A DNA stretch of 64,000 nt, taken from the NCBI RefSeq assembly GCF_021295395.1, contig NZ_JAIWOU010000002.1, forward strand, positions 1-64,000. Direction: 5' to 3'. This document shows, one piece after another, positions 1 to 64,000 of the stretch. The notes under the pieces are model-generated. The model was not told the DNA's origin. It ran no database searches and saw only the letters and a list, made by a program, of their open reading frames with translations. This DNA comes from Komagataeibacter sp. FNDCR2. GTDB lineage: Bacteria; Pseudomonadota; Alphaproteobacteria; Acetobacterales; Acetobacteraceae. The stretch's first letter is position 1, and each line of letters opens with the position of its first letter. Both the position numbers and the translations under genes were made by a program.

Positions 1-363
1 GAGACATTCGGAATCATGGTTTGAGTGATGCCCCCTGTGAGCAAACCTCATCGCGGGTAAAACCATCTGGGAATGATCACTATTGCGCGCATAGATGCTG
101 GCGGAGTTGGCATTCGGGCACGAACTATCAGACGGCGATTGCCCGGCAGCAAGCGCCAAGTAATCGAAAGCATAGCGGCAACCTGCTCTGGCAAGCAAGA
201 CAATCAAAGCGATGACCTCCAGACTGATCAAACGATAGGCAAAGGAACCTGGCATGCTATAGCAGTTATCTTCGAGCTGGATACGGCAGGTTGGTGACAT
301 GCGCCTGCTGTCAGAAGGCGAGACGTTATTGGCGTAATCAAGGATTTCATCGACCTGCTTCAT
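1..363 (-). CDS. Partial open frame running off the left edge, function unknown
   Basis: The minus strand is open from an ATG at 363 to the window edge, 121 codons without a stop. The protein would begin MKQVDEILDYANN and carries a short hydrophobic stretch (LEVIALIVLLA) near residues 47-57. I do not recognise a family. The complementary plus frame (73-297) is also open, so either or neither may be real. It lies immediately downstream of a broken IS481 transposase, so it may be a gene cut or fused by that insertion. The C-terminus is outside the window. Confidence 0.25.
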   Translation of the reverse strand, partial: MKQVDEILDYANNVSPSDSRRMSPTCRIQLEDNCYSMPGSFAYRLISLEVIALIVLLARAGCRYAFDYLALAAGQSPSDSSCPNANSASIYARNSDHSQMVLPAMRFAHRGHHSNHDSECL

Positions 364-1316
364 GATGTCACGATTGGCTGGTTTGACGTAATCAGAATTA
401 CGGGACACGGGGTGTTTTTCAAGACACGACGTGATGCGTTCAGCAGGGGATATGCCACCCAGAACACGTTACGGGCGATGTTTCCAAGCGAAGCAGAAGC
501 CTTTGAGCAGGATTTCCAGATCCTCGTGATTTGAACGCAGACCTGCAGCACCTCGGTCACGAAACGGCCATTGAAGCGTTCGACCACTCCATTGGTCTGC
601 GGTGAATAGGCTTTCGTCCGGCGTCGGTCGATCGTCATATCAAGGCAGGCTTGCTGTAAAGCAGGAAACACGATCTGTCAGGATGCGGGTGATCCGGAAA
701 GGAAAGGCAACCTTGACAGCCATGAGGAAACCGACAGCATTCCCTGCATTTTCCGTGTCACACACGGTCAGATGTGCCGAACGGGAGCAGCGGTCGATGG
801 CGACATACAGGTAGCGTTTGCGTCGTTCTCCATCTGCTGTCTGTAACTTTGGAAGATGCTTCACATCAATATGGACATACCCCGGATCATAGTCCCGGAA
901 CGTTCCTTTTCGGCGAACAGATCCACTCTTTGGAGCAGGAGGCACGCGGTTCAGTCCGGCTTCTTTTAGATCCGCCAGATATTATCCCGATTCAAATGTG
1001 GCAGAAAATGCCGCACGACAAAGTTCAGATCATCCAGGCCAAAACCGGTAGAGCGTCGGAGCTGACAGATAATGGCGCGTTTCTCATCAGGAGCTTTCCA
1101 GGCCAGTCTCCGAGGACGGCTGCTGCGGTTCTGGCAGGTATCTAAACCACGTTTTCGCCACTTGCGGACGGTTTCACCGCTAATCCCGTAGTGCCTGACC
1201 AGCACAGATGTCGGCTCTGACGAGCGGGCTATGTCAGTTCGCACAGCCGGTGTCGTGCGCGCCTGTGGATGGATCTGAAGCATCCGTCTTCCTCCCCCAA
1301 AAAGGACGCAAACCAT
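360..1316 (-). pseudogene. IS481-family transposase, broken by frameshifts
   Basis: Three consecutive minus-strand pieces (966-1316, 640-945, 360-671) together give an IS481-type DDE transposase. The N-terminal piece carries a helix-turn-helix segment (VLVRHYGISGETVRKWRKRG). The middle piece has the first two acidic positions (HIDVKHLP and ILTD). The last piece has the glutamate motif PQTNGVVERFNGRF. The pieces lie in different frames, with shifts near 950-980 and near 650-670, and the C-terminal end looks shifted again. It cannot encode one active protein. Terminal inverted repeats were not identified with confidence. Confidence 0.85.
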
Positions 1317-1477
1317 GGTCTGTAACGCGATGCCGCCTACTCCACATCATGCCAATGACATCTCGCCACCTAACAGGTGATACAAAATTTATGTATCCGC
1401 ACGACACAATTGACATCTAATGTCACATATAGCAACACTACGATACACTTAGTTTTGTCAGTTAAGGCCAGTCTCCC

Positions 1478-2455
1478 ATGTCTGATACAGACCCGGTATC
1501 TAATGAATATAGCCCTTCTATTTTTCACGAATCATGGTGGTTAGATGCCGCGACTGATAATAATTATGAGGTTATTGAGGTAACGAAAGACGGGAAAGTT
1601 ATCGCTAGTCTTAATATTTTTTGCAAAAACCATCTGGGACTGCGGTTGATCCGCACGCCACCCTATACCAGGACACTAGGACCTCGCCTTTTCTTGCCCC
1701 CATCCAAGCCGTTCCGGCGGGCGCAGAATATTCGCAATACCATTGCGGAACTGGTCAAAAAACTTCCTGCCTATGACAGCCTGCAACTCAGCCTCGACCC
1801 GGATGACGAAACAGGTTTTGCTTTTTCTCTAAATGGTTTTTTGATTCGACAACAGTTTACCTTTCGTATTGCACCAGACACGCCTCTTGAAGAAGTCTGG
1901 AGGGATTGCGACCAGAAAACTCGGAATCTCATCCGTTCCGCTGACCGCAAGCTGACGGTAGTTCGCAGCACGGACATAACCGAATTCATTCGCATGTCCC
2001 TAGTAGACCGGCCTAAAAAGAAAAATAGTCACGACTTCGCGCGGCTTGAAAAGATATTTCATGCCTGTAGACTGAAAAATCAGGGATTAGTATTCTCAGC
2101 ACGAGATGAAACCGGTCGCCAGATTTCCTGTGTCGTGCTGGTATGGGACCATAAACATGTTTATTTTTGGCAGTCGGCCCGTGACCGTGAAGCGCAGGTT
2201 GCTGGTGCGAATATGCTTTTATTATGGAAAAGTATAGAATTTGCCCATGAAAAGAAGTTGACCTTTGACTTTGACAGTTTTGCTTCGATTAGATCGGCAA
2301 AAATGATCGCTAGCTTTGGTCGGATACCTATCGCCCGCCAACAGGTGATTGGCACGTCCATATGCTACCAATGGGAAAGGGCGGCCAGTGCACTCCTTGT
2401 CCGTCTACGTGATAAAGGGGTTGACATCTATACCTCATATAAAGATAGAACATGA
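1478..2455 (+). CDS. FemAB/BioF2-like GNAT-fold acyltransferase
   Basis: A 325-residue protein starting at ATG 1478. The C-terminal half (about residues 145-295) resembles the acetyltransferase domain common in exopolysaccharide and FemAB-like enzymes: a segment starting EVWRDCDQKTRNLIRSA, then a conserved block with FWQSARDREAQVAGANMLLLWKSIEFA and a tail FDFDSFASIRSAKMIASFG. Members transfer acyl or aminoacyl groups, often to cell-surface polymers, but the substrate here cannot be told. There is no signal peptide, so a cytoplasmic enzyme is expected. It stands alone between two IS remnants, with codon use and AT content unlike the conjugation genes downstream, which suggests acquired cargo. 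Confidence 0.7.
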   Translation: MSDTDPVSNEYSPSIFHESWWLDAATDNNYEVIEVTKDGKVIASLNIFCKNHLGLRLIRTPPYTRTLGPRLFLPPSKPFRRAQNIRNTIAELVKKLPAYDSLQLSLDPDDETGFAFSLNGFLIRQQFTFRIAPDTPLEEVWRDCDQKTRNLIRSADRKLTVVRSTDITEFIRMSLVDRPKKKNSHDFARLEKIFHACRLKNQGLVFSARDETGRQISCVVLVWDHKHVYFWQSARDREAQVAGANMLLLWKSIEFAHEKKLTFDFDSFASIRSAKMIASFGRIPIARQQVIGTSICYQWERAASALLVRLRDKGVDIYTSYKDRT

Positions 2456-2746
2456 TATATTGTAATGTATATTACTTTTGTTGTAGCTAAAAGTGGAGTT
2501 TTTTATTTTGTAGCTTGGAGTTGAGTTGCCAAAAAAGGCTTCGGGGCATGGGCTCGAGACCCTTGTCGACGACTTGAGCAAGTGTTTTTCCAGTCGAGCC
2601 AGGAACGGGGTCGTACTATATTGTAATCTTCCCGTCAGGCAGCGAGAATCTGACGGACGTACATCGAGAGATGTGAACTGGATTTGTGACGATTTTGTGC
2701 TGGTCATCTGAGCGTTTCAAGCTCGTATCAGGAGACCGACGAGAGC
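2456..2746. other. Intergenic, no gene seen; probable left end of an IS3 remnant
   Basis: No convincing coding frame. The last 60 bases (with GTGACGATTTTGTGCTGG just upstream of the IS3 orfA start) look like the terminal part of an IS3-family element, but I could not pair the end with a right inverted repeat. Confidence 0.4.
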
Positions 2747-3043
2747 ATGAGGCATACGGAAGATTTCAAACGCGAGGCCGTGAGGATCGCGCTGAGCAGT
2801 GGGCTGTCACGCACGCGCGTTGCGGCCGACCTGGGTATCGGCAAATCCACTCCAGGCAAATGGAGAGTGGATTATCGTCCGACCGGGCCGACATCCGCGC
2901 CTCAGGCTGATCTGGCCCGCGAGAATGAACGTCTTCGGCATGAATGGCCAATCGAGAGGCTGCGCCAGGTTTTGCGGGTCTCAGCACGGGGTTACCGGGC
3001 TGGACATCCCGACCGACCTGTCAGCGCTAGCGCACCGATTTGA
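2747..3043 (+). pseudogene. IS3-family transposase remnant (OrfA joined to an OrfB fragment)
   Basis: The first 65 residues are a typical IS3/IS911 OrfA helix-turn-helix region (MRHTEDFKREAVRIALSSG, then VAADLGIGKSTPGKW) leading to the usual ENERLR coiled coil. There the sequence jumps: VLRVSARGYRAG resembles the start of an IS3 OrfB, so an internal deletion seems to have fused the two frames. The DDE catalytic core is absent. It is a relic, not an active element. Confidence 0.7.
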
Positions 3044-3399
3044 AGGTGCAGGCGCATAGGATGACGTCACGCCCCACATCATGTTGGAGGCAGCATCACC
3101 ACAGCCGTAGGCCCCCTTTTCTGTCGCGGAAAGCGCCTGCCTGTTCTCCATTATCCTACTTTTCCTGAAATTTTAGGTCAAGCCAGACGCTATCATGTGA
3201 TTGTGAAACGACAAGTTGGACTGAACATCATCAATACATTATCGGTTACCATGTCTGCTTTAAGGAATAATGCTGAGGTGTCTTTTCGTCTCAGATGCGG
3301 GCGAAAACTGCCATCATGCGGCTTACACACCGATCCGATATTCATCTTGTTCACGGCATGACTGCCGGTTGCGACGTAGGGACGGGGGCTGCTCTCGCC
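3044..3399. other. Intergenic region between the IS3 remnant and the end of dotL
   Basis: I see no gene in it. The short plus frames here are not convincing and those near 3300 run into the antisense of dotL. It must contain the 3' end of the long minus-strand conjugation transcript, but no clear GC stem followed by a T run was found. Confidence 0.4.
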
Positions 3400-5670
3400 C
3401 TACGTATCCGGGGAAGCCACCGTTGCATTGAGTGCAATAGCCACAGCGTTACGTGCGTGCGGCTCGCTGGCACCCGTGCGTATGTCAAACGCCACCATGG
3501 TCTCGGACAGTTCCCGGGATATTCTGGGATTAACCATGGTGACGGGGGTATCGCCCCGTCGTGGATAGGGCGTCGGCAGGTTCTTGAACAGGCAGCCAAA
3601 GGGTGCGGCGGGGACAGATGGTAGCCCGTCGCAAAACAGTTCCTGCGCATCGTCGAGCGGCGTCGCCCGAATGTCTATGACTGTCGCCAGCCGGTTAAAA
3701 ACGGCGCTGAGTACCCCGCCCAGCGCGGGCAGGCGGGACGCGGTAACGATATCATCGCCCGCAATGAGGTGCTCCCGTATGTCCGCATCGGGGTCGAAAG
3801 AGCCGCCGATCGTAATGGCCGTTGTGCTCCGTGATGGCCTGGACAGGGCCATCATCGGGAAAACCCGATTGACGCCAGACGGCTTTACGCCAGCATAGAA
3901 CAGGCGGGTATAAATGCGCTTGCCCCGGAACAGGATGATCGCCTGTCCCTGCTGGAGCGATTGTACGTCGCTCCACGAGATGCGTTTGACTTCCCGGATA
4001 TCGGCGCGTGTCTGGTCGGTATACACGCCAAGCGCCGCCGAGGTGTCGTAACCAGGCAGCACGCTGACCTGCATCGTGCCAGCCGTCTGCTCAAGCCATT
4101 CCCGCGTTGGACCGGAATCCTCAAGGTTTTCGATGATCTTGAGCTTCGGGTTGCCCAGTAGCGGCACGCTCCGGTCACGTCCCAGCGTTGCGTAGAATGA
4201 TCCCACCTCCTGAAAAGACAGGAGCAGACTGATATTGAGTTCGCGTCCCTGCGCCATCATGACATCAAGGCCACGCGTGGCGATGTACCCGCCTTCGTCG
4301 ATGACGAGCGGATAGGGGGTGGAGGATGCGGAAGGGCGGTTGGTGACCAGATCCTCGTAACTGCCTTCAAGCGAGGTGCCGAGCGCACCGGCAAGGGCAT
4401 AGCGTAGCGCGGTGATGATAGTCTTGCCCAGGGCCGCGTTGGTCGAGGTCGAATTTTCGAGTGAGGGGATCAGGACAACCAGGATGCGCCGGTTGAAGAT
4501 GATATCCCGAAAATCAATATCGGGCACCGCGCACTGGAAGATATGGCGCAGTGTCGTGGTCATCTGGGTGAAGGTCCGGGCAAAGCCGCCTACGACGTAG
4601 GAATGCTGTTCGCGTACCTTGTCCTGCCCGGATGCGTCGCCTTTTTCCGAGGAATATCCCCCCGTTTCCGCGACGTAGGCGCGGACGGGATTGAGCATCG
4701 TGGCGGGAAACCCGGGTGGCAGCGGGATCGTGTCGATTTTGCCGGATGCATCATTGTAAAAATGGAACCGGCGCTGGTCGTTCGAATGGCCGGGAGAGCG
4801 CGTCAGGTCGATAAGGGATTGGATATCGGAGAAGTTGGCCCTGATCGTCTCGGCTGTGATGGGTATGCCCAGGTTGTCGCGCATCCAGACGAAGACATGC
4901 GCCATGCTGCGGATCAGTGCGTCTGCCCGGTCCTTGAAGTGCTGCGAATTGCCCGCGCCGTTTTCGTCTTCGGGCAGGAACAGGGTCAGCAGCAGCTCCG
5001 TCATGCCCTCGGCATTGACGCTGCCGAAGGGGTTCCACGTATTGGTTTTCCGGTCGCCGTCGGAGACGATGAGGTTGATGATGCGCAGGTTGCTTCTCAT
5101 GCCCCAGCGTTCAAGAAGCGCCGCGACCGAAAAGACGAGATTGTTCGAGCCTTTCGCATCGACAATGGTGAACCCGCTACCCTGCGCGAGGGCATTGCAC
5201 AGCAGGCTGTATATGAACTGGGTCTTGCCCGATCCCGTAGCACCCGGCAGGACTGCGTGCATCGACATGTCCTCGCCGGCAAGCCAGATCTGCTGGTCGG
5301 TCGTTTCATCCCAGCCGAGAAACCAGTCACCTTTGGCCGGCCCCGGTCTCTGGACGCCTGCTCGTCTGGGGTCGGGGACAGGATTGCCGTAATCTTTCCG
5401 CCTGGTGTCAGCCGGCAGGCGCAGTGGCATGGTGATCGGCCGGGTCATGACATAGCCGGCATAGGCAAGCGCCAGGGGCACGATCGCCGTCGTCAGGGCC
5501 GGGACCGAGAAGATCGTGGTCGCCATGCCCACCAGCCCGATGGCAGATGCCCCGGTCGTGAGGGCTTCCTTGATGTGAGTGCCGACGGTGCGGGTATCGC
5601 GGTAGGCGATCCCCCCGCGCTGCTCATGGAAATCCTGTGGCCCGTCAATGCGACGCTCGATGACGCCCAT
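3400..5670 (-). CDS. dotL: Type IV coupling protein, DotL/IcmO (IncI TrbC) family
   Basis: The ATPase that brings DNA-protein substrates to the type IVB channel at the inner membrane. 756 residues. Two hydrophobic segments lie near residues 36-75, followed by a nucleotide-binding domain with Walker A PGATGSGKT (142-150) and Walker B YPLVIDEGG (453-461). The 'DAKGSNN' and 'TWNPFG' blocks are typical of VirD4/DotL proteins. In Legionella and IncI systems DotL works with DotM, DotN/IcmJ and IcmS, and all of these are encoded in the same strand block here. ATG 5670 follows the stop of the 145-residue gene by two bases. It is the last gene of the block. No relaxase follows it. Confidence 0.93.
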   Translation of the reverse strand: MGVIERRIDGPQDFHEQRGGIAYRDTRTVGTHIKEALTTGASAIGLVGMATTIFSVPALTTAIVPLALAYAGYVMTRPITMPLRLPADTRRKDYGNPVPDPRRAGVQRPGPAKGDWFLGWDETTDQQIWLAGEDMSMHAVLPGATGSGKTQFIYSLLCNALAQGSGFTIVDAKGSNNLVFSVAALLERWGMRSNLRIINLIVSDGDRKTNTWNPFGSVNAEGMTELLLTLFLPEDENGAGNSQHFKDRADALIRSMAHVFVWMRDNLGIPITAETIRANFSDIQSLIDLTRSPGHSNDQRRFHFYNDASGKIDTIPLPPGFPATMLNPVRAYVAETGGYSSEKGDASGQDKVREQHSYVVGGFARTFTQMTTTLRHIFQCAVPDIDFRDIIFNRRILVVLIPSLENSTSTNAALGKTIITALRYALAGALGTSLEGSYEDLVTNRPSASSTPYPLVIDEGGYIATRGLDVMMAQGRELNISLLLSFQEVGSFYATLGRDRSVPLLGNPKLKIIENLEDSGPTREWLEQTAGTMQVSVLPGYDTSAALGVYTDQTRADIREVKRISWSDVQSLQQGQAIILFRGKRIYTRLFYAGVKPSGVNRVFPMMALSRPSRSTTAITIGGSFDPDADIREHLIAGDDIVTASRLPALGGVLSAVFNRLATVIDIRATPLDDAQELFCDGLPSVPAAPFGCLFKNLPTPYPRRGDTPVTMVNPRISRELSETMVAFDIRTGASEPHARNAVAIALNATVASPDT

Positions 5671-5672
5671 GG

Positions 5673-6110
5673 TTACTGCAGCCCGAAGGAGGCGTTCACC
5701 GACGCAGGTGCCGCTGCCGGTGATCCCGCCTGCGCGACCGGCGGAGCAACGGACCGGGGAGCCTGTACGTCGCCCCCCTGTACACGGTATTCACGCTCAG
5801 GCAATGACGCCAGCGCAGCAATACGGGTGTCCTGGCTGACAGGACCATGCCCCGAGAAAACCATCCGGCCGAAAGTGAACATGATGAGGCACAGTCCCGC
5901 GACACATATGCCGATCCTCACGGATGTGCCCATCGGTGGAGGGCTTACGCTCTTCCGGCGCGGCGAACGGACCGGATCGTGCTTCTGGATGGTGGTAGTC
6001 GCAGGCACCGCAATATTGCCCGGTGTGTCTGGCAGGCATATGACGCTGGCGTTGCTGGCTCCCGGTGTGATGGTGACGGGACCGTCTTCGCTCGTGAGGA
6101 TGATGATCAC
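5673..6110 (-). CDS. Small single-span membrane protein, unknown
   Basis: A 145-residue protein with a GTG start at 6110 preceded by AAGGAA. One membrane segment (about residues 65-85, GTSVRIGICVAGLCLIMFTFG) separates a short N-terminal part from a Pro/Ala-rich tail, giving a bitopic inner-membrane protein. It sits between the IcmS-like adaptor and dotL, where Legionella has icmR/icmQ/icmP, but it resembles none of these. Position suggests a coupling-complex accessory subunit; that is inference only. Confidence 0.7.
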   Translation of the reverse strand: MIIILTSEDGPVTITPGASNASVICLPDTPGNIAVPATTTIQKHDPVRSPRRKSVSPPPMGTSVRIGICVAGLCLIMFTFGRMVFSGHGPVSQDTRIAALASLPEREYRVQGGDVQAPRSVAPPVAQAGSPAAAPASVNASFGLQ

Positions 6111-6139
6111 GGGTCGTTCCTTTGCATTATGTGCTACCG

Positions 6140-6535
6140 TTATGCGGTGGCCGATTGTGGGCCTGTTTGCGGATAGAGCGCGGTTGCATATTTATGGAGG
6201 GCCTCGAGGGGGATCTCCTGACCGCCCTCGCCCACGCGTCGCAGGACTTCATCCATGCACAGCACGACAAGCGACAGGGGAGCGTGATGGATGGCGACAA
6301 GCCTGTGTCCCGTCAGGGCTGTTTCGTCGGGCTCGATCTGGAGGCCGAAGCCTGTCTCCGTTTCCCGCCGCCAGAGTTCTTCCGCCAGCCGTGCCAGAAC
6401 CGGAAGCAGGAATTCGGGCTCCGCGATCCGGCATGGGGTAAGGAAAGGCTGTGTGGTTCCTTCCAGGGTGAAGGTGTACCCGCCGCTTCTGATGAGGTCA
6501 CTCACGACGTCAATGATGGTTTCGATGTCGTTCAT
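6140..6535 (-). CDS. icmS: IcmS-like secretion adaptor
   Basis: A 131-residue soluble acidic protein. I chose ATG 6535 (MNDIETIIDVV) because it overlaps the icmT stop by four bases (ATGA); the longer frame to 6688 lies wholly antisense-shifted inside icmT. The pattern LLPVLARLAEEL...GFGLQ...ALTGHRLVA...LSLVVLCMDEVLRR...IPLEAL follows my recollection of Legionella IcmS, a chaperone that together with IcmW docks effectors on DotL. Gene order icmT-icmS is also that of Legionella. Here it would be expected to present conjugation substrates to the coupling protein. Assigned from motif pattern and synteny without an alignment, so moderately sure. Confidence 0.7.
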   Translation of the reverse strand: MNDIETIIDVVSDLIRSGGYTFTLEGTTQPFLTPCRIAEPEFLLPVLARLAEELWRRETETGFGLQIEPDETALTGHRLVAIHHAPLSLVVLCMDEVLRRVGEGGQEIPLEALHKYATALYPQTGPQSATA

Positions 6536-6780
6536 GCGTAGTCCCGCCGTTTCCACGCTGGCAGGAGCGGGCGGCGGGACCCGGAGACGAAGACCCGGAA
6601 CATGCGCCATGCCACGGGAAGGGTCAGGCCCATCCATGCCAGAATACCGAAAAACGCCACGCCGATGATCGCGGTGATGAATGTCCATTCACGCATATGG
6701 ACAAGCCACAGCGCCATGGGCGCCAACGCCCGGCAGTCGATGATGAGCAGCCGCACGGGGTCGGCGGTAAATCGCCACAT
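6532..6780 (-). CDS. icmT: IcmT/TraK family inner-membrane protein
   Basis: An 82-residue protein with two hydrophobic spans. It shows the family pattern: an N-terminal RLLIIDCRALAPMALWLVH, then REWTFITAIIGVAFFGILAW, then VAWRMFRVFVSGSRRPLLP and a basic C-terminus. IcmT (TraK in IncI plasmids) is a small conserved component of type IVB machines. It starts two bases after the dotB stop and overlaps the icmS-like start, so it is translationally coupled on both sides. Length is close to the roughly 86 residues of the Legionella protein. Confidence 0.85.
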   Translation of the reverse strand: MWRFTADPVRLLIIDCRALAPMALWLVHMREWTFITAIIGVAFFGILAWMGLTLPVAWRMFRVFVSGSRRPLLPAWKRRDYA

Positions 6781-6782
6781 GG

Positions 6783-7901
6783 CTACAGCTCCTGTCTGAT
6801 GGCGGCGGCCGCGACCGCCTCGGTGATGCGGCCTTCCCGGTGTGCTGACCTGATCGACTGTTCGAAGCTCTGTCCGGACGTTTCGACCGCTTTCCGGGTG
6901 AGTTCCGGCCAGTGTTTCGGATCCGCGTCGAGCAGGCGGTCGCGGAAGGCGCGGCTGACGGGCAGGAACTCGCGTATCGGCGTGCGCCGTCCATCGGTGG
7001 AGCGCAGCAGGCGCTGGTTGACGATTACCCTGAGGTTTTCCACGAACGAGATGGTCAGGCTGTCGCGCTGGTCGGCGGGGCAGAGCGCGGCGATACGGCG
7101 CACAGTCGAAGCGCAGTCGAAGGTATGCAGCGATGAGAGAAGGCGATGCCCGGAAATGGCGGCCTGAATGGCCGCAACCACCGTTTCAGGATCACGAATT
7201 TCTCCCACGACGATATCCGTTGGTTCCTGTCGCATCGCGGCCCGGATGAATTCCGCGAAAGTCGGGAGGCCGCGTGGGATCTCGGTCTGCATGACGGTGG
7301 AATTGACGGCCGGCACGAGATCATAGAGCAGCTCCAGCGGTGCTGAGCCCTCCACCAGATCCATATGGCAGTCGGGATCTTCGAGCCGCTTGCGGTTGAT
7401 CCCCCCGAGCAGCGTGGTCTTGCCGCTGCCTGTCGCGCCGCAGACCAGGTACATGCCGTTATCGCCTTCAAGTGCTTCGAGAACACGGGGTTCGACATTC
7501 TGTTCGGCGAGTGGGCGGGGGATATCGACCAGGGGCCGGATCGTGATACCCACGGCCTGTTCCGGACCGACCAGGGTGGGGACGGCGTTGATGCGGAAGG
7601 AGTAGCGCCGGGCGCGCCGGTCCGGCCATATGGTATGGGACAGATCCAGCGCCCTGGACTGGCGCAGGTGGGTGACCGCAGTACTGTCGCGGAACATGTA
7701 ATTGATGGCGTCTTCCACAATCCCCGGTAGCAGCGCCTCGCGGGTGATCGTACGGTTAAGCCCATGCACTTTCATGACAATGGGTTTGTCGGTCTGCAAC
7801 TGGATACGCGATGCATCCTGTTCGGAGCACCACATAAGGAGCCGGTCCAGCGCTTCACCCCGCAGGGAAACGCCATCCTCGGGCCAGAACGGGTTGCTCA
7901 C
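6783..7901 (-). CDS. dotB: DotB/TraJ secretion ATPase
   Basis: A 372-residue PilT/VirB11-class hexameric ATPase that energises the type IVB channel from the cytoplasm. Walker A is CGATGSGKT (154-162), and the Asp/Walker B region is DIVVGEIRDPETV (229-241), followed by the HRLLSSLHT histidine box. Length matches DotB (about 377). GTG start at 7901 overlaps the preceding stop as GTGA. It is distinct from the pilus ATPase PilQ encoded at 15.5-17.2 kb. Confidence 0.92.
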   Translation of the reverse strand: MSNPFWPEDGVSLRGEALDRLLMWCSEQDASRIQLQTDKPIVMKVHGLNRTITREALLPGIVEDAINYMFRDSTAVTHLRQSRALDLSHTIWPDRRARRYSFRINAVPTLVGPEQAVGITIRPLVDIPRPLAEQNVEPRVLEALEGDNGMYLVCGATGSGKTTLLGGINRKRLEDPDCHMDLVEGSAPLELLYDLVPAVNSTVMQTEIPRGLPTFAEFIRAAMRQEPTDIVVGEIRDPETVVAAIQAAISGHRLLSSLHTFDCASTVRRIAALCPADQRDSLTISFVENLRVIVNQRLLRSTDGRRTPIREFLPVSRAFRDRLLDADPKHWPELTRKAVETSGQSFEQSIRSAHREGRITEAVAAAAIRQEL

Positions 7902-8269
7902 GGGGTCGGCCTCCTTCCGCCCCGGCTGCCGGGCCGCAGGGAGCCTTCCATGAGTTCGGTGATCCGCCGGTGCGCCTGGTAAAGGCGACGCGGGAGTTCC
8001 CGCCCGCTTCGGGGCTGGCGTCCCTCACGGATGGCGCTGATATAGTTCCTGACCGGTGCGATAAGCGTCTCCGGCGCCCGTGAGACATCGTAGCCATAAA
8101 AGGTGCCATGGCGTGCCACGTGATCGAGCTGCGGCAGGGTCATCACCATGCTGGGGTCAAGCTGGTTTTCTTCGAGCAGGTAGGTGCGTAGCACCCAGTG
8201 GCGCAGTTCGGTGGCGGCGCTCCGTGCGCCGAGGAACAGCGTGCCGGTTTTCGTATCTTCAGGCGTCAT
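7898..8269 (-). CDS. Conserved small cytoplasmic protein in the dot operon, unknown
   Basis: A 123-residue protein with no membrane span and a basic Gly/Arg-rich tail. ATG 8269 overlaps the end of dotM by 11 bases, and its stop overlaps the dotB GTG start. I do not recognise a family; it does not look like IcmQ, IcmR or IcmW. Tight coupling between dotM and dotB implies co-expression with the coupling complex. Confidence 0.7.
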   Translation of the reverse strand: MTPEDTKTGTLFLGARSAATELRHWVLRTYLLEENQLDPSMVMTLPQLDHVARHGTFYGYDVSRAPETLIAPVRNYISAIREGRQPRSGRELPRRLYQAHRRITELMEGSLRPGSRGGRRPTP

Positions 8270-9419
8270 GGGTCGAAAAGCCTGCCTTTACTGATTTCAG
8301 GGTGGTGAGGGTGCGCGAAATCTGCGGCTCGCGGAGCGGGAGACCTTCCATGCCTTCAGCCTGCCAGTGTTCGACAAGCGCCTGCGCCTCGATGCAGACG
8401 GTCGTGGACAGGACGTACAGGGGGGAGCCGTGCTGCGGGTAGGAAGGGGCGGAGAGCGCCAGCCACAGATCGCGGTCGAGCAGTTGTACCGCGCAGAAAA
8501 GGCCCGGATTGACGACGCCGCTGCGGGTGCGGGCGTGTTGCAGCAGGGTCAGCAGGGCCGGGCGGCTGTAGGCGTGGGCATTCGCCATCGCAATGGCTTC
8601 TGCCCAGGTATTTGCGGCATATGTCTGGTTGAGCCGCCGGATGAAGCGTTTAGGGAGACGGACGGGCGCTGCCGGTGCACCCTTTTTCAGGTTCCCCGCC
8701 ACGGCACGGGACAGGGCTTCAAGGAGGCGTTGGGCTTCCTCCTTCCTGCGTTGGCCGAAAAAGGTGAACACCATGAACAGGCAAAGCTCCGCCGGGGGGA
8801 GTGCGTTCGGGTCCGTCCACGGCTGGCCGAGCTGTCTGGCCAGGGCATCCCGCGTGGTTTCGGCCCATTGCGGCGTATTCACGTCTCCCGGGCTATATCG
8901 TTCGAGCCACTCCGTCGGGCGCAGGGCGGGGTCGAGCGGGCGCAGGCCCTTCGTCGGTGGAGCTGGTTCCACGAGACGTAGCTTTCCCCCTACCCATGCT
9001 GCACCCACCGGGTGGATCCGGGCGAGGACCGCCTGCATGCCGTCGAGGCCAAAGCGTTCGCGATAACGGCTGCGGGGCGCGCAGGTGAGGCATAGCGCCG
9101 CAAGGGCCATGATGAGGACAATGGCGGGAATGCGCAGCGCCATGCCCGTGAGCGTGCATAACTGCCATAGCGTCGCCCACGAGACCCGCTCGGGGACGGC
9201 ATGGTGCAGGCTGCCATGGATCTGGTCGTAGCCGTGTGTGAACAGGCCGATGACATCAAGTTCCATGTCCTGAATGAGCAGGATTGCCTGCGCGATCTGT
9301 GTGTGGAACCGGAACCACGCCAGCAATGTCATCAGGATGATGGCAACCGTAACACCGCCAATCAGGCTCGCGACCCGTCCCGCATCCCACGCATTTGAGG
9401 AGGAGGTTCCGGGCGTCAC
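8259..9419 (-). CDS. dotM: DotM/IcmP (IncI TrbA) coupling-complex membrane protein
   Basis: A 386-residue protein with two N-terminal membrane spans (about residues 17-45 and 90-112) and a cytoplasmic domain. The C-terminal block, NAHAYSRPALLTLLQHARTR followed by SGVVNPGLFCAVQLLDRDLWLAL, is the DotM/TrbA signature (in the family: HAY...LL..AR...GVL.P..F.WLK..DR.LWY.L). DotM partners DotL in substrate recruitment. GTG start 9419 overlaps the dotC stop as GTGA. Confidence 0.88.
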   Translation of the reverse strand: MTPGTSSSNAWDAGRVASLIGGVTVAIILMTLLAWFRFHTQIAQAILLIQDMELDVIGLFTHGYDQIHGSLHHAVPERVSWATLWQLCTLTGMALRIPAIVLIMALAALCLTCAPRSRYRERFGLDGMQAVLARIHPVGAAWVGGKLRLVEPAPPTKGLRPLDPALRPTEWLERYSPGDVNTPQWAETTRDALARQLGQPWTDPNALPPAELCLFMVFTFFGQRRKEEAQRLLEALSRAVAGNLKKGAPAAPVRLPKRFIRRLNQTYAANTWAEAIAMANAHAYSRPALLTLLQHARTRSGVVNPGLFCAVQLLDRDLWLALSAPSYPQHGSPLYVLSTTVCIEAQALVEHWQAEGMEGLPLREPQISRTLTTLKSVKAGFSTHDA

Positions 9420-10354
9420 CGGCCCTCTCCCGAGATGCGCCAGTGCGCGCGGTTGGCGTCGAGACCCGGCTGGGAACTGATGCGGATGTCCTGCACGTTA
9501 ACGCGCATGAGGTCGCGGCCGCCCTGTGTCGGGTGGTTGAGCAGCGCCACCTGTGGCGCCTCGACCTTGCCCGCTTTCAGTAGCATCCGGTAGCGCGCCA
9601 TGCCGACGATTTCACGCTCGAGGCGCGCCAGGTCGTCGAGGAAGATTTCGACCGCCTGGCGTTCGCCCGCCGCAAATCCCCGTGCGACACCCTCACGCCA
9701 GACCGAGACTTCGTGAGCCGTGCGTGGCCTCAATGCGTCACTGGGGGGAGCGGGGAGGTCATATCGGCGGGTAAGCCAGGTGCGCCACTGGGGCGCGGCC
9801 GTTACCACCTGCGCCTGTCGGGTGATCTCGTATATCTGTTCGGCGAACTGCGCCGTCTGGCCTGAAGGATCAAGGGCAACGGCCATCTGGGCATTGGTTA
9901 CGACGGGTGGCCGCAGAAGCAGTGATCCGTTGCCGACAGGCAATACCAGGGGACGGAAATCGAATTCGCGATCCAGTGTCGTGGTGTTACGTTCGAGCAT
10001 GCGATTGATGGCATAGGATCGGCCGGCGAGGCCACCCTGCGCGCCATAGGCCCATGCCGCCTGGCGCACGGTATCATCCCGACCGTTCCCGGATTCCTGT
10101 CGCGGGGAGTAGCCGGGCCGGATGGCCATCAGGGCTTCCATGGAGGGGGGGCGGTTGACGTCCGTGATGACCGGCGCGATGAACGCGCCCGTCAGGGGCG
10201 TGTTGACCGGATTGGCGGTGCCGTCCTGTGGTGAGGGCACGGAAGGTACAGGGAGGGCAACCGGTCCCTTGCCCGTGGTGTCCGCCGCGCCCGCCGTGCC
10301 GGGCGGCAGTGTCAGGCCGACAAGCAGCGGCAGGGCACGCAATGGCTTATACAT
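9416..10354 (-). CDS. dotC: DotC/TraI outer-membrane core protein
   Basis: A 312-residue exported protein with an N-terminal signal sequence (MYKPLRALPLLVGLTLPPGTAGA). Typical DotC features are AWAYGAQGGLAGRSYAINRM, then LDREFDFRPLVL, PPVVTNAQMAVAL, and VVTAAPQWRTWLTRRYDLP. In type IVB machines DotC forms the outer-membrane ring with DotD and DotH. Legionella DotC is a lipoprotein, but I see no clear lipobox cysteine here, so this protein may be periplasmic or peripherally attached. It starts just inside the end of dotD. Confidence 0.88.
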   Translation of the reverse strand: MYKPLRALPLLVGLTLPPGTAGAADTTGKGPVALPVPSVPSPQDGTANPVNTPLTGAFIAPVITDVNRPPSMEALMAIRPGYSPRQESGNGRDDTVRQAAWAYGAQGGLAGRSYAINRMLERNTTTLDREFDFRPLVLPVGNGSLLLRPPVVTNAQMAVALDPSGQTAQFAEQIYEITRQAQVVTAAPQWRTWLTRRYDLPAPPSDALRPRTAHEVSVWREGVARGFAAGERQAVEIFLDDLARLEREIVGMARYRMLLKAGKVEAPQVALLNHPTQGGRDLMRVNVQDIRISSQPGLDANRAHWRISGEGR

Positions 10355-10790
10355 GGCAGATTATCCTGATCGTGTGCCGTGGCACGTCGATGTCGATTTC
10401 GGCGCGGGGATCGGCGGCTGCGGCGAGATGGTCGAACAGGCGTCCGGCCGTGGTGTTGTCATCGTCCACACGCACCGTGATCGCGTGGGCCGCAGGTGGC
10501 GTGATGACGGAATAACCCACGCGGCCGGCCAGCAGCCGGACGCCGTCGTCGAGCCGACCGGACCAGTGCCAGCTCATGGGGCGGTTCATCTCTGCCGGCA
10601 GGACCGATCCGGGGCGGGCCATCGGGAAACGGATCTGTCCAAGCCCGTCCATGGTTTCAAGCAGGCCCGACATTTCCTGTGCCATTGTCGGTGTGGCGGG
10701 GGATGCAGCGGTCCGGTGTCCGCCGCACGCGGTGAGTGCCGGGGCCAGTGCAAGCAGCGCGCCGGGCATGAAAGCGAATGATCTCTTCAT
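10347..10790 (-). CDS. dotD: DotD/TraH outer-membrane lipoprotein
   Basis: A 147-residue lipoprotein. ATG 10790 is preferred over upstream in-frame starts because it yields a proper lipoprotein leader (MKRSFAFMPGALLALAPALTAC; lipobox LTAC). The mature part has the secretin N-domain-like DotD pattern, ending in VPRHTIRIICHV. It forms the outer-membrane subcomplex with DotC and DotH. The SLT gene stop lies seven bases before the start, and a copy of the repeated conjugation-cluster element (10810-10827) lies about 20 bases upstream. Confidence 0.85.
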   Translation of the reverse strand: MKRSFAFMPGALLALAPALTACGGHRTAASPATPTMAQEMSGLLETMDGLGQIRFPMARPGSVLPAEMNRPMSWHWSGRLDDGVRLLAGRVGYSVITPPAAHAITVRVDDDNTTAGRLFDHLAAAADPRAEIDIDVPRHTIRIICHV

Positions 10791-10797
10791 GAGACGA

Positions 10798-11514
10798 TCA
10801 TCCGGCAGGCCGTTGTGGGTGCGACGCGGCGACGACATTTTTCCAGACTTTGGCCTGATAGGCCCGGTTGTACTCGGGTGTCGAACTGTTGTAGTTTCCC
10901 ACCCGCCGCCAGAACTCACCGGGATTGTCCGGTGTCTGTCCGTTCAGGGCACGGGAGAGGATCCATGCACCGACATGGAGATTGAGGCAGCCGTCATTGA
11001 TGACCTGGTCCCGGGTAATTCCCATGCGGGCCAACTCGGGCAGATGGCTCGAATTGATCTGTGCCGGTCCCATGTCATAGGAGCCATTGGTGTTACGTGA
11101 GACGCGGCCGACTTTCCCGCCTTCTGTCATGACCACCGCGAGGAAAAGCTGCCCGGGTATCCCGTACTGCCGAGCCGATAGCTTCAGGCATGTCCGCAGG
11201 TCGGTGGAGAGGGGACGCGACGGGGTAGGGGGCGGCGGGGGCGCTGCAGCCATACCTTCTGGCCGCTTCGCGTTTCCAACTCCGGCCCATTTCAGTATCC
11301 ATGCGCCTGCGGCGATGTTCATGCAGGCATTCGTCTTCACGGCTTCGGACGAAAAACCGGCCCGTTCCAGAACAGGCAACCATCCAGGTTGTATTCCCAT
11401 CGGTCCGATACCACCGGACTGCGAGGTGCTGCTTACATGCTCCACTATTTCAATAGGAACATTGTAATATCGGGCCGCAACCGCAGCGCATGGAGGAAGC
11501 ATGTCGGTCGGCAT
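10798..11514 (-). CDS. Lytic transglycosylase with tandem SLT domains, first one degenerate (PilT-like by position)
   Basis: 238 residues. The C-terminal domain (about 104-225) is an SLT lysozyme-like fold: catalytic Glu131 in AVVMTEGGKVG, and the YDMGPAQINSSHLPEL motif. Residues 8-76 are a second copy of the same fold (C..VAARYYNVP..., GGIGPMGIQ, NACMNIAAGAWILKW) with a deletion and Ser31 where the catalytic Glu should be. The linker is proline-rich (residues 89-100). No signal peptide is visible. R64-type pil operons carry a transglycosylase, PilT, next to pilV, so local peptidoglycan opening for pilus or channel assembly is likely. It starts two bases after the pilV stop. Confidence 0.85.
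   Translation of the reverse strand: MPTDMLPPCAAVAARYYNVPIEIVEHVSSTSQSGGIGPMGIQPGWLPVLERAGFSSEAVKTNACMNIAAGAWILKWAGVGNAKRPEGMAAAPPPPPTPSRPLSTDLRTCLKLSARQYGIPGQLFLAVVMTEGGKVGRVSRNTNGSYDMGPAQINSSHLPELARMGITRDQVINDGCLNLHVGAWILSRALNGQTPDNPGEFWRRVGNYNSSTPEYNRAYQAKVWKNVVAASHPQRPAG
10810..10827 (-). promoter_or_regulatory. Copy F of the repeated conjugation-cluster element
   Basis: Sense (minus-strand) GCGTCGCACCCACAACGG, 13 of 18 bases identical to TGTCCGCACCCACAACCG, with a 12-base unbroken core. It lies in the end of the transglycosylase gene, 19 bases before the dotD start, in the same orientation to the downstream gene as the other copies. Confidence 0.4.
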
Positions 11515-11516
11515 GC

Positions 11517-13184
11517 TCAGTTGGTCATACCAACGTAGGCATTTCCCTCAGGTTGGATGACATCGCTGTTCAGGTCCAGGCATGCCGCGGATCCCCCAAT
11601 ACTTCCATCATTCCCGCGCTGTAATGACCAGATCAGTCCACCGTTTGGTCCCGCACCGACTGGCATCACGCGGGTCGCGTTGGGAACGGAGTGGGGGTCG
11701 GCAGTCCCCTCCTCGAAAATGCTGGTGAGTGCGCACATCAGGTGCTCACCAAGGTCACCGTAATACTGTGTGCTAAGATAGTTCCCGGGACCTCGGTAGC
11801 CTCCCGGCGTCTGGGCGAGCAGATACCATGTCACGTGGGCGCTCGAGGATATCCGCTTCCAGACACCGTTCATACAGCTCAGGGTGGCACCGTCCCCGGT
11901 AGTTTCTTGCGCGATCATACCGTTGGGAGAACAGCCGCCACCCACTGCCGCAGCTCCGTTATCGGTTCCGAGCTTGACGTCATCGACCGTGGCTGAGCCG
12001 GCGGAGATGTCGGCGTTGGTTCCATCGGCATGATGAAAATACGTCGTGCCGGGAGTATTGATCCAGGTATTGTAGGCATCTCCACAAAACTGCGTGTTTC
12101 CTACCTGGAAACCACAGCCGGGATTTTCGACGATGAACTGGGTGCCAGCCGTCATCGATTGTGCAACGGAGCCCCGGCCTGCGTTGTCAAAAACAACATT
12201 TTTTGCTCCACCCTGCCCAAGAGCAAGCGAGCCTTCAAAGTAACCGTCCACGCTGTGAACTCCTCCAACCAGACCTGGAGGAAGACCAGCATCCGGTTCC
12301 ATCCCATTGGTGCCGATATTGAGGCTGAAGTGGCCTTGCGCAGCCTGCAGATCCGCAAGTTGTCCATTTGGATGCTGCATGTAGACCGCACCTGAGTCGG
12401 GTGCACGGACAGCGGCATCGGTGTCGTCGCCATAAATATAGGCACCACCTACCTTCACGCCGCCATATCCCCCGTTTGGGTTTCCGCCGGAAAAAATGCC
12501 TCGTGTTGCGTTCACGTCATTGGCCGCATTGATATTGTTGCCGTCCATGTTCAATGGAGCGTTCATGGTCTGGAATTCGGGATGTCCCTGCACCTGATCG
12601 CGATAGAGATAATCGGCGTTCATGACTGGCGCATTGGAATACTGGAGTAGGCCGACAAGATGCCCTGGGCCGGGGTTGGGTATCGAAGTCAGGGGCAGGC
12701 TCCAGCTCCTGCTGGCACCGGTGGCCGTGGATGAGTTCAGGTTCCCGAACATGCCGTCATAGGGCACGAAGCCGCCCTGCTCTCCGGTGCCTGAGGCAAT
12801 ACGGACTTCGTCCACCCCGCTGATTGTCGTACCGCCCTGCGTTTCAACGACGACCGAGAGTGTGCCCTGTGTCGGCTGCAACAGATAGACGACCCATGTC
12901 TGGCCAAAGGGATTCATGGTCGTGAAACCGGGAAGAAGGTCGCTGTCGCTTACAAGCGTGGACAGCGGCAGGGTAACCGGAGCGCCGTTGACGGGAACCG
13001 AGCCGAAGAGGGACTCGCTATGCTTGTCGGTGTATTTCTGTCCCGCTTCCAAAAGGGAGCGGAATTGCCCGGACGTCGTCGCGTCTGTACTCAGGCTTGT
13101 GTTCTGCACTACCATGGACTGGAAATGGGGCAGGATCATCATGCCCACGATCGCCGCGATGATGGCGCCAGCTATATTTTCCAT
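11517..13184 (-). CDS. pilV: PilV-like minor pilin / pilus tip adhesin
   Basis: 555 residues from ATG 13184 (MENIAGAIIAAIVGMMILPHF), which overlaps the pilM stop. One N-terminal hydrophobic helix of pilin type is followed by a long Gly/Asn/Thr-rich body containing DQVQGHPEFQTMNAPLNMDG and NNINAANDVNA, typical of IncI PilV, and a distal lectin-like part with CSPNGMIAQETTGDGATLSC. R64 PilV C-termini are switched by a shufflon to select recipients. Here I find neither an rci recombinase nor alternative C-terminal segments, so a single fixed adhesin is expected. No conventional prepilin leader with a glycine cleavage site is visible. Confidence 0.82.
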   Translation of the reverse strand: MENIAGAIIAAIVGMMILPHFQSMVVQNTSLSTDATTSGQFRSLLEAGQKYTDKHSESLFGSVPVNGAPVTLPLSTLVSDSDLLPGFTTMNPFGQTWVVYLLQPTQGTLSVVVETQGGTTISGVDEVRIASGTGEQGGFVPYDGMFGNLNSSTATGASRSWSLPLTSIPNPGPGHLVGLLQYSNAPVMNADYLYRDQVQGHPEFQTMNAPLNMDGNNINAANDVNATRGIFSGGNPNGGYGGVKVGGAYIYGDDTDAAVRAPDSGAVYMQHPNGQLADLQAAQGHFSLNIGTNGMEPDAGLPPGLVGGVHSVDGYFEGSLALGQGGAKNVVFDNAGRGSVAQSMTAGTQFIVENPGCGFQVGNTQFCGDAYNTWINTPGTTYFHHADGTNADISAGSATVDDVKLGTDNGAAAVGGGCSPNGMIAQETTGDGATLSCMNGVWKRISSSAHVTWYLLAQTPGGYRGPGNYLSTQYYGDLGEHLMCALTSIFEEGTADPHSVPNATRVMPVGAGPNGGLIWSLQRGNDGSIGGSAACLDLNSDVIQPEGNAYVGMTN

Positions 13185-13657
13185 CAGAACCCTGACCCGG
13201 TGAAGGAAACACACGAAACGATATCGTCCTGTGGCACGACGACCGGAAGTGAGCCCATGTTTCCATATGTGGGTGTTTCCCAGGTTGTACCTCGGGAAAT
13301 ACCGATGCTCTGGTCGCCAGCCGCAAGGCGACGTATGCTGTCAATCGAGATCCCGGACAGGGCCATCCAAGTGACGACCTGCGTTGTTCCGCCATTGCGC
13401 GTGACGAGATTGTCCGCCGCCGCGAGGCCCGCCCCGTTCTGGGGCAGGCCAAGCTGCGCAAGGGGAACCGAGCCTGTGAAACCGGGATTGCGCTCGACAT
13501 AAAGCTGCACGGCGGCCTTGTACGCGAGCCAGGCTAGCGCGGCAGGGTCGGCCACAATGTCACGCACCGGATGTATCTGCCGGTTGCTGACCCCGAGCCC
13601 CTGCGCGAGGCTCCCGACGAGAAGCAGAACCGCAAAGGCCAGGGTCAAAAAGGGCAT
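13184..13657 (-). CDS. pilM: PilM-like type IVb pilus protein
   Basis: A 157-residue protein with an N-terminal hydrophobic anchor (MPFLTLAFAVLLLVGSLAQG) and the motif AVQLYVERNPGFTGSVPLAQLGLP, which matches the IncI PilM family. R64 PilM is a small membrane-associated protein needed for thin pilus formation; its exact role is unclear. ATG 13657 has AGGAG eight bases upstream. The gene lies between pilS and pilV rather than after pilL as in R64, so the order is rearranged. Confidence 0.75.
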   Translation of the reverse strand: MPFLTLAFAVLLLVGSLAQGLGVSNRQIHPVRDIVADPAALAWLAYKAAVQLYVERNPGFTGSVPLAQLGLPQNGAGLAAADNLVTRNGGTTQVVTWMALSGISIDSIRRLAAGDQSIGISRGTTWETPTYGNMGSLPVVVPQDDIVSCVSFTGSGF

Positions 13658-13675
13658 CCGGGGTGCTCCTCACGT

Positions 13676-14188
13676 TCAGCCGTTATACTCGAAGACAATG
13701 GTCGTCGTGGCCCCGGACTGGACGGCGTTGCAGGCATTGGCGATCTCGCTTGTCGCAGATGTATCCGTGGGTGTGACGGTCGTGCCCCCGATCGTAATGG
13801 TGGATGCTGCCTGTGAGCGTACGAACGAGGCACAGCCGTCGCTCTGCACATTGGTCCAGGAGGCCTGCCAGCCAGCGCCACCATTCGCGCTGCTCAGTGT
13901 TACGATGGAGTTCGGCCATGGTCCCACGATGGTGCTGCCATCGCCGTTCGTCATGCCATGTGGAACGGCTGCGGCCCTGATCGCGACGGAATTGGTGAGG
14001 TCGGCGTAATTTGCCGCCGACAGGCCGCCATGATAGAGGCCCTCGATATTGGTGAAGAGGCTGCTCTGGTAGCCCGCCGCCGTTTCAGCGCTGCTTTTGT
14101 GGAACAGTTCATAGACGAGGCCCAGAATTGCGGCGAGTGCGAGGAGTGCCGTAACGACTTTGACGACAATAGGAACGAGGGTGTCCAT
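13676..14188 (-). CDS. pilS: PilS-like major pilin
   Basis: A 170-residue pilin-like protein: an N-terminal hydrophobic helix (VPIVVKVVTALLALAAILGLVYELF), then a globular part with two C-terminal cysteines (DGCASF and NACNAV) that could form the pilin disulfide loop. ATG 14188 is fixed by an in-frame TGA 24 bases upstream and by AGGAAG at good spacing. Unlike R64 PilS there is no leader with Gly before the helix and no Glu at +5, so processing by a standard prepilin peptidase is not obvious. It is the main subunit of the thin pilus. Confidence 0.8.
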   Translation of the reverse strand: MDTLVPIVVKVVTALLALAAILGLVYELFHKSSAETAAGYQSSLFTNIEGLYHGGLSAANYADLTNSVAIRAAAVPHGMTNGDGSTIVGPWPNSIVTLSSANGGAGWQASWTNVQSDGCASFVRSQAASTITIGGTTVTPTDTSATSEIANACNAVQSGATTTIVFEYNG

Positions 14189-14243
14189 GCGTGGTCTTCC
14201 TTTGTATATTCAGGGTAGATTCAGGGATGAGCGTGGATGGCGC

Positions 14244-15368
14244 TTACATGCCGCCAACCGATCCGGCTCCGGAGCCGACATTGCTTGCGACGACTGCAAG
14301 GCCGCCGGCGAGGAGCATCATGACGATGGAAAATACGGAGCGTGCCCGGGCCGCGCCTGACAGCGCCTGCTGTTCAAGCATGTCGGCCCAGACCTGGCTG
14401 TTCTTCAGGAGGCGATCGTAAGCGCCCTTGCCGCCCCAGCTCGCCTCGATATCGTCGATCATTTCGGGCGAGGGAAAGTTGTACCCTGCGGCAAACATTG
14501 CGTCAGGCAGCGACCGTCCACGAGGCCCGAGATTGGCAAGGATCGCATCGAGGCGTTCGCGCAGCCACGGCGTTGCCGTGTCCGCCTGATGCTGTAACGC
14601 CTCGGTGTCGGGCATGCCTGCCCTCACGAGGGCTATGAACCCCGAGAGCCAGACATATCCCTGGACATTGCGGTATGTTGACCATGGGGGAAAGCGTTCG
14701 AGGAACACACGGACCGGGCCGGTCAGCCTGGTCAGGCTGAGCCATAACGCTGCCGTCAGGGCCACGATCGTCATGGCGGAGACGATCGCCATCTTTCCGG
14801 TCGCAAGACTGGACGCCAGGACAAGGATATGAAGCGAAGTGTCGTCGTTTTTCATGATGGAGGATGTCGTGACGAGGCTGGGCACCACCCAGTTCGCGAT
14901 CACGTAGAGGGATATGAAGATGACGCCGAGATAGCTGGCGGGCTGGTACAGGGCGCTGCGCACCGCCTGCATGATCTTGCGGATACGTGTCTTGACGTCG
15001 CAGACCAGATCCAGTGCCCCAGGCAGGTTGTTCGCCTTGTCGCCCGAGACGATCATCATGTATTCGTCGCTGGGAACGTATGGCCTGATGGCCTCGGCAA
15101 ACGAGAGGCCTTTCGTGTCCATACGTGTCCTGATGGTGTCGAGGATATTGGGCACGGAACGCCTGCCGCGTCGGCGTAGCTGCCGCGCGTATAATGTCAG
15201 TATGCTCTCCGTGGAGATGCCCCATCCCATGCGCAGGGCGATCATCTGGTAAAGCTTGCCCCTCGCCTCCCATGTGAATGAGAGGTTGGTGTCGAGCCAG
15301 CCCGCCACTGTCGTCGGACGTTCGGGGCCGGTTGGAGAAACATCCGAATAGACGATTTTCAGAGCCAT
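14244..15368 (-). CDS. pilR: PilR-like (GspF-type) pilus inner-membrane protein
   Basis: 374 residues from ATG 15368 (MALKIVYSD). Upstream in-frame starts would run through the hairpin at 15401-15430. Two GspF-type repeats with membrane spans are visible: about residues 140-165 (LGVIFISLYVIANWVVPSL), 190-215 (AIVSAMTIVALTAALWLSL) and the C-terminus (VFSIVMMLLAGGLAVVAS). The protein is the platform on which PilQ drives pilin assembly. It follows pilQ after a 115-base gap that holds a copy of the repeated element. Confidence 0.88.
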   Translation of the reverse strand: MALKIVYSDVSPTGPERPTTVAGWLDTNLSFTWEARGKLYQMIALRMGWGISTESILTLYARQLRRRGRRSVPNILDTIRTRMDTKGLSFAEAIRPYVPSDEYMMIVSGDKANNLPGALDLVCDVKTRIRKIMQAVRSALYQPASYLGVIFISLYVIANWVVPSLVTTSSIMKNDDTSLHILVLASSLATGKMAIVSAMTIVALTAALWLSLTRLTGPVRVFLERFPPWSTYRNVQGYVWLSGFIALVRAGMPDTEALQHQADTATPWLRERLDAILANLGPRGRSLPDAMFAAGYNFPSPEMIDDIEASWGGKGAYDRLLKNSQVWADMLEQQALSGAARARSVFSIVMMLLAGGLAVVASNVGSGAGSVGGM

Positions 15369-15400
15369 GGGTTTGTGTATTCCATCCTGTCCAACAGGAG

Positions 15401-15430
15401 TGTCCCGCACCCGGTTGTGGGTGCGGACAC
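15401..15430 (-). promoter_or_regulatory. Copy A of the repeated element, inside a perfect-looking hairpin before pilR
   Basis: The sense strand holds TGTCCGCACCCACAACCG (15429 to 15412), identical over 18 bases to the copy before the dotA operon. Here it forms the left arm of a hairpin whose right arm is GGGTGCGGGACA, with loop ACAACC. It lies in the pilQ-pilR gap, 43 bases before the pilR ATG. A role as operator, attenuator or processing site is inference. Confidence 0.5.
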
Positions 15431-15483
15431 GGGCGCGAACCATTCAGCGTATCCGGCGTGGCAGACCGGCTGGCTATGCACGT

Positions 15484-17154
15484 TCATCCGCCTCTCGCCC
15501 GCCGCGCTCCAGCCTCGCGTTCGGCGAGGACGACATCGCGCGCGCGAATACGGTCAACGGTCTGTGTGACGGCGTAGGGATCGACGAGACCTTCGAAAAC
15601 GCGCCCCATTGCGGTCTCGACCATCGGGGGGTCGACGTTGTCGCGTGCCCGAAAGCGGTGTCGCGCGACGGCCACCCCGAATTCCACGAAATCCGACATG
15701 AGCTGCTCATCGGTCTCCACCACTTCGGCGACGGCGGTGCGTCCGGCGATCCCGGTCCCGTTACAGTGCTCGCAGCCGGGGCCGATCCTGCGGATGGCGG
15801 ATGGATCATCCCCCCATGTCAGGACGGCTTCACGGGCGCGGTGGGTCATGCGCTCGTCATTTACGGTCCAGGGTATCGCGCAGAACGGGCAGATGACCGG
15901 TAGCAGGCGTTGCGCCACGAGACCACGCAGGACAGAGGCGTTGCAGGTAGTGCTCAGGCCGAGCCGTTCATAATCCAGGTTGTGCAGCCGAAGGGGGACG
16001 TCAAAAAGGTCATCTACATGCAACGTCGACATGACGAAATGCCCGGTCTGGGCAGCGGCAACAGTGGTCAGAGCCACTTCTGCGTCACGGATTTCGCCCA
16101 CGACCAGATCATCAGGGTCCATACGCAGGCTGGTGACCTGACGGTCCCTGAAAGCCTGTCCCACCGCCTGCGTATTACGCCCTGTGTCGCCGCCTGTATT
16201 CGCTATATCAAGCTGGATCGCCCATGGCATGGGGAGTTCCACGGGGTGTTCGATCGAGACGAGGCGACGGCCGGGTTGCATGTCGGCCTTGTTGCGGGCC
16301 AGTTCAAAGAGCAGGCTCGTCTTCCCCGAACCTGTCGGCCCCGTGCAGATCAGGATGCCAGATGGTGCGTTCACGATATTCAGGAGGCGCTCGATCTGCG
16401 TCGGCGAAAATCCGTAGGATTCCAGCTTGAGCTTGCCCGGCGGCCTGCGGGGTGGCCTGAACTTTTCCTTGATCGGCTGTGCCGGCCGCCTGCTGCGTTC
16501 TCCGGCGGGCTGGAGGCGGAGCACCATGAACTTTCCGCCTTCCGAGACGGGGAAGCATGGCCCCCTGACGATACGGACATTCGACAGGCCCATGCCCCGC
16601 AGTACGTCGCCCGCGATGCTCCCGTCCTGAAAGGACAGGTCGCTATATGCGGTTTCGCGCGACCCGCCGAGCGAATACAGCGCGCGCATGAGACGGTCTG
16701 CGTAGGCGTTGTCGAGTTCGAACCGGTTGGAAGTGACGAGACTGCCGTTGATGCGGAACTGGATTTCGGTATGGCGGTCCTTGCGCATGATGTGGATATC
16801 AGTGGCACGCCATGACGAGGCTTGTTTGAGAAGCGTCAGGGCGTGGTCACGGACTTCCTCGTCGGCCGCTTCCTGATCGTGGACGCCCCCGGCATGATGC
16901 TCATGGGCCAGCCTGTCCGTCACGGTGCTCAGCGGAACCCAGTTCACCCGGACAAGGCGCATGTTCTGGTGGCGACGTGTCTCATCCAGCCATTCAAGGA
17001 AACTGGTTTTCCTTTTCAGGTTTTCACTGGCAAGAATTTCCTGATTGACCTGGTCGATGTAGATATGTCCCTCAAGGTCCCGGGGGACGACCAGTTCATT
17101 GCGTGGTCCTGAATCCATTCGCCGGAACAGCAAGTTCAGTATCCGTCTGGGCAT
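15484..17154 (-). CDS. pilQ: PilQ-like type IV pilus assembly ATPase
   Basis: A GspE/PilB-class ATPase of 556 residues from ATG 17154; GAGGA overlapping the pilO stop is a good ribosome site, while ATG 17193 would add 13 residues. Walker A TGPTGSGKT at about 271-279, Asp box ATDIHI near 118, Walker B region DDLVVGEIRD near 348-357, the STLHVDD histidine box, and a zinc-binding CPFC...CEHC pair in the C-terminal domain. It powers pilin polymerisation from the cytoplasm with PilR. Confidence 0.9.
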   Translation of the reverse strand: MPRRILNLLFRRMDSGPRNELVVPRDLEGHIYIDQVNQEILASENLKRKTSFLEWLDETRRHQNMRLVRVNWVPLSTVTDRLAHEHHAGGVHDQEAADEEVRDHALTLLKQASSWRATDIHIMRKDRHTEIQFRINGSLVTSNRFELDNAYADRLMRALYSLGGSRETAYSDLSFQDGSIAGDVLRGMGLSNVRIVRGPCFPVSEGGKFMVLRLQPAGERSRRPAQPIKEKFRPPRRPPGKLKLESYGFSPTQIERLLNIVNAPSGILICTGPTGSGKTSLLFELARNKADMQPGRRLVSIEHPVELPMPWAIQLDIANTGGDTGRNTQAVGQAFRDRQVTSLRMDPDDLVVGEIRDAEVALTTVAAAQTGHFVMSTLHVDDLFDVPLRLHNLDYERLGLSTTCNASVLRGLVAQRLLPVICPFCAIPWTVNDERMTHRAREAVLTWGDDPSAIRRIGPGCEHCNGTGIAGRTAVAEVVETDEQLMSDFVEFGVAVARHRFRARDNVDPPMVETAMGRVFEGLVDPYAVTQTVDRIRARDVVLAEREAGARRARGG

Positions 17155-17164
17155 GTGATGGTCC

Positions 17165-18340
17165 TCAGTGTCGGGGGGCAGGTTCAGCGGCATTGTCGAG
17201 CATCACCTGAATCTGATAACCACCAGTCGGACTGTTCCTGGATCCCGTCTGTGCGGTTGAGGTCACGACATGCGACATCTGCGTGACGTGGAGGCCACGA
17301 AAGTCGTTCCACGGAATCGCCTGTGGATCGCTCCGCCAGGTAAAACTCGCAGCCAGCATCGGAACAGGACCACCTGCCGCCCTGCGGACGGTGTCGTTGG
17401 AAGCTTTGCCTATTGCTGGTGTTTCGCCTGCCTTCTGGATGAAAGCGAGAAACTGACGCTCATCAAGTGAAGGTGGGGGTAGCGTCGGATCGGCAGCAGG
17501 AACATCGAGAAGAATATGGGTGACTACCGTATTGCCGCTGTCCTGTATCTCACCTGCGGGAGCAGGCGCGAGCGTGCCGCCACTGCGCTGCCATGTAACG
17601 GCCAGATTGTGGTCAATGCAGTCCCAGTGCCCAAGTGTCCAGCCGTTGACAAAAACCTGAAATGATCGTGCCGCGCGTATGCAAGTTCTTATCCAGTCGC
17701 CAGGGGCGACCGGCGGTGGCGGCTTGAAGGGGCGGGTAGTCTGGTTCAGGGTTTTCTGCGCGGCGAGACGCAATGCCTCCAGGCGGTGCTGTTCTATGAC
17801 GCGTGTGGCCTGTACGACGACAAGGACGGACGCACAGATGATTGATGCTCCGATATAGTAAGAACGCAGTGATATCGATCGCAGAACGACCTGTGTCGGC
17901 GGCAATACTTTCTGAAGAGCGGCAAACTCATCTTCTGAAAGGATATCTTCGCGGGTGAATGTGTGTCCCGCGAAAGATGTTTTTATCGCGTCGATTTCGT
18001 CAGTCGTGTAGATCCCATCCGAGCCGAGGAGCGGAATTCCCATATCGTCGGTGGCGATCAGCCAATGCTGGTCAGGTCCTACTTCGTACTGGCCAAAATA
18101 TTGCGCGCCGAAATGGTCTGCAACCGACAGGAGCAGGCTGTCCGGAGTTATCTTTTCGCCCCTCTGGTCCAGCTTGAGATACCCGATCCGGTTGGGTAGT
18201 TGGGGCGTGCGGACGAAATGTGTCATCCCCATCTCAACGGCATCATGACGGATGCTCCAGAAAGATGGCTTGCGCGAATATTGTTTCCATCGCAGATCGC
18301 CGCACCAGACCCGAGCCCCATCCTTTATGAAAAATCCCAT
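17165..18340 (-). CDS. pilO: PilO-like pilus biogenesis protein
   Basis: A 391-residue bitopic protein: a cytoplasmic N-terminal domain of about 160 residues, one membrane span (YYIGASIICASVLVVVQAT, near residues 161-179), a coiled/Pro-rich stalk, then a periplasmic domain. This layout and its position next to pilP and pilQ fit IncI PilO, an inner-membrane component of the thin-pilus machine. The order here is pilP then pilO, whereas R64 has pilO then pilP. Confidence 0.75.
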   Translation of the reverse strand: MGFFIKDGARVWCGDLRWKQYSRKPSFWSIRHDAVEMGMTHFVRTPQLPNRIGYLKLDQRGEKITPDSLLLSVADHFGAQYFGQYEVGPDQHWLIATDDMGIPLLGSDGIYTTDEIDAIKTSFAGHTFTREDILSEDEFAALQKVLPPTQVVLRSISLRSYYIGASIICASVLVVVQATRVIEQHRLEALRLAAQKTLNQTTRPFKPPPPVAPGDWIRTCIRAARSFQVFVNGWTLGHWDCIDHNLAVTWQRSGGTLAPAPAGEIQDSGNTVVTHILLDVPAADPTLPPPSLDERQFLAFIQKAGETPAIGKASNDTVRRAAGGPVPMLAASFTWRSDPQAIPWNDFRGLHVTQMSHVVTSTAQTGSRNSPTGGYQIQVMLDNAAEPAPRH

Positions 18341-18347
18341 GGAGCCC

Positions 18348-19043
18348 TCACTGTGCTGCCGTTGCAGGCGGCGAAACGGGAGGTCCCGTCATTTTTTTTG
18401 CGGTAGCCATGGTAGGCGGGGGCGGAACTGGCACCTTACCGCTCGCCGAACGTAATGGGCGGATTATATTGTTGTTTTCTGTATAAACACCTGACTGGGC
18501 TACGATAGCGATAGTGGATCCGTCGGGAAGTGTTGTTCCGCGCTTCACCTCCATTGAGCTGCCATCGGGAAACATGAGGATGGCTGTGTAGGTCGATCCG
18601 TCCCACATGATGCCGTCGACAACCGGGAGGGGGGGTGATTGCATTACGGGAGTGGCAGGCGTGGATAATGGCGCTGTCTCGGAATGGGCTGCTGTCTTTT
18701 CTTCGCGATGGGGAGGCAACGGCGGTGGACTGGGTTGCGGGGTCACTATGACGGGAGAAGCCGGGGAGGAATAGGCTCGCAAAGGATTTTCAGGTTTGTC
18801 CGGCTTGCCGGCGGCCCGCCTGTTTGCGTCCTCTATTTTTGCGGCGGCTTCTGCAATTGCTGTATCCTGTTGCAGGGTCATGATGCAGGAATTGTTGGCG
18901 TCGATCTGGTCCTGAGTCATCACGCCACCAATCGGTGACTCCGCGAGGTGTGAGGCGCAGACAGGCAGCGGAATGGCAGAAGACGCAACCGCCGCGCCAG
19001 GAAAAACTGCCGCGCAGCAGGCGGCGAGCAGTAACAGCTTCAT
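18348..19043 (-). CDS. pilP: PilP-like pilus biogenesis protein
   Basis: A 231-residue exported protein with signal peptide MKLLLLAACCAAVFPGAAVA, a Pro/Ser/Thr-rich middle and a small beta domain containing LMFPDGSSMEVKRGTTLPDG, the PilP signature. It is expected to link PilN secretin and inner-membrane PilO in the periplasm. The ATG overlaps the pilN stop (ATGA). Because pilN upstream is interrupted by an IS, its expression may depend on read-through from the element. Confidence 0.75.
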   Translation of the reverse strand: MKLLLLAACCAAVFPGAAVASSAIPLPVCASHLAESPIGGVMTQDQIDANNSCIMTLQQDTAIAEAAAKIEDANRRAAGKPDKPENPLRAYSSPASPVIVTPQPSPPPLPPHREEKTAAHSETAPLSTPATPVMQSPPLPVVDGIMWDGSTYTAILMFPDGSSMEVKRGTTLPDGSTIAIVAQSGVYTENNNIIRPLRSASGKVPVPPPPTMATAKKMTGPPVSPPATAAQ

Positions 19044-19427
19044 AGCGTGTGCGCCTCCACGGTTACGACCACGTGGGTTTTCTCGACCACGGCGTCGCCA
19101 CCGCCGCCCAGAAGCCAGTTCAGGGCGGAACCGACACCGTTACGGGTGCGCTGGGTGGCGTCATCGACGTAGCCACTGAGGACAAGGGTGGAATTGTTCT
19201 GGAGCGTTACCGTGTCATCGAGCGACGTGCTGGACGTCTTGGGGGCCTGGATCGACGATCCGTTGCTGTTGATCGTGGTGATTGAAAGGAGCGTCTGCAG
19301 GAGGAAATTGACATGCAGCAGGATGCGGTTGTCGATGATCTTGGGTGTTACCGATCCCATGAAGCCCGACATGACGACACCGGGAGAGAGCGAGCTGGAT
19401 GAGCCGGCATTGGTCGCCAGCATGGAG

Positions 19428-19435
19428 GTTGCGTT
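19428..19435. repeat. Left copy of the 8-bp target site duplication
   Basis: GTTGCGTT directly abuts the left IS6 terminal repeat and is repeated exactly at the other end of the element. Confidence 0.95.
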
Positions 19436-20270
19436 GGCTCTGTTGCAAAGTTAGGAATGGGTTGGATCGGGCCTGATTCCCAAGGTTTTCAGGCTGTGTA
19501 AATCCCGAACTGCCTTTCGATCAGACGCACTTCTCCCATGATGCCTTTTTCCTGTTGCCAGGGTTTGGCCTGCCCTTTTTTCAAGGCCCGCATGACCTCG
19601 AAGCCCCTGATGGTCGCATAGGCCGTCTTCAGGGTCTTGAATCCGCGAACAGGCCGGATCAGCTGCTTCAGCTTGCCATGATCGGCCTCGATCACGTTGT
19701 TCAGATACTTCACCTGGCGGTGTTTCACCGTATCCGTCAGCTTGCCGTCCTTTTTGAGCTCGCCGATCGCAATCCCATAGGTCGGGGCCCTGTCCGTGTT
19801 GATCGTCTCGGGCTTCTCCCAGTCCTTCAGACCGTTCACCGCCTTGCCCAGGAAGCGTTGGGCCGCCTTCGCGTTTCGGGTTGGCGACAGATAGAAATCA
19901 ATCGTATCCCCATCCTTGTCGACCGCCCGATATAGATACGTCCAACGCCCCTTCACCTTGATATACGTCTCATCCACCCGCCAGTTGCGGGAGAAGCCCG
20001 GGCGTTTCCAGTACCAGCGTAGGCGCTTTTCCATTTCGGGCGCATAGCGCTGCACCCATCGGTAGATCGTGGAATGATCCACGCTCACACCGCGCTCGGC
20101 CAGCATGGTTTCAAGGTCGCGATAGCTGATCCCGTAGCGGCAATACCACCGAACCGCCCACAGGATCACAGCTCCACCAAAATGCCGACCCTTGAAATCG
20201 TTCATCCACAACGCCCCGCCTCAAAACTGACCGCGGTTTCCAACAGGCACGCCAACTTTGCAACAGAGCC
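19436..20270. mobile_element. Complete IS6-family insertion sequence
   Basis: An 835-base element. It begins GGCTCTGTTGCAAAGTT and ends with the inverse AACTTTGCAACAGAGCC, a 17-base perfect terminal repeat of IS6/IS26 type. It carries one intact transposase and is flanked by 8-bp direct repeats. It points in the same direction as the pil-dot transcript. IS6 elements move by replicative cointegration, so this copy could also fuse replicons or mobilise neighbouring DNA. Confidence 0.95.
19489..20205 (-). CDS. IS6-family transposase
   Basis: 238 residues from ATG 20205 (MNDFKGRHFGGAV); a TTG six bases upstream is less likely. An N-terminal helix-turn-helix (YRDLETMLAERGVSVDHSTI) is followed by the DDE catalytic triad: Asp in NWRVDETYIKVKG, Asp in INTDRAPTYG, Glu in NVIEADHGKLK. 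The frame is intact and full length, so the element is likely active. Confidence 0.95.
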   Translation of the reverse strand: MNDFKGRHFGGAVILWAVRWYCRYGISYRDLETMLAERGVSVDHSTIYRWVQRYAPEMEKRLRWYWKRPGFSRNWRVDETYIKVKGRWTYLYRAVDKDGDTIDFYLSPTRNAKAAQRFLGKAVNGLKDWEKPETINTDRAPTYGIAIGELKKDGKLTDTVKHRQVKYLNNVIEADHGKLKQLIRPVRGFKTLKTAYATIRGFEVMRALKKGQAKPWQQEKGIMGEVRLIERQFGIYTA

Positions 20271-20278
20271 GTTGCGTT
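20271..20278. repeat. Right copy of the 8-bp target site duplication
   Basis: GTTGCGTT, identical to 19428-19435, directly after the right terminal repeat of the IS6 element. Confidence 0.95.
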
Positions 20279-20814
20279 TTCGAGGTATGTCGTATTGATC
20301 CCGTTCTGGAAGGGGGCCACGCTACCATTGGTCGTGACGGCGGACCGGTCATACTGCTCGGTGACGTTGCCGATGCGCTGGAGCGCCTGGACGACGACTT
20401 TCGATCCCGAGAAAAGCCCGCCTGTTCCCTTGCCGGTGCTGAGGATCGAAGCCCCGAAGGAGAACGGGGTGTCGGTTGTCTGCAGCGCGGGAATGGCGGC
20501 CGGGGTCGAGGTCAGGCCGACCAGCCCGCCATGGGAGGTAAAGGACATCTGCGGGCTGAAGCCGTAATTGCTCTCGCGCGAGACCTTGACCGTGTAGACA
20601 TGAACCTCGATTGCCACCTGCTTGAGCATGTTGTCACTGAGTGCGCGCACCCAGTCATCGACACGCGCGACCTGGTCAGGAGTGCCGGTCACGGTCAGTG
20701 TGCCAAGCCCGTCATCGGCGACAACCTGCGCGCCGTTCGAGACGGTCTGCGCCGTTTTTTCGAGGTTCTTCCAGCGGTCGGTCTCGCTTTGCGAATAAAT
20801 GGACCCCATTCCCA

Positions 20815-20945
20815 TGGACTGACCCGACGAGCCGCCACTGCCGCCCATGCCACCGCCCATTCCGCCCGAGCTCATGCCGCCACTCATTCCACCGCCCATG
20901 CCTCCACCCATGCCACCCATACCGCTGGACGAGCCGTTGCCGCCG
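20815..20945 (-). repeat. Low-complexity Gly/Met/Ser-coding tract within pilN
   Basis: Tandem CCGCCCATG-like triplets encode runs of G-M-G-G about 220-265 residues into PilN, between the N-domains and the rest of the secretin. It probably forms a flexible loop. The repetition makes it prone to length change. Confidence 0.7.
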
Positions 20946-21609
20946 CCCGTGTAGGCGATGATGGAATTGTTGGAGGTGGTCTTGCCTGCGAAGGCGGGAA
21001 TCGGGAATGTCTTCGTCTGGTAGCGGAAGAACTCGATATGATCGTCTACCCAGCGCTGCGATATGCCAAAGCGGGTCGCGATCGTCTGGAACAGGCCTTC
21101 ACGGGTGCCGTGATAGTCGAACCACGTGCCGACATGGCTCCACGTGGTCTCGGGATTTCTGGACGAACCGCCGCTCCGGCGTGGTGTCATGCCCGTAGCC
21201 GTGGCACCTGGCGGCGGCGGAAGGGTCGTGCCGTTGAATGAAACCGGCGTTGTGGCGGGCGCGCTGTCCGCGTCATTTCCGGTGTCGTAATCGTCAGCGT
21301 CCGGGGCGACCTTTACGGGGATGGTTGTGACGCGGCTTGCCGCCATTACGATATCCCGCAGGGACATGGGGCGCGCGAATGTCAGGCCCGCCGGGCGCAA
21401 CAAGGTGTCGGGGACCGGGTCCACTTCCCGGATGCTGTCCCCCAGTAGCCACGGCCTGTCACTGAATGTCACGACAGGCTGGTCGGGGACATGATTCTCC
21501 TGTGCGAATTTCTGGATGGAATCTTCGGCGTGATGCGCCCGCCTGAAATCGGTGCATCCCGCCAGCAGGGCAAGAAGGGCGCAGGAGCCGGCAAGGGTAA
21601 GGAAAGGTT

Positions 21610-22401
21610 TCAACGGCTGTCTCCGCCGGGAGAAGTGACGACAAGCATCCGGTTCGACGGATGGAAATCGGCATGGATGGATTTGCCTTCGTCGGCGATG
21701 GTACGCACCACATCGCCCATGATCTTGACGAAATCGCCGGAGAACGAGGTCATCGCGGGAACCGTCCAGTTCAGGGAATGCGGCCAGATGACCTTCCATC
21801 CGGCACGATCACCCCATGCGATCATCTGGTCGCGGATGGGCTGTCCTTCGACGAGAGACCAGATTTCGACAGGCGGCGGCGTGGCGACGCCGGGTGTCGT
21901 GGCCGGAAGAACGGGTATTCCGGCCGGACCGGTTCTGGGAATGCGGAGCGTAAGGGCAGAGCCGGCGCGCAGCGTGCAGCTTCCAACCCGCTGGAGTGCG
22001 CCATCCCCGTCATGTCCGTACAGACACGTTGCATCCGCATCATCGACATCGAGTTCCAGCAGCAGGTTCTGTCCGACCGGGGAGACGGCATAACGCACGT
22101 CATGGGCGCCCGGATAGCGCATCCCGTCGGGCGACAGCGCGAACCCGCGTTCACGCAGCGTATCGCTCAGCAGGATCGCGGCGTGGCTGGTGTCTGCCCC
22201 CGAATACGGCAGAAGCCTGATCGTGGACTGGCGTGCATCCATGCTGTTCGCCAGAATATCGGCAATAAAGACGGTCAGGGCGGAAGTATCGCGGAAGGTC
22301 GCCCCGGAAATATGGGAGGTCGTGTCGGGCGCCTGTCCGGCGCAGCCGCTGAGTGCTGCGACAACGGACAGGCTGGCGACATGATGGCGCAGGCGCATCA
22401 C
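21610..22401 (-). CDS. pilL: PilL-like pilus lipoprotein with TcpQ-type domain
   Basis: 263 residues. A lipoprotein leader ends in ALSGC (lipobox). The C-terminal domain (about 180-260; EIWSLVEGQPIRDQMIAWGD, then AGWKVIWPHSLNW) is the toxin co-regulated pilus Q/PilL type that assists secretin assembly. GTG 22401 overlaps the previous stop (GTGA); ATG 22398 is the next codon and equally possible. Its stop overlaps the pilN TTG. Confidence 0.8.
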   Translation of the reverse strand: MMRLRHHVASLSVVAALSGCAGQAPDTTSHISGATFRDTSALTVFIADILANSMDARQSTIRLLPYSGADTSHAAILLSDTLRERGFALSPDGMRYPGAHDVRYAVSPVGQNLLLELDVDDADATCLYGHDGDGALQRVGSCTLRAGSALTLRIPRTGPAGIPVLPATTPGVATPPPVEIWSLVEGQPIRDQMIAWGDRAGWKVIWPHSLNWTVPAMTSFSGDFVKIMGDVVRTIADEGKSIHADFHPSNRMLVVTSPGGDSR

Positions 22402-23372
22402 TGCTTTCCTTCATGGGCTATACGGATTGTGGGGGAACCTGCCTCCTTGCCGATGAGCAGGGCCTCATCGACGGGCTGGTTGATGACGTAGGAATCTCCC
22501 GTCGTCTCGAAATCCTGCGTGCTCGAAGCCTGCGGGGAGACGATGACCAGGCGGGGAGCCGCATTGATGCCCCCCGGCGGGAACTGGATGTAGGTGCGGC
22601 CGCCGTCGCGGTACACGCGCATCGGTTTCCATGAAGGCTCCGCACCGCTCATACGGTAGGAGAAGTCTGGCGGCGACCGGTCCTGTGTCCTCGATGACGT
22701 GGAAGTCGAGGGCTCGGACTGTGAAACCGGATCTCCCGGGCCGTAGGCGAACGCCACCGAGTTCATGCTCGGCGCGTGTGGCGCAAGGCGCAGGATGTAT
22801 GACCGACGATTGGTGACAAGCCGCAGCACGGCGTCCTGGGCACCCGGTGTCACGGAGAGGGCGACGGCCCATCCCGCATGAATGCCTCTGGTGCCGCGCA
22901 CCACGTCGGCGCGCCATCCTGTGCCCCCTGTCAGCACCGCCATGTCCTGCGATGTGGTCTCGCCCGACTGTAGCCGGACGAGGCATAGATCACCGGGATT
23001 GCAGGTGATGAGCGGGGAGCCGTCCGCATAGGCGAACCATACGACGCCGCCCTTGCCACGGATGGCCACAGGCTCCGCGTGTGGCCCCTGCGGGGACGGC
23101 GTCCGGGCAGGCCGGGATACCGGCGCCGCAGATGCCGCCGCTTTTGCCAGCGCGGCCTCCACCGCCCCGGGAGGGACTGCAACCGGCGCAGGCCGGTCCA
23201 GCCGTTCATTCAGGCTGCTCATGAAGCTGTGGACGCGATCAACGCTATGCTGAAGCGCCAGTTCAGGGGAGGGCAGCGCCGGCGTGGTCACGTCAACAGG
23301 CGTGGTGTCCGCGTGCGCGCCGCACCCGGTCAGGATGGGCAGCACCGCCAGAAGGAGATGGTTTCGTTTCAT
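22398..23372 (-). CDS. VirB9/TrbG-like lipoprotein at the tra-pil junction
   Basis: A 324-residue lipoprotein (leader ending ILTGC). The body resembles VirB9/TrbG of type IVA systems. The N-domain has SPLITCNPGDLCLVRLQSGE, then WAVALSVTPG and LRLVTNRRSYILRLAPH. The C-domain has PMRVYRDGGRTYIQFPPG and SYVINQPVDEALLIG. VirB9 forms the outer-membrane O-layer with VirB10 in type IVA machines, but this cluster is type IVB and also has DotH, DotC and DotD. It may be an accessory outer-membrane element of the channel or pilus. ATG overlaps the dotO stop. A repeated element lies 18 bases upstream. Confidence 0.75.
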   Translation of the reverse strand: MKRNHLLLAVLPILTGCGAHADTTPVDVTTPALPSPELALQHSVDRVHSFMSSLNERLDRPAPVAVPPGAVEAALAKAAASAAPVSRPARTPSPQGPHAEPVAIRGKGGVVWFAYADGSPLITCNPGDLCLVRLQSGETTSQDMAVLTGGTGWRADVVRGTRGIHAGWAVALSVTPGAQDAVLRLVTNRRSYILRLAPHAPSMNSVAFAYGPGDPVSQSEPSTSTSSRTQDRSPPDFSYRMSGAEPSWKPMRVYRDGGRTYIQFPPGGINAAPRLVIVSPQASSTQDFETTGDSYVINQPVDEALLIGKEAGSPTIRIAHEGKQ

Positions 23373-26300
23373 GGGGACAGTATCGTGGGGTCCGTTGTGG
23401 GTCCGGACGTGTCCACCGAACTTTCCTGGCGGATGACGGTGCCGAGCCCCGTTCCGTTGATGATTTCATCGGCCAGTTCACTTACGACACCCCCCATCGC
23501 CACGGACCCGGTTTCTCCCTGGCGGGTCCGGGCCTGCTTCCGTCGCTCGATTTCCGTCAGCGCCGTGCCGCGCGAGAAGACCTGCGCCAGTCTCCGGCGG
23601 GCTTCCGTCGTGCCCAGTGCGTCATAGACCCGGCGGCGCAGGGCCGTATCTTCGGGAGTTGTGGAAAGAGCCCACAGTTCGATCGGTCCCATGAGGTTCA
23701 GGACATGAAGCTCGTACCACTCGCCATTGACGAGGATCTGGAGGATTAGTGGCGATCCGGCCCCATCCTGTCGCGGGCCAGTGAGGCCGGTTTCGAGTAT
23801 CTGGTGACCCGCAGTGGTCAGTCGGAATGTCTCGGCAATTTCCTTTGCTTCGTCGGGATTGGCCGCGCCAAGGATGAAGCGTCCGGTGGAATGCTGGATG
23901 AGATAGGTGCCGAGATCCGCGAGTTTCTGGCTGGCAAGCCCGATCTTTACGTTGAGCTTGGCTGCGCGGCGGGCAGCTTCTTCGAACTGGCGCTGGATAA
24001 GTGGCGCGCCCGCCGTGCGCTGGAACTCGTCGCAGCCGATGCGTTTGAAGGATTCACGGAACTCGCGAAACCGTCGCTCGTGGTGGGGGCGCACATGGGC
24101 CGGGACGTTGTTGGCTTCGTCGGGGTCGAGGAAGAAGTTCCGGGCCATGATCTGGAAGCCGAGCAGGAACATGAGTTCCGTCTGGCGCTGTGACTCGCCG
24201 GGCCCTTCGGGTGCGACACGGGCAATGTCCATCACGATGATGCGCGCGTCGCCAAGGTCCAGTCTGGTTGGACGGTTCAGGGTGGGATAACGGCTGATGA
24301 AGGCGCTGATGTAGCGGCGGAAGATGTCGATCGTGTTTTCCTGGCCGCCTGTCGGGTTAGGCTTTTCAAACGGAATCCTGACCCGGTCTTCCCGTATGGC
24401 ATCCAGCATGTCCTCGATGACGGGGACCGCCTGCTGGGTCGCGAAGTGCGCAAACCGCGTGTCTCCGGCCTGCGCGAAGGCGTCGGCGATTTCCCACCAC
24501 GTAGCATGTTGCGCGACTTCTATGCGCAATGCGGCAAGGCGGGTGTCGATTGTCGGGTTCGTGCCTGCCCGGTAAGGTTTGGGGCGGACCGATGGCCCGT
24601 GATCGGAGTAGAGTTCATACACGCAGGTGATCACTGCCGAGATCAACTGGTTCATACTCTCGAATGCGTTGCCATCCAGCGGGGAGCAGACCAGCGAGAG
24701 GAAGTTTTCAAGAAACGTGCGGTGATAGCTCAGGGGTTTGCGACAGCACGCCTCGGTGTCGAATATGTTGTAGGCATGTTCGGCGATGAGCTGAAAGGGC
24801 ACATGCACTGCAAGATGCCGGTCCTCGGGGCGCAGGCCGTTGGTCACCATGTCGACAAAGCCGCCGGTGGAATCCCCGATGTCGAGCTTGCCGATCATGG
24901 GGATGCGCGGTCCTTCATCGCTCATGCTCGCGTTGCTGAGCAGGGTTCCGAGGAGCAGGGCGTTGTCGAGGACCGACTTGCCGCGTCGCGACGGACCAAC
25001 AAACAGGTCAAGCACGGCGCCCCGTCCGGCGCCCGACGGATCATAGAAGACGATCTTTCCGTCCGCCGCGCGGAACATGACCGCGCCGTCGCGCCATGGC
25101 GCGGCCTGGCGCGCCCATGGCATCAGCGTCAGGGCTTCGGTCAGGGGGGCGGCGGTCGGTGGCGCGGTCGATGCGATGGCGAGACCTGGCGCCGAGGACA
25201 TGACACCGGCGAGCGGGTCACCACATACGCGCGTGGCGCTGGCGCCACCCCATGCGCCAATGGCCTGCTGCAGGCGGGACGCACGGATCGCGAGGCGTTC
25301 CTCATCTCCCATGCTGGCCCGGGTCGCAAATGAGACCCGGAATTTGGTGATCGCCTCATCCTGGCGTGCCCGGATGGCGTCGAGTTCCTGAAAGGCCATA
25401 TGGATGGCCCTGTTGGTCCCGAACTTGAGGAAGGTGGCGATGGCGGCCTTCCAGCTCAAGTAGCCGGGGCGTGCGCCTTCTATCAGCGCGCCCATGCGCC
25501 AGGGCATCCTGCGCTGCGCCATACGGGCTGCAAGCTCGGTAAATGGCGCAAGCGCCTGTGCATCCGGCGCGCGGGTCATGTCCACGGGCGTCCAGTCATT
25601 CACCCCGAGACGCGCCCAGGAAAATCCCGGCGTATAGGCGTCGTCCATGAAGACCTGTTCACGCAGTGGTGGCCAGAGCATGTCCGAAATGTCGGGCGGC
25701 GGGTCTTCGTCGGGGATATGCTGGGGCGGGCGGTCCAGTGGCGTGGAAGGCGTCCAGTCCGCTCCCGCGGTCTCCGGATAGACCTCCTCGCGAATGGCCC
25801 GCAGGCCATCACGCGGTGCGAGTTCTTCCACCATGACATCGCGCTTGGCCATCGCCTCCAGGACGCGTGCGACGAACGCGGTATGGATGGTCGCCAGCTC
25901 CGGGCAGGAGAGAAAGGGATTCTGTGCATCGCCGATCGGGGGAATGCCAGCCCTGTCGCGTCTGCGTCGCTGCGCGATGAGCTTCTGCTCGGGGCGGGAA
26001 AGGCGACCGGGACGGGTCCATACCACAAGCCATATCCGGTCCTCGCGCATGTAAGGCGTCAGGACACGGGCGCGCTCGGTGAACACATCCTCGAAGCCCG
26101 CATTCAGGGCGCGTGCTATGGCGCGCCGGTCGGTAAGGTTCCGTTCGACAATGTCGCGGACCGCGTCGGGATCGGCGGAGTAGCAGAACTGCAGGGCGTG
26201 TCCGGGCTCAGCGAACAGGCTGGCCAGTTCGTCACGAAGGGCTCTTGCGGCCGCAACGATATCCTGTTTTGTCGCAAGCCTGCGCAGGCCACCGATGCGC

Positions 26301-26500
26301 AGGACGGTAGCGTAATCGCCGCCGAATGTTATGAGGCCGCTGGCGTCGCATGTCGCAAGGTCGCAGAATGAAGTAATTTCGCGGCGGAATGCCCTGGATG
26401 CGGCACTCAGGGCACGAAGTATGGCGTTTGTCGGGCTGAATGCGCGACGTAGCGGCACACGCCTGTGGACGGTTTCCGGTTTTTGCCGTCGCGTTTTCAT
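23369..26500 (-). CDS. dotO: DotO/IcmB (IncI TraU) VirB4-like ATPase
   Basis: 1043 residues from ATG 26500, which overlaps the icmJ stop as ATGA; the longer frame to 26560 adds an unlikely 20 residues. Walker A is VGPSRRGKS (about 501-509), and the RIIVMDIARV segment is the probable Walker B. A VirB4-class ATPase of the type IVB inner-membrane complex that works with DotB. Its order after icmJ is that of Legionella icmJ-icmB. Length fits DotO (about 1009). Confidence 0.9.
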   Translation of the reverse strand: MKTRRQKPETVHRRVPLRRAFSPTNAILRALSAASRAFRREITSFCDLATCDASGLITFGGDYATVLRIGGLRRLATKQDIVAAARALRDELASLFAEPGHALQFCYSADPDAVRDIVERNLTDRRAIARALNAGFEDVFTERARVLTPYMREDRIWLVVWTRPGRLSRPEQKLIAQRRRRDRAGIPPIGDAQNPFLSCPELATIHTAFVARVLEAMAKRDVMVEELAPRDGLRAIREEVYPETAGADWTPSTPLDRPPQHIPDEDPPPDISDMLWPPLREQVFMDDAYTPGFSWARLGVNDWTPVDMTRAPDAQALAPFTELAARMAQRRMPWRMGALIEGARPGYLSWKAAIATFLKFGTNRAIHMAFQELDAIRARQDEAITKFRVSFATRASMGDEERLAIRASRLQQAIGAWGGASATRVCGDPLAGVMSSAPGLAIASTAPPTAAPLTEALTLMPWARQAAPWRDGAVMFRAADGKIVFYDPSGAGRGAVLDLFVGPSRRGKSVLDNALLLGTLLSNASMSDEGPRIPMIGKLDIGDSTGGFVDMVTNGLRPEDRHLAVHVPFQLIAEHAYNIFDTEACCRKPLSYHRTFLENFLSLVCSPLDGNAFESMNQLISAVITCVYELYSDHGPSVRPKPYRAGTNPTIDTRLAALRIEVAQHATWWEIADAFAQAGDTRFAHFATQQAVPVIEDMLDAIREDRVRIPFEKPNPTGGQENTIDIFRRYISAFISRYPTLNRPTRLDLGDARIIVMDIARVAPEGPGESQRQTELMFLLGFQIMARNFFLDPDEANNVPAHVRPHHERRFREFRESFKRIGCDEFQRTAGAPLIQRQFEEAARRAAKLNVKIGLASQKLADLGTYLIQHSTGRFILGAANPDEAKEIAETFRLTTAGHQILETGLTGPRQDGAGSPLILQILVNGEWYELHVLNLMGPIELWALSTTPEDTALRRRVYDALGTTEARRRLAQVFSRGTALTEIERRKQARTRQGETGSVAMGGVVSELADEIINGTGLGTVIRQESSVDTSGPTTDPTILSP
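23391..23408 (-). promoter_or_regulatory. Copy B of the repeated conjugation-cluster element
   Basis: Sense-strand CGTCCGGACCCACAACGG, 15 of 18 bases matching the consensus. It falls in the last codons of dotO and ends 18 bases before the VirB9-like ATG, the first gene of the pil module. Confidence 0.45.
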
Positions 26501-27036
26501 AAACCGGCGGCCCAGAGACGAAGCGTGCGTGTGTAGAATTCTGGGTTTACGCTGAACCATCTCCCTCGCATGAGGATGCGCAGGCCGGATGTGCCGTGTC
26601 GGCCGTCAAGGTCATGGCGCGGTGTATTGGAAACGATCCTGCGCAGCGCGGCAGGCGAATTGGTGCCGAACCTTTCCTGCGCCTGTTCGCGTAATTTGTA
26701 GAGTGCCAAAAATACCCGGTTTGCCTGTTCCGCCCGGGCAGACCCCTCGCCGTTGGCAACGTCGGGACGCGTCTTGGCAACATATATTGCGCTGGCAAGG
26801 CGTCCCAGCACGCCCTGATCCATCTGGGGCAACCAGATGAGGACGGCCACCGTGTCGATGTCCGGCTCGTCGAGCGCATATGCCGGCGCGCAGGTCGGGC
26901 ATAACGGGATGTCCGCGACCGAGAGACGGGCACTCATATTGCCGCAGCACTTGCAGCCCTGCCCTTCCGGAACCGGGTTCATGGAGAGCCTGAGAGCGCC
27001 CTTGGGCGCCCTCGCATGCGTGATGGGGTCAAACAT
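26497..27036 (-). CDS. icmJ: IcmJ/DotN (IncI TraT) coupling-complex protein
   Basis: 179 residues from ATG 27036, immediately after the icmD stop; an in-frame TTG further upstream lies inside icmD. A four-cysteine zinc site, CKCCG...CPTCA, is followed by the family block IWLPQMDQGVLGRLASAIYVA and ANRVFLALYKLREQAQERFG, which parallels Legionella IcmJ. IcmJ/DotN binds the DotL C-terminus. The icmD-icmJ-dotO order is conserved with Legionella. Confidence 0.82.
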   Translation of the reverse strand: MFDPITHARAPKGALRLSMNPVPEGQGCKCCGNMSARLSVADIPLCPTCAPAYALDEPDIDTVAVLIWLPQMDQGVLGRLASAIYVAKTRPDVANGEGSARAEQANRVFLALYKLREQAQERFGTNSPAALRRIVSNTPRHDLDGRHGTSGLRILMRGRWFSVNPEFYTRTLRLWAAGL

Positions 27037-27037
27037 G

Positions 27038-27427
27038 TTACTGATCGAACAGCATCTGCTTCTGCGCGCCGGTGACGGTCGGGTTCTGCTCAAAGAGCGT
27101 GAAGGCCGTGGTGCGGGCGAGGAACGGAAATGTCAGCAGGAAGCCGCCGCAGACCAGTCCGGTGAGCACCATGCCCATGCGGATGCCTGCGTTGGGATTG
27201 CGCTGGTGCTGGTACCAGGCGAATACGGAGATTGCGAGGAGCAGGCCGCCGCCTACCCAGCAGACCATGTTCATCAGATAACCCCATGCCAGATTGATAT
27301 GGGTAGTCGCATTCTGTGCGATCTGGTCGATGGCCTGCGCATGCGCGGGCATATCGGTCAGATGCAGTGTGAGGGCGGAAATCCCGAGGACACAGGCAAG
27401 TTTTCGGGCGTGATGAAGCTTGTTCAT
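27038..27427 (-). CDS. icmD: IcmD-like (DotP/TraR) small membrane protein
   Basis: 129 residues: an N-terminal export signal (to about residue 30, ending MPAHAQA), two membrane spans (LMNMVCWVGGGLLLAISVF and GMVLTGLVCGGFLLTFPFL) separated by YQHQRNPNAGIRM, the loop typical of IcmD (there KDNP). Size and place between icmC and icmJ match. It is thought to be an inner-membrane or periplasmic part of the channel. Confidence 0.75.
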   Translation of the reverse strand: MNKLHHARKLACVLGISALTLHLTDMPAHAQAIDQIAQNATTHINLAWGYLMNMVCWVGGGLLLAISVFAWYQHQRNPNAGIRMGMVLTGLVCGGFLLTFPFLARTTAFTLFEQNPTVTGAQKQMLFDQ

Positions 27428-27461
27428 GTGTAATTCACCGTATGGATCTGGCGGAGTGTTT

Positions 27462-28013
27462 TCATGACGACCCGAGATTCATCTCGACAAGGAGCTTGGG
27501 GCCGATGACATCCGCGTTCATGACAAGGAAACCACCGACCAGCATGATGATGTTGAGTCCGGTGGATGAGTTGTTGGTGCCTTTGGCGCGGCCGACCTGC
27601 CGGATGATCGCGAAGTAGACGATCAGCGCGCCATAGCTCATGAAGTAAAACCGGAACATGCGCAGTATCGCCGAGAACACCTGGACCGGTCCGCCGGTAA
27701 TGGCGCTGGTCAGGGTGTCGATCGACACGGCGGCCGGGGCGTTGCTGCCGGAAAGGGACGCGCTTGTATCAAACCCGAGTGTCTGGTTGCCCATGTTCAG
27801 GAACTGGGGGAATGAAAGCAGTGTCGCGCCGACGAAAATCATGAATTCAGGCACGAACGGCCGACCGACCATACCGGCGGCCTGGGCCGAGCGTTCATAG
27901 ATCCCGTAGACGCCGCCAAGAAGGAATGATGCCCCGCCAATATAGCAAAGCATCGGTAGCACCCATTCCAGTGCGGCCCCGATATCCGCGACGAAATTGA
28001 ACAGTCCCTGCAT
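27462..28013 (-). CDS. icmC: IcmC-like (DotE/TraQ) membrane protein
   Basis: A 183-residue protein with four hydrophobic segments (around residues 14-38, 55-70, 115-140 and 150-172). It is the same type of polytopic protein as IncI TraQ and Legionella IcmC, which precede IcmD/TraR. The assignment rests mainly on synteny, size and topology. It is separated from icmD by 34 bases, which contain no other feature. Confidence 0.65.
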   Translation of the reverse strand: MQGLFNFVADIGAALEWVLPMLCYIGGASFLLGGVYGIYERSAQAAGMVGRPFVPEFMIFVGATLLSFPQFLNMGNQTLGFDTSASLSGSNAPAAVSIDTLTSAITGGPVQVFSAILRMFRFYFMSYGALIVYFAIIRQVGRAKGTNNSSTGLNIIMLVGGFLVMNADVIGPKLLVEMNLGSS

Positions 28014-28020
28014 GGGATGA

Positions 28021-29250
28021 TTACCGGATTACGCCGCGCTCGGTCTGGACGACCCAGCCGTTCCGTTCCTGCCTGACGGATACGACCTTCCCCCATGCAC
28101 CGAGATCGGCGCCGGGTTCGACGCGGATCGGATTGCCTTCCGGGCCTGTGAGGATGGCAATGTCGGGAGCGGCGGCCTGAACCGTGTAATGCGGCAGGGC
28201 GATGGCTGGCGCGGCGGGTGCGTCGTGGTGCGCGCTTTCATGATGGGCCGGCTTCTTCTCCTGGGGCGGCGTCTGCGGCGCTTTTGCCGGGGGCGTGACA
28301 GGAGGCGTTGCATTTGCCTGCACCGCCGGTTCTGGGGCGGGGGCAGGAACGGGCTGAGCCCTCGTGGCCTGTTCACGGGCCTGAGTTTCCAGCATGTCCT
28401 CGCGATGCCGCAGTTCATCCAGACGGCCACCGAACTCGCCCATACCGGTTGCAAGCTTTTCACCGAATGCCTGCTGCGTCGTGTCCAGTTTGTGTTCGAG
28501 TGTATCAACGTGGTCGGAAAGTTCTTCCATCCGGTGGCTGATTTCCACGAGAAGGCGGTCCTCGGCCGTGGGTTGTGTAGAAGATGCAGCCGGCGCGGCA
28601 TGTTCATCGGCGGGCGACGCCGGCGGCTCTACAGGTCCCGCAGCTACCGACGCGGCTGAAACGGATGGGGGCTGCATGCCGGGCGGCTGTGCGGTCTGAA
28701 TGGAACCGGACTCTACTGTTGGGGCCATAGGGGGGGCCACCTGGATCGATGCAGGGAAAGGAGCAGTGTTCGGCACAGGCATGCTGGCCTGTAGCTGTGC
28801 CTGCCCAGCCACAGGCGGCGTGTTCGGCGTATCAAACCGGGGGGGCGATATGCTTGCTGTCTGGGACGCGGTCTGGTTCGGTGCCGGATTGAGTGTCGTG
28901 CCGCTGGCGTTGGGAGCGCCCTGTTGCACGACAAAGGGAACGGACACACCATGGTGTGCGGCAAGAAAACCCCCAATACCCATGCCGCCGACAAGGACTG
29001 CGGCGCCGATGTAGATATTCCGGCGAGACAGGACTGACCGGGCTACCTGCGCTTCGTCCTGCGGAACACGCCCGCGTGCTGTCGTCATCTGTGCCGGCCC
29101 CTGCGGGGGTTCCGAACCCGTGGCGTCCGGGCTGCGGACACCGGGCTGCGGCGGCGGGCCGCCCGGACTACCCTGGGCGTTGCTTGCGGGCGTACGTAGC
29201 ATCGTCACCGATCCGCCGTCAGTTTCCTGCATGAGTGCGCTACCTTTCAT
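28021..29250 (-). CDS. dotF: DotF/IcmG-like (TraP) bitopic protein
   Basis: 409 residues from ATG 29250, chosen because AGGAGAGG lies four bases upstream. Topology: a cytoplasmic tail of about 80 residues, one membrane span (IYIGAAVLVGGMGIGGFLA), a long Pro/Ala-rich region, a coiled coil (about 225-295, MEELSDHVDTLEHKLDTTQQ) and a C-terminal domain of about 55 residues starting PHYTVQAAAPDIAILTG, which resembles the IcmG/TraP C-terminus. DotF links inner and outer complexes of the type IVB system. Confidence 0.75.
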   Translation of the reverse strand: MKGSALMQETDGGSVTMLRTPASNAQGSPGGPPPQPGVRSPDATGSEPPQGPAQMTTARGRVPQDEAQVARSVLSRRNIYIGAAVLVGGMGIGGFLAAHHGVSVPFVVQQGAPNASGTTLNPAPNQTASQTASISPPRFDTPNTPPVAGQAQLQASMPVPNTAPFPASIQVAPPMAPTVESGSIQTAQPPGMQPPSVSAASVAAGPVEPPASPADEHAAPAASSTQPTAEDRLLVEISHRMEELSDHVDTLEHKLDTTQQAFGEKLATGMGEFGGRLDELRHREDMLETQAREQATRAQPVPAPAPEPAVQANATPPVTPPAKAPQTPPQEKKPAHHESAHHDAPAAPAIALPHYTVQAAAPDIAILTGPEGNPIRVEPGADLGAWGKVVSVRQERNGWVVQTERGVIR

Positions 29251-29285
29251 AGGACCTCTCCTTTGTCGCACCATTGTGGGGCGAC

Positions 29286-29303
29286 CGGTTGTGGGTGCGG
29301 ATC
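29286..29303 (-). promoter_or_regulatory. Copy C of the repeated conjugation-cluster element
   Basis: Sense-strand GATCCGCACCCACAACCG, 16 contiguous bases identical to copies A and D. It overlaps the dotG stop and lies 35 bases before the dotF ATG. The following GGTGCG could pair with its CGCACC to make a larger stem. Confidence 0.5.
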
Positions 29304-30651
29304 AGGGCGCATAGACAGGCTCGTCGAAGAGTACGCCGACCTCGTCACCCTGTTTGAGCTTGACCGTGGCCTGCTGCGCGGTCTGCTTCTGGAGCACCTG
29401 CGAGAGCTGCTCTCCCATCCGCCCGGAGGCGGCACCCATCTGCTGGGCAAGATTGAGATGGGTGAACGAGGTCATCCCGTATCCGCCGGTGTAGGACGTC
29501 GTGTTCGCGCTCATCATTGCGTTGCCGAGCCCCTCAACGAAGGCCGCTGCCGTTGGCAGGATGATGCGGGTGGCGAGATGCTCGTCCACTTCGGACGCGA
29601 CACCGGTTTCGGCGGTTTTGGGGGATACGGCGTAAGCCGAGACCGCAATGGGGTCTGTATCGCCAATCATCAGGCGGTCAAGCTTGATGACGAGCCGGTC
29701 GTTCTTCATCTGGAACGCGCCGCTGATACGCGCCTTGGGGAATGGACCTGAATCTATCTCGACAAGCACCTGGTCACCCAGATCGCTGTTCGAGGTGATG
29801 ACCGAATGGCCATAGACACCCCGGCCTGCGGCAAGCATGGGTTTCTGTCCCGCGTGTGATGACTGGCTGGCGCTTCCTGCAGGTGACGTCTGTGCCCCAC
29901 TGTCATTCGTATTTTCGGCGCTTCGGCCAAAGGCATCGGCCCGGACTATCGTGGAAGCGGTCGAACTGGCGATGCTGTTACCGCGGCGGGTGGAAGGACG
30001 GCTGTCATCATCCGGGAGCATCATTTCAAGCTGGGAGCCATGTCCGGACCACGCGGCGATCAGCTCGGCCTGCGCTGCAAGGCTGATTGCGGGCTCTTCG
30101 TGCGACGTATTCGCGTGAAGCGTCTTCGCGGCTGGCGTCGCGGATGTTGCAGGAGCGTTGCTGAACGGATCATTCACCTGTGATGGTGGCGGTTTGGGTG
30201 CCGGTTGCACTTCCCGAGCGGAAGGCTTCGAGCCGGAAGGGGGGGGTGTGACGGGCGCCGGTGGCTTTTTGTTCTGTGCCTCGTCCGTAGGTTTCGTAGT
30301 TCCTGGCGGGTCTCCCAGTTCGGCTATGTGGTGTTCCCTCGGGAGGTCGCGGCCGGAAAGGGCGGGCGTATAGGACTGGTTCTTTCGCGCAGCGTCTTCG
30401 GCGTTTTTCTTTTCCTGCTGGCTGGTGATGTCATCGAGACGTGGCGACTGGTTGTTGCCACCCGCGGGTGCCGTGAGGGCGGGTGTCTTCACGCTTGCGG
30501 AGTGCGGTGTATCCTGCCTGCCGACATGAAACACGAAGTACAGGACTGCGAGACCGATCGCGAACAGCACGACGACATAGGCGGCAACGCGCCGTGTATC
30601 GTCAAGGCTTGCGCGCAGCCTGGTCCTGGGAGGTTCTGGCTGTGCGTTCAC
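29302..30651 (-). CDS. dotG: DotG/IcmE (TraO) VirB10-like channel protein
   Basis: 449 residues, close to IncI TraO and much shorter than Legionella DotG, which has a long repeat region. A membrane span near residues 22-42 (VAAYVVVLFAIGLAVLYFV) precedes a Pro-rich stalk and a C-terminal VirB10-like barrel (GDQVLVEIDSGPFPKARISG ... GDEVGVLFDEPVYAP). It spans both membranes and forms the channel core with DotH and DotF. GTG 30651 overlaps the dotH stop. Confidence 0.9.
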   Translation of the reverse strand: MNAQPEPPRTRLRASLDDTRRVAAYVVVLFAIGLAVLYFVFHVGRQDTPHSASVKTPALTAPAGGNNQSPRLDDITSQQEKKNAEDAARKNQSYTPALSGRDLPREHHIAELGDPPGTTKPTDEAQNKKPPAPVTPPPSGSKPSAREVQPAPKPPPSQVNDPFSNAPATSATPAAKTLHANTSHEEPAISLAAQAELIAAWSGHGSQLEMMLPDDDSRPSTRRGNSIASSTASTIVRADAFGRSAENTNDSGAQTSPAGSASQSSHAGQKPMLAAGRGVYGHSVITSNSDLGDQVLVEIDSGPFPKARISGAFQMKNDRLVIKLDRLMIGDTDPIAVSAYAVSPKTAETGVASEVDEHLATRIILPTAAAFVEGLGNAMMSANTTSYTGGYGMTSFTHLNLAQQMGAASGRMGEQLSQVLQKQTAQQATVKLKQGDEVGVLFDEPVYAP

Positions 30652-31583
30652 GGGCCATCCTTCGCGAGATGGAGAGGAAAGGGTGGCGTTCCGGCACCAT
30701 TGTTTACGAGGACTTCAGGCGTTTCTGGAATTTCGAAGACCGTGAAGCCATACTGCGCTTCATGCCCCGTAGGCCCGGGGGAAACGACTTCGTAATTCGT
30801 TCGTAGATACATGTGGTGACCGTACTGCCAGGCGCGTATGCGGTCCGGGTCTCCACCTGAAACCAGAAGCGGTACTGCTTCGGCCGGTGGTGTGCCGTCG
30901 AGCATGGCGTTGAAAAACGAGGAGCCTGTGGCCGGTATGTCCGGCCCTGCACTTGGCCTGTCATGTGCGTTTGGACCGCGCGCGGCTATGCGGGCGGTAA
31001 GATCGGCGTCATATGAGCCGGTTCCTGCCACGATCATGAAACTGATGGGTTTTGGCGCACCCTTGAGACTGACGAGCACACCGCCATGGGCGTAGCGTGT
31101 AACCGGCGTGAGCTGCAGCACATTCGAACCCGGCTCCGGCACACAGGCATTGATGCCGACCGGGCGTACGGCGGTATTATGCCCCGCCCCGTCCTGATCA
31201 CAGCCGCCGTTCTTGTTGCTGGCGATGTCCCATGCAATTGGCCACGGCTGACCCGTCTCATCAAGAAATGTGATGGATGCCGGATAATCCTGTGCGATCC
31301 GCACGATATTGATCTGTGCGCCAGCCGCCATGGCGACCGTTACGGAGCGCGAAACCGGCACCACGATCCGGTGCGGGTCATCGGCCCCGTCAAGCGCCCG
31401 CTGGCCCGCGTCAAAGCGGTTATAGAGCCTGCCCATCGCGTCGGGAGGCGGCGGCAGGCTGCCCGCATAGACGGGATCGGCATGCTCGGACCTGTCATCA
31501 TGATTGAGGGACTGGGCGTACATGGCCGGGAATGGGGCTGAGGCAAGCATCAGACCCAGTAATACCGTGCGTGATGAGACCAT
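30648..31583 (-). CDS. dotH: DotH/IcmK (TraN) outer-membrane channel protein
   Basis: A 311-residue exported protein with a signal sequence ending near residue 23 (FPAMYAQS). Family blocks include the N-terminal RSVTVAMAAGAQINIVRIAQ, then YPASITFLDETGQPWPIAWD, NVLQLTPVTRYAHGGVLVSL, and DADLTARIAARGPNAHD. DotH is the main outer-membrane ring subunit with DotC and DotD. ATG 31583 directly follows the dotI stop without a gap. Confidence 0.9.
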   Translation of the reverse strand: MVSSRTVLLGLMLASAPFPAMYAQSLNHDDRSEHADPVYAGSLPPPPDAMGRLYNRFDAGQRALDGADDPHRIVVPVSRSVTVAMAAGAQINIVRIAQDYPASITFLDETGQPWPIAWDIASNKNGGCDQDGAGHNTAVRPVGINACVPEPGSNVLQLTPVTRYAHGGVLVSLKGAPKPISFMIVAGTGSYDADLTARIAARGPNAHDRPSAGPDIPATGSSFFNAMLDGTPPAEAVPLLVSGGDPDRIRAWQYGHHMYLRTNYEVVSPGPTGHEAQYGFTVFEIPETPEVLVNNGAGTPPFPLHLAKDGP

Positions 31584-32231
31584 TCAGTCACCGCCATCAC
31601 TGGCACGAGGTGCGTTCAGCTCCGCAATGACCAGCCCATCGGGATGAAGGGGATCATTCGTCCGGCGAATTATGACGTTGACCGCAAGCAGGTCGGTCTT
31701 GGAGCCGCTGCCGTTCTCCCATTTGAGGTACATGGGAAAATAGACATGCCATTCATAGTCCCCGCGCGGTGTAATTCCTTCCCATCTGACCGAGCCTGCG
31801 GATTTGAGGGATGCCGTCAGCATGACCCTCCTGCTCTTGATAAACTCGATATTCCCTGGCTTCTTGAAGGCATCGAGCCATGTATTCCATGCCGGGGTGG
31901 TGAAGTATTGGGCATAGGATGAAAGTTGCTGCGCGTATTGCAAGAAATTGATCGTATAAAGGCCGGTTACCTTCTCGACGCTCCAGTTCGTAACCTGAGC
32001 GTCCGTGAAATACGGCTGATCGGTAACGATCAGCTCACGCGGCTTTCCGAACGGGTCGTGATAGATGTGCTTCACGCGGGGTGGATGCGTGATTGCCACG
32101 AAAAGGGAAATCGCCAGACCGACGTTGACGATCATGCTGACAATAAGGGTAAGCGTCAGCCGCCCCATCATCAGTTGCCCGAATGTCGGATCAAGAAGAC
32201 GTCGTGTAATCGCCTGACTGCTATTGCGCAT
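31584..32231 (-). CDS. dotI: DotI/IcmL (TraM) inner-membrane protein
   Basis: 215 residues from ATG 32231 (MRNSSQAITRRLLDP), three bases after the regulator stop. One membrane span (TLTLIVSMIVNVGLAISLFVA) is followed by the periplasmic DotI domain: the block PYFTDAQVTNWSVEKVTGLY, then the VMLTASLKSAGSVRWEG segment and a C-terminal VNVIIRRTND. It resembles VirB8 in role and sits in the inner-membrane ring. Confidence 0.9.
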   Translation of the reverse strand: MRNSSQAITRRLLDPTFGQLMMGRLTLTLIVSMIVNVGLAISLFVAITHPPRVKHIYHDPFGKPRELIVTDQPYFTDAQVTNWSVEKVTGLYTINFLQYAQQLSSYAQYFTTPAWNTWLDAFKKPGNIEFIKSRRVMLTASLKSAGSVRWEGITPRGDYEWHVYFPMYLKWENGSGSKTDLLAVNVIIRRTNDPLHPDGLVIAELNAPRASDGGD

Positions 32232-32233
32232 GT

Positions 32234-32998
32234 TCAGGCAAATCCGGCTGCGTATGTGGCAAGACGCCTGCGTCCGAGCAGGCTGCAATGCACGGTTTTC
32301 TGGTCGCGTGGCGAGACGAAGAAGATCCGGCTGGTGACACGGCAGATTTTCTTGACCATCTGACCTGCCACCGTGCTGTTTTCGGGAACGGCGAACGGAT
32401 CGTCAGACGGGCAGCTCGTGCGCAGCGTGAGGCCGGTCCTGGCGGGAAGGCCTGCGCGACGCGCGGCCTCGCCGACGGTCTTGACCGTCAGGCCAAGAAT
32501 TCTGGCAATGAAGGCAGGGCTGTAGAGGCGTTTCCAGAGTTCGGCGAGATGTGAGACAGCCCGGTCATCCCAGATCGCGCGGCCGGATTGGTTGCGCGAG
32601 ACCAATCCGGAAAAGTCAAGTTTATTTAAATAAGTATTTGATTTTGTGATTGAAATGTGCGGGGGGGGGGGGGGCGCCATGAGCAAGGCGGCGCCAGCCG
32701 CCCGACCGCGTAGCGGTCGACGTACGCCAAGGCGTATAGCCTTGGCGCGTACGGCCTGGATGGTACGCCCCGTGACGCGCGCGATAAATTTCACCGCGAC
32801 CTGCGTCGGGTACCTTAACATAACGTACCGCTCTTCATCCGCGCTCCAGCGCGGTGTCCGGCCGACCTGTCCATTTTCGGGGAACCTGCCGTCCGTCCCC
32901 GTTCGCACCGTAGGGGCGGGGGAGCCGATAAATACAGGAGTTAAATAGTCCTGATAAAAACGGGAAAATGCGCTTCCTGTTATTAGTGAAGACCGCAC
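32234..32998 (-). CDS. Putative two-domain DNA-binding regulator with an internal C14 tract
   Basis: 254 residues from GTG 32998; AGGAGG six bases upstream decides this over a TTG at 33019. Residues about 50-90 (RWSADEERYVMLRYPTQVAV, then ARVTGRTIQAVRAKAIRLGV) form one Myb/GcrA-like helix-turn-helix. A second one (residues about 140-185) is AIWDDRAVSHLAELWKRLYS, then FIARILGLTVKTVGEAARRA. Between them lies MAPPPPP, encoded by 14 consecutive C residues. It is the first gene of the conjugation block and abuts dotI, so autoregulation or control of the tra-pil genes is plausible. The family is not identified further. Confidence 0.6.
   Translation of the reverse strand: MRSSLITGSAFSRFYQDYLTPVFIGSPAPTVRTGTDGRFPENGQVGRTPRWSADEERYVMLRYPTQVAVKFIARVTGRTIQAVRAKAIRLGVRRPLRGRAAGAALLMAPPPPPHISITKSNTYLNKLDFSGLVSRNQSGRAIWDDRAVSHLAELWKRLYSPAFIARILGLTVKTVGEAARRAGLPARTGLTLRTSCPSDDPFAVPENSTVAGQMVKKICRVTSRIFFVSPRDQKTVHCSLLGRRRLATYAAGFA
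32661..32674. repeat. 14-nt homopolymer (G on plus strand, C in the coding strand)
   Basis: An uninterrupted run of 14 G inside the regulator gene. A gain or loss of one or two bases would change frame between its two DNA-binding segments. A run of this length in a GC-rich genome is either a slippage-prone switch or a place where the sequence read length is uncertain. Confidence 0.95.
32703..32753. repeat. Two adjacent hairpins beside the homopolymer
   Basis: CGACCGC-gta-GCGGTCG (32703-32719) is a perfect 7-bp stem. CGTACGCCAAGG (32721-32732) pairs with CCTTGGCGCGTACG (32740-32753) apart from a two-base bulge. Both lie in the coding sequence of the regulator, within 80 bases of the 14-G run. 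Confidence 0.8.
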
Positions 32999-33312
32999 AA
33001 GAACCCTCCTGACCTGCAATCAGTATTGAATATATTTGTTACATTACACCGTGAATGGCAGCTTTGCACGCATAATCAACCTGCCTCCCGATATTTCTAA
33101 GTAATGTGCCCCTACTGAAGGATGTAGGTATATTCACGATTACGGCTTCGGAATACCCCACGTCGTACCTGCCATGTACTTTCCGCATGGGTGCAACACG
33201 CACTTTCTGTCCGGATATATTCGCGTCGCCTCCGGTGACGATCTCCGCCTCATGTCCGCACCCACAACCGCCAGACCTATCCTCATGATGATAACATCTG
33301 TCGGAGCCAGTC
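32999..33312. promoter_or_regulatory. Divergent intergenic region between the two conjugation operons
   Basis: About 310 bases separating the minus-strand regulator-dot-pil block from the plus-strand dotA operon. It should contain both promoters. A minus frame of 91 codons (33039-33314) spans it but lacks family features and I do not call it. The first 90 bases are relatively AT-rich (AATCAGTATTGAATATATTTG), which suits a promoter for the minus operon. Copy D of the repeated element is at 33253-33270. Confidence 0.5.
33253..33270 (+). promoter_or_regulatory. Copy D of the repeated conjugation-cluster element
   Basis: TGTCCGCACCCACAACCG on the plus strand, identical in all 18 bases to copy A, 42 bases before the first small gene of the dotA operon. 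Confidence 0.5.
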
Positions 33313-33477
33313 ATGGAAGATCAGGAAGGTCGTGTTGTCACGGATCGTATGCCGCAATGGCTGGACGCCGCGCGCGCCCGGTCGGTTCTCGGGCGTGGAT
33401 GGTATGGCGAAGGAACGGCCAAAGATAACGGTGCCGGCGACCAGCCCCAACCCATGGCGCAGGGAGCGGCTACGTGA
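33313..33477 (+). CDS. Small protein of 54 residues leading the dotA operon
   Basis: ATG 33313 opens a frame (MEDQEGRVVTDRMPQWLDAA...) ending at TGA 33475-33477, which overlaps the GTG start of the next gene (GTGA). It is hydrophilic, with no membrane span and no recognised family. The only support is the tight coupling and the position just after copy D, so it may be a real small protein or a coupling leader. Confidence 0.45.
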   Translation: MEDQEGRVVTDRMPQWLDAARARSVLGRGWYGEGTAKDNGAGDQPQPMAQGAAT

Positions 33478-34025
33478 GACGTACCTTATATGCCTGCGTG
33501 ATGGTGACGGCCTGCCTCGGATATGACGCCAGTGCGGTCGCCGCGAGTTCCCAGGGGTGCGAGGCGCTGATCCAGTCCGCCGCGACGGGAATGGCAGCCC
33601 AGATGGGTGCCGATGATGCCACCATCAAGCAGCCCCAGTCCGTCACGAAGTTCACCTGTCTGGGTAATTTCTTCAGTGGCGTCGGGCTCGACATTCTGTT
33701 GAACGGAATCAATATCGCCGCGATCGCACAGGCCGCCATGGGGAAAATCTGCGCTGAACTCACCTCTACCTGGGAAAACATGGAAGGGATGGCCCAGTGC
33801 GGTCTGACCGTGACCGGCCTCGATACCAATTTCAATCTCGGACTTGGCGCCGGATCATTCTGCCCCTCGCTGAATTTCGGAGGCGGCGGTGACGCGCTGA
33901 TCAGCGCGTCCACGAACACCAATGGCAACAGTTCGTGGGACGTCACCGGAGATACCCAGTTGCCTGACGGCTACACGCTTCAACTCATGGGGGAAAGCAC
34001 CGGCATTTCCACGTTGACCCAATGA
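33474..34025 (+). CDS. Secreted protein of the dotA operon, unknown
   Basis: 183 residues from GTG 33474. Signal peptide about MRRTLYACVMVTACLGYDASAVAA. The mature part has five cysteines (SQGCEAL, FTCLGN, KICAEL, AQCGLT, SFCPSL) and Gly/Asn/Thr-rich, beta-prone C-terminal sequence. A central hydrophobic stretch (GVGLDILLNGINIAAIAQAAMG) is present. It might be a periplasmic channel component or a surface subunit. IncI plasmids have traV-traW-traX before traY (dotA), so it may take one of those places, but I cannot show homology. Confidence 0.65.
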   Translation: MRRTLYACVMVTACLGYDASAVAASSQGCEALIQSAATGMAAQMGADDATIKQPQSVTKFTCLGNFFSGVGLDILLNGINIAAIAQAAMGKICAELTSTWENMEGMAQCGLTVTGLDTNFNLGLGAGSFCPSLNFGGGGDALISASTNTNGNSSWDVTGDTQLPDGYTLQLMGESTGISTLTQ

Positions 34026-35203
34026 CGGGCCGCACATCATGGCGGGTCCGGGTGATCGTCATCGTCATTGTGTCGTTCATGGCGGGCAGCATGGCCGCGC
34101 CCCGTCCGGCCTACGCACTTTTCGGGCTCGATGTCGCGCCAATCGTCGCCGCGATCACCACCATGCAGGGAGCCATGAACACGGTCATCACAACCACCCG
34201 GACGGTACTCAACTCGACGCTCGGGTTGATCAACGGCTCGCTTGGCAGCGGCTTTACCCAAATTACCAACTACCTCAAGGCGCAGGTTGGCGCGCAGGAG
34301 CAGATCGCGGATGCGAACAACATGGTGCAGGCCCGCCTGGCCCGTGACGTGCGTAATGCGGTCATTCGTGACAACCACGCCGTAAACCGGCAGGACTGCC
34401 TCAACCTTGAAGGGGGCCAGTCGACGGTTGTGGCTGCGCATAACGCGGAGGAAGTCGCCGCAACGCTCGACAGCGCGAAGGACAGCCGCACCCGTGCCGC
34501 CCGCGGCACACCCTCATGGGCTGGTGGTGGTCAGGGCTCCCAGGCGAATAACAATCATCATTTTGCGAAGTACTGCGACGATGCCGAAGCCGAGGCCGGG
34601 ATCTGTTCCCTCGCGACCAGTGACCTTAAGGGAGCCGACCAGAGCGCGTCCAGCCTCCTGACGCCTCCCGTCTATGCCGACCCGGCCGCGATCGACAAGG
34701 CCAACGATTTCGAGATGACGCTGATCCAGCCGGTAGCATCCGCGGCACTCCGCGGCAGCGCGCTGACGACAACCGGGGGGCAACAGGCCCTGCCCGGACG
34801 CCGCTCCTACAGTGCGGCAATCTCGCTGGCGCACAAGATTGGTGACGATGTGCTGAGTTGGCATGCCGGAACCGTCACCCTTTCCGCGGCCCAGAAAGCC
34901 GAAGCCCAGCGCGAAGGGATAACGCAGACCGATACGGGTAGCCAGTTCGAGGCTACGGAGCTGGAGGTCAACCGGAAATACTCGGGCACCGACTGGCAGG
35001 CAGACCTTCAGGCCATGCCGAGCGACAAATCGGTACTCGTCCAGATCGCCCTATTGGATGCGCAACGCAACTGGCTGCTCTGGCAGCAGCTCAAGCTGGA
35101 CCAGAGCCGTGCCCTGGCCGAGGCCGCGCGCCTCTCCATTGCGGCGGAACAGCGCAGGCCCGGGATTTCCCCGATGCCCGTCCCATCAATTTCCAGCAAC
35201 TGA
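34022..35203 (+). CDS. Exported protein of the dotA operon (TraW-like by position)
   Basis: 393 residues; the ATG overlaps the previous stop (ATGA). A signal or anchor sequence (VIVIVIVSFMAGSMAAPRPAYA) precedes a long helical domain (about 30-110; TTMQGAMNTVITTTRTVLNS and MVQARLARDVRNAVIRD), cysteines in RQDCLNL, KYCDD and GICSLA, and a helical C-terminus (VLVQIALLDAQRNWLLWQQL). The helical periplasmic layout recalls VirB5-like or P-type TrbJ proteins. Length is near IncI TraW. Assigned by context only. Confidence 0.6.
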   Translation: MTGRTSWRVRVIVIVIVSFMAGSMAAPRPAYALFGLDVAPIVAAITTMQGAMNTVITTTRTVLNSTLGLINGSLGSGFTQITNYLKAQVGAQEQIADANNMVQARLARDVRNAVIRDNHAVNRQDCLNLEGGQSTVVAAHNAEEVAATLDSAKDSRTRAARGTPSWAGGGQGSQANNNHHFAKYCDDAEAEAGICSLATSDLKGADQSASSLLTPPVYADPAAIDKANDFEMTLIQPVASAALRGSALTTTGGQQALPGRRSYSAAISLAHKIGDDVLSWHAGTVTLSAAQKAEAQREGITQTDTGSQFEATELEVNRKYSGTDWQADLQAMPSDKSVLVQIALLDAQRNWLLWQQLKLDQSRALAEAARLSIAAEQRRPGISPMPVPSISSN

Positions 35204-35210
35204 GGAATAA

Positions 35211-36785
35211 ATGTCGGATACCGTGACACAGCAGAGTTTCATAGGGACGGCCCTGGCCGGTCTGGACGCGCAGCAGCGCGCTATTCCGGAAAGCGAGCGC
35301 GGCCTCGCAAAAGACCTTGAAGACCTCCAGAAACGCCTTGCCGAAAACCCGGCCCTGGAGAACGATCCACGATTCTGCACGCAGGTCGCGTGGCTCATGC
35401 AGGACTGGCAGAAATTCAGCGGGACGGGTCAGGCCCCGGCTGTCTCGCCAATCCTTACGGCAGGTATGGCGCAGCTTGCATCCACCTATCCGGGGCTCGA
35501 AAATCCGCAGGTCAGGTCCGCCCTGGAACAGACGGGAGGGCTGCATGACCGGCAACTGGTTGCCGATATCCGGTCGGTGGCAATGGAAACCGCCAGGATG
35601 ACGCCCGAACAGCAGACCTCGTTCATGGCGCGCATGGCGGCCGACCATCTTGTGCAGCGGGTCCAGGCCGCGCTTGGGCAGCCCGCAATGGCACATGAAG
35701 CCGCTCCGTACCCCGTCCCGCCGGAAACCACACCTGAGCCGGTGGTTGAGCCGCCGCAACAGATGCGTCCGACCCCGGCGGCGGCTCCGGAACCGGAGCC
35801 ATCTTCAGCAGACCCGTTTCCGCCGGAAGCGGGTGACCCGGGCTTTGCCCCGTCTTCCACAGAGGCCGCAGCTGCACAGGCTCCCGGCCCGGAACCCGAA
35901 GGGCCGATTGCACCACAGGAAACCCGCGATGAGCCGATACAAGGCGACGGGAACGAGGTGCCGCATACCAAGGGAAGCGCGGCTCAGGCGTCTGATCAAG
36001 GGGCGGAGAACCGCACCCGTGCCGAGGATGCCGACAATTCCCGCGAGAGGGAGAATAGTGACTCGCCTCCAAATCATGCACCGCAGAAAGAAGCCAAAGA
36101 CCCTCGGCCCACGACCCCGCAAAAAAGTCCTGATCAAGCACAGCCCCAATCTGCGCCCGCGCCACAGAACAAGCCGCAACAGGCGCCCGCTACGGTTCCC
36201 TCACCGGTCTCTGGCGTGAAGGAATGGGCAAATAACTTCATGGGCAAAAAAGACGAGCGTCGCGTCAACAAATTCGTCAACCGCACCGCCGAAGCCGTGG
36301 AGGCCGTGCGGGACAAGATTGGGAACCTGCGCCGGGAAGAACCCGCCTTCTTTGAAAGCATTGACGCCGCGGCCCGGAAAAGCGGTCAGCCGGTGCGCGA
36401 GGTGATCGCGGGCATGACGTCCGACGGCCCCTACGCCAACCTGCGCAAGCAATATGATGCGATCGTCCAGCGCAATCCGAACTTTATGGCGGCCAGCCGG
36501 GAACTCATGCAGGCGGGGACCAACCTGCGAACCACTGTCAGGCGGCTGGAGACCGAAGCACGCGAGCGTGGGGCATCGGACAAGGAGCCGGTCACCGAGG
36601 TCTTGCGGAGTGTCGGGGGCGTGGGTCTCGAACTCGAAAAAATCCCTGGAGAATATCCGGGAAAAAACTTTCTCCAGCAGGTGGGGGCGATGGTCGAGCG
36701 ACTGGCGAACAAGTTTCGTGAATTCTTCGAGCATACCTTTGGCCAGCGGCGCGAACGCGACAGCGGTCCGTCCATGGAGCGCTGA
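35211..36785 (+). CDS. Large cytoplasmic protein with a proline-rich linker, unknown
   Basis: 524 residues from ATG 35211 (GAGGAA upstream). There are no membrane spans or signal. A helical N-domain (1-160) and a helical C-domain (about 340-500; KEWANNFMGKKDERRVNKFV ... LMQAGTNLRTTVRRLETEAR) are joined by about 180 residues rich in Pro, Glu, Ala and Gln. It lies between the TraW-like gene and dotA with short gaps. It could be a transported substrate or a cytoplasmic accessory of the transfer machine; neither can be shown from sequence. Confidence 0.6.
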   Translation: MSDTVTQQSFIGTALAGLDAQQRAIPESERGLAKDLEDLQKRLAENPALENDPRFCTQVAWLMQDWQKFSGTGQAPAVSPILTAGMAQLASTYPGLENPQVRSALEQTGGLHDRQLVADIRSVAMETARMTPEQQTSFMARMAADHLVQRVQAALGQPAMAHEAAPYPVPPETTPEPVVEPPQQMRPTPAAAPEPEPSSADPFPPEAGDPGFAPSSTEAAAAQAPGPEPEGPIAPQETRDEPIQGDGNEVPHTKGSAAQASDQGAENRTRAEDADNSRERENSDSPPNHAPQKEAKDPRPTTPQKSPDQAQPQSAPAPQNKPQQAPATVPSPVSGVKEWANNFMGKKDERRVNKFVNRTAEAVEAVRDKIGNLRREEPAFFESIDAAARKSGQPVREVIAGMTSDGPYANLRKQYDAIVQRNPNFMAASRELMQAGTNLRTTVRRLETEARERGASDKEPVTEVLRSVGGVGLELEKIPGEYPGKNFLQQVGAMVERLANKFREFFEHTFGQRRERDSGPSMER

Positions 36786-36788
36786 CCA

Positions 36789-39125
36789 ATGATCCACACG
36801 CGCCTGCGTCCGGTCGGACTGTGCGTGCCGGCCACGTTCCTGCTCGTGACGGGATGCATGTTCCTGTCAGGGGTCGCTCACGCCGACACGACGGCATCCA
36901 ACGTGACATGGAGCGACCTTGCCGCCGGGGATGACTGGACCGGGCGTGTGCTGGACAGCATTTTTCCGATGAGCGGCTCCACACAGACCGCGACGGGAAC
37001 GATGCTCTCGTATTTCTCCGCCTACGTCATGCTGATCGTCGCGGCATGGATCTCGTATGCCACCGTCATCCAGATCCACCGCACCGCCGAGAGTGGCAAG
37101 ATATTTTCGGCCAGCTTCAACGGATGGGTCCCGGTGCGTGTGGCAATGGCCCTCATCATGATGAGCCCTGTCACCGCCCTTGGCGGATTTTCCACCGGGC
37201 AGGACATGATTCTGGTGCTCTCCAAATCCGCCATAGGCATGGCGAGAAACCTGCAGAACATCACGATAAACGCTGTTGGTCCCGATGCCCTGCCTCTGGC
37301 GGAACCCATGGCGCCCTCTACCCGTGAAATCATCTTCAGCGTGATGGCGAGTGAGCTCTGTCGCGCCATCGTCAACAAGGCATCGAACAACGGTGATCTG
37401 ATCCCTGCGCCCGAAGTCCAGAATAATGGCGCGGGAAAGATCACTCTCTCCTATGATCTGGCGGCGAACGAGCATACGGCTGCCGCGCCCTGTGGGAGCA
37501 TTGTCCTACAACTGCCAACTTCCAACGCCGGAATATCGTCTTCGGCCCTGGCACCTTATGTTGACCTGTCCGACCTCGCGCCGCAAGAGCAGCAGGCGCT
37601 GAAAGACCTTGTCAGCAAACTGCGTGACCCCATACAGGCGTTGGCTGCAACGTTGTGGGTAACCCGAAATGTCTCGACCCTCAGGTCGCTTGACGCCCTG
37701 CTGATCGTGAATGCGCAGTCCTATTCCGATGCGCTGTACACAATCGCGTCGAGCGCGGTGTCCACCATACGCAAGGCCGCCAGCGACCAGGGCGCCGATT
37801 CTGGGGTCACGGCCCTGCATAATCTCGGCTGGAGCGGGTTGGGGGCGTATTATCTGGAAATTGCAGGCCTGAACTCCGAGATCCTTGCTTTTTCATCTCT
37901 CAAGCCGGCCATCATCGCGCCGTCATGGACAGGATTGGGCTGGTTTCTCTCTGATGACGTCGATCCGTTTGCACGGGCCATCGGCGATTACCTCGCCCAG
38001 CAGGAAGACAATATCATCACTGCGGACCAGGCCAGCGCGCCCTACGGCGCCACGCGCATGTTCTCCCGGGGGCGGATCGGCAGTACGCCGGGCTCACTGC
38101 TGACACAGATCACCCGCGCGGTTGGCATCAACGAGGATATCTTTACGCTCATCGTGAATGAAATGGTCGCGCCTAGTTCGGGCGTGGATAGCAGTCATCC
38201 TGTTAGCGGTGGCGGACCCGGCTGGACCGACCCCCTCGCGGGCATGATTACGCTGGGACACCTGCTGATCCATATTGCCCTGACCATCATTGGCGTGGTC
38301 GCCATCGGCTCCAGTAAGACCGCATCCGCCGCGTCTGCCGTGGCCGGGGTCATGACACTCGATCCCGCACAGGTGGCCGCCAGTGCATCGGCCGTCGTTT
38401 TCAGCGGCGCGATCAGCGCGCTCCTGACCCCGATTTTCGCAGGGGCCTTCATGCTGCTGGTACCTGGCATCACCCTGGCCTACATCCTGCCGATGACCCC
38501 ATATCTGTACTGGATTGCAGGCGTAGCCGGCTGGCTGATCCTTGTGATCGAGGCGGTCATAGCTGTTCCATTATGGATGCTGGCCCATATGGTGTTCGAG
38601 GGAGAGGGCCTGCATGGCAGGGGCATCCGGGGATACGAGGTGCTGTTCACCATCATCTTCCGGCCCTCCATGATGGTGATTGGCCTGATCCTGAGCTACA
38701 CGATCTTCTCCGCGATGTCATGGCTCCTGATGAAAAGCTTCTCGATTGCGGTCGGCTTCGTCTTCGCGCAGGGTGACCTGGTGGACAATTTCATCGCCAT
38801 CGTGGTGATGCTCGCCATGTATGTCACCACGGAGATGACGTTTGCAGTCATGTCTTTTCGGCTGATTTCCACCCTGCCGCATCATCTGCCGGCCATGGCG
38901 GGAATGAACGCGATGAGCCGTGTTGATAGCGACAGCTTCTCAGATAGCGCGACGCAGCCTCTGAGGCCACATCTGGAAAAAGGTGTGAGTTTGGCGCAGA
39001 GTAGTATCAGTCGATCTCCCGGGACCGGAAACGATGCGCCTGACCCTGCCAGCACGTCAGGCACGAAAGGCCTGGATTCAACAACGCAGTCCCATCTCAT
39101 GGTTTCAGGTCGTGAGGAAGGTTAG
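36789..39125 (+). CDS. dotA: DotA/TraY polytopic inner-membrane protein
   Basis: 778 residues with a signal sequence (to about residue 32, SGVAHA), a first membrane span (SYFSAYVMLIVAAWISYATV), the DotA block FSASFNGWVPVRVAMALIMM, a large periplasmic domain, and C-terminal spans (ILIHIALTIIGVVAI-like, ISALLTPIFAGAFMLLVPGI, YLYWIAGVAGWLILVIEAV, MVIGLILSYTIFSAMSWLL). The late motif WMLAHMVFEGEGLHGRG is typical of DotA/TraY. It is required for channel assembly and DNA transfer in IncI systems. Confidence 0.9.
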   Translation: MIHTRLRPVGLCVPATFLLVTGCMFLSGVAHADTTASNVTWSDLAAGDDWTGRVLDSIFPMSGSTQTATGTMLSYFSAYVMLIVAAWISYATVIQIHRTAESGKIFSASFNGWVPVRVAMALIMMSPVTALGGFSTGQDMILVLSKSAIGMARNLQNITINAVGPDALPLAEPMAPSTREIIFSVMASELCRAIVNKASNNGDLIPAPEVQNNGAGKITLSYDLAANEHTAAAPCGSIVLQLPTSNAGISSSALAPYVDLSDLAPQEQQALKDLVSKLRDPIQALAATLWVTRNVSTLRSLDALLIVNAQSYSDALYTIASSAVSTIRKAASDQGADSGVTALHNLGWSGLGAYYLEIAGLNSEILAFSSLKPAIIAPSWTGLGWFLSDDVDPFARAIGDYLAQQEDNIITADQASAPYGATRMFSRGRIGSTPGSLLTQITRAVGINEDIFTLIVNEMVAPSSGVDSSHPVSGGGPGWTDPLAGMITLGHLLIHIALTIIGVVAIGSSKTASAASAVAGVMTLDPAQVAASASAVVFSGAISALLTPIFAGAFMLLVPGITLAYILPMTPYLYWIAGVAGWLILVIEAVIAVPLWMLAHMVFEGEGLHGRGIRGYEVLFTIIFRPSMMVIGLILSYTIFSAMSWLLMKSFSIAVGFVFAQGDLVDNFIAIVVMLAMYVTTEMTFAVMSFRLISTLPHHLPAMAGMNAMSRVDSDSFSDSATQPLRPHLEKGVSLAQSSISRSPGTGNDAPDPASTSGTKGLDSTTQSHLMVSGREEG

Positions 39126-39129
39126 AGAA

Positions 39130-39456
39130 ATGTCTGATCCCATTATACTAGACCAGCTTATCCGGATACGTCAGGCTACGGAGCGCGGCGCCAATAAAAC
39201 GATTTCGGTGGAGGACTACAATGCCGTGGTGCGCCAGAATGAGGCGTTGCAGCAGGAGGTCATGCAGCTACGGTCTGATACGCAGTACTGGGAGCGGCAA
39301 TCGAATAAGTTCGAAAGAAATAGGGATGAATTTAGCGATTATGCCGAATCACTGAAAGCGGAACGTAATTTTTTTGAGCAGCAATCAGATCGTTGGAAAA
39401 CCCGCGCGGCAGAGCTGGAAAAAGAACTGGCCGCCCTTAAAGGCCGCAAGGCATGA
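39130..39456 (+). CDS. Small coiled-coil protein, unknown
   Basis: 108 residues from ATG 39130 (MSDPIILDQLIRI), four bases after the dotA stop; the longer frame runs inside dotA. From residue 30 it is an almost continuous acidic/basic coiled coil (VVRQNEALQQEVMQLRSDTQ ... AAELEKELAALKG). No catalytic motif. Co-expression with dotA suggests a cytoplasmic accessory of conjugation. Confidence 0.65.
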   Translation: MSDPIILDQLIRIRQATERGANKTISVEDYNAVVRQNEALQQEVMQLRSDTQYWERQSNKFERNRDEFSDYAESLKAERNFFEQQSDRWKTRAAELEKELAALKGRKA

Positions 39457-39743
39457 GGCTCCCTGTAATGGTAGCCGGACTGGCACTGGCAGTCTCGGGC
39501 TGTTCCCACGGGAACCTTACATCCGCCTCAAGCCGCCCGCTCCGTCCCCCGGCAGTAAAGCAGGCGCTTTATGACCCGTATGCGCCCTACGGATCGGTGC
39601 CGGCACGCTGGAAGCCTCCGGTTGCTTCGCGCGATGGTACGATCGTGAAACCAACGGACCCGGCCGACCAGGCGGACAGGCCCGATTATGAAGGCGCGTC
39701 GTGGTCTGTCGGGAATATGTCCAGAAAGGCAGGTACATTCTAG
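39453..39743 (+). CDS. Small lipoprotein of the dotA operon
   Basis: 96 residues; ATG overlaps the previous stop (ATGA). Lipoprotein leader MRLPVMVAGLALAVSGC; the mature part is short, Pro-rich and probably unstructured. It might act as an outer-membrane stabiliser or pilotin, or in entry exclusion, but nothing in the sequence decides. Confidence 0.65.
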   Translation: MRLPVMVAGLALAVSGCSHGNLTSASSRPLRPPAVKQALYDPYAPYGSVPARWKPPVASRDGTIVKPTDPADQADRPDYEGASWSVGNMSRKAGTF

Positions 39744-39771
39744 CGTTGCCGATACGGCAATCACCACAAAG

Positions 39772-40131
39772 CTACCTCAGCTTGAGCCAGATATATAAGC
39801 CCAGCCAGATATCAGCGATTACGATCGCTATCCCTTTCCAGGGGAAGGCAGAAAGGGACCTGTCAACGTCGTCGACGGCGTTGGAGGCATTGTTCATCAC
39901 GGCCTCCAGCCCCTGGGCAATGGAGAACAGTGCCCCCGCAGCCATAATCAGCAGGATCAGGGAGAAGATGCCTTTTGCGGTTGAGGGCGACTGCCCTCCC
40001 GCCCCCATCCGATAATCCCTGTATTCCTCTCGACCTCGGCGGATGAAGTCCCCGTCGGAGAGCCAGCCTGATTCACGCCGCGCCGGCTCCACACGGGAGC
40101 CGTAATATTCTGAGTCCCTGAAATCGCTCAT
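39772..40131 (-). CDS. Small membrane protein with two spans, unknown
   Basis: 119 residues from ATG 40131 (MSDFRDSEYYGSRVEP). A charged, Arg/Tyr-rich N-terminal half of about 50 residues is followed by two membrane spans (GIFSLILLIMAAGALFSIAQ and WKGIAIVIADIWLGLYIWL). It is convergent with the dotA operon, so it has its own promoter. Entry-exclusion proteins of IncI plasmids lie near traY, but I see no homology to claim that. Confidence 0.5.
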   Translation of the reverse strand: MSDFRDSEYYGSRVEPARRESGWLSDGDFIRRGREEYRDYRMGAGGQSPSTAKGIFSLILLIMAAGALFSIAQGLEAVMNNASNAVDDVDRSLSAFPWKGIAIVIADIWLGLYIWLKLR

Positions 40132-40290
40132 TCGGTCCTCGACCCCGTGCCCCATGAAGCGCCAACCATGATGGGACCGTTATGAGCCAGATCAAAGCGA
40201 AAACGCACTATGTTGACCGAGGGGCGAGCAACTTGATCGCTGCCAGTGGATCGGGCATTTTTGAGACATTCCAGCTCATGAGATATTTTA

Positions 40291-41022
40291 ATGTCCGTTT
40301 TTATAGCCCTTTGCGTTCCCCATGACCAGCGACAGCTGGCGAAAGCGGCTGGCGCCGTCTTTGATGGAAAAGAGAAATGTTGGAAGGCAGGCGTTGATCG
40401 TCTGGACGCTTTGCTGCCGTTTGTTCCCTATCGCTATAGGCCAGACAGGAAGCCGCCCTATATCCGGCCGTGGATGGTGCCGCAGGCACTTTGGGGCCGG
40501 AATCTCAGGGCATTACTCGCAAAAGAAGACTGGGACCGTATTCGCAAGGATGCCTATGCCCGGGCAGGTTCGCGCTGTCGCGTCTGTGGTGGGCGGGGTC
40601 CGAAATGGCCGGTCGAGGCGGATGAGGGCTGGCGCTACGATGACGCGACGCGGGTGCAGACCCTTAAAGGTGTGATTGCGCTCTGTCCTGACTGCCATGC
40701 CGTCCGTCACTGGGGCAAGACGATGAGTGCAGGCAGGCAGGATGAGGCGCTGGCATGGATGATGGAAGTTAATGGCTGGACGCGCGCCGAGGCTACGCGT
40801 TGTGCTGACGAGGCGATGGAGCAATGGCACGAGCGCAGCGCGTATAGTGACTGGCGCTGCGACATCAGTTGGGCGACAACGCATTATGGCGTCACCACGA
40901 TACAGGGCGGTGATGCCATAGCTGAGAAGCGAAACCAATCTTTCGTGCAGAAGGCGAGCGCGCAGTATGGATCGCGGGGTGGGCACGCCAGCTATATTCA
41001 GCACCTGTTGTACGAGCGGTAA
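40291..41022 (+). CDS. DUF5710-like plus HNH-type zinc protein
   Basis: 243 residues from ATG 40291. N-terminal DUF5710-like segment (MSVFIALCVPHDQRQLAKAA, then GAVFDGKEKCWKAG), then an HNH-like module with two CxxC pairs and trailing histidines (CRVCGG ... CPDCHAVRHWGK). Such modules bind zinc and often cut or bind DNA, but the full catalytic His-Asn-His set is not certain. A diverged paralogue, broken by a frameshift, lies at 45.7-46.4 kb. Function on the plasmid is unknown. Confidence 0.65.
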   Translation: MSVFIALCVPHDQRQLAKAAGAVFDGKEKCWKAGVDRLDALLPFVPYRYRPDRKPPYIRPWMVPQALWGRNLRALLAKEDWDRIRKDAYARAGSRCRVCGGRGPKWPVEADEGWRYDDATRVQTLKGVIALCPDCHAVRHWGKTMSAGRQDEALAWMMEVNGWTRAEATRCADEAMEQWHERSAYSDWRCDISWATTHYGVTTIQGGDAIAEKRNQSFVQKASAQYGSRGGHASYIQHLLYER

Positions 41023-41085
41023 GGCAGAAAGCGAGAACCGCTTGTGATGGTGTGTTGCCGGACGTCCAGCGCATGGTGAACTCTG

Positions 41086-41772
41086 TTATCGTGGCCAGAA
41101 CTCCCGCCCGTCCTGAAGAAACTCGGAGAACGATCGCCGTCCGGGCAGCCGCGCCATCCAGTTCGAGAAACACAGGCTCACATACTGGGACCCGAGGATG
41201 AGCGTCAGCGCGACGGACCGGATGCTTGCGGGCGAAAAAACACCCTGCCCCTGCCATATGACGGCGTAGGCCCACATCCCCAGGAGAATGACCAGCAGCA
41301 GGGCGCAGAACCGGCCGTAGCGCCGGGTTCTCAGCCGCGCCTGCAACCGCATGGCATCTTCTTGGGACATTGACGCTACGGCGGACGCGGACCCGCCCGG
41401 AAAACGAAGGCTCGCATATTGGGAAACCAGTATCAGGGCCAGTGCGAGAAGCCCGATGCTCACGGCCGAGAAAAGACCTTGCCCGCTCCACAAGATCGCG
41501 TCGCACCATAGCCCGGCGACGATTATTATCAGCAGCAGAACGCAAAAGCGCCTGTAACGGCTGGTTTTGGGGTCCTCCCGCTGCTCAATGGCCCTATCGT
41601 CGATTACAGGCCCTTCGACGAAAGTCGGGACATCCTGTTCCCGCGGCGCATCGCCCAGCGTGCGCATGCCATCCCGCGCGAGTTGATAGCTTCTGACGAA
41701 CTGCACCAGAAACGGAAAGGACAGCCATTTCATCGCACGGACCACCCGCCCGCGTTTTTGCGGCGGGGTCAC
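41086..41772 (-). CDS. Membrane protein made of two tandem two-span repeats
   Basis: 228 residues; GTG 41772 overlaps the DsbC-like stop. The core is duplicated: RYRRFCVLLLIIIVAGLWCD with GQGLFSAVSIGLLALALILV, and again RYGRFCALLLVILLGMWAYA with GQGVFSPASIRSVALTLILG, about 85 residues apart. The result is four membrane spans. It is co-transcribed with the DsbC-like gene and may be a conjugation accessory (IncI TraX-like by topology only). Confidence 0.6.
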   Translation of the reverse strand: MTPPQKRGRVVRAMKWLSFPFLVQFVRSYQLARDGMRTLGDAPREQDVPTFVEGPVIDDRAIEQREDPKTSRYRRFCVLLLIIIVAGLWCDAILWSGQGLFSAVSIGLLALALILVSQYASLRFPGGSASAVASMSQEDAMRLQARLRTRRYGRFCALLLVILLGMWAYAVIWQGQGVFSPASIRSVALTLILGSQYVSLCFSNWMARLPGRRSFSEFLQDGREFWPR

Positions 41773-42689
41773 GGGGCCAGTCCCGCAACAAAGCCATCCG
41801 TATCATCAGGTAGCCCCGCCTCTTCATGCGGCATGCCCTTCCGGTCGCTCCAGACGACGGTCGGCGTTCCCCGCACCCCGATGGCGTGCGCGGCCGCGAG
41901 ATTGAGCTTGAGCGCCGCCGCCGCGCCATCGGACACGGAGATATCAGCCGGGGCATGTTCCAGCGTAATGATCCGCCGCCACATCGAGACCATGTCGTCA
42001 GGAGGCACACTCAGCATCGCGGTTGCCGCAGGCGTGCTGGTCCCGCCGTTTTCATGGTCGTTGATGGAAATCGGCACGATGGCAAGCTGCACCCTGCCGG
42101 CATCGACATAGGGTTGCAGCGTCTGGAGCGCGCGTATCGAGAACGGACAGAGTGGATCGACCACCACATAGACGCGGGGCGCGTCCTTGCGGCCATGCAG
42201 GCCAAAGGAGGTTGCGGCGAGGCGTCCGACAGGGTTCACCGCGGATGCCCCCGCGCCGCCTGCCGTGCCTCTGGACGTGTCCAGGACCACGGTGGGAATG
42301 GTGCCACGGATGGGCGCCACTTCGTCGCGGGTGATGTTGTGCCCTGCCGCATCCCACATCACGCCACCGATTTCGGCCTGGTTGTCGGCCGTGATGAAGA
42401 AGACCCTGAAATGGTCTCCATTGCGCGCATAGACCGCGCGAAGGCCATGCTGGTCCTCGGGGCGGCCGATGTCGAACAGGGCGGCGCCATTGCTTGCGAT
42501 CCGCGCGAGCGCGGGGCTGGCGCCGATCTCACTGGCCGGGATGGGACGGGCCTGCGGCTCGGTCGGCCCCTGCTGCGCGGTCGCGACCGCCTGGGATGGT
42601 GGGCCGTCCTGTGCGGAAGGGCATTGCGGCGCGGCGTGGGCTACCCCGACCATCGCAACGATGGTGGCCGCCGATGCAAGACGTTTCAT
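41769..42689 (-). CDS. DsbC/DsbG-like periplasmic thioredoxin-fold protein with a CPFS active site
   Basis: 306 residues: signal peptide (MKRLASAATIVAMVGVAHA), an N-terminal dimerisation-like part, and a thioredoxin fold from about residue 170 with RVYVVVDPLCPFSIRALQTL. In DsbC the motif is CPYC or similar; here the second cysteine is Ser184. A cis-Pro loop, VRGTPTVVWSD, is present. IncI plasmids encode TrbB, a DsbC-like helper for folding transfer proteins. With one cysteine it could still isomerise or bind thiols but not act as a normal oxidoreductase. Copy E of the repeated element is 41 bases upstream. Confidence 0.75.
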   Translation of the reverse strand: MKRLASAATIVAMVGVAHAAPQCPSAQDGPPSQAVATAQQGPTEPQARPIPASEIGASPALARIASNGAALFDIGRPEDQHGLRAVYARNGDHFRVFFITADNQAEIGGVMWDAAGHNITRDEVAPIRGTIPTVVLDTSRGTAGGAGASAVNPVGRLAATSFGLHGRKDAPRVYVVVDPLCPFSIRALQTLQPYVDAGRVQLAIVPISINDHENGGTSTPAATAMLSVPPDDMVSMWRRIITLEHAPADISVSDGAAAALKLNLAAAHAIGVRGTPTVVWSDRKGMPHEEAGLPDDTDGFVAGLAP

Positions 42690-42729
42690 GAAAAGAGGCT
42701 CCTTCTGTGGTCCTCCAGAGTCTCACGCA

Positions 42730-42747
42730 TGGTTGTGGGTGGGATTT
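42730..42747 (-). promoter_or_regulatory. Copy E1 of the repeated element, facing the DsbC-like gene
   Basis: Minus-strand AAATCCCACCCACAACCA, 12 of 18 matching with an 11-base unbroken core, starting 40 bases before the DsbC-like ATG. Confidence 0.4.
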
Positions 42748-42755
42748 CCGCCGTG

Positions 42756-42773
42756 TGTTCGCACCCACAAACG
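42756..42773 (+). promoter_or_regulatory. Copy E2 of the repeated element, facing the SH3-like gene
   Basis: Plus-strand TGTTCGCACCCACAAACG, 16 of 18 matching, 51 bases before the GTG start at 42825. With E1 it forms an inverted pair in the divergent promoter region. Confidence 0.45.
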
Positions 42774-42824
42774 GGCATGGCACTGTGAGTCCCGTAACGA
42801 ACGCACTGCCAAGGAGACCTCCCC

Positions 42825-43289
42825 GTGCGAAAGACATGCGCCTCGATGCTATGCTTGGCCCTTGTGGCCACACCGGCATTCGCCCAGCACCTTTCCCCCG
42901 ACGAACTGGACCGTCTCTCGACTGAACGGACGGGCGAAATCGGGCACCGGAACTGGGGGCCGCCGATCAGTCCGCCCGAACAGGCGCAGCCCCTCTCCCC
43001 CCTTCCCGTGCCCGCCACATGCATGAGCCCCGCCCGGGACTTCGAGCCGCTTTACGCAGCCCCCTCGCGCTCCGCGCGGCAGGTGGGCGTCGCCGCCCCC
43101 CAGATCGCAGTCACCGACACAACCCGCGATGACTGGACCCAGGTGGAACTGAGCGGGCACACCCTTGCATGGATCCCGAGCGGGGATGTCGTCGCGTATC
43201 GCCCGCTCGTCGCCGACCACCCGACGGGCTGCGTCGTCACGGGACAGCGGCCCAATGGCATGATCGCATTCTCCCATCCTGACAGATGA
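42825..43289 (+). CDS. Exported SH3-like protein
   Basis: 154 residues from GTG 42825, with AAGGAGA eight bases upstream. Signal peptide MRKTCASMLCLALVATPAFA. The C-terminal half (about 70-125; FEPLYAAPSRSARQVGVAAP, then DDWTQVELSGHTLAWIPSGD) reads as a bacterial SH3-type domain, which often binds peptidoglycan. It overlaps the next gene (ATGA), a transglycosylase, suggesting they act together on the cell wall during channel or pilus assembly. Confidence 0.65.
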   Translation: MRKTCASMLCLALVATPAFAQHLSPDELDRLSTERTGEIGHRNWGPPISPPEQAQPLSPLPVPATCMSPARDFEPLYAAPSRSARQVGVAAPQIAVTDTTRDDWTQVELSGHTLAWIPSGDVVAYRPLVADHPTGCVVTGQRPNGMIAFSHPDR

Positions 43290-44011
43290 TGCGGCGCAGC
43301 CTTTTCCTGCCTTGGCTGGTTTCCCTACTGTCCATGCCTGTGGCCATGGCGCAGGCTCCCCAGCAGATCATTCCGAGCATCATGGAGCCAGGCACGCCGA
43401 ACTTCGTCTATGCCGGGGCATCGGCTTCGTCGTCAGGGTCGGGTGGGTCGTCCGCCAGCACGACCTATACAGGGGCGTGGGGATCTACTGACGCGATGTC
43501 CACCCTGCTCAGCCAGTCTTACGGTTCGGCGGCCGTCAACGCGGCCGAGAATGAAGGGATCAATCCCGACACCCTGGCGGCCTTCGGTCAGATCGAAAGC
43601 CATTTTCAGAACGTCGGCAACGCGACGTCCTCGGCGGAAGGAGTATGGCAGGTCACCAATGGGACGTGGGACCAGTATGCGTCCGAACTGGGACTCAGCG
43701 ATGCCGACAGGAGCGATCCCGCCGTGCAGGCGCAGGTCGCCAGCGCGGTGATCAGCGACTATGCCTCGGCGGTTTCAAAAGCGACCGGGACAAGTGCCAC
43801 CGCTGCCCAGACCTATGGCGCCTACATGTTCGGGACAAAGGCCGGATCGGAGATCGCAACCGAGTCGGATAGCAGTGCCCCTTTGAGCAAGTTCGTCTCC
43901 GCCAGTACCCTCGCCGCGAACAACATGAGTGGCTGGACCGTGGGGCAATACTACGCAACCATTTCAAATCGCATGGGAAATGGTGCCAGTGAGCAGGTCA
44001 TCACCTCATGA
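43286..44011 (+). CDS. Secreted lytic transglycosylase-like protein
   Basis: 241 residues, signal peptide MMRRSLFLPWLVSLLSMPVAMA, a Ser/Gly-rich linker, then a lysozyme-like domain with probable catalytic Glu104 in AAFGQIESHFQNVGNATSSA followed by EGVWQVTNGTWDQY, which corresponds to the SLT 'G.WQ' motif. Many conjugative systems carry such enzymes to open peptidoglycan (VirB1-like). It is the second transglycosylase of the cluster. Confidence 0.75.
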   Translation: MMRRSLFLPWLVSLLSMPVAMAQAPQQIIPSIMEPGTPNFVYAGASASSSGSGGSSASTTYTGAWGSTDAMSTLLSQSYGSAAVNAAENEGINPDTLAAFGQIESHFQNVGNATSSAEGVWQVTNGTWDQYASELGLSDADRSDPAVQAQVASAVISDYASAVSKATGTSATAAQTYGAYMFGTKAGSEIATESDSSAPLSKFVSASTLAANNMSGWTVGQYYATISNRMGNGASEQVITS

Positions 44012-44392
44012 ACCGCCTTTCGGGTCCCGTGCCAAAATGGACACAAAAACGCAAGAAAAACAGCGGTTTACCAAGGTTTTCCTTGTGGTGCGAAATGAGT
44101 CGGGGCAAGGTGTTTTCGAGCCGTGGGCCGCATAGCCATGCAGACCGGGCGCATGATTGCAGAGGCCCGCCGATGACCTAGCCCAGATATGAGAAACCCT
44201 GCCTCCCCCGATCGCCAAATCGGGAAAGCCAGGGCACCCAAAAACCGTAGTTCATGTACGAAGAAATCCAGCAATTTCCTCGTACATGAGAGTCCCATCG
44301 GAACGCAAGACAAAATTGCGAACGGGGAAGGTTTGTCCGGTGTCTAGGCCGTGAGGCTCCTGAAAACTCCCTAGTTCCCGGACTTTTTGCGA
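44012..44392. promoter_or_regulatory. Leader region upstream of repC with strong hairpins
   Basis: No gene seen. Hairpins include CCCGAT (44207-44212) with ATCGGG (44219-44224) and the larger stem at 44253-44288. In repABC-type replicons the region before repC encodes a small countertranscribed RNA that limits RepC. The structure and location are compatible with such copy-number control, but no promoter for an antisense RNA was proven. Confidence 0.45.
44253..44288. repeat. 15-bp inverted repeat before repC
   Basis: CATGTACGAAGAAAT pairs with ATTTCCTCGTACATG (one mismatch), loop CCAGCA. On the minus strand it is followed after nine bases by TTTTT, so it could end an antisense RNA; it could also be a protein binding site. 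Confidence 0.8.
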
Positions 44393-45697
44393 ATGGTGAT
44401 ACAGGACCACAATGATGATGCGCGCCCGGTGCGCCGGCGCGGAAAGCGTACCCTGACGCCCGCCATGCTCGACGCCATGGCCGAACTGGATCGGCCCGCG
44501 CCGGCTTTTCCTGGCAAGTATGACGTGGTGCGGGTCCTGCGCGCACTGCGCCGTCCGCTCGGGCTCGGCCGCAACGCCTTCGAGCTTCTGGTGTGCATGG
44601 TCGAGCACACGGCGACAGGAGATTGGGACGAAGGGGAAACGCCTTTCATCTACGCCCATAATTCAACACTCGTGAACTGGACGGGGCTGTGTCTGACGTC
44701 GTTGCGCAGGGCTGTGCGTGAACTGGCCGAGGCACGGATGCTGACGGCCCATGACGGGCGGAACGGCCAGAGGGGGCGGCGCTGGCGGGGTGAGGACGAT
44801 ACCTGCAGGGTTGGGTTCAGCCTTGCCTCGCTGCGCTATCGCTGGCCCGGGTTCCTGAAAATGCTGGAAGCAGAGCGGCGCCATCGCGACCGGGTCAGGT
44901 TCCTGCGCGATGCGATCGCGGATCTGAACGGGGCGATACGCCAGCTTGCCGAGCAGCGCGATGATGAGGCGGCCATCATGCGTGCGGCAGGCATCATGCG
45001 CCGACGGCTGCGCACGGAGTCCATCGCGACGCTTGCGGCCTATCATGACGACATGAAGGCGATCTGGCACCAACTCGAAGCAGTTCCGACCCCTGTGGAT
45101 AACCCGGGATCCGATGCCCGATGGACCCCGAAAGTGGCACCCATGGACCCCGATTCCGGCACCCACTATACAGATACAAAAAACAATCTATCCAAAATTA
45201 AGGTAGTCAACGTAGCGGCCACAGGCCGCAATCGCATTGAAGCAATGCGGAGCGCAGCGCCAGCAGACCCGGCCGCAACAAAACCCCGGCACGAACTGTC
45301 CGCACTGCGTGGGTTTCGCGGCACATCGACGTTCTATCTCGAAATCTGCCCCCCATTGCGCGACCTGTGTCCAACCGATCGACCGACACAGCCCGAACTG
45401 ACCGACGCCGCGGAACATCTGTCCGGCCAGATGGGCATCACCCACCACGCATGGCGGCAGGCCTGTGTGGTGCTCGGCCGCCTGCAGGCAAGCATTACCG
45501 TCATCATCATGGCCGCACGTCTCCATCGGGGCGAGGCAATCCGTTATCGGGACGCCTATTTCCGGTCCCTGGTGGATCGTGGGGCGCGTCATGCACTCTA
45601 TCTCGACCGCAGCCTCTACGCCCTGCGGGATGCATGCGCCCGGACGGCACTCCCAGCCAGGCCGTCCCAGGTTCATACCGCCGGACAACGGCCATGA
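44393..45697 (+). CDS. repC: RepC-like plasmid replication initiator
   Basis: About 434 residues from ATG 44393; a TTG six bases upstream and GTG 44396 are alternatives. The N-terminal region fits the repABC RepC family: FPGKYDVVRVLRALRRPLGL, then AFELLVCMVEHTATGDWDEG, PFIYAHNSTLVNWTGL, and a winged-helix-like stretch. RepC binds and opens the origin, which in this family usually lies inside repC itself. No repA or repB partition genes precede it, so this is a stand-alone RepC replicon or partition is encoded elsewhere. Confidence 0.82.
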   Translation: MVIQDHNDDARPVRRRGKRTLTPAMLDAMAELDRPAPAFPGKYDVVRVLRALRRPLGLGRNAFELLVCMVEHTATGDWDEGETPFIYAHNSTLVNWTGLCLTSLRRAVRELAEARMLTAHDGRNGQRGRRWRGEDDTCRVGFSLASLRYRWPGFLKMLEAERRHRDRVRFLRDAIADLNGAIRQLAEQRDDEAAIMRAAGIMRRRLRTESIATLAAYHDDMKAIWHQLEAVPTPVDNPGSDARWTPKVAPMDPDSGTHYTDTKNNLSKIKVVNVAATGRNRIEAMRSAAPADPAATKPRHELSALRGFRGTSTFYLEICPPLRDLCPTDRPTQPELTDAAEHLSGQMGITHHAWRQACVVLGRLQASITVIIMAARLHRGEAIRYRDAYFRSLVDRGARHALYLDRSLYALRDACARTALPARPSQVHTAGQRP

Positions 45698-46412
45698 CGG
45701 GCGGGCATGATCCCACCCGCTATGCGTTCCGCGCGATGCCGCGAAATACGCTGCCCGGGCCGGTGCGCGGTGGGATGGTGGTAAACGCTGTTTCTATTGG
45801 GATGGCGGTGTCGGCGGCATCGGTGAAAACTCGCCGGTCCGGGCCTACCTGCCATTCCGCTTCCGGCCTGACCGCAGGCCGCCCTACGTGCGGCCGTGGA
45901 TGGTGCCCCAGTCGCTGTGGGGCTGGAACCTGCGCGCCATGCTGCGCCGGAAGGACTGGGACAGGATCCGACGCGACGCATACAGGCGCGCGGGCTATCG
46001 CTGCCGTATCTGTGGCGGCGTCGGTCCCGATCATCCGGTCGAGGCCGACGAAGGCTGGGCCTATGACGACACCCGCTTCATCCAGGTCCTCAAGGGCGTG
46101 ATTGCCCTGTGTCCCGACTGCCATGCCGTGCGTCACTGGGGACGAAGCATGGCGACAGGAAAGGAGCAGCATGCCCTGTGCTGGCTGGCATGGGTCAACG
46201 GGTGGACGCTCGTGCAGGCCCGTACCTGCGCGGATAACGCCATGGCCCACTGGCACTGGCGCAGCGGACATACCGGGTGGACCTGTGATATTACATGGGT
46301 GGAAAAGGTGTTCGGCGTGCGCCCAATGGCGGACGCCACCGCCCGCGCGGCGGAAACACAGCAGGGGCTGGTCGCGCTGGCGCGGCAGTCGCGCAATGAT
46401 GAAATGCGCTGA
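45694..46412 (+). pseudogene. Paralogue of the DUF5710/HNH-like protein, frame broken near the start
   Basis: From 45711 one frame reads HPLCVPRDAAKYAARAGARW, CFYWDGG, then YLPFRFRPDRRPPYVRPWMV and the zinc pairs CRICGG...CPDCHAVRHWGR, parallel to the gene at 40.3 kb. That frame has no start codon before GTG 45888. ATG 45694 is one base out of frame; one extra C in the CCCACCC run would join them. A shorter protein (175 residues, 45888-46412) lacking the N-terminal domain may still be made. Confidence 0.65.
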
Positions 46413-46424
46413 TCGAGGTGAGCC

Positions 46425-47063
46425 ATGACAGATAATCCCGTGCCTGTAGAATCCATTGCCGGTGTGAAGACCGTCACGCGGTTCCCGCTCGAACGTCGGG
46501 TGGAACAGTCGGTCGAGTTCATGCAGATGCTCAGCCTCGAACGCGAGGATGTCGCGGAAGCGATGAAGGAAGCTGGCCATCCGCCGCCCCGGTCGTTGTC
46601 CATGCTGAAAAAGAACGGCGCGCGCGAGGTCCGGTCCCATCTCGCGCAATGGGACCCATCCGCCTTTACCGACGAGGCCGAACTTGAACTGGAACTGCGT
46701 GCGTGGTTTCAGCCCGCCGTCAGCAAGGCGATCCGGGAGACCGCCGAGGCGCGGGACATGATCAGCCAGGAACGGCAGATACTTCTTGCCACCAGCATCG
46801 AGCATCGCCTCATGAACGTCGAATACCGGCAGCAGAGGGCCGCCGCCGCACGGCGGATTGCACGGACATGGGAACTAAGCGGGCAGATCATGGGCGGATG
46901 GGAAGTCGTCGTCGACTACATCGAACGCTTCCGCGCGGGAAAGCTTGTCAGGAAGACAAAGCTCAGGAAAGCCACCAGGGCAGAAGCTATCCAGCCCGAT
47001 CCGGTGGCGCAGGACGGCAATGTGGTGTCCCTCGGCGCATGGCGCGCGCAGAAAGGAACCTAA
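46425..47063 (+). CDS. Unknown helical protein downstream of repC
   Basis: 212 residues, ATG 46425 with GAGGTG upstream. Mostly helical and charged, no membrane span. Its mid-region (SIEHRLMNVEYRQQRAAAARRIAR) is strongly basic. It follows repC and the HNH paralogue on the same strand, so a role in plasmid maintenance is possible but unsupported by motif. Confidence 0.55.
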   Translation: MTDNPVPVESIAGVKTVTRFPLERRVEQSVEFMQMLSLEREDVAEAMKEAGHPPPRSLSMLKKNGAREVRSHLAQWDPSAFTDEAELELELRAWFQPAVSKAIRETAEARDMISQERQILLATSIEHRLMNVEYRQQRAAAARRIARTWELSGQIMGGWEVVVDYIERFRAGKLVRKTKLRKATRAEAIQPDPVAQDGNVVSLGAWRAQKGT

Positions 47064-47299
47064 AGCCTGTTGCGGGCGAGCATACGATCATACACGAGGT
47101 GTGTAATGCCGTTTGATTTTTAATATTTTTTCCTGATTTTTAGAAAAAGACATGCACAAAGGGTAAGGCCCTAGCGACAATGAAGGAAGATGTTTAAAGG
47201 GACTACTAGTTTCTTGACATAATGTTCATTATAAACTTGTGTTAATATTATACGGTATAAATATAATGAATAATGATTTTTACCCATTTGTCATTCCAC
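47064..47299. other. AT-rich stretch between the replication region and IS5 remnant
   Basis: No gene. Base composition falls sharply compared with the preceding genes, and runs such as TTTAATATTTTTTCC occur. It marks the boundary between the plasmid backbone and accessory DNA. Confidence 0.5.
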
Positions 47300-47861
47300 T
47301 GAATATACCCGATAGCTGGGATATGCAGATGGCAGTTCATGTGCCTGACCGGACGACAGCGTGAAGGATAGTGCCCTGCCATATCCATCCGCAGCTACGC
47401 AGACGTTGGTGCCAAAACCTCCACGTGAGCGGCCAAGCGCCTCACGATCCCTGAGCCATCCCCCGTATCCCCCTTTTTGGCGGCCCCGGCCGCCTTGTGA
47501 TGGGCACGGATCGTCGTGCCATCAAGAAAGGCCATGCCCAATGCCGGGTCCGTGCTGCTGACCTTTTCAAAGAGGCGCTGCGACACTCCGAGCTTCGACC
47601 AGCGAATGAACAGGTGTGCGGCAATCCACCAGGGACCAGACTCATCTGGTATGGTGCGCCATTTCGCGCCGTTCTGATGGCGCCAGAAAATCGTGGATAT
47701 CGTCCGTCGAAGGTTCTTTGGTGGGCTCTTCCCCTTCGGGCGGACTTCCTCGATCAAAGGCTCCCAGACGGACCAGGCCTGATCAGAAAAAATAGACTGC
47801 ATCATGCTCATCATAAACAGCTATGCAGTGCATTCTGTTATTCAAGACCTAACAGGCCCTA
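47300..47861 (-). pseudogene. Truncated IS5-family (IS427/IS1031-like) element
   Basis: The upstream end is preserved: GGGCCTGTTAGGTCTTG near 47861 looks like the terminal repeat. OrfA (47395-47814) is complete (MMSMMQSIFSDQAWSVWEPL ... WRTIPDESGPWWIAAHLFIR). In the next frame the beginning of OrfB reads REALGRSRGGFGTNVCVAAD and SGQAHELPSAYP, then stops matching near 47330. Such elements make transposase by frameshifting between OrfA and OrfB; here most of OrfB is missing, so the copy is dead. Confidence 0.75.
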
Positions 47862-48824
47862 CGCTATGGGAAGAAATTCATATACTCGGGCTGGGTCAGA
47901 ATTCGGGTCGTTGTATACGTGGCAAGAAAAGCCTGCATCAGAAAAACATTTGAATAAATAGTCTTTCTGGAATCCAAGTTCCATCCACCCTCGGTATCTC
48001 ATGATCGCGACATTTTCCCAATTGAGACGAATTCCCCAAGGGTAAGGAAGTATCGGAGATAATTCGTCACATATAGGCTCCCCGGCAAGAAGGATCTTTC
48101 CTGTGGGTTTGACAATCTTTTTCAGTTGAGCGATCATTTTCTTTATGTCTAGACAATGATGGAAGCACTCATAGAAGAAGACGAGATCGTAATAATGATC
48201 TTCGCCAGATGGATTATAACCAAATTCTCCTATATGACTTTTCAAATTCACATCATAAAACTTGGCAACTTCACTGACTGCATCACAAAATGGCTTGTTG
48301 ACATCAACCGTATCTACCTGCGCCCCAACCCGTGCGAATGCAACAGACGTCTGGCCAAAACCAGCACCGTATTCCAATACCTTATTCCCGGATTTTATAT
48401 TGCTTCGCATAAGCAGGTGCCCGATAGCCATCAGGTGCTTTCCCGCTTCATAAGCGCTTCCCGTGGAATAAAACGCAGGACGTCTTATAGCATCAAGACC
48501 ATCTAGTGGGGTGACTTCGTCGATTTCGGGGTCATATTTCTTACGGTTTGTAATTTCAGACCATAATTTCAGGATATTTTCTTTGTATTCCTTACTGTCT
48601 GAATCAATATTTGTATCAAACCAATGTGGCAACTCATATACTTTGCCTACCCATGGTTCTATTTTGTTGTTATGAAAATCGGTCGCCGCCTGGTCAAGGT
48701 CGCTGGTGCGGATAAAATGCGTACTATTTTTCATTCTGTATTTAGAGTTGAGTATATTTCTATATGAGTTTATCCTATTGCGTATATTTTTATACGAATT
48801 TATAATGCAATTCCTGTGCGTCAT
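47859..48824 (-). CDS. SAM-dependent methyltransferase, AT-rich
   Basis: 321 residues (or about 291 from ATG 48734). Class I methyltransferase: motif I VLEYGAGFGQTSVAFA, acidic end of strand 2 VDTVDVNKPF, then YYDLVFFYECFHH and KIVKPTGKILLAGEP. Substrate unknown; similar proteins modify sugars or lipids in surface polymer clusters. Strongly AT-rich against its surroundings. Its stop codon TAG lies at the IS5 terminal repeat, so the C-terminus may have been trimmed by the insertion. Confidence 0.7.
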   Translation of the reverse strand: MTHRNCIINSYKNIRNRINSYRNILNSKYRMKNSTHFIRTSDLDQAATDFHNNKIEPWVGKVYELPHWFDTNIDSDSKEYKENILKLWSEITNRKKYDPEIDEVTPLDGLDAIRRPAFYSTGSAYEAGKHLMAIGHLLMRSNIKSGNKVLEYGAGFGQTSVAFARVGAQVDTVDVNKPFCDAVSEVAKFYDVNLKSHIGEFGYNPSGEDHYYDLVFFYECFHHCLDIKKMIAQLKKIVKPTGKILLAGEPICDELSPILPYPWGIRLNWENVAIMRYRGWMELGFQKDYLFKCFSDAGFSCHVYNDPNSDPARVYEFLPIA

Positions 48825-49139
48825 TTCTATTTTCTTTTGTAATTTATAAAAATGTATAATTAAATAATTATAACATATATGTGTGCTCTGTATAGTCCCT
48901 TCCGTAGAAAAACGGAATATGAATGCCGGAGCTATATCAAGATCGTAATCTGGTATTTTTGACCAGATTGTGCTGAAAGAATACTATAGTTGCAGATTTC
49001 CGGCGGCCTGAATAAGCCATCTGTGTAAATAGTTTCAAGTAACAACTTAAATTGCAGAAAATATTCTTCGTACAGTTTAAGCGCGGCAGAATTAGATGTA
49101 GTGCTTTATGTCCTGCGAGTTGGTTGTCCGTGACGGGAC
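48825..49139. other. AT-rich intergenic region upstream of the methyltransferase
   Basis: No gene seen. It probably holds the methyltransferase promoter (runs such as AATTATTTAATTATACAT on the minus strand). The minus frame 48937-49275 is an antisense shadow of the IS5 remnant. Confidence 0.45.
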
Positions 49140-49767
49140 ATGCATGAGCGCTATGGAAAATGGAACTCGGTCTATGTCCGGTTCCGTCGATGGGCAGAGC
49201 AGGGTGTCGGGACGCTCTGCTGGAAACGCTGGTTGAACTTGGTCTGACCGATGACTGGCAGCACATGATCGACATTACGCTCGTTTGGGTTCACAGCCAG
49301 GCGGCTGGCGCAAAAGGGGGACGCATAAGGAAGGCTTTGGTCGAAGCCGCGGCGGCTTTATAAGCAAGATCCATGCCCGCGTTGACGGTCAGGGACGCCC
49401 TCTTGGCTTTGAACTGACGGGCGGTGAAGTTTCTGACTACTCCGGTGCTGATGCCCTGATAGACCTACCGGTCGTGACACCGCGCCGACTTCTGGCCGAC
49501 AAGGGGTATGATAGCGACAGGATACGGGAGAACCTGCTTTTTCGAGGTATTCTTCCTGTTATCCCGCCGCGTTCAAACCGCACAGAGGATATCCCCTGCT
49601 ACTTCCGTCGCTATCGGGATCACAACCGTATCGAGCGGATGTCCAACAAGCTCAAGCAGTTCCAACGTATTGCCACACGCTATGACAAGGCAAGAAAATC
49701 GTTCCTCGCCTTTCTTAACCTCGCAGCCGTAAAACTGTGGCTATCGTCTTTTATCAACAGAACCTAA
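49140..49767 (+). pseudogene. IS5-family transposase remnant, 5' truncated and frameshifted
   Basis: The pieces 49140-49363 (ALLETLVELGLTDDWQHMID) and 49285-49767 (GGFISKIHARVDGQGRPLGF, DKGYDSDRIRENLLFRG, RYRDHNRIERMSNKLKQF) match OrfA end and OrfB of IS5/IS427 types. The N-terminal half of OrfA is missing, so the element is incomplete. OrfB itself appears intact through the catalytic Glu region (RNRIER-type, here HNRIERMSN). Confidence 0.75.
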
Positions 49768-49851
49768 GCGCGTGGAAGAGTGTGCGTCGGTCGTTATGAC
49801 GCAGTACGGCAGGAAAGGAGCGGAGCTATGACTTCTTGCCCATGATCAAAA

Positions 49852-50250
49852 TTAACGGGGCTCTTCAAATGTATATTCCACTCCAAGTAACGTTTCTTCA
49901 ATAAGACCGGGTTCAGGAAATTTACTTTGCTCCTGATTAATAAACTCCTGAGCCAGAAATTTTGCGGCTTCATTGTAAAACCGTTCTTGATATTTATTAT
50001 ATTTTGGATTCCGGTGAGGGTTTGGAGAAAACTGATATTTTTGGGATATATCTTTTCCGGCCTGAATGTAGATTCCTCTATTCCCTCCTCCTGATCCAAA
50101 ACTTATTTCGTGATATTCGAATTTGACACCTCCCATTTCGAACTTTCCTGTAACACTTTTTGCGTAACCTACCGAAGTTATATTTACGCACGATATCATC
50201 ACAAAAAACAAACCAATCAGTCGTCTTGGAAGCACGAACGGAAGATTCAT
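49852..50250 (-). CDS. Small exported protein, unknown
   Basis: 132 residues with a signal peptide (RLIGLFFVMISCVNITSVGYA). The mature part is polar and aromatic-rich, with no cysteines after the leader. AT-rich like its neighbour. No family recognised. The start at ATG 50250 has AGGT ten bases upstream. Confidence 0.5.
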   Translation of the reverse strand: MNLPFVLPRRLIGLFFVMISCVNITSVGYAKSVTGKFEMGGVKFEYHEISFGSGGGNRGIYIQAGKDISQKYQFSPNPHRNPKYNKYQERFYNEAAKFLAQEFINQEQSKFPEPGLIEETLLGVEYTFEEPR

Positions 50251-50380
50251 TATGTTATACCTAATTTGTTTGTGGTTTCATATACAGTGCATTATATGTT
50301 GTATTCATAATAAATATATTACAAATACTATAAGTCGCCACGTATGGATTCGTGGCGACCTTTTCATCCATGAAATATGT

Positions 50381-50722
50381 CTATTTTTGTTGCGTAGTTG
50401 GCGCGGAATGGTCCTTGGGAGGAAGGTCTTCCGTGCCGTTGCAGATCCGGGTGACAAGGAAAGTTCCCTGCCCTGCGGGAGACACAATAAAATCGCTGTA
50501 TCCCGTACCGGTTGATACATAAGGCTGTGCAATAACAGGCTTTGAATCAACCATCACCGTGGCGGTTACTTCCGTGACCAGACAAACCCCCCGTGACCTT
50601 GCCTGCCATGTTGAGTCCGGAGCCATATTGTAGGAATCATCCGAGCAAAAGAAGGTAGCATAGGTTACTTTCCCGTTCACGGGATAGTTTGTTCCATTTG
50701 TTATTTTAACGCAATCATACAT
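50381..50722 (-). CDS. Small protein, possible secreted beta protein, unknown
   Basis: 113 residues beginning MYDCVKITNGTNYPVNGKVT. It looks beta-rich with three early cysteines and no signal peptide. Its first residues resemble those of small pore-forming or lectin-like folds, but not enough to name. A pair with the exported 132-residue protein downstream is possible (same strand, 130-base gap). Confidence 0.45.
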   Translation of the reverse strand: MYDCVKITNGTNYPVNGKVTYATFFCSDDSYNMAPDSTWQARSRGVCLVTEVTATVMVDSKPVIAQPYVSTGTGYSDFIVSPAGQGTFLVTRICNGTEDLPPKDHSAPTTQQK

Positions 50723-50839
50723 ATTTATATAATTCCCTGTTTTAATTCTAGCTATCGGCGCTAGCCATTAAGAATTATAAACAAGGTGTTAATAATTTAT
50801 TTAAATCGTGTTATAGCAATGGGTTATTTATACAGAGTT

Positions 50840-51001
50840 CTAACCTGTCATTTCTTTATCAATTATTGTTTCTGTGATAGATAAGGAGTTTTCCGTCTTG
50901 TGCAGGCCGTATTTTCGAGCCTCTTTGCGAAGAAAACGTAGAGCCTCCTTTATCTGCTGAGCCTTGATATGAACGTCACTGATTTTTTCATTATGCAGCA
51001 T
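50840..51001 (-). CDS. Small helical protein overlapping the end of luxI
   Basis: 53 residues from ATG 51001, inside the last codons of luxI (11-base overlap): MLHNEKISDVHIKAQQIKEA, LRFLRKEARKYGLHKTENSL. Helical and basic. In Komagataeibacter intermedius a small gene (ginA) lies downstream of ginI and is quorum-controlled; this one has the same position but is shorter than the 89 residues I recall for GinA. Translational coupling to luxI is likely. Confidence 0.5.
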   Translation of the reverse strand: MLHNEKISDVHIKAQQIKEALRFLRKEARKYGLHKTENSLSITETIIDKEMTG

Positions 51002-51620
51002 GTTTCTGTCCACCGATACTATCGTCAATAACATTATAGTGCAGACCAAGTTTGGCACGGGCTTTGTCAAGTAATTCCCGGGATACTGGAACGACAGCCG
51101 AGGCCACGTCGTGGCCGGATGGTAAGGTGGTACGTTTTTGAATGTTTGCTTCCACTCCGGCTGCGGGCACAATGCGTTTAAGAACGCCCCAGGCCGTCAG
51201 AAACAGGTACGTATGAATGTCATAAGCTACCGAAAACTCGATACAGGCGAGGATCAGTTCTGCGGAAATTTTCTTGCGCAGGGTTAGGGAAAGATCCCGC
51301 TCGACGCCGAAGCGTGTGATTTCCCATACGGATGGGCTTGGCTGGACAGGTGGAACAGGGGCCATATCAGGCCATAAGGTGTCCAGCATGTACGGGCATA
51401 TTGTGGGAAGAAGACGCACCATGCCACGTACGACCCCGGCAATATCCCTCCAGACGAGATAAACGGCCGCGGGCGTATCGAACTGGTCATACTCCATCCC
51501 TTTATACGATGGCACATCCCACTGTTCTTTCGCCACGAAGTGGCGGTAACGGAATTTGAACTGTTCCGCCAGAGCATCCCCGCACCATTTGGCGTTTTCG
51601 ACCCTTACGATTTCGATCAT
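50991..51620 (-). CDS. ginI: LuxI-family acyl-homoserine lactone synthase (GinI-like)
   Basis: 209 residues. All signature residues of LuxI synthases are present: Arg24 and Phe28 (FRYRHF), Trp34 (EQWDV), Glu43/Asp45/Asp48 (MEYDQFD), Arg69 (MVRLLPT), Glu100 and Arg103 (WEITRFG). It makes an acyl-homoserine lactone from SAM and an acyl carrier protein. It sits directly downstream of a luxR gene on the same strand with a lux-box-like dyad between, as in the ginI/ginR system of acetic acid bacteria, where quorum sensing represses oxidative fermentation and growth. The symbol is by analogy. Confidence 0.85.
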   Translation of the reverse strand: MIEIVRVENAKWCGDALAEQFKFRYRHFVAKEQWDVPSYKGMEYDQFDTPAAVYLVWRDIAGVVRGMVRLLPTICPYMLDTLWPDMAPVPPVQPSPSVWEITRFGVERDLSLTLRKKISAELILACIEFSVAYDIHTYLFLTAWGVLKRIVPAAGVEANIQKRTTLPSGHDVASAVVPVSRELLDKARAKLGLHYNVIDDSIGGQKHAA

Positions 51621-51678
51621 TCCCGTACATCCTTGTATGTTGATGAGGGAATAATGTGACCAGGGGGGATCGGACGTT

Positions 51679-51698
51679 AGCTGTCAGTTCTGTCAGGT
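51679..51698. promoter_or_regulatory. Lux-box-like dyad upstream of luxI
   Basis: AGCTGTCAGTTCTGTCAGGT, a 20-base imperfect dyad (half-sites AGCTGTCAGT and ACCTGACAGA) of the size and CTG...CAG pattern of LuxR-type boxes. It is centred 68 bases before the luxI start and just after the luxR stop, so it probably mediates LuxR control of luxI. Confidence 0.65.
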
Positions 51699-52409
51699 TT
51701 ACAGATCAATAAGACCGAGGCAGATGGCCCTGACGACACCCATTATACGGTTGTTGCAGTCCAGTTTGACGAGAGCATTGTTGATGTGAAAATTTACCGT
51801 TCGTTCACGAATGCCTATGACCATTCCAATTTCCCAGGAGCTTTTCCCTTTCGCGGTCCATTTCAGGCATTCCTTTTCGCGCGTCGTGAGAACCCTGTGG
51901 GGGATTGGAGGGGTTGAAGACAGTTTTTTATAATTGATTACAAAAAAACTGGATAACGTCCTGAGATATATTTCCGCATCTTTTTCAATATATTTCCCCC
52001 TGAAGGCACAGCATATTGAATAGACCCTGCCATCATGGGTGTGTATTGGTATTGTGTATCCATTTTGAATTCCATATTCGTGAATATCTCTTATTATACT
52101 CTTCTCTTTTATGTTCTTGTATTGTAAATCGCTCCATGTATACGGAGAGCTTATGTTTATCGATCTCTTTATTATGGGGTCTATATCTATATATTTGTTT
52201 TCAATGTAGAAATTAACCCAGTCCTGTGGATAGCCGACATGTATGAAATTGCGCATCTGCGCCTCGGCCCGGCTCAACTCTATGATGGTGATGTATATGT
52301 CACCGATCATGGTGGCTGCGTTCAGGTACGTGGAAAGAAGGTCCTGTGTATGTCGTGCCTCCTCCATGGAGTTCAACCGGACCAGAAGATCAGGAAGCCA
52401 CGAACTCAT
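51699..52409 (-). CDS. ginR: LuxR-family autoinducer-dependent regulator (GinR-like)
   Basis: 236 residues: an N-terminal autoinducer-binding domain (about 20-165) with WVNFYIENKYIDIDPIIKRS and PYTWSDL, and a C-terminal LuxR helix-turn-helix (about 172-232, VLTTREKECLKWTAKGKSSW ... ERTVNFHINNALVKLDCNNR). It precedes luxI by 79 bases. It is expected to bind the lux-box-like site when acyl-homoserine lactone accumulates. AT-rich, like the luxI-proximal region. Confidence 0.85.
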   Translation of the reverse strand: MSSWLPDLLVRLNSMEEARHTQDLLSTYLNAATMIGDIYITIIELSRAEAQMRNFIHVGYPQDWVNFYIENKYIDIDPIIKRSINISSPYTWSDLQYKNIKEKSIIRDIHEYGIQNGYTIPIHTHDGRVYSICCAFRGKYIEKDAEIYLRTLSSFFVINYKKLSSTPPIPHRVLTTREKECLKWTAKGKSSWEIGMVIGIRERTVNFHINNALVKLDCNNRIMGVVRAICLGLIDL

Positions 52410-52597
52410 TCTTGAATAGATCTTTCGATATTCATACAGACCAAAATACGGGACATTTAATATGCATTCATATGATTAAGCATTTATTAAAATATGTAAA
52501 ACATTAAATGTCTGGCATCGAATAAATCGCGTATGTAAAGATTAAGAAACCATCTAATTTCTTGTTAAGAAATATATTTTTTTGCACGTCGTAATTT
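52410..52597. other. AT-rich promoter region of luxR and 3' end of dnaE2
   Basis: No gene. Both luxR (start 52409) and dnaE2 (stop 52598) are on the minus strand, so this gap holds the luxR promoter and the end of the imu transcript. No clear terminator stem was found. Confidence 0.4.
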
Positions 52598-55500
52598 TTA
52601 ATGAAAGTCCCGTGACTGAATGGAAATCCTCTTTTTGGATTGACCCACCGTTGCCAGCAACGGTGTCAGGTCATCCAGCGACCGGACGACAACATGGATG
52701 ACTTCCCCTTCTTTCTGGAGGGTTCCATGGCAGGCGATCATGCCGGCTGACAGCACGATGCGGCGTTGCCGCTCAATCCGGTCAGGCCAGAGGATCAGGT
52801 TGGCCATGCCGGTTTCGTCCTCAATGGTGAGGAACATGGTCCCGTTTGCCGTGCCCGGGCGCTGGCGCATGATGACGACGCCCGCAATGGTGATGCGCCG
52901 CCTGTCAGCCAGGGCCTGCAGTTCGCCACAGCGTGTGATTCCACGATAGTCCAGTTCTTCACGCAGGAATGCGACAGGATGATCGCGTAGCGTAAGGCCC
53001 GCCGCGTGATAGTCCTCGACCACATTCTGCCCTTCCGTCATGCCCGGGAGCGTGAAAACGGGTTCGACAATCTCTGGCTCCGGGCGGTTACGGTGCTGGT
53101 CGGCTGCGGCGAAAAGCGGCATCGGGCTATCCGCCAGACCCTTTATGTCCCATAGCGCCCCCCGTCGGTCGCGGCCCAGCGCTTGAAATGCATCGGCTTC
53201 GGCCAGCGCCTGCAGGGCGCGCTGCTCGAGCCCGGCCCGACGCCATACGTCATCCAGGCTTTCATAGGCCGAGGACCGGCACGCCACCAGTTTCGCCGCT
53301 TCGTGGTTGGATAATCCCTTCACCAGCCGCAATCCCAGCCGTACGGCTAGAAACCGCCCTGATCCCGCCTTCTCAAGCGTACAGTCCCACCGACTGGCGT
53401 TGACGCAGATCGGACGGACCGGGACACCGTGCCGTCGTGCATCGCTGACAATCTGTGCCGGCGCGTAAAATCCCATTGGCTGGGAATTGAGCAGGGCTGC
53501 GCAGAAGACGTCCGGATGGTGGCATTTGATGTAGGACGAGGCGTAGGCGATCAGGGCAAAGCTTGCTGCATGGCTTTCAGGGAACCCGTAGGAGCCAAAC
53601 CCCTCCAGCTGCGCGAATGTGCGCTCGGCAAATGCGAGGTCATAGCCCCGCTCTGTCATGCCGTTGATCAGACGGTCCCGGAAATAGGTGACCGTTCCCT
53701 CTCCCTTGAATGTGCCCATGGCACGGCGTAGCTGGTCGGCTTCGCCGGGCGAGAAGCCAGCGCAGTGAATAGCGACCTGCATGGCCTGTTCCTGGAACAG
53801 CGGTACGCCCAGCGTCTTGCCAAGGATGCGCTCCAGCGCAGGGGAAGGGCAGTCCGGTTTCTGCTTCCCCTCACGTCGCAGCAGGTAGGGATGCACCATG
53901 TCGCCCTGTATGGGACCGGGGCGGACAATCGCCACCTGCACCACGAGATCATAGAATGTGTGCGGTTTCAGTCGCGGCAGCATGCTCATCTGCGCGCGGC
54001 TCTCGATCTGGAATGTACCGATCGTGTCCGCCCGGGCGATCATCCGGTACGTGGCCGGGTCCTCGGCCGGGATGGAAGCCATGTCCATGCGTGTCCCGCG
54101 CGCGGTTTCAAGCAGGCCGAAGGCACGACGCATGCAGCCCAGCATGCCCAGCCCCAGCACATCGACCTTCATGAAACGCAGGTGGTCGATGTCATCCTTG
54201 TCCCAGACGATGATCTGGCGGTCCTCCATCGCGGCGGGCTCGATGGGCACAAGGTCGTCCAGCCGGTCGCGGGTCAGCACGAAGCCTCCCGGATGGGTGC
54301 CAAGCTGGCGGGGAAAGCCGATCAGTTGCCCCGCGAGATGCAACGTCAGGCGCAGGCGCGGGTCATCAAGGTTCAGACCCAGTTCCCGCGCCCGGTCCGA
54401 AAGCGTATCGCCGTCTGCAGACAGACCGGTCAGATGACGCGAGAGGGCGGCCGTGACATCCTCTGGCACGCCCAGCGCCTTGCCCACGTCGCGCAGCGCG
54501 CCCTTGCGGCGATAGCGCATCACCGTCGCGCACAGCGCCGCCCGGTCCCGTCCGTAATGGGCGTAGATCCACTGGATCACCTCCTCGCGCCGCTCACTCT
54601 CGAAGTCCACGTCAATGTCCGGTGGCTCCTTCCGCTCCGCCGAGACAAACCGCTCGAACAGGAGGCCGGAACGGACCGGATCAATAGCGGTGATGCCCAG
54701 CACGTAGCAGACGGCGGAATTGGCGGCGGACCCGCGCCCCTGGCAGACGATACCCTGCTGGCGGGCATGCCGCACGATCGTGTTGACCGTCAGGAAATAC
54801 GGTGCGTAATCCAGTGATGCGATCAGGTCGAGTTCGTGGCGGAGCTGGGCCAGCACGCTGTCCGGTGCGCCTGCAGGATAGCGATCTTTCAGATGCGTCC
54901 GGACAAGGGCCGCAAGGGCTTCCTGTGGCGTTTTCCCTGATGCGTCGGTTTCATCCGGATACTGGTAACTCAGGTTATCAAGCGAGAAGCGGCACAGCCC
55001 GGCGATTTCGGCGCTACGTGCAATCGCGGCCTCATGGCCCGCATAGTGCTGGCGGATCTCGCGTTCAGCCATCAGGTGACGGCCCGAGCAGGTTTCGCGC
55101 CGGTCTCCCAACCGGTCGATCGTGCAGCCATGGCGGATGCAGCCCAGCACATCCTGAAGGATATGCCGTTCGGCGCTGTGAAATAGAACGTCGCCCGTGA
55201 CGACCGTCCGCAGGCCGACCTTCGTCGTCAGTTCTTCGATCGCGGCAAGGCGCGTGGCATCTCCCGGCCGGAAGCGCCGGACAAGTGCGACATACCCGGG
55301 CAGGCCGGTCTCGTGGCTACGTCGTGCCATGCGGGCCAGGACTTCGACAGGGGGAACTTCCAGCACATCCGGCAACAGGACCAGGAGAAGCCCCGCACCT
55401 TCCCGCTCCATATCCCGCCATGTCAGGGAAAAGCCACCCTTCCCTGCCCGTTTCTTGCCCAGCGTCAGGAGACGGCACAGACGGCCATAGGCCGTCCGGT

Positions 55501-55744
55501 CGGTGGGATAGGCGAGGACGGGCGGCATATCCTCCAGATCCAGACGGCAGCCGACGACAGGGCGGACCCCATGTTCGCCAGCCGCCCGGTGCGCCCGCAC
55601 GATCCCGGCAAGGCTGTTATGGTCGGTGACGCCGATCGCGGGAAGTCCCAGCGCCTTCGCCGTGGCGAACAGTTCATCAGGATGGCTTGCGCCCCGCAGG
55701 AAGGAATAATTCGTCGCGACCTGGAGCGGGACATACCCGGCCAT
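52598..55744 (-). CDS. dnaE2: Error-prone DNA polymerase DnaE2 (ImuC)
   Basis: 1048 residues, the usual DnaE2 length. N-terminal PHP domain ([31 protein letters not shown]), polymerase core with the [20 protein letters not shown] acidic motif and the [17 protein letters not shown] palm motif, helix-hairpin-helix region, and a C-terminal OB fold ([20 protein letters not shown]). It performs mutagenic translesion synthesis with ImuA and ImuB. ATG 55744 follows the 81-residue gene by three bases. Confidence 0.95.
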
Positions 55745-55747
55745 CGC

Positions 55748-55993
55748 CTATCCCGGCTCCGCATGGGGATGATGATGTGCACTGGTGCTGGGCGCGGGAG
55801 CGCCTGTGCGACGCAGGATGACGTAGCCGCAGGCCTGCAGATAGGCCACGAGGCGTTCCGCCGTAATGCGGGCCATCATTTCATCCGCCGTATGAACCTT
55901 GCGCCGGCCATCGTAGCGCAGGCCATGTGACAGGGAGGCTTCGATTTCCTCCAGACTGGCCGGACGCAGATCGGGGGGAGTGTCCTCTATCAT
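55748..55993 (-). CDS. Small protein between imuB and dnaE2
   Basis: 81 residues from ATG 55993 (MIEDTPPDLRPASLEEIEAS), which lies just after the imuB stop; the longer frame is inside imuB. Core: GLRYDGRRKVHTADEMMARI, then ITAERLVAYLQACGYVILRR. I recall similar small unnamed genes near imu cassettes of acetic acid bacteria but cannot name a family. Co-transcription with imuB and dnaE2 suggests a DNA-damage role. Confidence 0.6.
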   Translation of the reverse strand: MIEDTPPDLRPASLEEIEASLSHGLRYDGRRKVHTADEMMARITAERLVAYLQACGYVILRRTGAPAPSTSAHHHPHAEPG

Positions 55994-56003
55994 TGCGCGC
56001 TCC

Positions 56004-57527
56004 TCAGAAAAGACCATGCAGGAACCACGGCGCGGCAGAATCAGGCGTCCCCGGGCCGCGGACGGACTGGAATAGCCAGAACTGGAGGCCACCCCTTTCT
56101 GCCGCAATCCAGTAGTTCCGGATGTTTCCGTATTCGCCAGCGTCGCGCCACCATTCACCGTGCACGCGCTCGGGGCCATCGCATGCAACAAGCCCATAGG
56201 CATGGCCGCGCCATGCCATCTCCCCCGGCACGCCAGCCGCGTCCTGACGGATCATGATGACGGGCTCGGGCGGGCTGAACAGGCGCACGGGGCGCGGCCA
56301 CGGGCATGTCCAGTCAGAGGTCATCATATCGGGCCTGGCGGGAACCGTGGCCTGAGTGCGTTCGGGCATATGGCTTTCGATCCGGGTGAAGCGCACCAGT
56401 CCTGAATCAAGGGCTGCGCTGTTTCCAAGTCGATCAAGCAGGTCCGCGTCGGTTGCCGTGGGGGCGGACAGCTCCGTGGCCATGCCCGTCAACTGACGGG
56501 TGCTGCGTCGCTCGGACTGCCTTACCACGAGGCTCATCGCTTCAATGCCGAAGCCGGGTTCGATCGTCTCGATCCGTGCCCGCAGAAGGCGTCCCATATG
56601 GTCCGCATCGCACACAGGAGAGGCCGTACCGACCCGGACCGCCTGCACACCGCCATCCACGCGTTCGCACAGCAGGTCGAGCTGTCTCGCACCCTCCCCA
56701 CGTTGCCGCAGTGCCGTACACACGGCGCCAACCAGCACCCTGATGACGGTCGCGATGGCTTCCGCCGTGGAGATGGGTTCCACAAACGAACGGCGGTCCT
56801 GTATCATGTCCCGAGGCAGAACAGGCCGGATCGGTTCGGGCATCAGGCCCAGCGCCTGATCCAGACGGTGAATGAGGTTCTTCCCGAACCGCCGCGCAAG
56901 CGGTGCGCGGGGCGCCTCGCGCAACTGCCTGACCTGCCCCAGACCAAGCTGGAGAAGCCCTCGCCGGGTGGCGGCATCCAGACGCAGGGCCGCGACAGGC
57001 AGGGGGTCGAGCGCGGTTTTATGCTGCTGTTCCGGGACGACCGTCGCCATGTCCGTTCCGAAACGCGCGACCGCCCATGCGCAGCCCGGCGTATCCGCCA
57101 TGGCGCCACGTACCGTAAGCCCCATGGCAGACAGACGTGCAAGCAGGGCGGTGAGCATGGATGTTTCACCGCCATGCAGGTGCGCGCAGCCCGTGGCGTC
57201 AATCCAGATGCCATCAGGATCGGCAGCGGATGTCAGGGGCGCCGACCACAGACACCATTCGGCCAGTCGTGACAGGGCGCTGGCGTCGCCTTCCGGATCG
57301 GCAGGCGCCACGCTCAGGTCCGGCACAAGGGCCTGCGCCTGTGCCAGGGGCAGGCCGGGGCTGATCCCTGCGGCCACCGCAGCTTGGTCAACGGCCGAGA
57401 TCATGTCGCGTCGGCCATCATGGCTGCGCGTGACCAGCGGGCGGGATGCTGGAAGATCGTGGAAACCATGTCGACGCAACCGGTCGGTCGGCCAATGGGG
57501 AAACCACAGAGAGATGATGCGGCGCAT
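56004..57527 (-). CDS. imuB: ImuB, Y-family polymerase-like accessory protein
   Basis: 507 residues from ATG 57527 (MRRIISLWFPHWPTDRL); it overlaps imuA by 110 bases. Y-family palm and fingers fold, but the N-terminal acidic motif of active polymerases is replaced (ISLWFPHW), as is usual for ImuB, which acts as the clamp-binding hub for DnaE2. Later blocks DPLPVAALRLDAATRRGLLQ and GLGQVRQLREAPRAPLARRF form the little-finger/HhH region. Confidence 0.9.
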   Translation of the reverse strand: MRRIISLWFPHWPTDRLRRHGFHDLPASRPLVTRSHDGRRDMISAVDQAAVAAGISPGLPLAQAQALVPDLSVAPADPEGDASALSRLAEWCLWSAPLTSAADPDGIWIDATGCAHLHGGETSMLTALLARLSAMGLTVRGAMADTPGCAWAVARFGTDMATVVPEQQHKTALDPLPVAALRLDAATRRGLLQLGLGQVRQLREAPRAPLARRFGKNLIHRLDQALGLMPEPIRPVLPRDMIQDRRSFVEPISTAEAIATVIRVLVGAVCTALRQRGEGARQLDLLCERVDGGVQAVRVGTASPVCDADHMGRLLRARIETIEPGFGIEAMSLVVRQSERRSTRQLTGMATELSAPTATDADLLDRLGNSAALDSGLVRFTRIESHMPERTQATVPARPDMMTSDWTCPWPRPVRLFSPPEPVIMIRQDAAGVPGEMAWRGHAYGLVACDGPERVHGEWWRDAGEYGNIRNYWIAAERGGLQFWLFQSVRGPGTPDSAAPWFLHGLF

Positions 57528-58218
57528 GTTCCGTCTCCACGATCCACTCCCCTGCCCTGCCGCCCCTGTGCCGCAGCAGTTCAACCCGCATGCGCGGGCG
57601 GCCGGGATGAAACGCCAGGCAGTCCTGTCCATCCGGCCACGGCATGGGGCCGATACGCCACCGGGTGGTGCAGGCCGAAGGTTGCAGCAGGGCAGGATCA
57701 TTCGACCGGGCGGCGCGGCGGAGCAGGAATGCGGTCTGGCCTGTCCCTTCCGCCGCCAGTCTCAGCCGACGTGAAGCTGTCAGGGTCATCGGACGATCGA
57801 GATCGGTCACGACCGCGACCAGACCGGTCTCACGTAGCAGATCCTCGGTCAGGCCGAGGACATTGCCAGGTGTGGTGTGCAGGCAGATCAGGCGGTCGGG
57901 CTGAAGCCCCGCCTGGGCCAGCCCGGGGGCGTGCAGATCGAGCGGACCGGTATGGACCCATGCGACCGTCCCGGTCGTATGGGACAGGATGAAGGCGATC
58001 CAGCGCGTAGCGTAACAGCCAAGGGCCGTATCGACGCCGCGCCCAAGGATTTCGTGGGTCGTGCCCTGTTCCAGCCCGCCGGACAGGTGGGTATCAATCT
58101 CAGGGCATCCGCAGGATAACCGCTCTGTTTCATGAAGCAATGCGCCGGACTGCCGCTCCATCCGCAGGATCCGCGCCCGGAGCATGGCGATGGCGTCATT
58201 GGTCTGTGTTCCTGCCAT
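57418..58218 (-). CDS. imuA: ImuA (RecA/SulA-like) translesion factor
   Basis: 266 residues from ATG 58218, with GGAGGGG five bases upstream. RecA-like fold without a clear Walker A (TTHEILGRGVDTALGCYATR); conserved GCPEIDTHLSGGLEQG near the start. First gene of the imuA-imuB-ORF81-dnaE2 operon, preceded by a LexA-type box, so SOS induction is expected. Confidence 0.85.
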   Translation of the reverse strand: MAGTQTNDAIAMLRARILRMERQSGALLHETERLSCGCPEIDTHLSGGLEQGTTHEILGRGVDTALGCYATRWIAFILSHTTGTVAWVHTGPLDLHAPGLAQAGLQPDRLICLHTTPGNVLGLTEDLLRETGLVAVVTDLDRPMTLTASRRLRLAAEGTGQTAFLLRRAARSNDPALLQPSACTTRWRIGPMPWPDGQDCLAFHPGRPRMRVELLRHRGGRAGEWIVETEHAPHHLSVVSPLADRPVASTWFPRSSSIPPAGHAQP

Positions 58219-58233
58219 GTTCCCCTCCATATG

Positions 58234-58248
58234 GAACATGTAGAGAAC
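58234..58248 (-). promoter_or_regulatory. LexA box upstream of imuA
   Basis: GAAC-N7-GAAC on the plus strand (GTTC-N7-GTTC on the sense strand), the alphaproteobacterial LexA consensus, ending 16 bases before the imuA ATG. Confidence 0.8.
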
Positions 58249-58286
58249 ATAAAACCAGCCTGTAAAGCATTAAATGGTGGGGTGGG

Positions 58287-59063
58287 TTACTTCTCCGGCG
58301 GCGCCTTGCGCGTCCCGCCTCGTTTCCCGGCCTTTTTTGCGGCTTTGTAGGCCTCTGCGCTCCTTGCGCGTGACCTGGCCCGCCTGGCCAGCACCCTTTC
58401 CACGGCGGACCGTCGAGGTTGCTTCGGACTACCCTTCTCATCCAGGGCCGGATTCCCCGCATCGGCTTCTTGAGATGGCGGTTCCGGGGGACGCGGCGGT
58501 CCGGCGAGTTTCTCCTCCAGAAGCGGGCCTGGTTCTTCGGTCGTCCGGCCATGCCCCAGACCTGTTTCCAGAGCTATTGTCGAGCGTCGCTCCGCGTGGC
58601 TCGGGGCGGTCATGGGATAATCCGCCGGCAGGCCCCATTTCTCGCGATATTGCTCGGGCGTCATCCGGTGCGCCAGATGGAGATGGCGCTTGAGCATCTT
58701 CAGCCTCTTCCCGTCCTCAAGGCACACGATATGGTCAGGGAAGAGCGTTGCGGATATGCGCGCATCCGAAAGCGTGGCGGTGGTCCCGGCACCGACCGGG
58801 GTTCTGGCGGGCGCATATTCCGTAATGGTCGACATGACATCGCGGATCAGGGCGGGAATGGCCTCGGGCGTGACCACCGTATGTGCATTGGCAAGATAGG
58901 CCGACACGATACTGGCCGTAGCCGTGATGACCGTCTGGCTTTCGCCATCCGAGTGATCCAATGAAATATCCTCCTGCCACCGCATATCTGTCAGATATCC
59001 AGTAATGTGCCCGAGCGCGTTCCCGGGCACAACCGGACATGGATGGGCAGGTGTTTCGCTCAT
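58287..59063 (-). CDS. MucR/Ros-family zinc-finger regulator
   Basis: 258 residues. The centre (about 110-170) is the Ros/MucR DNA-binding domain: HIVCLEDGKRLKMLKRHLHL followed by AHRMTPEQYREKWGLPADYP and MTAPSHAERRSTIA. The N-terminal part with TATASIVSAYLANAHTVV resembles the MucR N-domain. The C-terminus is a long Pro/Arg/Lys-rich tail not found in short MucR proteins. A global or plasmid regulator, possibly a silencer. Confidence 0.82.
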   Translation of the reverse strand: MSETPAHPCPVVPGNALGHITGYLTDMRWQEDISLDHSDGESQTVITATASIVSAYLANAHTVVTPEAIPALIRDVMSTITEYAPARTPVGAGTTATLSDARISATLFPDHIVCLEDGKRLKMLKRHLHLAHRMTPEQYREKWGLPADYPMTAPSHAERRSTIALETGLGHGRTTEEPGPLLEEKLAGPPRPPEPPSQEADAGNPALDEKGSPKQPRRSAVERVLARRARSRARSAEAYKAAKKAGKRGGTRKAPPEK

Positions 59064-59065
59064 GA

Positions 59066-59557
59066 TCAGGTCGGGATGACGCCCTTCTTATCTGGCCCCA
59101 TCCGGATGACGTTGGGAAGATCATAAGGTGCGGTGAGCCTGGCGGGATCAGATAGCCATGCCAACTGTTTGCCAATCCCCAGCCCGGCCATTGGCACAAT
59201 GGCGCGGGGGCCCAGCCACGAAGCAAGGGGCTGGCGGTAACGTGCGCCAGCGAGAAGAATGATCGGGGAGGACTGGGAATGTCCACGCTCGACAAGCTGG
59301 CTGACAACCCGCTCGCCCCAGGCCCGGCGATCTGCAGCCAGCATGGTCATCAAGGTCTGTTCGTATGGCGCGATTACATCATCAGGCGCGACAAGGCCGT
59401 GTAACGCCGAAAGGACATACCACGGTGCTCCCTGTGCTTCGACGTAGGCGCGTGCTTTCCGAAACCACGGCGACTGGTAGAGGTCTGCCGCCCGCATTGG
59501 CCCTGACGCCTTTTTCTTGACGCAGGCGACCAGATGCAGGGGCGCTGTGGGGGACAT
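59066..59557 (-). CDS. DUF6884-like protein
   Basis: 163 residues. N-terminal LHLVACVKKKASGPMRAADL, then YQSPWFRKARAYVE and WYVLSALHGLVAPDDVIAPY are typical of the DUF6884 family, small proteins found on mobile elements with unknown function. It lies two bases from the MucR-like gene on the same strand. Confidence 0.7.
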   Translation of the reverse strand: MSPTAPLHLVACVKKKASGPMRAADLYQSPWFRKARAYVEAQGAPWYVLSALHGLVAPDDVIAPYEQTLMTMLAADRRAWGERVVSQLVERGHSQSSPIILLAGARYRQPLASWLGPRAIVPMAGLGIGKQLAWLSDPARLTAPYDLPNVIRMGPDKKGVIPT

Positions 59558-59570
59558 GATCTGCTCCTGG

Positions 59571-59966
59571 TTACAGTAACCGCGTCTTCTTCCCCTGCTT
59601 CTTCAGTAGGGAAACGGCCTTTTTGTCGAATGAGACGAATGTTTCTCCACCCAGCCAGGCGCCTTCGTGAGCGATAACGCCATCGGCGAAATCACCGCCA
59701 GCTTCCAGAAACGCCAGACCGGCTTCGACGGCGGGACGGTTCATCACCACATTGCTCGTGCCGAGTAATGCGCGAACGGCCGTGGCGACGTCACCCTTTG
59801 GCAGTTTTGCGCCCTGACGGAGTATCCATACCAGCTCGCACAGGGAAGGCAGTGATACGGCAATCAGGGACGCGTCAGTCAGTACCTTTCGCGCGGCCCG
59901 GCACTGGGCCGCATCATCCTGAAGGATGGCACGCGCAAGCACATTCGTATCGGCGATGATCTTCAC
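59571..59966 (-). CDS. vapC: VapC-like PIN-domain toxin
   Basis: 131 residues. PIN nuclease acidic residues visible: Asp6 (IADTNVLARA), Glu44 (SLCELVWILR), Asp92/Asp95 (GGDFADGVIA) and Asp114 (VSFDKKAV). VapC toxins cut RNA. GTG 59966 overlaps the antitoxin stop (GTGA). Confidence 0.88.
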   Translation of the reverse strand: MKIIADTNVLARAILQDDAAQCRAARKVLTDASLIAVSLPSLCELVWILRQGAKLPKGDVATAVRALLGTSNVVMNRPAVEAGLAFLEAGGDFADGVIAHEGAWLGGETFVSFDKKAVSLLKKQGKKTRLL

Positions 59967-60229
59967 TTGTCAGCCAGTTCGCCAGCCCAGCCAGCCGCAG
60001 CAATCGTGTTCATCTCGTCAATCGTGAGCGGCTTTTTCAGTTTCACCCGGCCATCGAGGCAATGCAGGAAATTATCAATGCTGCCAGATGGCCGAGCGGC
60101 GCGCACACGCACTTCACCACCGGGCAGTTTTTCAAAATCGACCCGCTGACCCGGCTGGATACCGAGATGTTCGAGCAGTTCGCGCTTGAGCGTGACCTGC
60201 CCCTTGGCGGTAACGGTTAAGGATGCCAT
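59963..60229 (-). CDS. vapB: AbrB/VapB-like antitoxin
   Basis: 88 residues. An N-terminal AbrB-type swapped-hairpin domain (SLTVTAKGQVTLKRELLEHL, GIQPGQRVDFEKLPGGEV) and a C-terminal toxin-binding tail. ATG 60229 has GGAGGGG seven bases upstream. Forms a plasmid-stabilising pair with the downstream PIN toxin and likely autoregulates. Confidence 0.88.
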   Translation of the reverse strand: MASLTVTAKGQVTLKRELLEHLGIQPGQRVDFEKLPGGEVRVRAARPSGSIDNFLHCLDGRVKLKKPLTIDEMNTIAAAGWAGELADK

Positions 60230-60541
60230 GGACCCCTCCTATCAACAGGTCGATAGTAAGGCGTGCATGCCTTACGTTCAAGACGCTTCGTACAGGAGCT
60301 GCATGCAGCCTCGGAATCCGCGGATCATCCACGTACAATACTCCGTGAGCCAGAGGAAGATATGATGTAATTCTCTTCATCTGGCTTTCGGACGGCGGAA
60401 AACACATCACTGACAGGTCCGTTCTCCCCGAATGCACGTGAGTCACGGAACATAGTTCAATTCAAAAAATCAATAGATCCTGAACATAACCTTGTTGATA
60501 TCCGTGCTCTTTTCAGAAAAGACATATCTAACTACATAAAA
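60230..60541. other. Intergenic region between the toxin-antitoxin pair and the ATPase
   Basis: No gene I can support. It must hold the vapBC promoter at its left end and the end of the ATPase gene at its right end. Composition shifts from GC-rich to AT-rich across it. Confidence 0.4.
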
Positions 60542-62098
60542 TTATTTTGAAAGAGCACGAAATGTATCTATATTCAAAATTGCTCTACGAATAGCTCTGT
60601 AGTCGTCCTTCGGCACATCAATATAAGCCCCATCCTCGGTTTCGATCATACCATGTGGCGACTGAGACGTATTAATCAATTCAACATAGCATCCATAATC
60701 TATTTTGTAAGCATCGTAGCGAATTCCTGGTTCATCCCGAGATGAAATATTTTTCTTTAGTATATGCAAAACTCTAAAATCAAACAGCTCATCTATTTCA
60801 TCCAACTTCATGTTGGATTTAACTAAAAATGCTTTTGCCTTTCTATTGCCAATAATTTCGTCAACAATGTAATTAAGAAACCTAGTTAAATACTCATTAT
60901 TTTGAATAGATCTTATTTTATCCGTATTGTACCAATCTCTCGCAGCATCTCGAATTTCCTTCATCCCCGCTTTTTTTCCCCACGCTTTACTTACAATCTT
61001 AGTCATTAAATTTAAAGCGTCGCGCGGAACACCTTCAACTGCTTGAACGAATTCTTCAAATGTAGCTGTTTGCGTGAATAAAACACGAACAAGGTCATCT
61101 GGGGTCTTTACTGAATCTGGTATCGATCCTGACGTTATTATATGCTTGAATAATAACGTCTTAAAGAAATCAATAGATCTTTTTTTATCATTATCAAATA
61201 CCAAGAAATCGTCTAAGTTTAGGTTTGCTGAAATATCCGCTCCCAATTCTAATCCAATATACTCTCCCCTGTTGATTGAGATTGAGAAATTCGATCGATG
61301 TTCAATAGCTGCAATTTTTATTGAGATTTTTCTTTCGGGAAGAATGGTTCTTCTTATTAGGTCAGAGAGATATGGCTGTAAGTCCATAGGGACTTCACTC
61401 CACTCATCAAGAAGAACCCACAACCTTTTAATATTTAGTATATCTATTATTGCGCTTAAGGACGTTGAAATCCGTCCAAAATTAATATGCAATAGATTTT
61501 TTCCTGATTGCTTTATGGATGCACTCTCATGAGAAGATCCCGAACGTTCTGTATTAAATGAAATCCCAAATTTTTCGTCTTTTTTTATAGATAAGTTATT
61601 TTTTCTCTCTGAACTCTCTTGTGTTTTTTCTTCTATATCCACAGAACCAGAGATCCTCATTTCTCCAATAGAGTTTCTTAACTCTTCCAATGCTTCTAAT
61701 ATAATATGAGGATGGATAAATTCTTTTATTGATTGGCTTGCTCTCCTATTTAATATATCATAAATGGAAAGTAGCACGTCAGATATAAGTGTTGCGGCAC
61801 GATCGCTTAGAGGCCGTGCCGGATCTGTGTAAATTGAACCATTAGATCCTACATTTCTTAAATCAATATAAACTGGAAACTCATCTTTATTTATTATGAC
61901 ATTTTGCAGATATTTTAATGCATGTGTTTTTCCGGTTCCCCTCCGTCCATAAATAATTTGGTTATTCCTAGATGAAAGCATATTGAATAGTGGCTTTGTA
62001 TCAACGAATGTATCTTTAAGTATATCATCTGTTGCTCTCTCCGCCCGCTGGTCTATTTCCAAAAAGGCATTGTGTATTGATTCCATATCGGTCTGCAT
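60542..62098 (-). CDS. ORC/CDC6-like P-loop ATPase, AT-rich
   Basis: 518 residues. Walker A IIYGRRGTGKTHAL (about 48-61), Walker B RLWVLLDEWSEVP (225-237), with a sensor-like RTILPERKISIKIAAIEHR. The layout agrees with ORC-CDC6/STAND-like ATPases that occur in defence islands and mobile elements. A C-terminal part of about 180 residues has no named domain. It is much richer in AT than its neighbours, so probably acquired. The start may be M1 or M5. Confidence 0.7.
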   Translation of the reverse strand: MQTDMESIHNAFLEIDQRAERATDDILKDTFVDTKPLFNMLSSRNNQIIYGRRGTGKTHALKYLQNVIINKDEFPVYIDLRNVGSNGSIYTDPARPLSDRAATLISDVLLSIYDILNRRASQSIKEFIHPHIILEALEELRNSIGEMRISGSVDIEEKTQESSERKNNLSIKKDEKFGISFNTERSGSSHESASIKQSGKNLLHINFGRISTSLSAIIDILNIKRLWVLLDEWSEVPMDLQPYLSDLIRRTILPERKISIKIAAIEHRSNFSISINRGEYIGLELGADISANLNLDDFLVFDNDKKRSIDFFKTLLFKHIITSGSIPDSVKTPDDLVRVLFTQTATFEEFVQAVEGVPRDALNLMTKIVSKAWGKKAGMKEIRDAARDWYNTDKIRSIQNNEYLTRFLNYIVDEIIGNRKAKAFLVKSNMKLDEIDELFDFRVLHILKKNISSRDEPGIRYDAYKIDYGCYVELINTSQSPHGMIETEDGAYIDVPKDDYRAIRRAILNIDTFRALSK

Positions 62099-62209
62099 TA
62101 TATTTCCCTAAAAAACAAAACACTAATTCCATGTTAATTAGAAAAAATAAAAAATCTACAATCTAATCTCAGTTTTAGGCAGCGTCTGCATTCACCGTAG
62201 GTTCAGGAC

Positions 62210-62629
62210 TCATAGCCAGAACATGACGGTTGCGGCAAGGCAGAGGGCCGAGAAGATGACGGGCGGGCATCTGTCGTAGCGGGTTGCAAGCCGCCGCCAG
62301 TCCTTGAGCCTTCCGAACATGATCTCGATGCGATTGCGGCGTTTATATTTTCTCTTGTCGTATCTGACCGGTTTTTCGGGAGATTTCCGTCTTGGAATGC
62401 AGGACCTTATACCTTTCGCTTCCAGGGCGTCCCTGAACCAGTCGGTGTCATACCCGCGATGTCCCAGCATCCATTGTGCTGCAGGAAGACTGTCCAGCAG
62501 GGCAGTGGCACCGGTATGCCCTGCTCGACGATCTGCCGTCCCCACCGATCCATGTCGTCTGTGACCGTGGGTAGGGGTGACCGAAAGCAGCCATTCGAGG
62601 TATTCACGTTCATGACAGCTACCGACCAA
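62210..62629 (-). pseudogene. IS5-family transposase fragment
   Basis: The C-terminal half of an IS5-family transposase: AAQWMLGHRGYDTDWFRDAL, EAKGIRSCIPRRKSPEKPVR, and the catalytic RRNRIEIMFGRLKDWRRLAT block. The upstream part is missing or out of frame, so it is inactive. The GGCAGCGTCTGC sequence near 62176 may be its terminal repeat. Confidence 0.75.
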
Positions 62630-62740
62630 CTTACGCCGTTCCGATGCGGCTTTAGGAAGGTCGGCTCACGCCGCAACTAGTCATTCAAGGTTTCAACAGC
62701 GGCTAGGCAGTTACGCTCGTCAATCGCGGCGATCCACGCC

Positions 62741-62767
62741 GTGCTCCGCCGCTTCCCGGCGGGGCAC
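62741..62767 (-). terminator. Possible terminator hairpin after the TIR-like gene
   Basis: GTGCTCCGCCG (62741-62751) pairs with CGGCGGGGCAC (62757-62767), loop CTTCC. It lies 39 bases downstream of the stop of the TIR-like gene but has no T run, so its function is uncertain. Confidence 0.4.
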
Positions 62768-62805
62768 GGCCCGAACGCATCTACGAAAACAATCAATTCA
62801 GCAGA

Positions 62806-64000
62806 TCAAGTAGTTTTGCCGACCATTAGGCGAACGTCAAAATGCACCTCGCCTTTTATTGGATCGATCGGCTCGTTTGCCTTGATGACATACTTCGCAT
62901 CGAATGAAGTGACGTCCTGTTCGGTGGCCAATGTCACGAAGATCGGTTCGAAACTCGCAGTAGTGTGGTGCTTGAGCGCGTTCACAGAGAAGTGAACATG
63001 CCGATGTTCCGGATAGATCAGTGTCGTGTGGCGGATATAGGTACCCTTCGTGATGGAGTCGTTCCATAGCGGCTGAACTGAAACGATGTGCCCGTAATTT
63101 CCATCGTTATCGACGATGACCTTGGCCGGAGGCTCAGGTGCTTCGGGTGCGGACGCCGGCGCTTCGTCGTGGTCCCGGAGTATGATGCAATCGGGGAAAT
63201 AGATGTCCACATCAATCCCCGTCGCGGGGGACGTGCCCGAATTCTTGACAGCCAGCTGGACCTGAAAAGTGCGCTGGAGAAGCTTGCTGTGCTCATCATG
63301 TTCGTCGAGAAAGGCGTCGTAGCGGCGATAATATTGCTGGACCAACCGATTGTATGTTTCGGTTTCCTCGGACGTCCATTGGTCCGGTTGGCGCCCCGGC
63401 CTTCCCATGCCACGGCTTAACAGTCCGCGCTGCGAAGCGATGATACCGTGTAACCTCCCGTCAATCGGTGACGTCGGGAACCGAAGGGGCGGATTCTCCG
63501 CCCTGATCTCGTCCAGCGTCTTCACGTCGTTGCGCTGCGGTGTCTGCGAGATGAGAAATGGGCCGTCAGTTTCTCGTTCGAGGATAACAGAGAGTTCCGG
63601 CATCCGCCTCGTCCGGCGAGTGTCTTCGCGCAGCTGTTTCAACGCCAGCTTCAGACCTGGCGCAATCCGGTCTCGCAGGTCGTACATCAATTCGGCGGCG
63701 ACCTCGGCCTTTCGTTCCTCAGTCGCATCAGGCCGCAGAGTGTAGAAAGCCGGCGCCGAGCGGTGACGTAGATCGAAGGGAAGCCGCGACAGCTTGGCCT
63801 TAAAAGCCTTGTTCCCGACTAGCACGATTCTTTCCTCGCCCAAGACATGCAGCGCATATCCCAGCTCGATCATGACGTTGGGATTGGGAACGTGCTTGCC
63901 ACCCGGAACCTCGGCAATGGGTGTCACGTCCGCGACGAAGACTGCGGCGGCCGCTATCTTCTCAAGAATCCGTTCCGCGATTCGGGGTGATCCACCAAGC
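62806..64000 (-). CDS. TIR-like (predicted nucleotide-binding) protein, 5' end outside the window
   Basis: The frame is open to the right edge (it reads SPRIAERILEKIAAAAVFVA at the edge), so the N-terminus is outside; GTG 63927 is only an internal codon. The N-terminal part has the TIR-like pattern VFVADVTPIAE...NPNVMIELGYALHVLGEERI, where the Glu is the usual catalytic residue of TIR NAD-cleaving domains. The C-terminal 200 residues are beta-rich with no named family. It may be an antiphage or nucleotide-hydrolysing effector. Confidence 0.7.
   Translation of the reverse strand, partial: LGGSPRIAERILEKIAAAAVFVADVTPIAEVPGGKHVPNPNVMIELGYALHVLGEERIVLVGNKAFKAKLSRLPFDLRHRSAPAFYTLRPDATEERKAEVAAELMYDLRDRIAPGLKLALKQLREDTRRTRRMPELSVILERETDGPFLISQTPQRNDVKTLDEIRAENPPLRFPTSPIDGRLHGIIASQRGLLSRGMGRPGRQPDQWTSEETETYNRLVQQYYRRYDAFLDEHDEHSKLLQRTFQVQLAVKNSGTSPATGIDVDIYFPDCIILRDHDEAPASAPEAPEPPAKVIVDNDGNYGHIVSVQPLWNDSITKGTYIRHTTLIYPEHRHVHFSVNALKHHTTASFEPIFVTLATEQDVTSFDAKYVIKANEPIDPIKGEVHFDVRLMVGKTT

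Follow-up and report, generated by a model that had tools for sequence, protein, structure and literature searches.

A homopolymeric C tract in the leading gene of a plasmid conjugation operon of acetic acid bacteria as a likely phase-variation locus

An uninterrupted run of 14 C in the first gene of a plasmid-borne dotI-dotH-dotG operon of Komagataeibacter likely constitutes a slipped-strand contingency locus, that is, a site of phase variation. The window, i.e. the whole stretch of 64,000 nucleotides that was analysed, represents positions 1-64000 of a replicon of 118,126 bp (contig C2); the coordinates of the features, collected in Table 1, are those of the window. The tract, the reading frames around it, its differences between relatives, the selection that acts on either half of the gene, the gene order and the stop/start junctions are shown below.

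The run is read as 14 G on the + strand (32661-32674) and as 14 C within an ORF on the - strand that spans 33019-32234, is open from a TTG at 33019 and reads the tract as 32674-32661. The tract encodes the proline run of the motif MAPPPPPH, which is located between two helix-turn-helix (HTH)-like segments. No other homopolymer of the window exceeds 8 nucleotides, the length of the runner-up. The whole 3.29-Mb genome contains four C or G runs of at least 10 (two of exactly 10 and two of 14) and only two of at least 11, namely the C14 tract and an intergenic run of 14 G; under a Markov model, about 0.002 C or G runs of at least 14 would be expected in 64 kb, and about 0.1 in the whole genome. 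The intergenic run (G000:C1:459642-459655) lies beside a terminator-like repeat. With 12, 13, 15 or 16 C, the regulator is computed to terminate 12-13 residues beyond the tract, and with 11 or 17 C the frame is kept as with 14. The initial annotation had proposed a regulator at 32234-32998 that heads a conjugation block and carries 14 C between two HTH-like segments, where a one-base slip would leave a one-domain protein. The bounds held, with a likely GTG start at 32998; the position of the tract held in sequence and alignment, and the effect of the slip in the computed frames. The place of the gene at the head of the block and the plasmid type were confirmed as well.

The likely start codon of the regulator is preceded at 6 nt by an AGGAGG motif (33010-33005). 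The profile PHROG 323 ('transcriptional regulator, D5-like') matches residues 53-192 with an E-value of 5e-7, a match that spans both HTH-like segments, and all four PHROG 323 members match the window protein (2.9e-12 for the best member). Both segments are weak against Pfam. The cut-off of the GcrA family (PF07750) is not reached, with a best E-value of 2.5e-5 among relatives and no match of the window protein. The AlphaFold model, which is of low confidence (mean pLDDT 43), displays three helices in each HTH-like segment. A PDB sequence search with the regulator revealed no significant match, and a Foldseek search with the low-confidence model nothing at E <= 0.001; the top, non-significant Foldseek matches are mostly HTH proteins, the first being the two-HTH paired domain of Pax. 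The protein probably regulates transcription of the transfer genes, a role inferred from HTH similarity only, its targets not being shown. Homologous single ORFs are found at the same locus position in A. vaccinii, G. oxydans and G. thailandicus.

The ATG of dotI (32231) lies 2 nt past the TGA of the regulator. At every junction read, the regulator stop and the dotI start overlap or are at most about 3 nt apart, and no Shine-Dalgarno sequence precedes dotI, in the window as elsewhere. Because the dotI start abuts the regulator stop in the absence of a Shine-Dalgarno sequence, translational coupling of dotI to the regulator is likely, as an inference from the junction sequence. The replicon also encodes RepC, a TrwB-type coupling protein, DotM, a TraI-like protein, PilO, a Shufflon_N protein and a TrwC relaxase. 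It thus meets the criterion for MPF_I / Dot-Icm-type systems, i.e. core T4BSS genes, a coupling protein and a relaxase on one replicon, and this gene content, with Dot genes, a coupling protein and a relaxase of the TrwC type, marks it as an MPF_I / Dot-Icm-type, MOBF conjugative plasmid of Komagataeibacter, self-transfer being inferred. Its closest named relative is K. melaceti AV382. The order regulator-dotI-dotH-dotG, together with the divergent block, is also found in the plasmids of A. vaccinii, G. oxydans 621H (pGOX1), G. thailandicus and A. orientalis.

Table 1. Coordinates of the features in and around the regulator gene
Feature	Position	Strand	Basis or remarks
Regulator ORF, 254 aa, tandem HTH-like	32234..32998	-	GTG 32998, stop 32236-32234; heads dotI-dotH-dotG operon
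Ribosome-binding site AGGAGG	33005..33010	-	sequence; 6 nt before GTG 32998
First HTH-like segment, W58-P102 of 261-aa ORF	~32714..32848	-	alignment; PHROG 323; low-confidence model
Palindrome 1, CGACCGC-TAC-GCGGTCG	32703..32719	-	one stem pair A-T, T-A or G-C among relatives
Palindrome 2, GGCGGC-TGGC-GCCGCC	32687..32702	-	stem invariant, loop variable in relatives
C14 tract, proposed slippage switch	32661..32674	-	sequence; in-frame lengths 14, also 11, 17
A+T-rich linker 3' of tract	32588..32660	-	first bases GCACA
Second HTH-like segment, S145-P192	~32444..32587	-	alignment; PHROG 323; low-confidence model; selection
dotI/icmL (traM-like)	31584..32231	-	Pfam PF11393, E=2e-53
dotH/icmK	30648..31583	-	PF12293, E=7.6e-58
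dotG/icmE/virB10-like	29302..30651	-	PF03743; relatives' copies annotated DotG
Divergent block, four ORFs, across regulator promoter region	33474..39125	+	ORFs; arrangement same in relatives

Several other features of the plasmid were noted. A PilV-like protein with a Shufflon_N domain is encoded at 11517-13214; no shufflon repeats of at least 18 bases were found near this gene, and a shufflon is apparently absent. Genes for a DNA polymerase III alpha (DnaE2-like) and an ImuB-like (IMS) protein at 52598-57701 form an apparent error-prone polymerase cassette. A methylase-helicase protein of 1699 aa (L055 11256-16355, G000:C2) possibly serves restriction or defence, and a 91-aa ORF between the regulator and the divergent block (33039-33314) matches no known family.

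A tract at the equivalent site is carried by at least 13 plasmids or contigs, the window counted, from five Acetobacteraceae genera (genome-collection labels g1, g55, g67, g79 and g109, of which g55 is Acetobacter, because genome G468 carries the A. vaccinii plasmid). For each complete tract, the in-frame length was computed from the frames of both HTH-like segments or, for G407, by hand from a three-frame translation (Table 2). Only the window allele, one of the eight assembled, is in frame; among the other seven, all off, five exceed an in-frame length by one base and two fall one base short of it (modulo 3), so that all three phases are seen. The off-frame alleles of relatives stop 3-71 codons past the tract, well ahead of dotI. 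In the finished plasmid pAOF1, the annotation presents the first half of the gene as a 354-bp 'endonuclease' and places no gene in the frame of the second half. The short-read assemblies of K. melaceti, G458, G432 and G266 end exactly at the tract, as would be expected from mixed lengths; in K. melaceti one contig finishes in 19 C and another opens with 13 C. Two further alleles deserve mention. The flanks in G339 read as if an IS110-like element had inserted in the tract and now lay between C16 and C7 (G339:C35, G339:C8), which would be another route to an off state. The C20 tract of G443:C13 lies beside damaged-looking palindromes that reflect either sequencing errors or real decay.

Table 2. 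Assembled tract alleles and the lengths that would place both HTH-like segments in one frame
Allele	Tract length	In-frame length
Window	14	14
A. orientalis pAOF1	15	14/17
G314	15	14/17
G465	15	13/16
G443	20	19/22
G448	14	13/16
G445	12	10/13
G407	11	10/13

Five relatives lack the tract, namely A. vaccinii (also found as G468), G. oxydans, G. thailandicus, G374 and G433, and in each of them the ORF is single and intact, and the linker differs or is shorter. The gene is in frame in all five tractless relatives versus one of the eight tract alleles (Fisher p = 0.005), and an expectation of one-third in frame is not rejected by the seven off alleles (p = 0.20). It is possible that the tractless, always-in-frame relatives represent locked-on alleles. 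The initial annotation had suggested a possible phase switch, which would be refuted if relatives encoded the linker without a homopolymer and without frame variation. That outcome was not obtained, since the 13 tract carriers, the window included, vary widely in tract length, cover all three phases and keep both halves under purifying selection; the tract is missing from five relatives, all in frame. The suggestion is supported, switching in culture and an effect on conjugation being inferred.

The identity of DotI between tract carriers is as low as 36-60%. Two changes of tract state are enough on the DotI tree, in which the tractless rows are nested among the carriers (several forks are weakly supported); the simplest reading is therefore an old tract that was lost at least twice. 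The bases GCACA follow the tract in most tract-bearing relatives, G266 and G407 excepted, and their presence in several carriers argues for common descent over repeated origin. No relative was found in the viral contigs searched.

In off alleles, purifying selection acts on both sides of the tract. A. orientalis and G465, both out of frame and in different off phases, differ in the C half by 61.5 synonymous and 27.5 non-synonymous changes (dS 1.27, dN 0.099, dN/dS 0.08) and in the N half by 15.5 and 9.5 (dS 0.41, dN 0.080, dN/dS 0.19); for G314 versus G339, the synonymous/non-synonymous counts are 6/3 and 7/3. This pattern is unlike that of broken genes and is what frequently restored genes would show. 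When the window is compared with K. melaceti, the region after the tract displays 27.5 synonymous against 2.5 non-synonymous changes if read in the expected frame, a relation that is reversed in the two other frames. The strongest purifying selection is found after the linker, in the second HTH-like segment (27 synonymous, 1 non-synonymous), and dN/dS of the Komagataeibacter C half is 0.025. Selection on the N half is weakly resolved in this pair (4 synonymous, 4 non-synonymous). The N half and the linker (32600-33100) are near-identical to K. melaceti (dS 0.04) and the C half is not (dS 0.32-0.38), a difference that might stem from mosaic exchange or from an extra constraint on the DNA.

The locus satisfies the criteria for a contingency locus that were applied: a homopolymer of at least about 8 nucleotides inside an ORF and rare in the genome; early termination upon a one-base change, in the window and in relatives; alleles that vary in length, frame-shifting lengths included (by between-species comparison only); and the selection on both sides described above.

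Two perfect palindromes are located 12 nt 5' of the tract. They are present in the tract carriers with an intact upstream flank, except G407, and absent from tractless relatives; in G448 both loops are altered and the stems are kept. Stem covariation is limited to one pair, with 12 of 500 shuffles as high, and the folding energy is no lower than that of random synonymous recodings. An RNA structure that acts as a frameshift signal is not claimed, as the folding energy is unremarkable despite the covarying pair, and a mobile palindrome element was rejected because the motif occurs only once in the window. As a speculation, the palindromes may help slippage by stalling replication.

In the proposed mechanism, the homopolymer would gain or lose C through slipped-strand mispairing during replication. 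Lengths equal to 14 modulo 3 would yield an intact ORF and hence a two-HTH DNA-binding protein, the probable regulator of the transfer genes, and other lengths would introduce a stop 12-13 codons past the tract (3-71 in relatives) and leave a one-HTH fragment. Ribosomes in the off frame would never reach the regulator stop that abuts the dotI start, and DotI is predicted to fall. DotH and DotG would fall too, by polarity; Rho-dependent polarity is expected on untranslated C-rich RNA such as off-frame alleles leave. As a net result, part of the population would switch assembly of the conjugation apparatus on or off, heritably but reversibly. Slippage, switching within a population, regulation, coupling and the effect on conjugation are all inferred.

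Of the rival explanations, programmed slippage survives best and is considered unlikely. RNA polymerase or the ribosome would slip on the C run and produce a fixed mix of one-HTH and two-HTH proteins, the genomic length mattering little. Long C runs are slippery for proline tRNAs, which favours this explanation, as do the selection on both halves of out-of-frame alleles and the same +1 shift that is needed by five of the seven off alleles. However, one kept phase would then be expected, whereas the frame relation is unfixed (phases 0, +1 and -1 in eight alleles, lengths 11-20), and the five tractless relatives simply have a fused ORF. The criterion for a programmed frameshift, a conserved frame relation between two ORFs, is thus not met among the eight alleles.

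Ordinary decay, in which the homopolymer arose by an accident of mutation and frameshifted pseudogenes make up most of the copies, is very unlikely. The excess of off alleles, seven of the eight assembled, could possibly hint at it, and the IS element in the G339 tract speaks for it. By contrast, dN/dS is 0.08-0.15 between off alleles of the Acetobacter plasmids, beside the low value for the Komagataeibacter C half, and the tract persists at one position over deep divergence without eroding, the DotI tree requiring only two changes with tractless relatives nested.

Sequencing or assembly error, with true lengths all in frame and the linker a stable oligoproline, is also very unlikely. Homopolymers longer than 10 nt are the commonest class of indel error, and assemblies break at the tract. 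For K. melaceti, a PCR library was read on a MiSeq and Velvet served as the assembler (PMC7465234), so that stutter is another possible cause of the break. Public assemblies may misstate the length of a homopolymer by one base or more; an error could flip the assigned phase of any single allele, and the 'on' state of the window is provisional. Nevertheless, the lengths in relatives differ by up to 9 nt, five relatives are without oligoproline, and the finished plasmid pAOF1 is also off, without an annotated full-length gene. A long tract at one site in five genera, with lengths of 11-20, is not explicable by error, and even with errors it remains a conserved, long, probably hypermutable homopolymer. 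The initial annotation had named error as the main alternative, which held in part: a one-base error is possible in each assembly, but cannot create a conserved long tract. Lastly, the chance joining of two separate genes is rejected by the single ORFs of the five tractless relatives.

Slipped-strand phase variation remains the preferred reading. A bolder version regards the tract as an ancestral slippage switch in a family of conjugative plasmids of acetic acid bacteria, with transfer made phase-variable via the regulator, the coupled dotI and the apparatus, with spread from a minority of on cells, and with some lineages locked on by loss of the tract; as a joint claim, this version may as well prove wrong as right. 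Conjugation carries a cost and makes cells vulnerable to pilus-specific phages, and plasmids are thought to restrict it to a minority of cells, usually via repressors or quorum signals. If the proposal is true, a switch that is driven by mutation and conserved on plasmids would offer another way to impose this restriction. It would also explain the broken look of many deposited copies, and isolates scored as non-transferring may only be in the off phase.

The locus resembles the homopolymer contingency loci of Neisseria, Campylobacter, Haemophilus and Helicobacter in its homopolymer within an ORF, early stops off frame, varied lengths and selection on both sides. Most of those loci lie on the chromosomes of host-associated bacteria, in surface, restriction or metabolic genes, whereas the C14 tract lies in a plasmid transfer-operon gene of acetic acid bacteria. 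The kind of mechanism is already known; its location in a plasmid-transfer regulator of acetic acid bacteria was not found described, and the literature searched, which was not exhaustive, yielded no account of a conjugation regulator with a homopolymer switch. In the same bacterial family, polE of Acetobacter tropicalis similarly shows frequent spontaneous loss of function, with a spontaneous mutation and a pellicle change (Deeraksa et al. 2005, as cited in PMC5553594), the mutation reportedly lying in a C homopolymer, but it is a chromosomal polysaccharide gene and not a transfer regulator. As to the protein, GcrA shares the tandem HTH segments, although the window protein falls under the cut-offs of GcrA and other Pfam HTH families; the D5-like regulators of PHROG 323 share the tandem HTH arrangement, and their profile matches the window protein across both segments. 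The plasmid corresponds to the MPF_I / Dot-Icm-like systems of IncI R64 and pGOX1 in DotI, DotH, DotG, DotM, the TraI-like protein, PilO, Shufflon_N, the coupling protein and the TrwC relaxase. In R64, the pilus tip is varied by a shufflon, whereas in the window plasmid the variable element is the homopolymer in the leading regulator.
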